Shown here: in pieces, positions 1-39,570 of the stretch
Layout: the number at the start of each line of letters is the position of its first letter
How positions within the stretch are numbered: position 1 is the first letter of the stretch
NCBI GenBank assembly: GCA_030595925.1
Contig: JAUVLC010000009.1
Location: 1 to 39,570 of the forward strand
Reading direction: 5' to 3'
Source of the DNA: Clostridia bacterium
Lineage (GTDB): Bacteria; CBDUZB01; JAGLHV01
Length of the DNA: 39,570 bases
The notes under the pieces: model-generated
Database searches by the model: none
Seen by the model: the letters and a program-made list of their open reading frames with translations, nothing else
What the model was told of the DNA's origin: nothing
Made by a program: the position numbers and the translations under genes

Positions 1-516
1 TTTTTCAGACATGGCATGTAGTGCATTTATAATTATATTAGTAAAAACTTGTTGTATCTGGTTAGCATCTCCGAGCACTTTTTTTAAGTTTGGCTCAAAA
101 CTATAAATTACTTTTATGTTATAAAGGGAAAGAGGATGTTCCATCCTGAGAAGTGTATTTTTTAACACATTTCTTAAATCAAAGGGTTTTTTGTGGAAAA
201 GAGGTTTCTGGGAAAAAAGAAGTAAATTTTCTACGATTTCTTTACAACGTTGGGCCTCTTCTTCTATATACTTTAATTTTTTTTTGCACTTTTTAAAATC
301 TGTAATGGAAAAATCAGGTTTTTTTATTTTATCCAAAAGATACTGGGTATAACCTAAAATACCACCCAGAGGATTATTTAGTTCATGTGCCACGATTGCC
401 CCTAATTGTCCGATAGCTGCTATTTTTGCTGATTGAACTAATTGGATTTGAATTTTTTTTCGTTTTTTTGTCCCTTTTTTTATTTTTTCCCCCACAGTTT
501 TATTATTATTTTTCAT
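1..516 (-). CDS. Sensor histidine kinase, C-terminally truncated by window edge
   Basis: Reading the minus strand from ATG at 516 gives 172 codons open to the window edge. After a basic, Lys-rich start, residues about 30-50 hold the phosphoacceptor H-box (AHELNNPLGG). This is followed by the HisKA helical hairpin and, near the edge, an N-box (GDANQIQQVFTNIIINAL) of the HATPase_c ATP-binding domain. It is therefore a two-component kinase that autophosphorylates on the H-box His. The upstream in-frame sequence offers no better start, and an AGGAA lies about 11 nt before this ATG. No membrane segment or sensor domain precedes the H-box, so this is probably a soluble kinase fed by another protein, unless a sensor lies on a separate gene. 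The G1/G2 boxes lie outside the window. It is divergent from the adenylate cyclase and shares a 539-bp spacer with it. Confidence 0.85.
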   Translation of the reverse strand, partial: MKNNNKTVGEKIKKGTKKRKKIQIQLVQSAKIAAIGQLGAIVAHELNNPLGGILGYTQYLLDKIKKPDFSITDFKKCKKKLKYIEEEAQRCKEIVENLLLFSQKPLFHKKPFDLRNVLKNTLLRMEHPLSLYNIKVIYSFEPNLKKVLGDANQIQQVFTNIIINALHAMSEK

Positions 517-1055
517 TTCTTTTTTGGTTCCTGTAATCCCTGTGCTATTTAATTAAAAGCAAAAGGTAATTTTCCGATTTTATCATGGGAAAGCATTTAT
601 ACCTAACGGTTTGAATTATCTTTTGTAATTTTTTGGATATCAATAGTTAGTATTTGAATTGGTTTTACAAATGCATTGATTAAAAGTATTGTTCTTCCAA
701 TACCAAAAATTATAATACAGATAGTTGTTTTGACAAATTAAATGAGTAAAAAGTATATTTTTTAAAGAAAGAACTATATAAATCAAATAAAACAAATTTA
801 AAAGGTAACCATTTCTTGTTTTTATTTTTTTGTCTGAAAACCAAAAAATAATCTTTACTATATTAAAATATCACAAAACAATAATAATTGCAAGGAAAAA
901 ACTATAATGGATTTGGAAATGATATATTGACTTTTTTCAACGAATGTTATAAAATCTCAAGTATTAATTAATGTGTTTTTTCAACTTTCAAAGATAAAAT
1001 ATTGTTTTAGTATCCTGAAAGAATTTGATTTTAAACTATGTCATGGTAATAATCT
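517..1055. other. Divergent intergenic region, very AT-rich
   Basis: This 539-bp spacer separates the minus-strand histidine kinase from the plus-strand cyclase. It is extremely AT-rich with many A and T runs and has no credible ORF. The only clear element is a sigma70-like promoter at 927-955 reading toward the cyclase. I saw no riboswitch-like or tRNA structure. Confidence 0.6.
927..955 (+). promoter_or_regulatory. Putative sigma70-type promoter for the adenylate cyclase
   Basis: A -35 hexamer TTGACT (927-932) and a -10 hexamer TAAAAT (950-955) are separated by 17 nt, each one base from consensus. The leader to the cyclase ATG at 1056 would be about 95 nt. In such AT-rich DNA the -10 alone means little; the -35 plus exact spacing is the support. 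Confidence 0.5.
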
Positions 1056-2393
1056 ATGTCTAAAAAAAGCATGAGTTTAAAGGTTAAATCTATTATATTA
1101 GTGAGTGTACCCGTTTTAGCCACAGGTCTTTGTCTTTATATAACTGTTTTGAATGTAGTAAGTAAAAAAATGAAAGAAGTTTCTATCGGGCGTTTTGAAT
1201 CTTCGGCGAAAAGTGGTGTGGCTAATTTGCGGGAATTCCTTCTTCCGGAACCGGATACTTTTATGCTTTCGTCTTTTACCCGGGCGATGATGAAAGATGA
1301 AGATATTGTCTATGCTAGGATTTTAGATACTAAAGGAAAAGTGATTCGCAGCAGTAGAAAAGAAGGGGTGGATTATAGCAAAGAAAATGTGTATGAAATT
1401 TCTGTACCTATTATGTTTGGAAATGAAAAAATCGGAAATGCTTCTTTCGGTTTTTCCCTGAAAAACATAGAGCGGACAATGCAGAATATTCGAAATACAA
1501 TAATTGGGGTAACGGGGGGAATATTAATTCTTTGGATTGTTATAACTGCCACTTCCGTTTCAATGATAATAATTAAGCCGATTAATAAACTTATTAATCA
1601 GGTTCGAGAAACAAACAAAAGAATTAATAATAATGATTTTGAGGATTTAGATGTACAAATAAAATCCGAAAAAAATGATGAAATTGGTGTATTAGCTGAC
1701 AATTTTAATAACATGCTTAAGTCATTGAAAGAAAAAGGATTTATTGAGCGTATGTTTGGAACTTTTGTGGCGAAACAGGTAGTAAATAAAATTCTTTCTC
1801 AACGGGATAAAAAGCTATTGACTGAAGAAGGAGAGAAAAGAGAGGTTACTATTTTGTTTGCGGATATAAGGGGATTTACTATTTTGGCAGCAACTATTCC
1901 TCCACAAAAAGTAGTGGAGTTATTAAATAAATATTTTGCCATAATGGTGGATGTGATATTTAAATACGAAGGCATAATAGACAAGTATGTCGGAGATCAA
2001 ATAATGGCTTTTTGGGGTGCTCCTGTAGAACAAAAAAATGCCTCTTTAAAAGCCGTTTCTTTAGGATTGGAAATTCAGCGGAGACTTAAAAATTTTAATC
2101 TGGAAAGAGAAAGAAATAATGAAGAGTTAATAAACGTCGGTGTTGGTATAAGTACGGGAGAGGTTATTGCCGGGAGTATAGGAACCCGCAGGAGAATGGA
2201 TTATACGGTAATTGGGGATTCGGTAAATTTAGCGGAAAGAATAGAAAGTATCAGTAAAGAGGGGCAGGTTTATATAAGCGAAGAGACTTATTTCCAGGTA
2301 AAAAATTCTTGTATAGTTCGCACATTAGAACCGATTAAGTTGAAAGGAAGAGAAAAAGCGGTTAAGGTTTATGAGGTGTTAGCGATAAAATAA
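1056..2393 (+). CDS. Membrane-anchored class III adenylate cyclase with HAMP domain
   Basis: Converts ATP to cAMP at the cytoplasmic face. Order: TM1 (about 12-33), periplasmic sensor segment (34-147), TM2 (148-172), HAMP linker (173-226), class III catalytic domain (about 262-445). Metal-binding Asp residues are seen at D270 (FADIRGFT) and D314 (YVGDQIMAFWGAP). The transition-state pair is N391 and R395 (VNLAERIE). The purine-specifying pair is K310 and T384, the K/T pattern of CyaC-like adenylate cyclases rather than the E/C pattern of guanylate cyclases. All catalytic residues are present, so the homodimer should be active. The first ATG has no strong Shine-Dalgarno; a second in-frame ATG is at 1071. 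The gene lies just upstream of the polysaccharide locus, so cAMP could influence envelope genes, but that link is inference. Confidence 0.9.
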   Translation: MSKKSMSLKVKSIILVSVPVLATGLCLYITVLNVVSKKMKEVSIGRFESSAKSGVANLREFLLPEPDTFMLSSFTRAMMKDEDIVYARILDTKGKVIRSSRKEGVDYSKENVYEISVPIMFGNEKIGNASFGFSLKNIERTMQNIRNTIIGVTGGILILWIVITATSVSMIIIKPINKLINQVRETNKRINNNDFEDLDVQIKSEKNDEIGVLADNFNNMLKSLKEKGFIERMFGTFVAKQVVNKILSQRDKKLLTEEGEKREVTILFADIRGFTILAATIPPQKVVELLNKYFAIMVDVIFKYEGIIDKYVGDQIMAFWGAPVEQKNASLKAVSLGLEIQRRLKNFNLERERNNEELINVGVGISTGEVIAGSIGTRRRMDYTVIGDSVNLAERIESISKEGQVYISEETYFQVKNSCIVRTLEPIKLKGREKAVKVYEVLAIK

Positions 2394-2521
2394 GTAACTA
2401 TACAAAAGAGATTGATTTATAAAATATTTTATTATTTGATAACCTGAAAAGGTTCTGATGTTTCTTTTTGAAATAGTGGGAAAAACTTAAAAATTAAAAG
2501 AGGCAATGTTTGATATTTTAC

Positions 2522-2549
2522 TTGACACTTAGAGGACAGATATTATAGA
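2522..2549 (+). promoter_or_regulatory. Putative promoter of the polysaccharide locus
   Basis: A perfect -35 TTGACA (2522-2527) is followed after 16 nt by TATAGA (2544-2549); an overlapping TATTAT at 2541 is closer to consensus but badly spaced. The leader to the FecR-like ATG at 2575 would be only about 20 nt and holds a GGAAGGGG ribosome-binding site. A weak hairpin (AACCT-GAAA-AGGTT, 2441-2454) lies between the cyclase stop and this promoter, so the cyclase may be a separate transcript. Confidence 0.5.
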
Positions 2550-2574
2550 GTAAAAAAATAGGAAGGGGATATTA

Positions 2575-3204
2575 ATGAAAATTAAAATTAAACAGGTAGG
2601 TCTTAGTAGTATAACGTTGGCAATAATAGTGTTTTGTCTTTATTCTTCAGTTTTTGGGATGGCAGGTAAAAAGATTTTTCCCAAACCAGCCAGTATTGAA
2701 ATAACGATGCGGACAGGTTCTATGATAATAACCCGTCCGGATGATAAAATTTTTAATGTGGATTTAGAAGACGAAATTCCATGGATTTCGTCAGGGTCTA
2801 TGATAGAAATTGTTTGGGGGAGAGCACAATTAAATATTGGGGTAATAGAGGTAATTATTAAAAAAGGGGGAAGTATTAAACTCTGGGAAAATCGAAAAAC
2901 GGGAACTGTTAATATAGTAGTTCCTAAGAAATGTGAAACAAATATAAAAATAACGGTAGGGGAGATGTTTATTCTTGCTAATAAGGGAGATAAGATTAAG
3001 ATTGTGATTGACGAAATTGCCAAAATAGCTAAAATAACGGTTATTAAAGGGAACGTTACTATTGTGAGAGGTAAAGAGAAATTTAAAGCAAGGCAAGGGA
3101 CTGTAACGAAAACTCTTTTAAGTAGAGAAAGTCGCTCGACAAATCTTTTTCAACCGGAACCGGAGGTAATAGAGGAATTGGAGGCCAGTCCTCATCTTCC
3201 TTAA
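2575..3204 (+). CDS. Secreted FecR-domain protein
   Basis: The 209-residue product starts with a signal peptide or anchor (about 8-30, ending near VFGMAGK). A beta-strand-rich FecR-like region follows (about 35-180): GSMIEIVWGRAQL, GGSIKLWENRKTGTV, then VIKGNVTIVRGKEKFKARQG. FecR domains of this kind, without a TM sigma-regulator module, are common at the start of exopolysaccharide loci, often next to outer-membrane barrels; they are thought to act in the periplasm. A strong GGAAGGGG site lies 9 nt before the ATG. The next gene starts 21 nt after the stop. No sigma factor gene is adjacent, so a signalling role like E. coli FecR is not supported. The family call is from repeat pattern only. 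Confidence 0.65.
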   Translation: MKIKIKQVGLSSITLAIIVFCLYSSVFGMAGKKIFPKPASIEITMRTGSMIITRPDDKIFNVDLEDEIPWISSGSMIEIVWGRAQLNIGVIEVIIKKGGSIKLWENRKTGTVNIVVPKKCETNIKITVGEMFILANKGDKIKIVIDEIAKIAKITVIKGNVTIVRGKEKFKARQGTVTKTLLSRESRSTNLFQPEPEVIEELEASPHLP

Positions 3205-3225
3205 GTAAATAGAAAAGGGGATAAG

Positions 3226-4407
3226 ATGTTTAAATTAAAAAAATCAATGAAATCTTTTTTTGGAGCATTTTTAATTAGTGCTATGGTATTTGTTTCTTCT
3301 TCTGTCCGGGCAGAAACACTTAAGCTCGGACCATTTCAGTTCCGCCCGTATGTAAAATTCAGGGGGATAGTAGATGATAATATTTATTTGCAATCGGAAG
3401 ACAAACAAGAAAGTTTTATCACTGAAATATCTCCCGGTTTGGATTTGAAGATACTGTTAAAAACCCACTTTTTGGGTTTAGGGTGCCATTTTGATTTGAT
3501 AAAGTATAGCGAAGAAGAGGAAAAGAATGATGCCAAAAAACAAAATATTACTCTGTTAGCCGATTTTAATTTTCCTGATAAAGCATATTTGAAATTAAGA
3601 TCGGTATTTAGAGAAACTGCAGACCCTCCTATTGTGGAATTAACTGAAAGGGTAGAACATAAAGACACTGACATTCAGGCTAAAATTGGATTTCGAACCA
3701 GTAAAAAAGTTGTTTGTGAACTACAGACTGTTTATAATAGTTATGCTTATGAAGAAGGTTATTCCGATGAGTATGATCGGAATGAATTGTGTATTAGTCC
3801 GGTTGTTTTCTTCCAATTTTTACCAAGAACTTCAGTTTTAGGGGAAATTAATTATGGTACAATTGATTATGTAACCCGAAGTAATAGCTCAGGTTTTTTT
3901 CGCCTTAAAGTTGGTTTAAGAAAAGAAGTAACTCCCCGGTTTTCACTTACAATAAAAGCTGGTATAGAATCGAGAGATTATGAAGAAGAAATATTCGATG
4001 ATTTTAGTGCAGTTGTTTTTAATGTGGAAATGATCGAGAATTTTTCAGAATACAGTTCATTGTCTTTATTTATTGAAAGCAAACCTTGTGAATCGTTTTA
4101 TTTAAATAATACTTATTTTGATTCTACTCATGGTTTCTTAAAATTCAGGCAAAATCTTAGTCATAAAGTCATAGGTTCAATCGGGTTAGGTGGATATTCC
4201 AATAAATACCCGCAAATAACTACTGAAAATAATATATCTCAGAAAAGAGCGGATTCCATTTTAGAAGGAACAGTGGGTTTGGATTATAAAGTACAGGAAT
4301 GGGTTTCTTTAGGCGTTGGCCTTAGATATCGAAAAAGGGATTCTAATTTTGATAGCTATGATTATGACAACACTCAATCATCGTTTAATGTTAGCCTTGC
4401 TTTTTAG
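3226..4407 (+). CDS. Outer-membrane beta-barrel of an exopolysaccharide locus (VpsM/BBP2-like)
   Basis: The 393-residue product carries a Sec signal peptide (about 1-29, cleavage near VRA-ET). Alternating amphipathic strands follow, ending in SFNVSLAF; the terminal Phe is the classical Bam recognition signal. The mature start (RPYVKFRGIVDDNIYL, then ISPGLDLKI) matches my memory of the outer_membrane beta-barrel family PF10082 found in EPS gene clusters. It probably lets polymer exit, or anchors polymer, together with Wza. The ribosome-binding site AAGGGG lies 6-7 nt before the ATG. It is co-oriented with the FecR-like gene and likely co-transcribed; a 296-bp repeat-bearing gap separates it from wza. 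Confidence 0.7.
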   Translation: MFKLKKSMKSFFGAFLISAMVFVSSSVRAETLKLGPFQFRPYVKFRGIVDDNIYLQSEDKQESFITEISPGLDLKILLKTHFLGLGCHFDLIKYSEEEEKNDAKKQNITLLADFNFPDKAYLKLRSVFRETADPPIVELTERVEHKDTDIQAKIGFRTSKKVVCELQTVYNSYAYEEGYSDEYDRNELCISPVVFFQFLPRTSVLGEINYGTIDYVTRSNSSGFFRLKVGLRKEVTPRFSLTIKAGIESRDYEEEIFDDFSAVVFNVEMIENFSEYSSLSLFIESKPCESFYLNNTYFDSTHGFLKFRQNLSHKVIGSIGLGGYSNKYPQITTENNISQKRADSILEGTVGLDYKVQEWVSLGVGLRYRKRDSNFDSYDYDNTQSSFNVSLAF

Positions 4408-4660
4408 TTTCAATGAGACTTAGAATTTTTTTATGAAAAAACTCTGTAGTCGAATTGATCCTGAGCACTTCAGCTGAGTTTATCCTGAGCGTAGTCGAAG
4501 GGCTCAGCATAAACTCCCTTGGAGGGAGTCGAAGGGTTATCTACAACTACGCTATGTCATTCCCGCGAAAGCGGGAATCTATAGGAATAGACTTTTGCTT
4601 TTGCAGGAGTGACATTTATTAATTACTCGCAGTTTGCTGAGGGGTAACTGGTTTTAAAAT
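4408..4660 (+). repeat. Interspersed repeat A, left copy (before wza)
   Basis: Begins immediately after the barrel-gene stop. Its first about 60 nt (TTTCAATGAGACTTAGA..., then CTGTAGTCGAATTGATCCTG) and last about 25 nt (TTGCTGAGGGGTAACTGGTT) recur at 5427-5551 after wza. The interior of this copy is longer and holds a CATTCCCGCGAAAGCGGGAATC hairpin-type palindrome (near 4558-4579) of a kind widespread in bacterial genomes. It also holds several GTCGAAGGG/CTGAGC REP-like motifs. The stem AGAnTTTTTT/AAAAAACTCT near its left end could fold. Confidence 0.7.
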
Positions 4661-4703
4661 AATCATTAAAAATCTATCTAATAAATGAATGTGTTAAGAA
4701 TAA

Positions 4704-5363
4704 ATGAAACAGAAAAGAGGAAGTAATAGAGTTGTTTTTTTCGTAATCGGGATGTTTTTCTTATTATTAAATTTAAGTTGTGGCCGGTCAGGAAAAAATA
4801 ATATCCGCCCGGAAAATTGTGTGGAACAGAAAAAAATATTGAGTAAACAGGTAACCCAAAAAGAATATCAAGTTTCTCCCTCCGACATTTTAAAAATCAA
4901 TGTGTACCAGGAAAAAGATCTTAATCGGACAGTCAGAGTTTCTCAATCGGGGTACATTTCTTATCCTCTTATAGGTAAAATAAAAATAGCGGGATTGACT
5001 GTTTCTAAAGCAGAAGAGAAGATAGCCAATCTTTTCAGGAAGGATTATTTAGTAGATCCTCATGTTAGTATTTTTATTGAGGAATATCATGCGAGAAAAA
5101 TTTTTATTTTAGGAGCGGTAAATAAACCCGGATCTTACGATTTGCCGTTACAAAGATCCTTTACTATATTGGAAGCTATTTCCCTGGCCGGTGGTTTTAC
5201 CAAGTTGGCTGCGGTAGATAAGACCAAAATTGTCAGGATAGAAAATGGAGTAGAGAAAAATGTTGTGGTTAAAATAACCGATATAACAAAAAAGGGAGAT
5301 AAAAGCAAAGATGTTATTTTAAAGCCCAATGATATTATTGTCATTCCGGAAACATTTTTTTAG
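4704..5363 (+). CDS. Polysaccharide export lipoprotein, Wza-like
   Basis: The 219-residue product carries polymer across the outer membrane. An N-terminal hydrophobic signal (10-25) ends in LLNLSC, so C26 is a probable lipidation site, although Asn at -3 is not ideal. Then comes the Poly_export domain (about 54-130: YQVSPSDILKINVYQEKDLN, GYISYPLIGKIKIAGLTV, DPHVSIFI). An SLBB domain follows (about 133-215: KIFILGAVNKPGSYDL, ILEAISLAGGFT, VILKPNDIIVIPE). The size is that of short Wza relatives with a single SLBB domain. No good ribosome-binding site precedes the ATG (AAGAATAA only), and no other start is better. It sits between two copies of the same repeat and upstream of its expected partner wzc. 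Confidence 0.9.
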   Translation: MKQKRGSNRVVFFVIGMFFLLLNLSCGRSGKNNIRPENCVEQKKILSKQVTQKEYQVSPSDILKINVYQEKDLNRTVRVSQSGYISYPLIGKIKIAGLTVSKAEEKIANLFRKDYLVDPHVSIFIEEYHARKIFILGAVNKPGSYDLPLQRSFTILEAISLAGGFTKLAAVDKTKIVRIENGVEKNVVVKITDITKKGDKSKDVILKPNDIIVIPETFF

Positions 5364-5426
5364 TAAACAGAAAATTCTCTTTTTTTATAGATGCAGGCTG
5401 GGGTAATAAAGAGGATTTTTTTGTAA

Positions 5427-5551
5427 TTTCAATGAGACTTAGAGTTTTTTTTTGAAAAAACTCTGTAGTCGAATTGATCCTGCTCACTTCGCTTTGCGCA
5501 GTATAAACTCCCTTGTAAGGAGAGAAGGGTTGAGGGGTAGTTGGTTTTTAA
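5427..5551 (+). repeat. Interspersed repeat A, right copy (after wza)
   Basis: Matches the ends of the element at 4408-4660 but has a shorter, different interior. A perfect stem AGAGTTTTTT/AAAAAACTCT lies at its left end (about 5441-5464). The two copies bracket the wza gene in direct orientation, which would allow deletion of wza by recombination. Confidence 0.7.
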
Positions 5552-5583
5552 AAAAACAAAAATAAAGAGGAAGATTAAATTTT

Positions 5584-7311
5584 ATGAAAGATAATCAATC
5601 CTGGGGAGAAGAAGTATCTCTTAAAGATTATTTAATGGTTCTCCAAAAAAGAAAATGGACCGTTTTTAATTTTTTTATAATTTTAGTAACCATAGTTACT
5701 ATTGGTTCATTTAAAATGAAACCTGTATATGAAGCCACTACCCGGCTTTTAATTGAAAAAGAAAAAAGCAATACTATATCTTTTCAGGAAATTGTGGGAG
5801 TGGAAACATCTCAGGAAGATTATTATCAAACCCAGTACAAAATCATAAAAAGCCGTCGTTTTGCCCGGGAGGTAATAAAAAAATTACATTTAGAAAGAAT
5901 AGCTGATTTTACATCAGACACTAAAGAAGATATAGTAACTGTGTTTTTAAAACATGTCAAAGTAAAGCCTATAAGGAATAGCCGCTTAGTAGATATTTGT
6001 GTAGAATATGGCGATCCTCAATTAGCTGCTGAAATGGCTAATACCCTGGCCGACGTGTATATTCAACAAAACCTGGAAAGCAGTATTTTTATTGCCAGGG
6101 GTATTTTAGCTAAATTACCGGAGGAAGAAAGGTCTTATGAAAAAATAGAAGATTTGACCAGAAATACAGAGAAGCTTTCTTCTTTACCTTCGGTAATAAA
6201 CAACCCTTTAATTCAACAACTTAAAATGGAATATGCGGAAGTAGAAGCAAAATATGCTAATTTTTCTAAGCGATATAAAAAGAAACACCCTACAATGATT
6301 GAATTAACCAGCTCTTTAGAGCGGATGGAAAAAAGAATTAACCAGGAAATTAAACGGGTAGTAGAAAGTCTTAAAACAGAACTTTCCGGTGCTTTGAGGG
6401 GTAACAATATAAGGATAATAGATAAAGCGGAAATACCTGATATTCCTATAAAACCGAAAGTAAAATTAAACATTTTTTTAGCAATCATAGCCGGATTAAT
6501 AGGGGGATGTGGGTTAGCTTTTTTCTTTGAATATCTGGATGATACGGTTAAAGGAGATCGGGATATTGAGAACTATTTAGGGTTAATATTTCTTGGGTTT
6601 ATCCCTAAAATAAACAATAACAAACGAAAAGATAAAAATGTAAGGGACAGAGATTTATTTGTTAATTTTCATTCCGAATCCATTATTGCCGAATTGATAA
6701 AAAGTATAAGATCAAAGCTCATCTTTTCTTTGCCCAAGGAGAAACTAAAAACTATTTTAGTTACCAGTACGGGTCCCCAGGAAGGAAAAACATTTACTGC
6801 GGTCAATCTTGCGGCATCCTTTGCTCAATTAGGAGAAAAAACACTGCTGATTGATTGTGATCTGCGACGACCGTCAGTGCATAAAATTTTTACCTTGAAA
6901 AACGGAAAAGGGGTAAGTGATTATTTGGTGGGGGAGGTGGAATTAGATAAGATTATTAAAAAAACGGAAGTAGAAAATTTAAGTGTAATTTTTTCCGGTT
7001 CCTTTGCTCCCAATCCTGCTGAACTGTTGAATCCGCAAAATCTTGAACAATTTATGCAATTGCTTAAAACTAAATTTGACCGGATTATTTTAGATTCTCC
7101 CCCGATTATTCCGGTAAGTGATGTAATAGGTTTGTCTACAGTAGTAGATGGAGTAATTCAGGTAATCCAATGGGGGAAAGTAAGTCGTCAAGTTATAAAA
7201 AGGGCAATAAAGACATTACGAGAAGTTAATGCCCGGATTCTGGGTGCGATATTGAATAATATTGATGTGGAAAAAAGTGAATATAGTTATTATTCTGATC
7301 AATACAAGTAA
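5584..7311 (+). CDS. Wzc-like polysaccharide co-polymerase with tyrosine autokinase domain
   Basis: Controls chain length and assembly at the inner membrane and autophosphorylates on a Tyr-rich tail. Order in 575 residues: Wzz domain (about 12-110) with TM1 at 26-42; a periplasmic coiled region (about 210-268); TM2 (about 295-316), preceded by a Pro-rich motif (PDIPIKPK); then the BY-kinase domain (about 360-575). Kinase motifs are Walker A GPQEGKT (397-403), Walker A' TLLIDCDLRRP (420-430) and Walker B FDRIILDSPP (498-507). The C-terminal tyrosine cluster is Y567, Y569, Y570 and Y574. Ligand and kinase parts are fused in one chain, as in proteobacterial Wzc rather than the split Gram-positive CapA/CapB. 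The ribosome-binding site is AGAGGAAG. Its activity should be opposed by a phosphatase that is not in the window. Confidence 0.93.
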   Translation: MKDNQSWGEEVSLKDYLMVLQKRKWTVFNFFIILVTIVTIGSFKMKPVYEATTRLLIEKEKSNTISFQEIVGVETSQEDYYQTQYKIIKSRRFAREVIKKLHLERIADFTSDTKEDIVTVFLKHVKVKPIRNSRLVDICVEYGDPQLAAEMANTLADVYIQQNLESSIFIARGILAKLPEEERSYEKIEDLTRNTEKLSSLPSVINNPLIQQLKMEYAEVEAKYANFSKRYKKKHPTMIELTSSLERMEKRINQEIKRVVESLKTELSGALRGNNIRIIDKAEIPDIPIKPKVKLNIFLAIIAGLIGGCGLAFFFEYLDDTVKGDRDIENYLGLIFLGFIPKINNNKRKDKNVRDRDLFVNFHSESIIAELIKSIRSKLIFSLPKEKLKTILVTSTGPQEGKTFTAVNLAASFAQLGEKTLLIDCDLRRPSVHKIFTLKNGKGVSDYLVGEVELDKIIKKTEVENLSVIFSGSFAPNPAELLNPQNLEQFMQLLKTKFDRIILDSPPIIPVSDVIGLSTVVDGVIQVIQWGKVSRQVIKRAIKTLREVNARILGAILNNIDVEKSEYSYYSDQYK

Positions 7312-7344
7312 AATTATTTAAAAACAACATAAAACGATGAGTAA

Positions 7345-9195
7345 ATGAAAAATAAAGCAATAAAAATATTAGACGGTATTATTGAAGGAGGAGTATTATT
7401 TTTAATTGTTTTTAGTCCGCTTGCTTTTGGTAGTGTGCAGGTTTGGGCGCAAACAGTAATAGAGTTGGTTGTTTTTTTAATGCTGACAACCTGGATTGTG
7501 AAAATAATAATTAAAAAGAAAATTGTTTTTTTTAAAAAATCATTAAGTATTTCCATCCTGGCATTTATAGTTTTGATTTTATTTCAAATAATTCCCTTTC
7601 CTGAATTTATTCTTAAATTTTTTTCCGGAACTCACCGTTTTTATAATAATGTTTCTTCTCAGATACCAGTGGTTTATACTTTGGGAGAGCAGTGTTTATC
7701 CGTTTACCGATATGCCACTTATATTGATTTATTAGAAATAGTTACTTGTGCATTGCTTTTTTTTGTTATCATTAACAACATAAATAGCAAAAAACAGATA
7801 AAAAGAATTTTTTGGGTCATTGTGTTGACAGGGTTTTTTATTTGTATTTTTGCTATTATTCAAAAATTTACCTGGAACGGTAAAATATATTGGTGTAAAA
7901 AGATTATACGCGGTGCTCCTTTTGGTCCCTATATTAATCGTGACCATTTTGCCGGATACATAAATTTAGTGATTCCTTTGAGTCTTGGTTTGATTTTATC
8001 CCGCATGAATAATTCCATCAAAGTATTTATTGGATTTATAACCATAGTAATGATTTCCAGTTTAGTGATTTCTGTATCCAGGGGAGGAGTGTTATCTTTT
8101 CTGGGAGCAACCATTTTTTTGAGTATAATGTTTTTTTTCTTTAAAAAAGCAGAAAAAAAGAAACTGTGGTATATAGCAGGGATATTAGGAACGGTCGTTC
8201 TTTTTGTCTTTTGGCTGGATTGGGCGCCGGTAATAAAACGCCTGGCTACCCTGGCAGACAAAGAAGGAGGAATTCTTTTTCCCCGTTTACCTGTCTGGCA
8301 GGCTTCAATGGGGATAGTTAGGGATTTTCCCCTTTTGGGAACAGGGCTGGGCACTTATTTTTGCACTTTTTCTATTTACCGTCCTTGCGAAATAACATCT
8401 TTTTTTAGGCATGCCCACAATGATTATTTACAACTACTTACAGAAACAGGGGTGATTGGTTTTGTAATTGTGTTGAGTTTTTTTATCGTATTTTTTAAAC
8501 GGGCAATAAAAAGTTTGATTTTTGCTAAAAAAAATAAAGTCAACTATTCATTATCGGGTTTGCTTATTGCCGCTCTTACTTCAATAGTAACAATGCTGTT
8601 GCATAGTTTTATTGATTTTAACCTACATATATTTGCTAATGCTTTACTTTTTATAATAATACTGGCTTTAGTAGTGGTGATGTCTAATTTGATTAAAGAT
8701 AAAATCCCTATTATAGTTATACCTGTTAAATCTTTTCGTGCATATCTGGTGGGTTTTTTGTTTGTAATAGGGTCATTTTTATTTGTTTTTTCGGTAGGGA
8801 AGGTATATACTGCTGATAAATACTTGCGTAAAGCAAAGATTGGAAATAATAAGGTTAAAAATTTAGAAAAAGCGGCATTTATAGATTCTAAGAATGCCTT
8901 TTATCATTATCAATTAGGATTGACTTATCAAAAAGAATCAGCCAATCAGACCAAATCTTTAAGAGACCGTCAACTTTTAATCGGACAGGCTCAATCAGAA
9001 ATTGTTCAGGCAATAAAGTTAGCCCCTTCCATTGGCAGATATTGGGCAAGTTATGCCTGGTTGGTGGGAAGTTCGGGGGATTATGATAAAGCAACCTGCC
9101 TTTTTAATCAGGCATTAAAACTTGACCCGTACAATTCTGCCATTGGCGAATTAATAGATAGAATGGAGGAATTGAAGGATTTGAAAGTAAATTAG
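7345..9195 (+). CDS. O-antigen ligase/Wzy-like polymerase with C-terminal TPR repeats
   Basis: The 616-residue protein has about 12 membrane segments. The large Wzy_C/ligase loop is recognisable: SRGGVLSFLGA, GTGLGTYFCTFSIYRP, RHAHNDYLQLLTETGVIG. After the last TM (about 470-490) the tail (about 500-616) contains TPR helices (AFYHYQLGLTYQKES and YDKATCLFNQALKLDPYN). Such TPR-tailed ligases/polymerases join or transfer lipid-linked repeat units on the periplasmic side. Polymerase versus ligase cannot be decided from sequence. It starts 33 nt after wzc with only a weak ribosome-binding site. The last about 310 nt are present again at 11367-11691. Confidence 0.85.
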   Translation: MKNKAIKILDGIIEGGVLFLIVFSPLAFGSVQVWAQTVIELVVFLMLTTWIVKIIIKKKIVFFKKSLSISILAFIVLILFQIIPFPEFILKFFSGTHRFYNNVSSQIPVVYTLGEQCLSVYRYATYIDLLEIVTCALLFFVIINNINSKKQIKRIFWVIVLTGFFICIFAIIQKFTWNGKIYWCKKIIRGAPFGPYINRDHFAGYINLVIPLSLGLILSRMNNSIKVFIGFITIVMISSLVISVSRGGVLSFLGATIFLSIMFFFFKKAEKKKLWYIAGILGTVVLFVFWLDWAPVIKRLATLADKEGGILFPRLPVWQASMGIVRDFPLLGTGLGTYFCTFSIYRPCEITSFFRHAHNDYLQLLTETGVIGFVIVLSFFIVFFKRAIKSLIFAKKNKVNYSLSGLLIAALTSIVTMLLHSFIDFNLHIFANALLFIIILALVVVMSNLIKDKIPIIVIPVKSFRAYLVGFLFVIGSFLFVFSVGKVYTADKYLRKAKIGNNKVKNLEKAAFIDSKNAFYHYQLGLTYQKESANQTKSLRDRQLLIGQAQSEIVQAIKLAPSIGRYWASYAWLVGSSGDYDKATCLFNQALKLDPYNSAIGELIDRMEELKDLKVN

Positions 9196-9216
9196 TAGTT
9201 AGGAGTTTTTGGTAGT

Positions 9217-9234
9217 CGCAGGCTTTAGCCTGCG
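9217..9234. repeat. REP-like palindrome CGCAGGCT/AGCCTGCG
   Basis: A perfect 8-bp stem with a TT loop, embedded in GTAGTCGCAGGCTTTAGCC. The same motif recurs at 36434-36458 and, inverted, at 36476-36500. A variant with GCAGACT/AGTCTGC is at 35505-35528. No T-tract follows, so it is not a typical intrinsic terminator. Confidence 0.75.
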
Positions 9235-9259
9235 TATTGACAGGAAAAGTGATTGAGTA

Positions 9260-9332
9260 AGACTTGACAAAAAACGATTTTTTACTAAAATGGGTGTGCA
9301 TGCCTAAAAAAGTAATACTAAATTAGGTTTAC
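9260..9332 (+). promoter_or_regulatory. Promoter/operator box, degenerate upstream copy
   Basis: TTGACA (9264-9269), 16-nt spacer, TAAAAT (9286-9291), then GGTGTGCATGCC, an imperfect version of the palindrome in the second copy. The shared tail (TAAAAAAGTAATACTAAATTAGG) continues to about 9326. No gene starts directly behind it, so it is probably a relic of a duplication or of a lost gene. Confidence 0.5.
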
Positions 9333-9410
9333 GCTTTTCAATCAATGTCACTTCTGCGAATAGACTGTGTCATAACCCTGATTTTCAAAACAATTGTAGT
9401 GGCGATATTT

Positions 9411-9554
9411 AGAAATTGTTGAAAAATTCCTCTATGGTGTCGTTGCGAGGAGCAAAGCGACGAAGCAATCTCGTCGTTATCGCAGGATAATGAGATTGCC
9501 ATGTCCTTAGGGGCCTGCAATGACAGAGACAAAAAGAGTTTTTCAACAATCTCT
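9411..9554. mobile_element. MITE-like element, copy 1 (144 bp)
   Basis: Terminal inverted repeats are AGAAATTGTTGAAAAA (9411-9426) and TTTTTCAACAATCTCT (9539-9554), matching at 15 of 16 positions. The interior carries the GTTGCGAGGAGCAAAGCGAC...GCAATGACAGAGAC palindromic repeat common in many bacterial genomes. TTTA flanks the inner ends on both sides and could be a target duplication. It has no coding capacity. The second copy at 35650-35793 has the same length. Confidence 0.75.
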
Positions 9555-9786
9555 TTATGATGCCCGTCGGAAAAAGTATTCATTAGCCCAATACTTCGAT
9601 TACACTCAGTACAAGTTCATTGGGCAACTACATTGATTGTGACACAGTCTGGAAAGCAGGAGTCTATCCCTGTAGATTTCTGCTTTTAGGTTATTCCGTC
9701 TTTAAAAATAAGGAGGCATTGACAAAATTATCCTAATATACAAAGATAGATTTGACTTAAAGTATTCTAATATGTGAGGACAGAAA

Positions 9787-9858
9787 ATGGATAAAAAATA
9801 TATTTTTAAGAAAAAAATGGTAGTAATTAGGCAATTAAAAGTAGATATTATTAAATAG
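9787..9858 (+). other. Doubtful 23-codon ORF in the ATPase island
   Basis: ATG at 9787 is preceded by TGAGGACAG, a plausible ribosome-binding site, and encodes a very basic 23-residue peptide (begins MDKKYIFKKKMVV) ending in TAG. It could be a small peptide or the stub of a gene lost between the two promoter boxes; it may equally be chance in AT-rich DNA. I recognise no family. Confidence 0.15.
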
Positions 9859-9892
9859 ATAATAATTGTAGATTCTTTTCGGTAGAGGAAAA

Positions 9893-9965
9893 AGACTTGA
9901 CAAAAAAATGATTTTTTTACTAAAATGGGTATGCATACCTAAAAAAGTAATACTAAATTAGGGTT
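9893..9965 (+). promoter_or_regulatory. Promoter/operator of the DUF4143 ATPase with 12-bp palindrome
   Basis: TTGACA (9897-9902), 18-nt spacer, TAAAAT (9921-9926), immediately followed by the perfect palindrome GGTATGCATACC (9928-9939). A palindrome directly after the -10 would cover the transcription start, a classic repressor-operator position. The leader then runs to AAGGAG (9971-9976) and the ATG at 9982. The upstream copy at 9260-9332 is about 90% identical. Confidence 0.55.
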
Positions 9966-9981
9966 ACACTAAGGAGTTTAG

Positions 9982-11259
9982 ATGAAAAAATTAATATTTA
10001 AACCTCGCTTACTTCTTCAAAAAGTAGTAAAACATTTAGATAATCCTGAAATTACTGTTATTACAGGAGCTCGACAAGTGGGAAAGACCGTGCTTTTAAG
10101 GTTGCTCAAAGATTGGCTTGTAAAAAATAAAAATGTTTTAGCCGAAGATATTTTTTATTTTAACTTAGATATAGTAAAAGATTGGGAATTTTTTCAAAAT
10201 CAAGCAGAGCTAATTGAGTTTTTAAAAAGTAGGTCACAAAAAAGAAAAATATATGTTTTTGTTGATGAAGCACAAAGGGTTTCTGATTGTGCACGGTTTT
10301 TTAAAGGAATCTATGATTCTTCTTTAAATGTAAAACTTGTTTTAACAGGCTCAGCTTCTTTAGAATTAAAAACGAAATTAAAAGAAACTTTAAGTGGCAG
10401 GAAAAAAATATTTGCTTTATCAACTTTTTCTTTTTTTGAGTTCGTATCCACAAAAGATAAATATTTAGGGCAAATTCTCCAAGATTTTTCTAAAATATCT
10501 GTGTTAGACCGGAAAAAATTGATAGCTTTATTTATTGAATATAGTCTTTGGGGTGGATATCCTAAAGTAGTATTATCTGAAAACAAAGAAGATAAACTTG
10601 CAGTTTTAAGTGAAATATATTCCAGCTACATTGAAAAAGATATAGTCAATTTTTTAGAGATAAAAAATAAAATGGGTTTTTCAAGATTGGTAAGGCTTCT
10701 TTCCGGACAAAGTGGACAGTTGGTAAATGTTGCTGAGTTAGCAGTGGGATTAGGATTAGATAGAGGAACAATAGAAAGGTATTTAAATGCGTTAGAGGAG
10801 ACATTTATTATAAAAACCCTTCTACCATATTATAGTAATCCAAGACAAGAAATTATTAAACAAAACAAAATTTATTTTTCTGATATGGGTTTGAGAAATT
10901 ATTGTCTTGAAAATTTTCACTATTTAGATATAAGACAGGATGGAGGATTACTTCTGGAAAATGCTGTTTTTAAAGAAATATTGATTTCTTTGGAGGGTTT
11001 TCAAAAAGTTCGTTTTTGGCGGACTAAACAAGGAAGTGAGGTTGATTTTTTAATGTTGAAAGAAAATAACTTTTTACCCGTAGAAATAAAACTTCATCTG
11101 AAAAATCCAAAAGTATCTCAAGGCCAGAGGAGTTTTATTACGAAATATAAACCGAAAAAAGCAGTGATAGTTAATTTAGACATTTTTAATAAAGAAATAC
11201 AAATAGGAGAAACAAAAGTTTTTTTTATTTATCCTTACGAAATAAAAAAGTTCCTTTAA
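9982..11259 (+). CDS. AAA_14/DUF4143 P-loop ATPase with PD-(D/E)XK-like C-terminus
   Basis: The 425-residue protein begins with an AAA_14 ATPase domain: Walker A GARQVGKT (29-36), Walker B VFVDEAQ (92-98), and sensor TGSAS (122-126). The DUF4143 part follows, with a winged-helix-like segment (about 245-275: VNVAELAVGLGLDRGTIERY). The C-terminus carries a nuclease-fold signature: E326 in LLENAVF, D355 in GSEVDFLM, and ExK at 368-370 (VEIK). The family is widespread and often multicopy in bacteria and archaea; its biological role is not established. Mobility is suspected from its patchy distribution. It has its own promoter and a strong AAGGAG site. It interrupts a polysaccharide operon between wzy and wzx and has no functional link to its neighbours, so it is most likely an inserted cargo gene. 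Confidence 0.88.
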   Translation: MKKLIFKPRLLLQKVVKHLDNPEITVITGARQVGKTVLLRLLKDWLVKNKNVLAEDIFYFNLDIVKDWEFFQNQAELIEFLKSRSQKRKIYVFVDEAQRVSDCARFFKGIYDSSLNVKLVLTGSASLELKTKLKETLSGRKKIFALSTFSFFEFVSTKDKYLGQILQDFSKISVLDRKKLIALFIEYSLWGGYPKVVLSENKEDKLAVLSEIYSSYIEKDIVNFLEIKNKMGFSRLVRLLSGQSGQLVNVAELAVGLGLDRGTIERYLNALEETFIIKTLLPYYSNPRQEIIKQNKIYFSDMGLRNYCLENFHYLDIRQDGGLLLENAVFKEILISLEGFQKVRFWRTKQGSEVDFLMLKENNFLPVEIKLHLKNPKVSQGQRSFITKYKPKKAVIVNLDIFNKEIQIGETKVFFIYPYEIKKFL

Positions 11260-11366
11260 TAAAGAACATTAAAAAGAAACGATATTCCATTTGATATAAA
11301 TAGTAGCTTGATTTATAAAAAGGACATTTAAGAATAGGAAAATAAATATAAATAAAGAGATAATAA
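11260..11366. other. Short AT-rich spacer after the ATPase
   Basis: It contains A/T runs only; I see no terminator hairpin. Its right end is the junction where similarity to the wzy tail starts. Confidence 0.4.
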
Positions 11367-11691
11367 TGGCAGATTTTTAGATTCTAAAAATGCCTTTTAT
11401 CATTATCAATTAGGATTGACTTATCAAAAGGAATCAGCCAACCAGACCAAATCTTTAAGAGAGCGTCAACTTTTAATTGGACAGGCTCGATCAGAAATTG
11501 TTCAGGCAATAAAGTTAGCTCCTTCCATTGGTAGATATTGGGCAAGTTATGCCTGGTTAGTGGGAAGTTCGGGGGATTATGATAAAGCAACCTGCCTTTT
11601 TAATCAGGCATTAAAACTTGATTTGTACAATCCTGCTATCGGCGAATTAAGAGATAGAATGGAGGAATTGAAAAGTTTTAAAGAACAATAG
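11367..11691 (+). pseudogene. Duplicated TPR tail of the Wzy/ligase gene (5'-truncated fragment)
   Basis: From about 11367 to the TAG at 11689-11691 this repeats the 3' end of the wzy-like gene (8872-9195). I count about 16 differences over about 290 nt. The reading frame is intact from 11356 (after an in-frame TAA) and would read ...LDSKNAFYHYQLGLTYQKES..., but it has no ATG or GTG start. The first possible start is TTG at 11416, without a ribosome-binding site, giving 91 residues of TPR with no membrane part. Most differences from the upstream copy are synonymous, hinting that both copies spent time under selection, perhaps as tails of two complete paralogues. It is probably not a functional gene now; a small TPR protein is possible but unlikely. 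Confidence 0.75.
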
Positions 11692-11718
11692 GTATGCTGG
11701 AATTAAAAGAGAAAAATT

Positions 11719-13143
11719 ATGAACACAGGTAGAAGAATTACTGTAAATTTTTTGTTTTTGTCAACAGCAAATATAATTAGTAAAGGTCTTGTTTTTATTA
11801 CTGTAATTTATTTAGCTCGGATTTTGGGACCGGAAAATTTTGGCAAACTTATTTTTGCCCAGGCGTTTATTGTTTATTTTATGTTGGTTACTAATATGGG
11901 TTTGTCTACTTTAGGGATAAGAGAAATAGTTAGAAACAAAGATAAAATAAATGATTATATTAATAATATATTTGCATTAAGGTTAGTTTTAAGTGGAATA
12001 TCGTTTTGCCTGTTACTTGTGTTTGTAAGTTTGATTCGTAAACCGGTGGAAATCAAGTATTTAATTGTTGTTTATGGTCTTTCGTTGTTTCCTTTTGCTT
12101 TACTTTTTGAATGGGTATTTGAGGGACTTGAACAAATGAAGTATGTTGGGATGTCACGGGTTTTGGATAAATTATGTTTTTTCCTTTTAATATTCCTTTT
12201 TGTACAAGATTCTAAAGGATTACTAATAATTCCTTGGTTTGGGCTGGCAGGAAGTTTTTTTGCTACGATGTTTCTGATTTATATTTATATAAAAAAAATT
12301 GGAAAAATAAAAATAAAAGTTAATGTTTTACTTTGGAAAAATTTAATAAAACAAGCATTACCAATGGGTACAGCTTATATATTAGTTCAATTACCCCTTT
12401 ATTTTGATACGATAATTCTTGGGTTTATGAAGACAAATGAAATGGTTGGATGGTATAATGCTGCGTATAAGATAGTGTTGTTTTTCGGTGGATTTAGCGG
12501 GATTTTGGGGATAGCGATTTTTCCTGTTATTACCAGATTTTATAAAGAATCGTTAGAAAAGTTGAAAATATTTATTTACTATATAAACAAAATGGCAATA
12601 TTAGTAACTATCCCGACAGCGATAGCAGGAACTATATTTGCAGGGCCAATGATGAATTTATTTTATGGAAACCAATATAACAATGGTATAATTGCCTTTC
12701 AAATTTTAATCTGGAGTATTATATTTGGTCTTTTCAATATTCCTTTTGCTCTCCTCTTAATAACTGCTGATAAACAAAAAAAATATATGCGGGTTGCTTT
12801 AACGGGTGCTATTGTAAATATAAGTTTAAATTTGTTTTTAATTCCTAAGTACTCTTTAATTGGTGCAGGAACGGCAACAATAATATCAGAAATTGTTATG
12901 TTTGTAATGTTGTATTTTTATGTGTGTCAAATTATTCAAATTAGTATCAAAACATCTATTTTTAAATCTTTAATAGCTTCTATTCCCATGGGATTATGTA
13001 TGTGTTTTTTAACTCAACCTGTTTTAGTTAGATTAGTGGGGGGGGGAATTGTTTATATATTGTTTCTTTTTTGGTCTAAAGAGATTAGGAAAGAAGATAT
13101 AATCTTCTTTAAACTAAATTTCACAAAAGGTAATTTTGAGTAA
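11719..13143 (+). CDS. Wzx-like polysaccharide flippase (MOP superfamily)
   Basis: Flips lipid-linked sugar repeat units across the inner membrane. The 474-residue protein has about 12-14 hydrophobic segments and starts with the typical Polysacc_synt signature (STANIISKGLVFITVIYLAR, then ILGPENFGKLIFAQAF). Further family features are SLFPFALLFEWVFEGLEQMKYV and, in the middle, a GTAYILVQLPLYFDTIILG repeat of the fold. The ribosome-binding site is weak (AAAGAG). The coding sequence holds a run of nine G at 13038-13046, encoding the GGG of LVGGGIV near the C-terminus, the longest G tract in any gene here. It follows the TPR fragment by 27 nt and is co-oriented with the downstream glycosyltransferases. 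Confidence 0.9.
   Translation: MNTGRRITVNFLFLSTANIISKGLVFITVIYLARILGPENFGKLIFAQAFIVYFMLVTNMGLSTLGIREIVRNKDKINDYINNIFALRLVLSGISFCLLLVFVSLIRKPVEIKYLIVVYGLSLFPFALLFEWVFEGLEQMKYVGMSRVLDKLCFFLLIFLFVQDSKGLLIIPWFGLAGSFFATMFLIYIYIKKIGKIKIKVNVLLWKNLIKQALPMGTAYILVQLPLYFDTIILGFMKTNEMVGWYNAAYKIVLFFGGFSGILGIAIFPVITRFYKESLEKLKIFIYYINKMAILVTIPTAIAGTIFAGPMMNLFYGNQYNNGIIAFQILIWSIIFGLFNIPFALLLITADKQKKYMRVALTGAIVNISLNLFLIPKYSLIGAGTATIISEIVMFVMLYFYVCQIIQISIKTSIFKSLIASIPMGLCMCFLTQPVLVRLVGGGIVYILFLFWSKEIRKEDIIFFKLNFTKGNFE
13038..13046 (+). repeat. G9 homopolymer inside the flippase gene
   Basis: Nine consecutive G in a strongly AT-rich gene. Slippage by one base would frameshift the last about 30 codons. It is a candidate phase-variable site; no frameshift is present in this copy. 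Confidence 0.6.
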
Positions 13144-13171
13144 CAAATAATATTTTGAGAGTATCGAGATT

Positions 13172-13954
13172 ATGTTAAGACAGATTTTTGCTAAAATTAG
13201 TCATGGATTACAAATTATAAAATATATTAAAAACTGGCCGGTATATTTTTTGGACTATTTTAGTTTGCTCCGGGACAAAATTGTAATTATTAAATTAAGG
13301 AATGGGGTAAAATATAAAATTCGTGCAGGAACCAATGATCGTGGAATAATAAATGAAATATGGTTGGATAAAAATTATTTATTGGATAGAGAGGATATAA
13401 AGGATGGTTCGATAATAATTGATCTCGGTGCTCAAATAGGCGCTTTTTCTGTTTTTGCCGCAACAAGAGGACGAAATGTTAAGGTTTATGCTTATGAACC
13501 ACTACCTGATAATTTTAAGTTGCTTACTGAGAATATAAAACTAAATAATTTATCCGATAATATTCTTCCATTTAATAAGGCAGTATTAGATTCAGGTAAA
13601 GATGCAACGTTATATGTTGACAAAAAAGATATGGGGGGACATTCAGTTTTTTTCAAACATGGTTGTTCAATAACAGTAAAAGCAATCTCTTTAGAAGAAG
13701 TCTTTAAGGATAATGAGCTCATAAAGTGTGATTTATTGAAAATTGATATAGAAGGTTCTGAATATCCTGTGTTATTTAATGCATCTAAGGAAACATTAAA
13801 AAAAATTGAAAAAATCTATCTGGAATGTCACAAAATACCAGATAACAAATTTTATACTCCTTTAGCTTTAAGAAAAAAACTTCAGAAAAATGATTTTGAA
13901 ATAGTTCAAAAAAAACAATATTTATATGCGATAAGATTAAATAAAAGAAGGTAA
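13172..13954 (+). CDS. FkbM-family SAM-dependent methyltransferase
   Basis: The 260-residue protein has the FkbM core: motif I IIDLGAQIGAFSVFAA (about 82-97), the acidic loop YAYEPLPDNFKLL (E109 binds the SAM ribose in relatives), and KIDIEGSEYPVL (about 191-202), the family hallmark. FkbM enzymes usually O-methylate sugars or polyketides. In a polysaccharide locus the likely substrate is a sugar hydroxyl of the repeat unit or its nonreducing end. The hydrophobic/aromatic N-terminus (about 15-34) may contact the membrane. Only GAG lies before the ATG. The next methyltransferase starts 3 nt after the stop. Confidence 0.88.
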   Translation: MLRQIFAKISHGLQIIKYIKNWPVYFLDYFSLLRDKIVIIKLRNGVKYKIRAGTNDRGIINEIWLDKNYLLDREDIKDGSIIIDLGAQIGAFSVFAATRGRNVKVYAYEPLPDNFKLLTENIKLNNLSDNILPFNKAVLDSGKDATLYVDKKDMGGHSVFFKHGCSITVKAISLEEVFKDNELIKCDLLKIDIEGSEYPVLFNASKETLKKIEKIYLECHKIPDNKFYTPLALRKKLQKNDFEIVQKKQYLYAIRLNKRR

Positions 13955-13957
13955 CAT

Positions 13958-14653
13958 ATGAGTACTTCATATCCAAAAAACGAAGCAGGTATATACGACC
14001 AGAAAAGATTTTTTGACTTTTCAGGACAATTATTTAATAAACTGGAAATGCGCCAATTGGAAAATCTCCTTTGTGTTTTCCCTCCACAACAAAAAATATT
14101 GGAGGTTGGCTGTGGAACAGGAAGATTTGTAGTTAAATGTTTAGAAAATGGGCATAACGTTTTTGGATTGGATTCTTCAATTTGGATGCTTAAAGAATGT
14201 ATAAAAAAAACAACGAATTTAAAAAAAGCAAAATTATTCCTGGCTGAAGGAAGTAGGTTGCCTTTTGGAGATAACCAATTTGATTTTACATATTCAATTA
14301 GAACATTAAATCAGGTGTCATCAAAGCTATATGCTTTAGGTGTAATTCATGAAATGATTAGAGTTACAAATAAAGGGGGTACGATGCTTATTGAATTTGT
14401 AAACAAACAAAGCTTGACTATAAGAAGATATCGCAGTGTGCGGCTTTCAGTAAGTGATATTAGATTAATTGTTGGGAAATATAAAAATGTGAAAATTGAA
14501 AGTATATCGGGAATTTTATTTTTTCCACAAAGTTTGATGAGATTAACTCCCGTTTTATTGTTAAGGATATTTGAGAGGGTCGACAACGTTTTTTCCAGAA
14601 TTTTTCCTACATTTACAACTAGGTGTTATATTGTTTTGAAAAAAAATAAATGA
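13958..14653 (+). CDS. Class I SAM-dependent methyltransferase (UbiE/Methyltransf_11 type)
   Basis: Residues 47-56 hold motif I (ILEVGCGTGR). The acidic motif VFGLDSSIWML follows, then LPFGDNQFDFTYS, the post-I block typical of Methyltransf_11. At 231 residues it is a stand-alone Rossmann methyltransferase. The AAGGT site just before the ATG and the 3-nt gap from the FkbM gene suggest translation in tandem. A substrate on the polysaccharide or its lipid carrier is likely from context only; quinone methylation cannot be excluded but has no local support. Confidence 0.85.
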   Translation: MSTSYPKNEAGIYDQKRFFDFSGQLFNKLEMRQLENLLCVFPPQQKILEVGCGTGRFVVKCLENGHNVFGLDSSIWMLKECIKKTTNLKKAKLFLAEGSRLPFGDNQFDFTYSIRTLNQVSSKLYALGVIHEMIRVTNKGGTMLIEFVNKQSLTIRRYRSVRLSVSDIRLIVGKYKNVKIESISGILFFPQSLMRLTPVLLLRIFERVDNVFSRIFPTFTTRCYIVLKKNK

Positions 14654-14671
14654 TAAAGTTGGTTTGAATTT

Positions 14672-15838
14672 ATGAAAGTTGGTATATTTGTTTCCTGTGC
14701 TAAGTATCCTAAAGAATTATTTAGTAGTGTTTCAGGTCATGTACAAGTGGCGGTTTCCAGTGCGAATATTTTAAAAAAAAATGGATACGAAGTTACTTTT
14801 ATTACTAATAAGGCACCATTAGGATATACGGTGCCTCCTGATATTGCTGAGGGAATAGAGATAAAATGTATCGGGGAGGTATCCGATAAATACCCAGAAC
14901 AAGATTATAATATTTTTAACTATAAATTGTATTTATTTGTAAAGCAATTGCGAAAATTAATAATAGTTTCTGGGTTTGATGTAATTCACTTCTTTGGAGC
15001 CAATAAAACTGCTTATCTTTTAGGTTTATTAAAATTGATTAAAGTACCTGGGGCAACTTTGATGACCTTTCATAATTATTATAACCCGGTTAAAAATATT
15101 GATTTATTGTTTAAAAAATTATTAAAGAACATTGATATTTTGATTACGTTAACCAATTACACCAGAACAAAAATTTTTCAATCGGTACTGGAAAATATTA
15201 TGAATAAAAATAATATAGCAGTAACTCCGCCGGGGATTAAATCGACTAAATCGATTAAATCCAGAAAAAATTCGTTTTTAGAAGCTCTAATTCCCTATGT
15301 TCTTTTTTGGCGTGATGCCAATAAAGAATCCGGTGCGGATTTATGTGTAGAGGCTTTTGAGCAGTTAAGCATGGAATATCCTCATATTAATTTTGTTTTT
15401 GCCGTTAGAAAGGGCAATGAATATAATAATGTTTTAAAAAATAGCAGAATTTTTAGAAATATTAAATTACTTGTTTATCCTTATGAAAACAACATTACAA
15501 TACAAGATTTGATAAGTTCATCCAAGGCTATTGTTTTGCCTTTTAGAAAACTCAGCATTAATCCACAATTAGCAATTTTGGAAACCATGTATAGCGGTGT
15601 ACCCATTATTACTACTGCTATTGAATCCAATAAGGAAATTATTAAACATCGTAAGACTGGAATGGTAATTTCGCCTTCGGTAGATAAAATTATTCAAGCG
15701 GTTAGAGAATTATTAAATAATCCTTCTTTTGCCGGAGAGCTGGGTGTTAATGCTTTAAATCAAGTTCGGGAAGAATGGAACTGGGAAAAATATGAGAGTA
15801 GATTGTTAAATATTTATAGAGAAATATTCAACAAGTAA
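14672..15838 (+). CDS. Glycosyltransferase, family 4 (GT-B fold)
   Basis: The 388-residue protein shows an N-terminal acceptor domain (MKVGIFVSCAKYP... SGHVQVAVSSANILKKNGYEV, then FDVIHFFGA). The C-terminal nucleotide-sugar domain includes ADLCVEAFEQLSMEYPHINFVFAV and AILETMYSGVPIITTAIESN. The usual donor motif E-x7-E keeps only the second Glu (E304); the first is replaced by an Asn/Pro stretch (SINPQLA). This occurs in some GT4 enzymes but lowers certainty about donor type. It should add one sugar to the lipid-linked repeat unit in the cytoplasm. The ribosome-binding site is weak. Confidence 0.85.
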   Translation: MKVGIFVSCAKYPKELFSSVSGHVQVAVSSANILKKNGYEVTFITNKAPLGYTVPPDIAEGIEIKCIGEVSDKYPEQDYNIFNYKLYLFVKQLRKLIIVSGFDVIHFFGANKTAYLLGLLKLIKVPGATLMTFHNYYNPVKNIDLLFKKLLKNIDILITLTNYTRTKIFQSVLENIMNKNNIAVTPPGIKSTKSIKSRKNSFLEALIPYVLFWRDANKESGADLCVEAFEQLSMEYPHINFVFAVRKGNEYNNVLKNSRIFRNIKLLVYPYENNITIQDLISSSKAIVLPFRKLSINPQLAILETMYSGVPIITTAIESNKEIIKHRKTGMVISPSVDKIIQAVRELLNNPSFAGELGVNALNQVREEWNWEKYESRLLNIYREIFNK

Positions 15839-15895
15839 AAACCATAGTATTTATATAATTGTGTGATATCAAATATATTTAAACAGGAAATTAAG

Positions 15896-16999
15896 ATGAA
15901 AATCGGACATATATCGTATGCATACAAACCGGTTATTGGCGGACAGGAAGTCTATATATCAAATTTAATAGAAGTTTTAAAAGACCAGGGGCATTCACAA
16001 AGAGTATATCAATCAGATGTTGGAATTGAAATAGCTAGTCCTGAATTAGTATTAATACCAAAGTTACCTAAAATTATGCGTTATAAAGCAACTGATATTT
16101 ATGCTTATAACCTTTTTTTGCTATCTAAATATAAAGAATTGAAAAAAGAGGATGTCCTTATTGTTCATTATGCTTTTCATTATCCTGTAGTTTCCTGGCA
16201 TAAAAATGTTATTATTGTATCTCATGGGGTTGAATGGGAAGTTCCCCCCATTAGGTTAAATCACAAAATAAGAAAAATAATTGCTAAAATTACTTACAAA
16301 AGTAAGCATTGTAAACTTGTAGCCAACGATACTGATTATTTTCGTCAAATGCGGGTAAATATTAATCCGGCAAGAGGGGTATTTGAAGAGATTGATAAGG
16401 ATAGATGGTTTATTCCCAATTGTGTTGATACTTCACGTTTTTGTGAGAACGAAGGATTGGAAAAACTTAAAAGATTAAATCCTATATTAGTACCAAGAAA
16501 TATTGTTCATCGAAGAGGAATAGACTTAGCAATAAAAGCCTTCAGTCTTTTTGTTAAAAAGTATCCGGATACAAATCTTGTTATCGTTGGAAGCTATAAT
16601 AATTGTTTAAATCCAGTATATAAAAATGTATGCAATATAGTGAAGAATTTAAATTTAGAAAAGAAAATTATTTTTTGGGGTAGTGCTCCATGGACAGAGA
16701 TGCCAAAAATTTATTATTCTTCTCTAATGACAGTTATCCCCAGTATTTTTGGCGAAGGAACATCCTTGAGTGCTCTGGAGAGTATGGCTTGTGGAATAAC
16801 GACTGTTTCTACCAATGTAGGAGGGTTAGCTGATTTACCATGTGTACTGGCAAGCCCTGATTATAAAAATTTAGCCGAGACAATGATAGAAAGTTTTAAT
16901 GATCGAAAACAAATTGGGCAAAAACAAAAGGATTTAGTGGCTAAGACTTATAATCACAATAATTGGAAAAATACGTGGATTAAAGTACTATTATCATGA
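15896..16999 (+). CDS. Glycosyltransferase, family 4 (GT-B fold)
   Basis: I start at the ATG at 15896, which follows CAGGAAA, rather than at an in-frame GTG at 15863; the family N-terminus MKIGHISYAYKPVIGGQEVYI fits this. The acceptor domain shows the glycine loop (GGQE). The C-terminal domain has LVPRNIVHRRGIDLAIKAFSLF and NLVIVGSY. The intact E-x7-E motif is GEGTSLSALESMACG, followed by VSTNVGGLADL. It is a retaining glycosyltransferase, about 367 residues, with cytoplasmic action. The stop overlaps the start of the next gene (ATGA), so the two are translationally coupled. Confidence 0.9.
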   Translation: MKIGHISYAYKPVIGGQEVYISNLIEVLKDQGHSQRVYQSDVGIEIASPELVLIPKLPKIMRYKATDIYAYNLFLLSKYKELKKEDVLIVHYAFHYPVVSWHKNVIIVSHGVEWEVPPIRLNHKIRKIIAKITYKSKHCKLVANDTDYFRQMRVNINPARGVFEEIDKDRWFIPNCVDTSRFCENEGLEKLKRLNPILVPRNIVHRRGIDLAIKAFSLFVKKYPDTNLVIVGSYNNCLNPVYKNVCNIVKNLNLEKKIIFWGSAPWTEMPKIYYSSLMTVIPSIFGEGTSLSALESMACGITTVSTNVGGLADLPCVLASPDYKNLAETMIESFNDRKQIGQKQKDLVAKTYNHNNWKNTWIKVLLS

Positions 17000-18519
17000 A
17001 AAGAGAAAGATTAGCAAAAAAAGATAATTTATTTAAAGGGAATTGGCAAATGCTTGGTATGGTATTTTTTTCAATTCTTAGTGCTGTTGGTATAATGTTT
17101 TATGATATAAAAGCGCTATTGGTAATTTTTATTATAGGAATTACAGTAATTATTTTGTGTAAGCCATGGTATGGTTTTTTGTTGATGGTTTTTTTTATTC
17201 CTTTTACTGGAGTTTTGAAGAAAGAAATAGGAATAGGTTTAGTTCCTTCTCAAATAATTGGAGTTATTACCTTGGGGGCATTTCTTATTTATAAAAAAAT
17301 GAGAATAGAAAAATTAAAAAAAATGCAGAGCGGTAACATTTTATTATTGTTTTTTAGCTGGGTTATTATAATTTCACTTTTTAAATATCCTCAAGTATTA
17401 ATGCAAAAAGGAGTATTATGGGGAGGTCCCTTACGAAATTCAACGGGTAGGACATTTATACAAATAATTGCATTGGGATGGATGGTTAGCTTTTATTTTT
17501 TGACTATAAATATTTTAAACAGCAAAGAAAGAGTAATAAAAACAATAAAAATTTTATTAATAACGACATTTCTTGTAAGTTTATTTGGATTATATCAGTT
17601 TGGAGGGTTTTTTTTCAAGTGGCCGTTTATTGAAACTACTTATCGAGTGATAACAACGACATGGGAAAGTTCTGGGTATGTGTCCGGCGTTATGCGGGTT
17701 GCTTCAACTGTAGGAGAAGCAAAAAATTTATCTTATTTTCTTTTAACGATAATTTTTCTGCTTTTGGTTTTAATACTATTGAAACAATATCTCTTTAAAT
17801 TTAAGTGGATTCCAGTTTTGTTTCTTATTTGTGCCATAATGGTTTTTGTTTTGACTTTTTCCAGAAGCGGTTTTATTTTGTTTATTCCTTGCTTGATTTT
17901 AAGTTTGTTTTTAGTGGTAATGTATTCGGAAAACTCGAAAGATGTTTTGGAAAAAATTTGCAAATTTTTACTTGTTTTTATTATAACTTATTTGATAACT
18001 TATAAAATTTTTTCTTTTTTTGACTATAATCTTAATTCTCTTATTGTTCATCGTTGTCAATCAATACCAAGAGGCTGGGAAGAAAGTATTGATTCTTTGA
18101 AATTTAATGCTGTTTTAAAGTTAATACCTCAACATTTTATTTTCGGAGTTGGATGGGGAAATGCTCCTTTTTATCTTCCCCAATTTGGAATGATAGAATT
18201 AACCCCTAATCAATATCTTAATATATTATTTGAATCGGGAATTATAGGACTGGGGATTTTCTTTTGGTTTATAGGTAGCTCTTTAAGTTATACTTTTAAT
18301 TCATTAAAAAAAATAAAAGATATAGCCTGGAGAAGTGTAATTATTGCTTTGCTTTCAGGAAATTGTGTTTTTTTTATTATATTAACATATTACTCTTATT
18401 GGTTTAATAATCCTTATTTATGGATTATGATGGGGATGCTTAGTGCATCGGTAAGGTTAGGATTAAAAGAAAATGAGGCAAGTTATGTTGAAGATTTCAA
18501 AGCAAAAAATACCTGTTAG
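16996..18519 (+). CDS. Second O-antigen ligase/polymerase-like membrane protein
   Basis: The 507-residue protein has 11-12 hydrophobic segments and the Wzy_C-type layout: a conserved FSRSGFILFIPCLILSLF segment in the middle, then a periplasmic loop (IPRGWEESIDSL...HFIFGVGWGNAPFYLPQFG). TPNQYLNILFESGIIGLGIFF comes next, matching the H/N-xYLxxL-E-G-xxG ending of the family. It has no TPR tail, unlike the first Wzy-like protein. One of the two may be the polymerase and the other a ligase, or they may belong to two polymers. It overlaps the upstream GT4 by 4 nt and runs 35-47 nt into the downstream GT9 start. Confidence 0.82.
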   Translation: MKRERLAKKDNLFKGNWQMLGMVFFSILSAVGIMFYDIKALLVIFIIGITVIILCKPWYGFLLMVFFIPFTGVLKKEIGIGLVPSQIIGVITLGAFLIYKKMRIEKLKKMQSGNILLLFFSWVIIISLFKYPQVLMQKGVLWGGPLRNSTGRTFIQIIALGWMVSFYFLTINILNSKERVIKTIKILLITTFLVSLFGLYQFGGFFFKWPFIETTYRVITTTWESSGYVSGVMRVASTVGEAKNLSYFLLTIIFLLLVLILLKQYLFKFKWIPVLFLICAIMVFVLTFSRSGFILFIPCLILSLFLVVMYSENSKDVLEKICKFLLVFIITYLITYKIFSFFDYNLNSLIVHRCQSIPRGWEESIDSLKFNAVLKLIPQHFIFGVGWGNAPFYLPQFGMIELTPNQYLNILFESGIIGLGIFFWFIGSSLSYTFNSLKKIKDIAWRSVIIALLSGNCVFFIILTYYSYWFNNPYLWIMMGMLSASVRLGLKENEASYVEDFKAKNTC

Positions 18520-19702
18520 GAAAAACAGAATAGTTGTTTTTTTTATCCACTACTTGGTGTTGGTACTTTTTTCCCCATATGTACTGATCAGCTGTTGGGT
18601 GAAAGATAAAAAAATATTTTTAAAAAAAATAAAAAAAATTCTTATTATTCGAATAGACGGTCTTGGAGACGTAACTTTATCAACACCTGTTTTTAAGGCG
18701 TTAAGAGATATTTTCCCCCATGCAGAGATAACTTTACTTGTGGCTAGCTGGTCAAAAGAATTAGTCGAAGGAATGCCAACATTTGATGAGGTAATATATC
18801 TTGATGTTCCCTGGGTAGTAAAAAATAAAAAAGAAAAATTTAGTAAATTAATAAAAGTTATAAAAAAGGTAAGAAAAAGAAGGTTTGATATTACTATGGA
18901 TTTAAGAGGAGATTTTAGAAATAATATTTTAATGTATTTATTTAAAGGGAAATACAGAATAGGTTACAATACTACAGGATGTCAATTTTTGCTTACCCAT
19001 GTAGTTTCTTTGGGAGATAATCATCACCCAATAAATATGGGGCAATCTTTAATTAAATATCTAAAACCGAATAATAAAAAAAAATATGAACCTTCCTTAT
19101 GGATTGAAGAAAAAGATCGAATATTTAGTGAAAATTTTTTAAGTTATAATGGGGTTAAAAATGATGATTTAGTTGTTATTATGCATCCGGCAGCTCGATG
19201 GGATGGGAGACAATGGCAAATAGAAGGTTATGCTAATATAGCGGATAGATTGATTGAGAAATATGGGGTAAAAGTTGTTTTTACAGGCAGTATTAACGAT
19301 GTTAAGTTGACAGTAAAAATAGTGAAACAAATGAAAAACATACCAATAATAGCAACGGGAAAAAATAATCTCAAGCAGTTTTTGGCTTTATTAGAAAAAT
19401 GCAATCTTTTTATTGGAGTAGATTCCGGGCCTATGCATATGGCTGCTGCCCTGGGTATACAAGTAATAGCTCTTTTTGGTGCTGCTCGGGTCGAAGCTAT
19501 GAGACCCTATGGAAATGGTCATATAATTTTAACCCAACAGGATAGTTTTTCCTGTAGTCCTTGTGCTCAAACCTTTTGTAAAAGACCGAAAAATAGTTGT
19601 ATGAAAGCAATTACTATCGATATGGTGTGGACGGCAGTTGAGAAACAAATAGAAAAAATAAAGTTAAAAGAGATTAAATTCCATGAAGATACTACTTATT
19701 GA
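18485..19702 (+). CDS. Glycosyltransferase family 9 (heptosyltransferase-like)
   Basis: Start chosen at ATG 18485, with GAGG 7-8 nt upstream; an in-frame ATG at 18473 is also possible. Both lie inside the end of the previous gene. A hydrophobic N-terminal stretch (IVVFFIHYLVLVLFSPYVLI) precedes the GT9 core and is an uncommon extension that may tether it to the membrane. Core motifs are ILIIRIDGLGDVTLSTPVFKAL, VVIMHPAARWDGRQW (phosphate-binding region), GSINDVKLT, and GVDSGPMHMAAALGIQVIALFGA. A Cys-rich end (CSPCAQTFC) is typical of the family. GT9 enzymes add heptose or similar sugars to lipid A core or glycans. Here the exact donor is unknown. Confidence 0.88.
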   Translation: MLKISKQKIPVRKNRIVVFFIHYLVLVLFSPYVLISCWVKDKKIFLKKIKKILIIRIDGLGDVTLSTPVFKALRDIFPHAEITLLVASWSKELVEGMPTFDEVIYLDVPWVVKNKKEKFSKLIKVIKKVRKRRFDITMDLRGDFRNNILMYLFKGKYRIGYNTTGCQFLLTHVVSLGDNHHPINMGQSLIKYLKPNNKKKYEPSLWIEEKDRIFSENFLSYNGVKNDDLVVIMHPAARWDGRQWQIEGYANIADRLIEKYGVKVVFTGSINDVKLTVKIVKQMKNIPIIATGKNNLKQFLALLEKCNLFIGVDSGPMHMAAALGIQVIALFGAARVEAMRPYGNGHIILTQQDSFSCSPCAQTFCKRPKNSCMKAITIDMVWTAVEKQIEKIKLKEIKFHEDTTY

Positions 19703-21176
19703 CCCTCCATTTAAAAGATTTACCGGATTTGTTAATTTTTACTTTCCTATTGGGCTTACCTATTTGGCCGGATATTTGAGAGCAAGGGGATATACGGATA
19801 TTTGTATTTTTGACTCTGATGCTGTAGAAAAGGGAATGGACATTGATTTTAGTGATGAATATCGAAGACTGGAATTTTACAGGGAAGGATTAAATAATTC
19901 TTCCCATAAAGTATGGCAGGAGATAAAAAATGTTGTCAAAAAAATAAATCCCGATGTGGTGGGAATGACCGCCATGACCACAAAATTCGGTTCTGTTTTG
20001 AAGACAGCTGAAGTGATAAAAAAAGATAATCCTGATTTAATTATAATTGTTGGCGGTCCGCATCCAACGTTATTGCCGGAACAAACCCTGAAAGCTAAAC
20101 AAATAGATTTTGTTATAAGAGGTGAGGGAGAAGAAACTTTTTACGAATTAATCAAAACAATCGATGAAAAAAAAGAATATAGAGAAATAAAAGGACTTTC
20201 TTATAGAGTAAATGAAAAAATTATACATAATTCATCCAGGGAGTTTATAAATAAACTTGATGAAATTCCTCTTCCTGCGAGAGACTTGCTAATGAACCAG
20301 GATAAATATATTTCTGAGGATATGGGCGTAATAATGACTTCCCGGGGTTGTCCGTTTAATTGTACTTATTGTTGTCATATGTGGCAGAGAAAAGTGAGAA
20401 ATCGTTCTGTTGATAATGTGATTGAGGAAATCAGACTGGTAAAGCAAAATTATGGTACCAGGCAGTTTGAGTTTAAAGACGATTCTTTTACTTTAAATAG
20501 AGAAAGAATAATTGATTTATGTGAAAAAATGGTTTTAGAAAAGTTGAAAATTAACTGGGGGTGCAGCACCAGAGTAGATTTATTAGATGAGGAACTAATT
20601 TTAAAAATGAAGAAAGCCGGGTGCAATATAATTAAATTGGGCATTGAAACCGGCAGTGAAAGAATTTTAAAAGAGACAAAAAAAGGCGTAACTTTTAGCC
20701 AGATGAGGAAAGCAGCGGGATGGTTAAATAAACATAATATATTTTGGAGTGGATATTTTATGGGAGGATTACCTTCCGAAACATATGAGGATATAATTAA
20801 AACATATAAATTTATGAAGGAATTAAATCCTTATTATGCCGGATTAGGGATGTATAATCCTTTTCCCGGGACAGAATTGTTTAATCAGGGAGTAAAACTG
20901 GGCTTGTTGCATTCCGAGGTTGATTTATCGCATTTTTTTCGGGTTAATGCAAAGAATTATTTTTTTGTAAATTCGGAAAAAAGAGTAGCAAATATAGATA
21001 AAGAAACATTTGATAAAGTGGTTTCTTTTATGATAAAAGAATTTAATAACCATAATAAGCAATTAAAAAATATTTTAAGAAGAGGATGGGCCAGGAAAAA
21101 AGTGTATTTGGGGGATTTCAGCCTTTTTGTTCAGGATTTAAGGAAAGCGGTAAAATGGGTTTTTGGTTCTGTTTAA
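19683..21176 (+). CDS. B12-binding-domain radical SAM enzyme
   Basis: The 497-residue protein has an N-terminal cobalamin-binding Rossmann domain (about 1-150: MKILLIDPPF, FPIGLTYLAGYLRARGY, VVGMTAMTTKF, IIIVGGPHPTLLPE). A radical SAM barrel follows, with the 4Fe-4S motif C223-x3-C227-x2-C230 (SRGCPFNCTYCC). Later comes KLGIETGSERILKETKKG, the usual SAM-contact region. The C-terminal part is a DUF-type extension. Members of this class methylate unactivated carbons or phosphinates, or rearrange lipids; the substrate here is unknown. It overlaps the GT9 gene by 20 nt and is the last gene before a strong terminator, so it belongs to the polysaccharide transcript and probably modifies a sugar or the lipid carrier. 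Confidence 0.9.
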   Translation: MKILLIDPPFKRFTGFVNFYFPIGLTYLAGYLRARGYTDICIFDSDAVEKGMDIDFSDEYRRLEFYREGLNNSSHKVWQEIKNVVKKINPDVVGMTAMTTKFGSVLKTAEVIKKDNPDLIIIVGGPHPTLLPEQTLKAKQIDFVIRGEGEETFYELIKTIDEKKEYREIKGLSYRVNEKIIHNSSREFINKLDEIPLPARDLLMNQDKYISEDMGVIMTSRGCPFNCTYCCHMWQRKVRNRSVDNVIEEIRLVKQNYGTRQFEFKDDSFTLNRERIIDLCEKMVLEKLKINWGCSTRVDLLDEELILKMKKAGCNIIKLGIETGSERILKETKKGVTFSQMRKAAGWLNKHNIFWSGYFMGGLPSETYEDIIKTYKFMKELNPYYAGLGMYNPFPGTELFNQGVKLGLLHSEVDLSHFFRVNAKNYFFVNSEKRVANIDKETFDKVVSFMIKEFNNHNKQLKNILRRGWARKKVYLGDFSLFVQDLRKAVKWVFGSV

Positions 21177-21187
21177 AAAACAAATAA

Positions 21188-21227
21188 ACATCCTGAATTT
21201 TTTTTAAATTCAGGGTGTTTTTATTTC
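21188..21227 (+). terminator. Intrinsic terminator of the polysaccharide operon
   Basis: A 13-bp stem is formed by ACATCCTGAATTT (21188-21200) and AAATTCAGGGTGT (21206-21218), with one T-G pair and a TTTTT loop. It is followed at once by TTTTATTT. It lies 12 nt after the radical SAM stop codon. Confidence 0.9.
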
Positions 21228-21327
21228 CTGCCGGTTGGAAGTAATTTTCTACTAAAAACAAACAAAATCATTAAAAATTACCGAAATATATCCCTCTTTT
21301 GAATAGAAAAACGGCTAAAAGAATAGA

Positions 21328-21356
21328 TTGATATTTTTAAAGAATTTTGGTATAAT
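21328..21356 (+). promoter_or_regulatory. Sigma70-type promoter of the tmk-holB-ricT-metG block
   Basis: TTGATA (21328-21333), an exact 17-nt spacer and perfect TATAAT (21351-21356). This is the best promoter in the window by consensus, sits between a strong terminator and tmk, and gives a leader of about 36 nt. Confidence 0.75.
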
Positions 21357-21398
21357 AATTTGATATAAAAGTAGAGGGAGTAAAGCAAGGTACAATCA

Positions 21399-22055
21399 AT
21401 GAAAAAGCGAAGGAAAGAAGGGATATTTATTACCTTTGAAGGGCCGGAAGGGAGCGGGAAAAGCCTTCAGGCAAAGAAGGTTTGTAAATATTTAAAGGAT
21501 AAGGGGTTTCCTGTGATTCATACCAGGGAGCCGGGTGGGACGGATTTAGGCCGGACTTTGCGCAAAATCCTGTTAAATCCGCGTAATAAAATTGACTCTA
21601 AAACTGAACTTTTTCTTAATTTTGCCGATAGAGCAGAGCATATTGTTCAGGTAATCAAGCCGGCGTTAAAAGAAGGAAAGGTTATTATCTGTGAACGGTT
21701 TAATGATGCTACTCTGGCTTATCAGGGATACGGGAGAGGGTTAGATAGGAGTTTAATAAAAAAAATAGGGTGTTTTATTGAGGATGGAATCGTTCCGAAT
21801 TTAACTTTTCTTTTGGACATAAAAGTTGAACAGGGGCTGAAGAGAGCGGTAAATACAGCTAAAGATTTTAAAAAGGGTGAGGGAGACCGGTTAGAGCAGG
21901 AAAAAATTTCTTTTCATCGTAAGGTTCGCCGGGGATATCAGGCTATTGCCAGGGAAGACGGGAAGAGAATAAAAGTAATTTCAGGTACAAAAAGTATAGA
22001 GCAGGTTTTCGAGAAAATAGTCAATTATATTAATATAGTTCTTGAAATAAAGTAA
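21399..22055 (+). CDS. tmk: Thymidylate kinase
   Basis: Phosphorylates dTMP to dTDP for DNA synthesis. The 218-residue protein has the P-loop GPEGSGKS (15-22), the dTMP-binding TREPGG (42-47), and ICERFNDATLAYQGYGRGLD (98-116), where the usual DR[FY] is ERF. A Lys/Arg-containing lid segment follows (about 150-170). Glu for Asp in the DR motif is seen in some TMPKs and keeps the acidic charge. The ribosome-binding site is modest (AAGG about 10 nt upstream). It is the first gene after a strong promoter, followed 9-15 nt later by holB, a common bacterial order. Confidence 0.95.
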   Translation: MKKRRKEGIFITFEGPEGSGKSLQAKKVCKYLKDKGFPVIHTREPGGTDLGRTLRKILLNPRNKIDSKTELFLNFADRAEHIVQVIKPALKEGKVIICERFNDATLAYQGYGRGLDRSLIKKIGCFIEDGIVPNLTFLLDIKVEQGLKRAVNTAKDFKKGEGDRLEQEKISFHRKVRRGYQAIAREDGKRIKVISGTKSIEQVFEKIVNYINIVLEIK

Positions 22056-22070
22056 GGAAGAGATTTGAAA

Positions 22071-23081
22071 ATGTTTTTTTCAGATGTTTTGGGGCAGGAA
22101 CTGCCCATTAAAATCATACAAAATGCAATAAAAAAGGAAAAGTGTGCCCATGCTTATTTATTTGTAGGGCCGGAAGGGGTGGGAAAGAAATCTACTGCTT
22201 TTGCTTTTGCCCGTTTATTAAATTGTAAAAATAGAATAGCTATAGATAGTAAAGGCGAAAAACACGAATCCAATGGGGATAATTTAGATTTGCAGGATAT
22301 AAACATCTATGATTCCTGTGGTGAATGCATTTCTTGTAAGAAAATTAAAAAAGGGATTCATCCGGATGTAAGTTTTATTTATCCTGAGAAAAAAGACATT
22401 CGTATCAATCAAATGAGGGTTTTAAAATATCAGGCTCAATTTAAGCCGATGGAAGGCCGTTGGAAAGTTTATATAATTGATAAAGCCCATATGATGAATA
22501 AAGAATCTGCAAATAGCGTATTGAAACTTTTAGAAGAGCCCCCGGATAAAGTTTTAATTATTCTTATTGCACAAAACAAATACGGGATATTACCTACGAT
22601 TATTTCCAGATGTCAGGTAATTAAATTTAATCTGCTTCCTTCTGATTTAATAATTCGTTCTTTGAAAGAAAAGTATAACATAGAAGAAAAAAAAGCTTTA
22701 TTTTTCAGTAGGTTGTCCCATGGAAGTATAGGAAAAGCCTTTTCTTGTTGTGAAGAGAAGATGGATGAGACAAAGAAAAAAGCGGACTTATTAATTTCTA
22801 AAATGAAGAAAGGGGATTTTATTAGTTTGTTTTCTGAAAGCGAAAAATTGTCTTTTAGTAAGGAGAAGGAAGAATTAAAAAAAATTTTAAATATAATGAT
22901 TGTTTTTTATAGAGAAAAAATGTATGAAAACCCTACCAGTGAATATATAAAGATATTAGAGGTTATTTTGCAGACGAAAGAAAGTATAAAAAGAAATATA
23001 AATGTAGGTTTAGCTCTGGATGAAATGTTTTTAAATGTAAATAAAATAATGGAAAACAAAAAATTTGCTGAGATTATTTAA
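22071..23081 (+). CDS. holB: DNA polymerase III delta-prime subunit
   Basis: Clamp-loader subunit, AAA+ fold. I use the ATG at 22071, with AAGGAAG 10 nt upstream; an in-frame TTG at 22065 is possible. P-loop GPEGVGKK is near residue 33. The zinc module has C52 and then C83-x2-C86-x2-C89 (CGECISC). The first Cys is separated from the rest by about 30 residues instead of the usual 8, because of an Asp/Lys-rich insertion. The DEAH-like box is IIDKAHMM, with a non-acidic replacement (DKAH). The segment SANSVLKLLEEPP and the arginine finger SRC follow, all typical. A modified P-loop and box suit the non-hydrolysing delta-prime role. Confidence 0.92.
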   Translation: MFFSDVLGQELPIKIIQNAIKKEKCAHAYLFVGPEGVGKKSTAFAFARLLNCKNRIAIDSKGEKHESNGDNLDLQDINIYDSCGECISCKKIKKGIHPDVSFIYPEKKDIRINQMRVLKYQAQFKPMEGRWKVYIIDKAHMMNKESANSVLKLLEEPPDKVLIILIAQNKYGILPTIISRCQVIKFNLLPSDLIIRSLKEKYNIEEKKALFFSRLSHGSIGKAFSCCEEKMDETKKKADLLISKMKKGDFISLFSESEKLSFSKEKEELKKILNIMIVFYREKMYENPTSEYIKILEVILQTKESIKRNINVGLALDEMFLNVNKIMENKKFAEII

Positions 23082-23170
23082 TGGTTTTTAGTTTAAAATT
23101 TAACATTTACAGTAGCCTTAAGTAAAAGATATAGGTTAGGGGTAAATGACGGCTTTAAGGAGAAAATAAT

Positions 23171-23995
23171 ATGCCGGTAGTAGTGGGAGTGGAAACAAGG
23201 AAAAATAAGGATGTTTTTTATTTTAATCCCCGGGATTTGGATTTAGCGGTAGAAGATAAAGTATTGGTCGAAACGGAAAATGGTATTGAATGGGGGGTGG
23301 TGGTAGAATTAGAAAAGGTATTAGAGAAAAAGAAAGAAAGGATAAAAAATATTATAAGGAAAATGAATGAGTATGATTTCAATAAATTAAAAGAAAATAA
23401 GATAAAAGAAAAAGCAGCACTTAAGAGTTGTTTGCAAAAGGTAGAAGATAGAGAGTTAAAAATGAAATTAGCCAGTGTGGAATATACTTTTGACCGGAAT
23501 AAACTCTTTGTGTATTATACTGCAGAAGGAAGAATTGATTTTAGGGAATTGATCAAAGATTTAGGGTATCTTTTGAAAAGTCGTATTCAAATGGTTCAAA
23601 TAGGGGTAAGGGATGAAGCCAAAATGTTGGGTGCTTTTGGTACTTGCGGCCGGATGCTTTGTTGTAAGGCTTTTCTTCATGAGTTTAAACCGGTAGGTAT
23701 CGAAATGGCTAAAGAACAAAATTTATCTTTAAATCCCAATAAAATATCAGGGGCGTGCGGTCGATTAATGTGTTGTTTGGCCTATGAATACAAAGATTAT
23801 AAAGAAGTGAAAAAGAGATTGCCTAAAAAGGGGCTAAAAGTAAAAACCAGCCAGGGAGAAGGGATAGTGAAAGATGTAAATCTTTTTACGGAAGAAATTA
23901 CTATTGATTGTGGGAAAGGTGTTTTTAAAAAAGTTCCTGTTAGTGAAATTCATGTCGGTATTTTAGATAAATTTAAATTAAGTAAAAATAAATAG
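23171..23995 (+). CDS. ricT: PSP1-domain protein, RicT/YaaT-like
   Basis: The 274-residue protein has the complete PSP1 core: KLFVYYTAEGRIDFRELIKDL, then GVRDEAKMLGAFGTCGRMLCC and ISGACGRLMCCLAYE. Six cysteines (C159, C164, C165, C196, C201, C202) lie in two CG-x3-4-CC clusters, the iron-sulfur ligand region of the Bacillus RicT (YaaT) complex. In Bacillus RicA/F/T promotes mRNA maturation with RNase Y and phosphorelay; partners are not in this window, so the role here is less certain. AAGGAG gives a clear start. Its place between holB and metG is conserved in many bacteria. Confidence 0.9.
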   Translation: MPVVVGVETRKNKDVFYFNPRDLDLAVEDKVLVETENGIEWGVVVELEKVLEKKKERIKNIIRKMNEYDFNKLKENKIKEKAALKSCLQKVEDRELKMKLASVEYTFDRNKLFVYYTAEGRIDFRELIKDLGYLLKSRIQMVQIGVRDEAKMLGAFGTCGRMLCCKAFLHEFKPVGIEMAKEQNLSLNPNKISGACGRLMCCLAYEYKDYKEVKKRLPKKGLKVKTSQGEGIVKDVNLFTEEITIDCGKGVFKKVPVSEIHVGILDKFKLSKNK

Positions 23996-24030
23996 GCAGT
24001 TAAATTTTAAAACAAGGATAATCAAACAAC

Positions 24031-25560
24031 GTGAATAAGAAATTCTATATCACTACTCCATTATATTATGTTAATGATGTCTTACACATTGGGCATGCGT
24101 ATTGTACTGTCGCAGTGGATGTATTGGCACGTTTTAGAAGATTGAAGGGAGAAGAAGTTTTTTTTTTAACAGGGACTGATGAGCATGGACAAAAAATAGA
24201 ACAGGCGGCACGGTTAAAAGGGGAAGAGCCGCAAGCGTGGGTAGAGAGGATTGTTAAGGAAGACAAAAAACTATGGGAGAGATTGAATATCTCTTATGAT
24301 GATTTTATTCAAACGACCCAGGTACGGCATAAAGATACGGTACAGGCTGTTTTTACTAAACTTTATGAAAAAGGGGATATTTACAAGGGGAAATATGAAG
24401 GATGGTATTGTGTTCCTTGTGAAACTTTTTGTTTAGAAGGGCAATTGGTTGAAGGTAAATGTCCGGAATGTGGACGGATAGCGGAAAAAGTTGCTGAGGA
24501 AAGTTATTTCTTTAAATTGTCCGAATATCAGGAAAAGTTATTAGATTATTTTAATAAAAATCCTGATTTTATGCAGCCGCCATCCCGACAGGCAGAAATG
24601 ATTAATTTTGTGAAAGATGGATTGAAAGATCTAAGTGTGAGCAGATTGGGTACTAAGTGGGGAATACCGGTACCGTTTGATTCCAAACATACTATTTATG
24701 TGTGGTTTGATGCATTGATAAATTATATTACTGCTGTTGATTATCTTAAAGAAGGTGAGAAGTTTAAAAAATTTTGGCCTGCTGATATTCATCTGGTAGG
24801 AAAGGAAATATTCAAATTTCATGTAATTATTTGGCCGGCTATGTTAATGGCTTTAGATATAAAAATTCCCCGTAAGGTTTTTGGTCATGGATGGTGGACG
24901 GTAGAAGGAAAGAAAATGAGTAAGTCCAAAGGGAATGTGGTAGATCCCCATCAGGTAGTGGATGAATTCGGAGTAGATGCGTTTCGTTATTTTCTTCTAC
25001 GGGAGGTACCGTTTGGTTTAGATGGTGATTTTTCAAAGGATTCTTTTATCAATCGTTATAATGCTGATTTAGCTAATGATTTAGGTAATTTGCTCAACCG
25101 GACATTAGTTATGTTGGATAAATATTTTGAGGGGATTATTCCTGTCCCGGAAAGTAAAGAAAAAATAGATGATGATTTAATAAATCTTATCCAAAAACTT
25201 CCCTCTAATTTGGAAGAATCATTGGAAAGATTGGAATTTCATTCTGCTTTTTCTTATATCTGGGAGATAGTTAATTTTGCCAATAAATATATTGATGAGA
25301 TGGCTCCATGGAAATTATTCAAGGATAATAAGGAAAGGCTGCAAACAGTTATTTATAATTTAATAGAGGCTTTACGAATAATTTCTTTAGCTGTTGCTCC
25401 TTTTATGCCTGAAACTAACGAAAAAATGGAGAAACAATTAGGAATTTCTCATCATAAATCTTTTGAGGCAATGGTTTGGGGTGGGATTAAACCCGGGAAT
25501 AAAATAGAAATGAAGGGGAGGGAACCCTTGTTTCCCCGAATAATTAAACCTAAAAAGTAG
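24031..25560 (+). CDS. metG: Methionyl-tRNA synthetase
   Basis: Charges tRNA-Met. GTG start at 24031 after AAGGATAATC. In 509 residues: HIGH (19-22) and KMSKS (295-299) ATP motifs, connective zinc knuckle with C127, C130, C144 and C147 (one four-Cys site), and TGTDEHG (48-54). The anticodon-binding helices follow (about 360-500: LGNLLNRTL, MAPWKLFKD). It stops without the C-terminal tRNA-binding EMAP-like domain found in longer MetG proteins. I see no T-box or other leader structure before it; the gap from ricT is only 35 nt, so it likely reads through from tmk. Confidence 0.96.
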   Translation: MNKKFYITTPLYYVNDVLHIGHAYCTVAVDVLARFRRLKGEEVFFLTGTDEHGQKIEQAARLKGEEPQAWVERIVKEDKKLWERLNISYDDFIQTTQVRHKDTVQAVFTKLYEKGDIYKGKYEGWYCVPCETFCLEGQLVEGKCPECGRIAEKVAEESYFFKLSEYQEKLLDYFNKNPDFMQPPSRQAEMINFVKDGLKDLSVSRLGTKWGIPVPFDSKHTIYVWFDALINYITAVDYLKEGEKFKKFWPADIHLVGKEIFKFHVIIWPAMLMALDIKIPRKVFGHGWWTVEGKKMSKSKGNVVDPHQVVDEFGVDAFRYFLLREVPFGLDGDFSKDSFINRYNADLANDLGNLLNRTLVMLDKYFEGIIPVPESKEKIDDDLINLIQKLPSNLEESLERLEFHSAFSYIWEIVNFANKYIDEMAPWKLFKDNKERLQTVIYNLIEALRIISLAVAPFMPETNEKMEKQLGISHHKSFEAMVWGGIKPGNKIEMKGREPLFPRIIKPKK

Positions 25561-25639
25561 TTTTTATCAAAAGCGGGATAATTAATTGCTGATAATGTTT
25601 TGGAAAATATAAGTTTGGTTGGTTGTGGGGGTTTTTTCA

Positions 25640-26587
25640 ATGAAAGAGAAAAAAATAATTTTAAACTTTATTTTGGGATTGATTATTTTAATGCTAAGTA
25701 TTTCCGGTTTTTCCATCGGGAAATATATTTTTAATTTTAAAGATATTTTTTCTTATCATAAGGCAACTTCGAGCGAAGTGGAAAAATCAAGTATTTCTTA
25801 TGTCAACTGGGAAAACAAAGCAGAGAAAATACTAAATAAAAAAACGGATAAATTAACTTTTGTTGATTTTGTTAGTAAGAAAAATAAATCATCAAAGAAA
25901 AAGAAAATTTTAATTTCTAAGAAGAAACAAATTGCAAAAAAGATAAAGAGAAAAAAAATAAAAATACCTGTTGTTTCTAAAGAGTTAATTGTAGATGATT
26001 TTGACCGGAAAACATATTTAAATAGTTTAGGGGAAAATAGCGGAATATTTTCAGGCGGGGGGGGAGTTTGTGAACGGGTTTTTTCTTCCGATGAGTTTTT
26101 TCCTATGGGGTATTTATTAAGACTGGATTATGATGTAAGTATTGAAAGGTCATATGCCGGGTTCTGGACTGGATTGGGAGGAATTAATTTAATCTCTTAT
26201 GATTATTTATCTTTTTGGATTAAGGGATTGAAGGGTAGGGAATCTTTTAGACTAGAGATTAGTGATGGTATAAATAATGTAGGGTTTTCTATTAGGGCCT
26301 TTTTATCGGATAAAAGGGATTCTTCCTGGCAGAAAGTTTTTATTCCTTTAGATTCTTCTTTTAAGGGTATTAATTGGGGAAAAATGAAAGGAAATCTTAC
26401 TTTTACTTTTGAGTATTCCGAGGGTTTACCTTATAAAAGTACGGTATTTATTGAACGAATAAGTTTTGTTGCTGAGAAAAAAAATAAAAAAACATCGAAT
26501 AATTTTAACGATTACTTGTCCTCTCCGTTTTATTTATCGGAGGCGGAGAGGATAAAGTGCGTCATTGAGAAGTTCCAAATGAGCTAA
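25640..26587 (+). CDS. Membrane-anchored CBM-like (galactose-binding fold) protein 1
   Basis: Start chosen at ATG 25640, behind a GGGGG stretch, rather than at the in-frame TTG at 25619. Basic N-terminus, one TM (about 6-28, N-in/C-out), a Lys-rich linker (about 75-108), then a beta-sandwich domain (about 112-290). That domain has DDFDRKTYLNSLGE, GFWTGLGGINLISYDYLSFWIKG, SFRLEISDG, and SWQKVFIPLD. This pattern resembles CBM11/CIA30-type carbohydrate-binding sandwiches, recognised by pattern only. The downstream protein at 27167-28096 has the same layout. A G8 run (26057-26064) codes for GGGG in the domain. The function is unknown: possibly binding glycan at the outer face of the inner membrane. 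First gene of a five-gene cassette. Confidence 0.6.
   Translation: MKEKKIILNFILGLIILMLSISGFSIGKYIFNFKDIFSYHKATSSEVEKSSISYVNWENKAEKILNKKTDKLTFVDFVSKKNKSSKKKKILISKKKQIAKKIKRKKIKIPVVSKELIVDDFDRKTYLNSLGENSGIFSGGGGVCERVFSSDEFFPMGYLLRLDYDVSIERSYAGFWTGLGGINLISYDYLSFWIKGLKGRESFRLEISDGINNVGFSIRAFLSDKRDSSWQKVFIPLDSSFKGINWGKMKGNLTFTFEYSEGLPYKSTVFIERISFVAEKKNKKTSNNFNDYLSSPFYLSEAERIKCVIEKFQMS
26057..26064 (+). repeat. G8 homopolymer inside CBM-like gene 1
   Basis: Eight consecutive G in an AT-rich gene, placed about 45% into the coding sequence; loss or gain of one G would truncate the protein within the sandwich domain. Confidence 0.55.
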
Positions 26588-26731
26588 AGCAATATTGATT
26601 GATATGATATTTTATGGTATTGTTTTGTCCCGGAGTTTGTTCTGAGCATTATTTAAGGACTTGTCTCAATGACATCAAATAGGCAATTTTGTAGAATTCT
26701 AAAAATATTTAGTAAGAGGAGAAACCTAAAT

Positions 26732-27139
26732 ATGCAAATAATTTATCATGTTATGGTTTTTATTTTGTCTCTTTGTACTCTTGTTTTGTGGTTTTGGTTA
26801 AAGAAAGCAAATAGAAGAGCTGCTACCAATTTGAATAAACAAAGTGTGGGAAGTATAGAAAATTATTTGGAAAAAATAAATAAAACGATGGAAAATTTGA
26901 ATAGTAAATTTTGGGAATATGATAATTATTTAGCTAATATTCAGAGGACCGTTGAAGAAGAACGGCGGGAAATCATAAAATTATTAGAGAATGTAACCAG
27001 ATTGATAGAAAAGGAAAAAAAAGAAAACAACTATTCTTTTCCTAAACAAGACAAACATTTAGTTTCTGAGTTAAATCAAAAAGTAGGTGATTTAGAAAGC
27101 AAGTTGAGGCAATATGTTCAAAAAGGCGGAATTTTATAA
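26732..27139 (+). CDS. Small TM plus coiled-coil protein 1
   Basis: Start chosen at the ATG at 26732, 9 nt behind AAGAGGAG, instead of an in-frame ATG at 26669 that has no ribosome-binding site. The product is 135 residues: TM at about 3-24, then KKANRR (positive-inside, so the C-terminal part should be cytoplasmic). A long charged helical stretch follows with coiled-coil heptads (about 40-130: YLEKINKTMENLNSKFWE, EEERREIIKLLENVT, LNQKVGDLESKL). I recognise no family. The protein at 28144-28785 has the same plan. Confidence 0.6.
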   Translation: MQIIYHVMVFILSLCTLVLWFWLKKANRRAATNLNKQSVGSIENYLEKINKTMENLNSKFWEYDNYLANIQRTVEEERREIIKLLENVTRLIEKEKKENNYSFPKQDKHLVSELNQKVGDLESKLRQYVQKGGIL

Positions 27140-27166
27140 TACTTAATAAGTGGATGAAATAACCGA

Positions 27167-28096
27167 ATGAAAGAAAAGATAGAAAAAAATGGTGTAATAA
27201 TTATTTGGATAATAGTTGGCTTAATTATCCTTATAAACGGAGCCTTCTTTTTGATAGGAATAATAGATTTGTTTAAACGAAGTGGTCCTTCTTTAAAACC
27301 TGTTCCTATTGTTAAAACAGACAAAGAAGTTATTATTGAAGAGAAACAGGATGTTGAAGAAAAGTCTAAGAAATTTGTTGAGGAATCGAAAGAAGAAAGT
27401 ATTGTAGAAAAAGAAAAAGTCTTTAAAAAAGAAATTAAACCAAAAAAAGAGGTTAAAGCCAAAAAAGAAATAAAACCAAAAAAAGAAATTAAACCAAAAA
27501 AAGAAATTAAAGCTAAGAAAGAGGTCAAACTAAAAAAAGAAAAAACAAAACCTGCGGAAAAGAAAGTTGGAAAAAGAAAGGGTATTTTATTTTTAAATAA
27601 TTTTGATAATAATACAACAAAAAATGATTTAGGAAAAAAGACCTGGTGTTTTAAAAAAGGAGAGGGGGTTTGTATTGATTCTTTTTACTATAATATAAAT
27701 ATCCCCAATACCTATAATGACAGGAATGGAGAATATTCCTTGCGTTTATCCTTTGCTGTTTCGAAATCAGGGGATATGAGTGGGTTTTCCAGTGATTTTA
27801 AAGATGTGGATTTAAGCAGTTATCGATATTTATCTTTTTGGGTCAGAGGTGCAGAAGGGGGAGAAATTTTCAGAGTAAGAATTAGTGATGGTGTAAAAGC
27901 AAGTGAAATTTCAATTAAAGGTTTTTTTCCGAAAGGTTTATTTCCGTATTGGAGAAGGGTTGTGATTCCTTTAAAAATATTTAAAAGCATAAAAAAATGG
28001 AATAAAATAAAAGGTTCTTTGAGTTTTGTTTTTGATTATAAAGTAAGCACTGTTCGTCAGGGTGTGATTTATATTGATGAAATTGTATTTGAATAA
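27167..28096 (+). CDS. Membrane-anchored CBM-like (galactose-binding fold) protein 2
   Basis: 309 residues. TM at about 9-34 (N-in), an acidic Glu/Lys stretch, then a hexad repeat of the type K-x-K-K-E-I/V repeated six to seven times (residues 88-125). A C-terminal beta-sandwich follows (about 140-309: FLNNFDNNTTKNDLG, VDLSSYRYLSFWVRGAEGG, FRVRISDG, WRRVVIPLK, VIYIDEIVF), clearly related in pattern to protein 1. The rigid charged repeat could hold the sandwich away from the membrane, as TonB-like linkers do. It starts 27 nt after the first coiled-coil gene; the ribosome-binding site is weak (GGATG). Confidence 0.6.
   Translation: MKEKIEKNGVIIIWIIVGLIILINGAFFLIGIIDLFKRSGPSLKPVPIVKTDKEVIIEEKQDVEEKSKKFVEESKEESIVEKEKVFKKEIKPKKEVKAKKEIKPKKEIKPKKEIKAKKEVKLKKEKTKPAEKKVGKRKGILFLNNFDNNTTKNDLGKKTWCFKKGEGVCIDSFYYNINIPNTYNDRNGEYSLRLSFAVSKSGDMSGFSSDFKDVDLSSYRYLSFWVRGAEGGEIFRVRISDGVKASEISIKGFFPKGLFPYWRRVVIPLKIFKSIKKWNKIKGSLSFVFDYKVSTVRQGVIYIDEIVFE
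27428..27541 (+). repeat. Tandem repeat coding for K-x-K-K-E-I/V hexads
   Basis: About 18-nt imperfect units built on AAACCAAAAAAAGAAATT in the linker of CBM-like protein 2. The near-identical DNA units suggest recent expansion by slippage, so the linker length may vary among strains. Confidence 0.65.
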
Positions 28097-28143
28097 ACTA
28101 TGACTTTTCAGTTAAACTACATTAAAGTAGGGGGATAAACAGG

Positions 28144-28785
28144 GTGATAAAAGATTTGCTTATTAAAAACCAGGGGTTTATTTTTAGTGTTATGATTTTT
28201 ATTTTAATTTCTTTTGTTGTTATTTTATTAATTTGGCTTAAAAAAATTGCAGGGAGAAAAGATCCTTTATCTGTCAAGGGAGGGGAATTTGTTATAGGAA
28301 AACAATTGAAGGATGACATTCATAAATTATCGGAGTTGATTAAGGAAAATAATAACGCAAAACAACAAATAGAAGATTTAGCAAAAAATTTACGCAATGA
28401 AGAGGAAAAAAGAAAAAAAGATAAAGCGAATATAGATAAAGAAAAAGCAGAAGAAAAAAAGAAGTTTAAAGAATCTCTTAATGTGTTAATAAAAAAAATA
28501 GCATCTGTCGAGATTAATCAAAAAAGCATTGATTCATCCATAGAGGCTTTACAGAATAGAATTGAAGACATGAGAGAAGATATGAATAATATGGATAGTA
28601 GTGGGAGTGTAAATGCTGACGGGAGCAGTAATAAAGAATTGAAACACGAAATCGATAGTTTAGAAGAGGAAATAAAAGCAAATCAAAAACAAATGGAAAA
28701 TTGGTATAGGCTTTTTGAAAGCATTGATGCTGATATGGTGGATATAAATAATAAATTGAAAGAATTAGAGGAAAGAAAGAATTAG
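28144..28785 (+). CDS. Small TM plus coiled-coil protein 2
   Basis: GTG start at 28144 with AGTAGGGGG upstream. 213 residues: TM at about 13-35, followed by KKIAGRK (positive-inside, C-terminus cytoplasmic). A very charged coiled coil spans about 60-210 (KELIRE/EKRKKDKANIDKEKAEEKKKF-type heptads), with a short Ser/Gly break (SSGSVNADGSSN) near 150. No recognisable enzyme motif. A 17-nt unit is duplicated across its stop codon. Co-oriented with and close to CBM-like protein 2 and the GH57-fold gene. Confidence 0.6.
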   Translation: MIKDLLIKNQGFIFSVMIFILISFVVILLIWLKKIAGRKDPLSVKGGEFVIGKQLKDDIHKLSELIKENNNAKQQIEDLAKNLRNEEEKRKKDKANIDKEKAEEKKKFKESLNVLIKKIASVEINQKSIDSSIEALQNRIEDMREDMNNMDSSGSVNADGSSNKELKHEIDSLEEEIKANQKQMENWYRLFESIDADMVDINNKLKELEERKN

Positions 28786-28801
28786 AGGAAAGAAAGAATT
28801 A
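28759..28801 (+). repeat. 17-nt tandem repeat across a stop codon
   Basis: Unit AAAGAATTAGAGGAAAG occurs at 28759-28775 and 28776-28792, with a partial third copy to 28801. The stop TAG of the coiled-coil gene falls in unit 2; removing one unit would still give a stop, so the protein end changes little. Confidence 0.8.
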
Positions 28802-28820
28802 ATTGATGAGGTAAGAGCAA

Positions 28821-31271
28821 TTGAAAACATTTAATAAAATGAGAATTATCGATTTTAAAATGGGTAAAAATTTATTTTTGGTTGGTATTCTAATTGTGTT
28901 TTTTATTATAGGAATAAATAGTTTTGTTCTGTCTATGGGAAAAAGACCTAAAGAAGTTAGGCCTTTGAAAGAGGAAGAAAGTGTTTCTCAAACTCCGGAT
29001 GTTGAACAGGATTCTGAATCGGTTGGGTTATATCTTTTTCTTATTCTAAATCAAAAATGTCCTGATTATTTTCAGGATTTTTCCATGGAAGGAATTAATC
29101 CCTGGGTAAGATTATATAGTACAAGGTATTTGTATCCATGGGCAAAGGAGCTGGAAAATTGTCCGCAGAATTTTCATTGTATTTTACATTTGGATTCTCT
29201 TTTAATAAAAGGGATAGAAGAGTTAGTTGCCGGAGAGAAAGAAGACATTTATTTTACTTTAAGCAAAAAGCCTGTGATTGATTTAACAGAAGAGGATAAG
29301 GATTTTATTTTTAAGTATTTTTTTTACATTCCCATACAGGTAAATGCTGATTTTTATAGCCGTTATAAGGAGTTAAAATCATTACCCAGACATCGTTATA
29401 CTAATCAGGATTTTTTAGATCTGGAGGTTTTATTTGCTCTGTCCTGGCTGGATCCTCAGTTACAGAAAGAATATTTTAGTCGATATTTTAAAGGGAAAAA
29501 TCGTTCATTTACCGAAAAGGAAAAAATGAACGTTTTTGAAAAACAAATGGAACTTGTCCGTCAGGTTATTCCCTTATTAAAAGCCTTACAGGATAAAAAA
29601 CAAATAGAAATAATGTGTACCCCATATCATGAAATTATTTTACCGTTGATTCATGATAGTAATTTAGCCAGGGTTTCCGATACCGAAATTAAATTTCCTA
29701 CCGAAAATTTTTCTTATCCGGAAGATGTTCAAAGTCAGTTAGCTAAAGGATTAATTACTTATGAGACGTTTTTTGGCTCTTATCCCATGGGCTTATGGTT
29801 GCCGGAGGGGGCAATAGCTGAAGAGTTATTTGTTTTCTTTAGTTCTTTTGGTATAAAATGGATATTTGTAGAAGAAGATATTTTAAGAGAATCTCTGGAA
29901 GAGGAAAATTTATACCATTCTTGCTTTTTTGAAAAAGAAAAAGATATAACTATTTTTCCTTTACATCGGGGAATATCAAGAAAGATAAATAATATTTATT
30001 TTTTGCAGGGAGCGGAAAAAGCAAGTAGAAAATTGGTCAGTGAATTATTTCGTATTAGGAAAAAGTTTAAAAAATTTCAGCGCCAGCCGGAGATAGTAAC
30101 GCTCAATCTGGAAGTAGATAGTGATTTCATTTTTAAATTAGATGAGGTTTTTTCCGAATATCCTGAATTGGTAACTACTACTTATCCTAAATGGTTTGCT
30201 AATTATCCTTACTCAAGGCAATTGGATAACATAAAATGTGATTCGGAAAAAGGTGGTTTTTCTGCCTGGATAGGGAAAGAAAGGCAAAATAGGGCATGGA
30301 ATAATTTGGTTTATGCCCGTGAGGCAATAGGAAAATATAAAAATAGCGGTGAAGCAAGAATTAAACGATTAGATGCAGCATTCGAAAAAATATATACTGC
30401 TCAGGAAGCAAAATGGTTTTTCTGTTTTGGGCAGGATAATGAAAAAATCGATTTAGATAAAGTAGAACAGGAATACAACGATTTATTAGCGGATATATAT
30501 AAAGATATAAGGTATAAGGTTCCTAATTACCTATTAGTTCCTTCAACGGACACGGTAAATGTTGTAGATGCTGATATTATCTTAAAAGTTCATGACCCAC
30601 TGGGAGATGATAATGGTAGTGGTGATTATATTTATCCTCTAAATGATGTTTTTGTTCCGGGTATTTTTGATTTGGAAGAGTTTTCAGTGAGAAAAAAGGA
30701 AAAATATTTTGTTCTCAGTATAAAATTAAATAAATTGGATAATCCATGGCAATTACCGTTAGGAATGAGTTTTCCGATAGTTGATATTTATATTGATTTG
30801 AATAATATTCCCAGAGCAGGAAGTACTTTTCTTCTGCCACAAAGAAATGCTTATACTATGCCTAAAGATGCCTGGGAATATTGTGTAACAATCAATGGGG
30901 AAACACAGGAAATTTATAAAGCAGTAATAAATTCTGATCCGGTTAAAGTTGCTGACGTTAAAGTGAAAATAAATTTTGAGGAAAACATAATAAATGCATA
31001 TATTCCTAAAAATTTTCTTCGCGGAAATCCAAAAAACTGGGGATTTATTCCCCTTGTTTTAAACTATGATAATGAATCTCCGGACAAAAGGTGGAAGGTT
31101 AGCAAAGTAAAAAAAGAAGTTACCCAATGGAATTTTGGTGGCGGATTTTATGAAGAAAAAAATCCTAATATAATTGATGTGATTTTACCTCAGGGTAAAA
31201 AACAGAAAAAAATATTAGGTGTTTATAAAAAAAAGCAGGCAGTGCAGATTCCCGCTTTGCGATGTAATTGA
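28821..31271 (+). CDS. GH57-fold secreted protein with glucodextranase-C-like domain, probable pseudo-glycosidase
   Basis: TTG start at 28821, 9 nt after GATGAGG; ATG at 28839 is the alternative. 816 residues. A signal/TM segment lies at about 17-39 (GKNLFLVGILIVFFIIGIN). The GH57 core spans about 68-560: HLDSLLIKGIEELVAGE, RYTNQDFLDLEVLFALSWLDP, PYHEIILPLI, FGSYPMGLWLPEGAIAEEL, AKWFFCFGQDN. The C-terminal sandwich (about 585-770: DPLGDDNGSGDYIYPLNDVF, PIVDIYIDLNN) is of glucodextranase C type. Several usual catalytic motifs are not intact. The first motif reads LILNQKCP instead of the usual His-x-His-Gln-Pro. A later region reads FPLHRGISRKI instead of the Arg-Asp-His type. The usual Asp-Gly-Glu-Asn is replaced. 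It may bind glucan rather than cut it. It closes the cassette. Confidence 0.72.
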   Translation: MKTFNKMRIIDFKMGKNLFLVGILIVFFIIGINSFVLSMGKRPKEVRPLKEEESVSQTPDVEQDSESVGLYLFLILNQKCPDYFQDFSMEGINPWVRLYSTRYLYPWAKELENCPQNFHCILHLDSLLIKGIEELVAGEKEDIYFTLSKKPVIDLTEEDKDFIFKYFFYIPIQVNADFYSRYKELKSLPRHRYTNQDFLDLEVLFALSWLDPQLQKEYFSRYFKGKNRSFTEKEKMNVFEKQMELVRQVIPLLKALQDKKQIEIMCTPYHEIILPLIHDSNLARVSDTEIKFPTENFSYPEDVQSQLAKGLITYETFFGSYPMGLWLPEGAIAEELFVFFSSFGIKWIFVEEDILRESLEEENLYHSCFFEKEKDITIFPLHRGISRKINNIYFLQGAEKASRKLVSELFRIRKKFKKFQRQPEIVTLNLEVDSDFIFKLDEVFSEYPELVTTTYPKWFANYPYSRQLDNIKCDSEKGGFSAWIGKERQNRAWNNLVYAREAIGKYKNSGEARIKRLDAAFEKIYTAQEAKWFFCFGQDNEKIDLDKVEQEYNDLLADIYKDIRYKVPNYLLVPSTDTVNVVDADIILKVHDPLGDDNGSGDYIYPLNDVFVPGIFDLEEFSVRKKEKYFVLSIKLNKLDNPWQLPLGMSFPIVDIYIDLNNIPRAGSTFLLPQRNAYTMPKDAWEYCVTINGETQEIYKAVINSDPVKVADVKVKINFEENIINAYIPKNFLRGNPKNWGFIPLVLNYDNESPDKRWKVSKVKKEVTQWNFGGGFYEEKNPNIIDVILPQGKKQKKILGVYKKKQAVQIPALRCN

Positions 31272-31592
31272 AAAATGTGTGGTAGTGTCAAAAAAAGATG
31301 ACAAATAATTTCCCCCTTTGAAAAAGGGGGATAGGGGGATTTAAGACTATTTGTGACGAGTTAGGTATGTAGGGGCGACTCTTGGTCGCCCGAAAGGTTT
31401 GAAGGGTGGGCAAGCCCACCCCTACGCGAAAAATTTGCTAAGTCATTCAAAACACATTTCACTTTTTTCAAAGGGGGGGGGAGACGACGAGAACACAAAA
31501 CCAAACAAATATTCTCGTTAATAAATTATACAAATTATAAACTAAATGACAAACATTTTGGACATTACTATTGTCAGTAAGGAGGGTAAAAA
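31272..31592. repeat. Repeat-filled spacer before degP, with inverted ends
   Basis: Hairpins seen: CCCCCTTT/AAAGGGGG (31312-31330), GGGCGAC/GTCGCCC (31373-31391) and GGGTGGGC/GCCCACCC (31404-31421), all motif types common as dispersed repeats. The outer pieces CCCCCTTTGAAAAA (31312-31325) and TTTTTCAAAGGGGG (31464-31477) are perfect inverted repeats, so the block may be one composite element. There is no gene. The G9 at 31473-31481 belongs to it. Confidence 0.7.
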
Positions 31593-33155
31593 GTGAAAAA
31601 AACAAGTTGGTTAAATGTAAAAAGAATAAAATCATTACTATTGGGGATGACTGTTTTTATTTGTGTTTTTATTTTTTTAAGATTAAGTAAGGATAGTTCT
31701 TCTTCTTTATGTATGGCCAAACAACAGATAGCCGGTGATTCTAAAAAGACGGATACGGCGGTTCCCGCAACACTAAAAAATCTTCAGGATTCTTTTGTAC
31801 AGGTAGCTGATTTGGTAAAACCGGCAGTGGTTAATATCACTGCTACTCATTTAATAGAACAAAAAATGCCTTATTATGAATTTAATTTTGGTGATCCTTT
31901 TGAACAATTTTTCAGGGATTTTTACGGTCAGCCAAAGAGGCAGCCACCGCAGAGAAAAAAACAATATCGTAAATTCGGGGCTACGGGTTCAGGGGTAATT
32001 ATTGATAGTAAAGGATATATTTTGACTAATTATCATGTAGTAAAAGATGCCGGGGAGATAAAAGTTACTTTAAGCGGGGATGAAGGTCATCAATATAAAG
32101 GTAAGATAATTGGTAAAGACGATCGATTAGACTTAGCGATAGTGAAGATAAAGTCGAGAAAAAAATTGCCGGTAGCTGTTTTAGGAGATTCCGATAAAAT
32201 GAAAGTAGGAAATTGGGTTTTGGCGGTAGGTTCTCCTTTTGGTTTAGAACAAACAGTTACTGCCGGAATAGTGAGTGCCATACGCCAGAGTGTTCATATA
32301 GAAAACAGGACTTATAAAGAATTGATTCAAACTGATGCGGCAATAAATCAGGGGAATAGTGGCGGCCCATTAGTGAATATAGAAGGCAAAGTAATTGGCA
32401 TTAATACAGCTATTTATGCACCTATGGGTGGATTTGTAGGAGTAGGATTTGCTATTCCGATTAACAGAGCTAAAGAAATATTGGATGATTTAATCCATAA
32501 AGGTAAAGTAATTAGGGGATGGTTGGGTGTAGAAATAAGGCCGGTAGATGAAGCCATTGCCAAACATTTTGGGTTGAAGAAGAAAGAAGGGGCATTAGTC
32601 AATAAGGTGTTTGCTAATACTCCTGCGGAAAAAGGGGGACTCAAGCGGGGAGATGTTATTCTGGAATTTGATGGGAAAAAAGTAAAAGATTCCCTTAGTT
32701 TGCAGGATATAGTAGGCCGGACTTCGCCTAATAAAAAAGTCAAAGTGAAAATAGTCCGTAATATGAAAGAAAAGAAATTGCAAATCGTAACCGAAGAAAT
32801 GCCTGATGCTTCCGGGGAAGAAGAAGTAATTGATTCGGAAGAATCTTCACCGGTAGAAGAAGAAGTTTCCAAAGCCTGGCTGGGAATGAAAGTAAAAACC
32901 CTAACCCCGTTATTAATCCGGAGATTAGGTTTATCCAATGATGAAAAAGGAGTAGTGATTGTAGAAATAGAACCCGGGAGTATTGCTGATGAAGCAGGTT
33001 TGTTGCAGGGAGATTGTATGCGCAGTATAAACCGAATACCTGTACCTAATATAAAGGTATTTAATCAGGTAATTAAAAAAGCAAAATTGTCTAAGGGCAT
33101 TGTTATAGATATAAATAGGAGAGGCAAGTTAATTTACCTTTCGATAACTGAATAA
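31593..33155 (+). CDS. degP: Periplasmic serine protease/chaperone, DegP/HtrA (Do) family
   Basis: GTG start at 31593 after a strong AAGGAGGGT. 520 residues: membrane anchor/signal (about 12-30), trypsin-like domain (about 65-275), PDZ1 (about 285-385) and PDZ2 (about 425-515). Catalytic triad is H148 (LTNYHVV), D180 (DLAIVKI) and S256 (GNSGGPL), all intact. The Q/R-rich insert at 100-125 (PFEQFFRDFYGQPKRQPPQ) matches the LA loop of Do proteases. An acidic linker (EEEVIDSEESSPVEEE) joins the PDZ domains. It degrades or refolds damaged envelope proteins. Two PDZ domains favour DegP/DegQ over DegS. The short leader and repeat block upstream leave its promoter unclear. Confidence 0.95.
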   Translation: MKKTSWLNVKRIKSLLLGMTVFICVFIFLRLSKDSSSSLCMAKQQIAGDSKKTDTAVPATLKNLQDSFVQVADLVKPAVVNITATHLIEQKMPYYEFNFGDPFEQFFRDFYGQPKRQPPQRKKQYRKFGATGSGVIIDSKGYILTNYHVVKDAGEIKVTLSGDEGHQYKGKIIGKDDRLDLAIVKIKSRKKLPVAVLGDSDKMKVGNWVLAVGSPFGLEQTVTAGIVSAIRQSVHIENRTYKELIQTDAAINQGNSGGPLVNIEGKVIGINTAIYAPMGGFVGVGFAIPINRAKEILDDLIHKGKVIRGWLGVEIRPVDEAIAKHFGLKKKEGALVNKVFANTPAEKGGLKRGDVILEFDGKKVKDSLSLQDIVGRTSPNKKVKVKIVRNMKEKKLQIVTEEMPDASGEEEVIDSEESSPVEEEVSKAWLGMKVKTLTPLLIRRLGLSNDEKGVVIVEIEPGSIADEAGLLQGDCMRSINRIPVPNIKVFNQVIKKAKLSKGIVIDINRRGKLIYLSITE

Positions 33156-33196
33156 AAGTTGTTTTTCCGGATACAACTTAAATGAGGATTTAATAG

Positions 33197-35395
33197 ATGA
33201 ATGATTTTTTGGATGGTTTAAATAATGTACAGCGTTTGGGTGTAGAACATAAAGAAGGTCCTTTATTGATTTCAGCCGGTGCCGGCTCGGGAAAAACAAG
33301 GGTAATTATTTGCCGTATTGCTTATTTAATAAGTAAGGGAGTGTTGCCCTGGAATATATTAGCGGTTACGTTTACTAATAAAGCCGCTAAGCAAATGCAG
33401 GAAAGAATAAATAAATTAATTGGTACAGATGCCTCGGGGGTTTGGATTTCTACCTTTCATTCTTTTTGTACCAGGGTTTTACGGAGTGAAACGGAAAAAA
33501 TAGATAGAATGAAAAATTTTGTAATCTACGATGAAAATGATCAGGTAGCTCTGATTAAAGAATGTCTTAAGGAATTAAATTGTATCGATAAAAAGCTTAA
33601 ACCCAAGATGCTTCGGGCTCTTATCAGCAGAGCAAAGAACGAATTGATGGATTGGGAATCTTATCAAATCTATGCTGAAACCTCCAATGACCAATTTAGA
33701 GAAACATTAAGTGATATTTATAAATTATATCAGGAAAAACTAAAAAGGAATAATGCCCTTGATTTTGCCGATTTGATTATGATGACGGTGCTTCTCTTTA
33801 AGGAACACCAGGATGTTTTGAATAAATACCAGGAAAGATTCAAATATCTTATGGTTGATGAATATCAGGATACAAATCACGCCCAATATAGTTTAGTGAA
33901 ACTACTGGCCGGTAAATATAATAATCTCTGTGTAGTAGGGGATGAAGACCAGAATATTTATTCTTTTCGCGGGGCTGATATTAGAAATATACTGGAATTT
34001 GAAAAAGATTACAAAAATGCCAGGGTAATAAAGTTGGAACAGAATTATCGTTCTACCACTAATATTCTTGATGTTGCCTGGAAAGTAGTAAAAAATAATC
34101 AATCTCGAAAAGATAAAAAATTATGGACAGAAAAACCCGAGGGGGCACCTGTTTTTTATCAGGAAGTAGCTAATGAATTACAGGAATCTTGCGGGGTAAT
34201 TTCTGAGATTAGAAGATTAACCAGTGAAGAAAATCATAATTATCGGGATTGTGCTATATTTTATCGCACCAATGCCCAATCACGTGTACTGGAAGATGCT
34301 TTAAGGAAAGAAAATATTTCTTATGTAATAGTTGGAAATATCAGATTTTATGATCGGGCGGAAGTCAAAGATATCCTTGCTTATTTAAGAGTAATAGTTA
34401 ATCCTCTGGATTCATTGAGTTTAAAAAGAATAGTTAATATTCCCAATCGGGGCATAGGAAAAGCGGCAATGGGGTGGATAGAAAATTATGCCGCCGTGAA
34501 TAAAATATCGAGTTTCCAGGCAATAGACAGAATAATAACAGAGGAAAACCCGGAAAAAGGAAAGAAGGGGCTTTCTAAAAAAGCAGCTGCCGGAATGAGA
34601 GAATTTTTAAAATTGGTAAAAAAGTTTATTATGGAAAAAGAAAATTTAAGAGCAGGGGAATTAATCGGGCAATTGATCAGTGAAAGTGGATATTTGCAAA
34701 AATTGGAAGAAGAAGACAGTATTGAAGCGCAGGGAAGAATAGAAAATATAAAGGAATTGGTTTCTGCCGTTTGGGAATATGAAGAAATGGCCGAAGATAA
34801 AAGTATTGAGGGATTTTTAGAACAGGTTTCTTTAGTTAGTGGTTTGGATTCGTGGGAGGAAGATCAGAATTATGTTACTTTAATGACTTTACATTTGGCT
34901 AAGGGATTAGAATTTCCGGTTGTTTTTATGACTGGTATGGAAGAGGGGTTGTTTCCTCACAATGAAGCAAGTTTTGATGATACGGATTTGGAAGAAGAAA
35001 GAAGACTTTGTTATGTGGGGATGACCAGAGCGGAAGAGAGGCTTTATTTAACCAGCAGTGCTTCCCGTCGCCTTTATGGACAGAGCAGATGGAATGTTCC
35101 TTCCCGTTTTATAGCAGAAGCAGGGCTTACCTCCGGAGCTGTATTTGAGGATGATTATGTTTCATTATTAACCCAGGAAAAAGAAGAAAAAGTTTTAGAA
35201 AACAATAATAATGAAAAAAATCATGATGATGATATTGAATGGTCTATAGGTGATATGATTTCTCATTCTGAGTTTGGAGAAGGAAGAATTATTAAATGCA
35301 GCGGTAGTGGGGAGGATTTAAAAGTAGAGGTATTATTTAAAACCGGAGAAAAAAAGAAGCTAATGGTAAAATATGCACCGTTACAGTCAATTTAA
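33197..35395 (+). CDS. pcrA: UvrD/PcrA-type superfamily 1A DNA helicase
   Basis: 732 residues with the complete SF1A motif set in order: Q-motif region (LDGLNNVQRLGVEH), motif I AGAGSGKT (27-34), Ia TFTNKAAKQM, II VDEYQDTN (220s), III DEDQNIYSFRGAD, IV LEQNYRS, V TLHLAKGLEFPVVF, and VI YVGMTRAEERLYL. The C-terminal Tudor-like tail (GDMISHSEFGEGRIIKCSG...VKYAPLQ) is the PcrA/UvrD hallmark that contacts RNA polymerase. It is a 3'-5' helicase for repair and replication fork maintenance. GAGG gives a clear start at 33197. Whether to call it pcrA, uvrD or rep is a matter of lineage; pcrA suits the length and tail. Confidence 0.94.
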   Translation: MNDFLDGLNNVQRLGVEHKEGPLLISAGAGSGKTRVIICRIAYLISKGVLPWNILAVTFTNKAAKQMQERINKLIGTDASGVWISTFHSFCTRVLRSETEKIDRMKNFVIYDENDQVALIKECLKELNCIDKKLKPKMLRALISRAKNELMDWESYQIYAETSNDQFRETLSDIYKLYQEKLKRNNALDFADLIMMTVLLFKEHQDVLNKYQERFKYLMVDEYQDTNHAQYSLVKLLAGKYNNLCVVGDEDQNIYSFRGADIRNILEFEKDYKNARVIKLEQNYRSTTNILDVAWKVVKNNQSRKDKKLWTEKPEGAPVFYQEVANELQESCGVISEIRRLTSEENHNYRDCAIFYRTNAQSRVLEDALRKENISYVIVGNIRFYDRAEVKDILAYLRVIVNPLDSLSLKRIVNIPNRGIGKAAMGWIENYAAVNKISSFQAIDRIITEENPEKGKKGLSKKAAAGMREFLKLVKKFIMEKENLRAGELIGQLISESGYLQKLEEEDSIEAQGRIENIKELVSAVWEYEEMAEDKSIEGFLEQVSLVSGLDSWEEDQNYVTLMTLHLAKGLEFPVVFMTGMEEGLFPHNEASFDDTDLEEERRLCYVGMTRAEERLYLTSSASRRLYGQSRWNVPSRFIAEAGLTSGAVFEDDYVSLLTQEKEEKVLENNNNEKNHDDDIEWSIGDMISHSEFGEGRIIKCSGSGEDLKVEVLFKTGEKKKLMVKYAPLQSI

Positions 35396-35594
35396 AATTA
35401 ATATGTAATCCATATTTGTTATATTAATTTAAATTTAGTATTTATTTTGCAGGAGCAAAGCGATACTCTCGCCTCAGGCGGATTTCAATTAGTTCTTTAA
35501 TATTGGTAGCCGCAGACTTCAGTCTGCGTATAAGTTTTAGTTGTATTGTTTTTTGTATTTGTTCTTTTATTTTTTTGTTTTATTTTTTGTTTCT

Positions 35595-35630
35595 CCTCTC
35601 CCTTGATGAGAGAGGATTAAGGTGAGGGTG
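35595..35630 (+). repeat. CCTCTCCC...GGTGAGGGTG repeat, copy 1 (before gatC)
   Basis: CCTCTC and GAGAGG form a 6-bp stem, followed by ATTAAGGTGAGGGTG. The element also occurs before gatA (36564-36599) and gatB (38132-38166), same strand. This motif type is common as a dispersed repeat in unrelated bacteria. Confidence 0.8.
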
Positions 35631-35649
35631 TTTTGTAGTTGCTCCATTT

Positions 35650-35793
35650 AGAGATTGTTGAAAAACTCTTTTAAGGTGTCGTTGCGAGGAGCAAAGCGAC
35701 GAAGCAATCTCGTCGTTATCGTCGAAGAATAAGATTGCCGTGCCCTTAGAGCTCGCAATGACAGAGACAAAAAAGCTTTTTTCAACAATCTCT
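35650..35793. mobile_element. MITE-like element, copy 2 (144 bp)
   Basis: Perfect 16-bp terminal inverted repeats: AGAGATTGTTGAAAAA (35650-35665) and TTTTTCAACAATCTCT (35778-35793). The interior is the GCAAAGCGACGAAGCAATCT palindromic block shared with 9411-9554; length identical (144 bp). TTTA is found at both junctions. There is no coding capacity, so any transposition would need a transposase in trans; none is in the window. Confidence 0.8.
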
Positions 35794-35818
35794 TTATGGA
35801 ATTGTCTTTTTGTATTTT

Positions 35819-35853
35819 GAATTTAGGATTTAGAATTTAGAATTTAGTATTTT
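35819..35853 (+). repeat. Heptamer array GAATTTA
   Basis: Five 7-nt units in a row: GAATTTA, GGATTTA, GAATTTA, GAATTTA, GTATTTT. Also occurs as single units in other spacers. It is the first of three different heptamer arrays near the gat genes. Confidence 0.7.
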
Positions 35854-35903
35854 ATTTTTTTGTAGTTGCAGAGCTTGCTCTGCTATAAAAGGGGGGGAGA
35901 AAG

Positions 35904-36374
35904 ATGGGAACAACTTTAAAGGACATAAATTATATTATGAAATTAGCTCGTTTGGAATTAAATGAACTGGAAAAAGAAAAAGATACTCCGGATTTAAATC
36001 ACATTTTGTTTTATCTGAACAAGGCAGGTGAATTAAATGGTAAAGATGTTAAATCTGAAGAAACAGAAGAAATAAAAGGAGGAGAAATGGGAATAACCGA
36101 AAAAGAAGTAGATTACATTGCCGAATTAGCCCGTTTACAATTAAACAAAATAGAAAGGGACCAATATACTAATGATTTAAATCAGATTTTATCTTATGTA
36201 GATAAATTAAATGAATTAAACACCAACGGAATTGATCCGACTACTCACGTAGTGGAATTGACGAATATATTAAGAAAAGATAGAGAGGAACCTTCTTCAG
36301 TCCAGGGAAAAATATTAAATAATGCTCCGGAAATAGAAAACGGCTGTTTTAAAGTAAAAAAAATAATAGAATAA
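35904..36374 (+). CDS. gatC: Aspartyl/glutamyl-tRNA amidotransferase subunit C with partial internal duplication
   Basis: The frame encodes 156 residues, while GatC is usually about 95. Residues 65-156 are a full GatC (VDYIAELARLQLN, IDPTTHVVELTNILRKDREE). Residues 4-49 are a degenerate copy of its N-terminal helices (INYIMKLARLELN; 22 of 46 identical to 65-110). The second ATG (36087, residue 62) has its own AGGAGG (36077-36082), so normal-size GatC (36087-36374, 95 residues) is probably made from there. The first ATG also has a G-rich site. GatC stabilises the GatA-GatB complex that makes Gln-tRNA and Asn-tRNA. Both products may exist. Confidence 0.88.
   Translation: MGTTLKDINYIMKLARLELNELEKEKDTPDLNHILFYLNKAGELNGKDVKSEETEEIKGGEMGITEKEVDYIAELARLQLNKIERDQYTNDLNQILSYVDKLNELNTNGIDPTTHVVELTNILRKDREEPSSVQGKILNNAPEIENGCFKVKKIIE
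36077..36089 (+). promoter_or_regulatory. Internal ribosome-binding site and start of standard-length GatC
   Basis: AGGAGG (36077-36082), 4-nt spacer, ATG (36087-36089). It lies in frame inside the longer gatC ORF and gives a protein of normal family length, so it probably decides the functional start. Confidence 0.7.
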
Positions 36375-36433
36375 ATAATCTTTCTCTCTGTCATTCCTGC
36401 GGACAGGGTGTAGCACAATTTATATTTTTATGT

Positions 36434-36500
36434 GGTAGCCGCAGGCTTTAGCCTGCGGAAAAACTCCGACGATAACGCAGGCTAAAGCCTGCGGCTACCA
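36434..36500. repeat. Inverted pair of GCAGGCTTTAGCCTGC palindromes between gatC and gatA
   Basis: TGGTAGCCGCAGGCTTTAGC... (36433-36458) and its reverse complement (36476-36500) form a stem of about 25 bp around a 17-nt loop. Each arm is itself palindromic. As RNA this would be a very stable structure between gatC and gatA; no T-tract follows. Confidence 0.75.
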
Positions 36501-36563
36501 AAAAGGCAATTATGACACAGTCTGGTAAGCACTAATCTAAAAATATTACTATTTGCCGTTTTT

Positions 36564-36599
36564 CCTCTCCCTTGATGGGAGAGGAATAAGGTGAGGGTG
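36564..36599 (+). repeat. CCTCTCCC...GGTGAGGGTG repeat, copy 2 (before gatA)
   Basis: CCTCTCCC/GGGAGAGG stem (8 bp) around TTGAT, followed by AATAAGGTGAGGGTG. Ends 27 nt before the gatA ATG. Confidence 0.8.
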
Positions 36600-36625
36600 A
36601 TTTTAATTCAAAAAAAAGGAAAACC

Positions 36626-38065
36626 ATGCAAATTAATAAACTTACAGCACATCAATTAAAAGATTTAATCAGCAAAAAAGAAATTTCAGCCGAAGAGGCT
36701 ATTACCGCTGTTTATAACCGGATAGAGGAAACAGACAAAGATATTTGTGCTTATGTCTCTTTGACTAAAGAAAAAGCTTTCTTAAAGGCAAAAGCCGTTG
36801 ATAAAAAAATTAAAAACGGTGAACCGGTAGGCAACCTGGCCGGTATTCCCATAGCCATTAAAGACAATATGTGTATCAAAGACGATAAAACTACCTGTTC
36901 CTCAAAGATTTTAGAAAATTTTGTTGCTCCTTATAATGCTACGGTAATAGAAAAATTACAAGCCGCAGATGCTATTTTTATCGGAAAAACCAATATGGAT
37001 GAATTTGCTATGGGTTCGTCAACTGAAAATTCAAGTGTAAAGACAACTAAAAATCCTTGTGATTTAACCCGGGTTCCCGGGGGGTCTTCCGGTGGTTCGG
37101 CTGCTGCTGTAGCCGGTGATGAAGCCATATTGGCCATAGGTTCGGATACCGGAGGGTCAATAAGGCAGCCGGCAGCTTGCTGCGGGGTAGTCGGAATGAA
37201 ACCTACTTACGGCAGGGTTTCCCGTTATGGCCTGGTAGCTTTTGCTTCTTCTTTAGATCAAATCGGGCCTTTGACTAAAGATGTTACTGATTCAGCTCTC
37301 TTGCTCAATGAAATTAGTGGATACGATAAAAAGGATTCTACTTCCATTAATGTTTCTGTTCCGGATTATACTGATTGTTTAACTAAAGGAGTCAAAGGTT
37401 TAAAAATCGGTATTCCCCGGGAATATTTCATTGAAGGGATGAATCCTGAAGTAAAATCAGCGGTGGAAAAAGCGATAAAATTACTGGAAGGTTTAGGGGC
37501 AAAAACCCGGGAAGTATCTCTACCCCATACAGAGTATGCCATAGCAGTTTATTATCTCATTGCTACTGCCGAAGCAAGTGCCAATCTTGCCCGCTATGAT
37601 GGGGTAAAATATGGATATAGAACACCCGGGGATGTTTCGTTATTGGATATGTATAAAAAAACACGGGGAGAAGGATTTGGTGCAGAGGTTAAACGGAGAA
37701 TAATGTTGGGGACTTATGTTCTTTCTTCAGGATATTACGATGCGTATTATTTGAAGGCACAAAAAGTAAGAACAAAGATAGTAGAAGATTTTAATAATGT
37801 TTTTAATCAGGTGGATGTAATTATTACCCCCACAGCTCCTACTACTGCTTTTAAAATAGGGGAAAAAATGGCAGATCCTCTGCAAATGTATTTATCGGAT
37901 ATTTTTACTATCTCAGTTAATTTAGCCGGAATTCCGGCAATAAGCATTCCCTGCGGCCTTACCGGAGAGGGATTGCCCGTAGGTCTACAAATTTTAGCTC
38001 CTCCCTTACAGGAGGAGAGAATACTAACAACAGCATATAGTTACGAGCAGAACACAAAAAAATAA
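36626..38065 (+). CDS. gatA: Aspartyl/glutamyl-tRNA amidotransferase subunit A
   Basis: Hydrolyses glutamine and passes ammonia to GatB. 479 residues of the amidase-signature family. The Ser-cisSer-Lys triad is K79 (IAIKDNM), S154 ([12 protein letters not shown]) and S178 ([10 protein letters not shown]); numbering coincides with that I remember for Staphylococcus GatA. The C-terminal [20 protein letters not shown] block is also typical. AGGA lies 6-7 nt before the ATG. It is complete and shows no damage. It is separated from gatC by 251 bp and from gatB by 398 bp of repeats, unusual for genes that are often adjacent or overlapping. Confidence 0.96.
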
Positions 38066-38131
38066 ACACCTAAAATAATTTTTATCAGTCTTTAGGTAGT
38101 CCATCTTTATTACATTAATTTTTTTTTATTT

Positions 38132-38166
38132 CCTCTCCCTTGACGGGAGAGGACTAAGGTGAGGGT
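38132..38166 (+). repeat. CCTCTCCC...GGTGAGGGT repeat, copy 3 (before gatB)
   Basis: CCTCTCCC, TTGAC, GGGAGAGG stem, then ACTAAGGTGAGGGT. Third copy, same strand as copies 1 and 2. Confidence 0.8.
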
Positions 38167-38300
38167 AATTTTGAATTTAGTGTTTGTTTTTGTCCTTTGC
38201 TTTTTCTATTGTTTGTCTTTTTTTCTTTTGTAGTTGCCTGATTTATCAGGCTTTCTTTTAAATTTAATATTTGTCTTTTATGTTTGTAGTTATCTGTTGT

Positions 38301-38331
38301 CTATGGACTATGGACTGTGGACTATGGACTA
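38301..38331 (+). repeat. Heptamer array CTATGGA, first block
   Basis: Four units: CTATGGA, CTATGGA, CTGTGGA, CTATGGA, then a partial CTA. Same unit as 38397-38431. Confidence 0.85.
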
Positions 38332-38351
38332 TTAGTTGTCTTTTGCAGTTA

Positions 38352-38382
38352 ACTTATAACTCATAACTAATAACTCATAACT
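38352..38382 (+). repeat. Heptamer array ACTCATA
   Basis: Units ACTTATA, ACTCATA, ACTAATA, ACTCATA and partial ACT, each 7 nt, lying between the two CTATGGA blocks. Confidence 0.75.
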
Positions 38383-38396
38383 GTAGTTTTTTTTAT

Positions 38397-38433
<37 letters not shown>

Positions 38434-38463
38434 GTCTTATTTTTTTTATACTTGGAGGAAAAA

Positions 38464-39570
38464 ATGTCTTACGAAACAGTGATTGGATTAGAAGTTCATG
38501 CACAATTAAAGACCGAATCAAAAATATTTTGTAGCTGCTCTACTTTATTCGGAGAAGAACCCAATGTTAATATCTGTCCTGTTTGTACCGGAATGCCCGG
38601 AGTTTTACCGGTATTAAATGAGAAGGTTGTGGAATTAGGCTTAAGAACAGGAGTAGCTTTAAATTGCGATATTCCTCCTAAATCTATTTTTGCCCGGAAA
38701 AATTATTTTTATCCTGATTGTCCTAAAAATTATCAAGTATCCCAGTTTGAATTTCCCTTAGCCGGAAAAGGATATATAGAAATTGAAATTGATGATAAAA
38801 AGAAAAAAATTGAAATTACCAGAGCCCATTTAGAGGAAGACGCGGGAAAATTACTGCATTTTGTCGGGGCCAGTAAAATAGATGGAAGTTTAGTTGATTT
38901 TAACCGTTGTGGTATGCCGCTTCTGGAGATTGTTTCCGAACCGCAAATAAGTAGTCCTCAGGAAGCTTATGCTTATTTGCATATTTTAAAAAGTATCTTA
39001 AAATATATCGGGGCTTCTGATTGTAATATGGAAGAGGGGTCTTTGCGTTGTGATGCTAATATTTCTTTAAGGCCCAAAGGAGAGAAAACATTAGGAACTA
39101 AAACCGAATTAAAAAATATGAATTCTTTCAAAGGAGTAGAAAAAGCACTAACCTATGAAATAAAAAGACAAACGAAGATGTTAGATGAAGGAAAAAGAAT
39201 TGTTCAGGAAACACGCCTCTGGAACGAAAAAGAAGAAAAGAGCTATTCTATGCGTTCTAAAGAAGAAGCTCATGATTATCGTTATTTCCCTGAGCCGGAT
39301 TTGGTGCCGGTAGTAGTCTCCGCAGAATGGATTGAGAAAGTTAAGCAGTCATTAACTGAATTACCCCAGGCAAAATGTGAACGGTTTATTGAAGAATATA
39401 GTTTGTCTAAATATGATGCCCAGGTGCTTACCTCAGAAAAAGAATTAGCCGATTATTACGAGGAATGCGTAAAAGAAATAGAAAAGAGCAAAAAAGAAGA
39501 TAAAAATGTTTTTAAAATAGCGGCAAACTGGGTAACGGGTGATTTATTAGGACATTTAAATACCGGAAAA
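38464..39570 (+). CDS. gatB: Aspartyl/glutamyl-tRNA amidotransferase subunit B, truncated by window edge
   Basis: ATG at 38464 behind TTGGAGG. 369 codons are open to the edge of the window, of about 480 expected. GatB phosphorylates the Glu/Asp on misacylated tRNA and transfers the ammonia delivered by GatA. The N-terminus [17 protein letters not shown] is the GatB signature. C23, C25, C38 and C41 form the zinc site seen in bacterial GatB. Further family blocks are [43 protein letters not shown] and [10 protein letters not shown]. The missing end would contain the rest of the YqeY-like tail. Confidence 0.96.

Follow-up and report, generated by a model that had tools for sequence, protein, structure and literature searches.

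A conserved metG-degP locus encoding CBM-like and coiled-coil protein pairs and a predicted GH57 pseudoenzyme in a metagenome-only bacterial lineage

The window, which is the whole 39,570-nucleotide stretch of DNA analysed here, comes from a bacterium of a metagenome-only lineage. Between metG and degP it includes five genes, designated P1 to P5, which lie on one strand with short intergenic gaps, and all five of the open reading frames described there in the initial annotation were present. Related loci were found in two sister phyla, one having a sandwich and coiled-coil gene pair (represented by G240 and G291) and the other a P5 orthologue (represented by G210); these are referred to below as the first and the second sister phylum. 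The features of the locus are as follows.

21399..25560, + strand: tmk-holB-PSP1-metG block, the locus marker in all three phyla
24031..25560, + strand: metG, the 5' flank of the five-gene region
25640..26587, + strand: P1, N-terminal transmembrane (TM) segment, Lys-rich linker and predicted CBM30/11-type sandwich
26732..27139, + strand: P2, N-terminal TM segment (N-out, C-in by charge) and short coiled-coil rod, predicted to be cytoplasmic
27167..28096, + strand: P3, N-terminal TM segment, Lys/Glu-rich linker and predicted CBM30/11-type sandwich; P1 paralogue
28144..28785, + strand: P4, N-terminal TM segment and longer coiled-coil rod
28821..31271, + strand: P5, predicted exported GH57 pseudoenzyme with a Glucodextran_C domain; alternative ATG at 28839
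31593..33155, + strand: degP/htrA-like protease gene, adjoining P5 in the window genus and in the second sister phylum
33197..39570, + strand: uvrD-gatC-gatA-gatB block, the locus end in the window and in the second sister phylum; uvrD-gatC-gatA was seen in G291

Position 25640 is the ATG of P1, and an in-frame TTG at 25619 is an alternative start. The P2 reading frame is open from 26669, but translation probably begins with the ATG at 26732, which has AGGAG upstream. P1 has an extra 3' tail, which together with the gap behind it (26490-26730) had no repeat elsewhere in the genome. An exopolysaccharide cluster lies upstream of the five genes in the window. PADLOC analysis of the cassette for anti-phage defence returned weak coiled-coil cross-hits and no model match, and identity as a defence system was dropped.

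The order metG-P1-P2-P3-P4-P5-degP was identical in a second species of the window genus (L032), and the P1 to P5 proteins of the two species are 54-74% identical. The pN/pS values of the five genes between the two species were 0.26-0.48, indicating purifying selection, as compared with 0.15-0.20 for metG, PSP1 and degP. As the order is shared at this level of identity and under purifying selection, the five open reading frames are not a chance set, and the cassette layout is, with high confidence, real and maintained. For a third species, P5-degP-uvrD was visible on a contig broken off within P5, before the positions of the pair.

The initial annotation treated the five genes as one cassette. 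However, the sandwich and coiled-coil genes are adjacent at the metG locus without P5 in four genomes of the first sister phylum (G240, G291, G292 and G293), and a P5 orthologue without the pair occurs in 4 of 6 genomes of the second, with degP adjoining it wherever the contig extends. The one-cassette reading fails because the sister phyla hold subsets at the same locus, and an indivisible five-gene system was rejected on the same grounds. At least two species of the window genus have the parts together, and elsewhere they are found apart, so that the module idea, which was to fail if relatives of these genes were never found together, stands. The separate conservation of two modules, the pair and P5, is established with high confidence.

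On the metG side, the G291 locus reads tmk-holB-PSP1-metG-tatD-radical SAM-YabE-like-sandwich-coiled coil, and the pair is followed by GAF/GGDEF-hybrid kinase-receivers-PilB-PilC-pilins-PilM-secretin-Che genes-uvrD-gatC-x-gatA, where GGDEF, kinase, 3D/G5, PilM, secretin and CheA were named by Pfam and the others by inspection. A second sandwich gene in this phylum has no coiled-coil neighbour. The order in the second sister phylum is tmk-holB-PSP1-metG-(sugar-kinase-like gene)-P5-degP-(multi-TM protein)-uvrD-gatC-x-gatA-gatB, and in the window both modules lie inside the metG-uvrD interval. A comparison of UvrD proteins placed the second sister phylum (57-59%) and G291 (54%) nearest to the window among 385 genomes. 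The simplest history would be an ancestor with both modules followed by differing losses, and gain by transfer may be an alternative.

This distribution also suits a reading in which the pair and P5 are coincidental neighbours, functionally unrelated but sharing an old conserved locus, since each of the two sister phyla has one module there and the tmk-holB-PSP1-metG block is conserved widely among bacteria. Against it, all five genes stand in order in the window genus, on one strand, with short gaps and at the protein identities given above. Coincidence is a substantial possibility but, on balance, not a probable one.

P1 and P3 are built alike: a single TM segment at the N-terminus is followed by a charged linker of about 86-101 residues, and a beta-sandwich forms the C-terminal part. 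They are 36% identical over 169 aa (E = 4e-22) and, judged on their sequences, are paralogues. The suggestion that the sandwich is CBM-like was borne out, as the domain profile, the structural model and Foldseek agree on CBM30/CBM11. In Pfam, P1 and P3 scored 20.8 and 19.5 bits, respectively, against CBM30, which is below the curated cut-off of 27, and the sandwich homologue of the first sister phylum scored above it (36.6 bits). A profile built from 37 sequences of the domain family matched the CBM30 structures 2c24 and 1wmx with E = 1.3e-13, as compared with 1e-3 for CBM11. The P3 sandwich domain was modelled by AlphaFold with a mean pLDDT of 94, and in a Foldseek search with this domain CBM11 and CBM30 ranked first (CBM11 E = 8e-8, TM 0.71-0.74). 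A CBM30/CBM11-type fold is thus predicted with high confidence for both proteins. Aligned with CBM30, the window copies show nothing that corresponds to its 'lrgW' loop, and the WW pair is missing from P3; retention of the key Trp loop in these copies is not obvious, and glycan binding is a prediction.

The sandwich domains had been placed outside the membrane by the positive-inside rule. However, the charges flanking the TM segments of P1 and P3 are balanced and the linkers contain 29-36% Lys, so that an outside location rests on homology and not on charge. Homology to exported domains, together with the N-in charge bias of the sandwich proteins of the first sister phylum, which have a stalk with 29-33% Pro, suggests a periplasmic sandwich; a cytoplasmic one may also be compatible with the flanking charges. 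Soluble or lipoprotein-type members of the domain family occur in several phyla. Among the roughly 430 genomes covered by the profile search, a small part of the collection in which the neighbourhoods of weak matches were read in part, the finds of a TM-stalk sandwich beside a coiled-coil gene were confined to the window genus and the first sister phylum.

The module of a sandwich gene and a TM/coiled-coil gene is indeed present twice in the window and recurs as the adjacent pair in the four genomes of the first sister phylum. P1 and P3 are paralogues, but the mutual similarity of P2 and P4 is confined to the TM region. In the sandwich tree P1 grouped with the other-phylum sandwiches, apart from P3 (support 95/87), which is a weak test given the short domain. 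Based on these two observations, a recent tandem duplication of the whole pair is not supported.

P2 and P4 each include one N-terminal TM segment and a heptad rod, and their heptad contrast was reached by 0/300 and 2/300 shuffles, respectively. The charges flanking the TM segment favour an N-out, C-in orientation, clearly for P2 and moderately for P4 and the homologues, and the C-flanks of the rods are positively charged. This part of the predicted topology, with the coiled coils inside, therefore stood. When compared with the rods of the sister phylum, the TM regions of P4 and P2 were matched by 0/2000 and 1/2000 shuffled controls, and the rod parts by 6/2000 (P4 tail), 1/2000 (tail of the G001 homologue) and 0/500 (P2 rod). 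By this measure P2 and P4 resemble the sister-phylum rods beyond heptad-preserving shuffles, coiled-coil similarity being easily overestimated. An HMM of the sister-phylum rods scored P2 best (E = 5e-7) and P4 not significantly, although the C-terminal motif of P4, RLFESIDADMVDINNKLKELE, resembles that of the rods in the first sister phylum. P4 alone was hence rejected as the orthologue of the sister-phylum rod, and as the HMM favours P2 while P4 shares the motif, one-to-one orthology was not assigned. Pfam identified no MCP, HAMP or kinase domain in P2, P4 or the G291 rod. EzrA and YhcB family profiles gave one nonspecific EzrA match to the rods (P4, E = 0.29), and a comparison of the coiled coils with PDB sequences returned nonspecific rods only.

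The G291 neighbourhood raises the possibility that the pair is a split receptor for a surface or a glycan, with a rod that would act on type IV pili or exopolysaccharide through c-di-GMP, two-component or chemosensory proteins. There, genes for GAF-GGDEF, a hybrid histidine kinase, receivers, PilB/PilC-like proteins, PilM, secretin and CheA follow the pair on the same strand, and the exopolysaccharide cluster upstream in the window would be in keeping with such a role. However, in the window genus the pair has no signalling or pilus genes of this kind as neighbours, the rods gave no match to a signalling family, and the G291 neighbourhood could mirror position alone. A receptor of this type is therefore unlikely. 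A scaffold for wall growth or division, in which EzrA- or YhcB-type rods would work with sandwiches that hold peptidoglycan and no signalling would be involved, is distinctly improbable: the rods have the topology of N-out/C-in tethered coiled coils, and in the first sister phylum the pair comes after a gene for a YabE-like wall protein (DUF348-G5-3D), but the EzrA match is nonspecific and no division genes lie nearby in any phylum seen.

P5 consists of an N-terminal signal/TM segment, a GH57 part (about aa 70-578) and Glucodextran_C (aa 587-807). Pfam scores were 76.7 bits for GH57 (PF03065; cut-off 21.2, E = 2e-21) and 170.5 bits for Glucodextran_C (PF09985; cut-off 22, E = 5e-50). In the P5 model, the GH57 part is confident and was matched by Foldseek to the A. 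aeolicus GH57 (E = 2e-31, TMt 0.84); the Glucodextran_C part, with a pLDDT of about 30, is unreliable and was left out. The P5 proteins of the second sister phylum have a lipoprotein-type N-terminus and a Glucodextran_C part closely similar to that of the window, and much of their N-terminal GH57 part is missing.

The description of P5 as a GH57/glucodextranase-like protein was correct as to the fold and the domains but overlooked the loss of catalytic motifs. In an alignment with 16 GH57 homologues, P5 has LNQKCP in CSR-1, where GH57 has WHxHQP, and in CSR-4 the acid/base loop LDGENxWEYY is replaced and shortened to LNLEVD. The CSR-3 nucleophile, Glu329, is retained and aligns with the conserved Glu of all homologues. 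The position of the acid/base Asp is occupied by N in the window and in G002 and by T in G001; in the Aquifex aeolicus GH57, the counterpart of N429 of P5 is residue 352, the one altered in the D352N mutant structures. The CSR-1 and CSR-4 motifs are gone from P5 in all three species of the window genus, while the fold is kept. P5 is thus very probably a pseudoenzyme, as read from its motifs, and an active amylase or branching enzyme is unlikely since the catalytic motifs are lost. A canonical GH57 is encoded elsewhere in the genome in two species of the genus. The GH57 tree had long branches and did not settle the monophyly of P5. Activity with an altered chemistry, using Glu329 and a different acid/base, is very unlikely. 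In its favour, Glu329 is invariant in the window, genus and second-sister-phylum proteins, and an Asp may persist near the acid/base site in the latter (IIIDNDES). Against it, none of the three window-genus species retains the CSR-1 His residues or the DGENxWEYY loop, the acid/base position is N or T, and in the second sister phylum much of the GH57 part is missing on its N-terminal side.

The explanation preferred here, which we put at somewhat less than an even chance, is that two linked but separable envelope modules, a membrane glycan tether or sensor pair and an exported glycan-binding pseudoenzyme, occupy an old chromosomal site. The first module, present twice, would be a two-protein inner-membrane complex of a sandwich and a rod protein. 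The sandwich protein would be anchored at its N-terminus, and a Lys- or Pro-rich stalk of the TonB/TolA kind would hold its CBM30/11-type domain in the periplasm. The partner would be a TM-tethered coiled-coil rod in the cytoplasm, and the two would meet through their TM segments. The pair would in this way connect an internal scaffold or signalling partner to a glycan outside, which would be either peptidoglycan or an exported polysaccharide. The second module, P5, encoded beside DegP, would be exported and, having lost its acid/base, would bind the glycan instead of cutting it. This mechanism, a glycan link across the membrane, is proposed with moderate confidence. As with the sensing or holding of a glucan first suggested for the cassette, we infer the topology of P1 and P3, the physical complex, the glycan ligand, the tethering or signalling role and the cooperation of the two modules. 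The upstream exopolysaccharide cluster, and in the first sister phylum the YabE-like, pilus and chemosensory genes, may supply candidate ligands or partners. A more far-reaching form of the proposal, in which the pair makes up a glycan receptor or tether of an undescribed kind, split between two membrane proteins and inherited at one locus, coupled to pili, chemosensory proteins and c-di-GMP in one phylum, with the dead GH57 as a subunit added in the window genus, is doubtful.

Uncultured phyla thereby gain an envelope module that is defined and open to testing. In this module, which has a partner gene for a coiled-coil protein, a CBM-type domain would cap a stalk on the inner membrane and not form part of a secreted enzyme, and the retention across phyla of an exported GH57 despite its lost active site points to a binding role. 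The three related phyla, with their different subsets, offer a natural comparison of which parts depend on which.

In the open-licence literature, no published description of this layout or system was found, in agreement with the initial annotation, and a search of open-licence papers on a GH57 pseudoenzyme, or on a CBM with a coiled coil or pilus, likewise found none. GH57 'like' proteins with incomplete catalytic machinery have already been catalogued (PMC6037648, citing Janecek and Blesak 2011). They share with P5 the GH57 fold and the loss of catalytic residues; P5 keeps the nucleophile Glu without the acid/base Asp, further lacks the CSR-1 HQP and the whole CSR-4 loop, and differs in being predicted to be exported, fused to Glucodextran_C and encoded in a conserved envelope locus. 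Secreted GH57-Glucodextran_C proteins of other lineages (G127 and G257) have the same domain order as P5 and an export-signal-like N-terminal segment but, unlike P5, they are encoded away from the metG-degP locus, and their HQP and LDGENAWE motifs are intact. Given these intact-motif versions, the domain pair is not new, and the distinctive point of P5 is the catalytic loss at a conserved locus.

The CBM30/CBM11 modules (2c24, 1wmx, 1v0a and 6r31) share the sandwich fold and the profile match with P1 and P3, but the known ones are appended to secreted cellulases, whereas the P1/P3 domain tips a TM-anchored stalk and scores below the Pfam cut-off. In stalk proteins of the TonB/TolA type, a long linker rich in Lys/Glu or Pro joins an N-terminal TM segment to a C-terminal beta domain. 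P1 and P3 share that build with a CBM-like domain instead of the TonB or TolA one; Pfam gave no match to the C-terminal domain of either, the sister protein matching the TonB model by linker composition only, and no ExbB/ExbD-like partner was seen in the cassette. Membrane-tethered coiled coils of the EzrA/YhcB type have a single N-terminal TM segment, a positive C-flank and a cytoplasmic rod. Without a family-level sequence match, P2 and P4 share that build and are encoded beside a sandwich gene.

The 3' tail of P1, the membrane-anchored protein with a CBM30/11-type sandwich, and the adjoining gap (window 26490-26730) include a short inverted repeat, CGTCATTGAGA / TCTCAATGACA. Neither the tail nor the gap is present in the homologue of genome G001, and no second copy of this region was found elsewhere in the genome.

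Further downstream, the gatC reading frame (window 35889-36374) comprises two tandem GatC-like segments, beginning MGTTLKDINYIMKLARLEL and MGITEKEVDYIAELARLQL, respectively, and the Pfam GatC model matches the second segment only. Repeat-like DNA, alike by eye, lies in both gaps flanking gatC (window 35400-35880 and 36380-36620); when read in opposite-strand frames, it gives LTLILSHQGRGE and a 23-letter peptide. These sequences are perhaps small mobile or MITE-like repeats. In each of the two sister phyla, the gene for a small protein of ~124 aa (MAKKINIKTEKVTMEAELLETKTAKAIWDSLPIEAKVNTWGEEIYF) separates gatC from gatA (L120:15976-16350 and L151:1644-2018); this protein is absent from the gatC-gatA interval of the window.

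In genome G296, the gene for P5, very probably a GH57 pseudoenzyme, and metG are each broken into overlapping frames (L141:7441-10094 and L141:4597-6004, respectively), more likely as a result of assembly errors than because they are pseudogenes.

One further gene cluster was recorded in the window:

3226-20000, exopolysaccharide cluster

It encodes a beta-barrel protein, Wza-type export, a Wzz/tyrosine-kinase-like protein, a flippase, glycosyltransferases and two Wzy/O-antigen ligase-like proteins.

Within uvrD, window 34964-35064 matches Rfam family RF03531, a C. difficile sRNA located within a helicase gene. The match is more readily explained by common helicase coding sequence than by an RNA gene.
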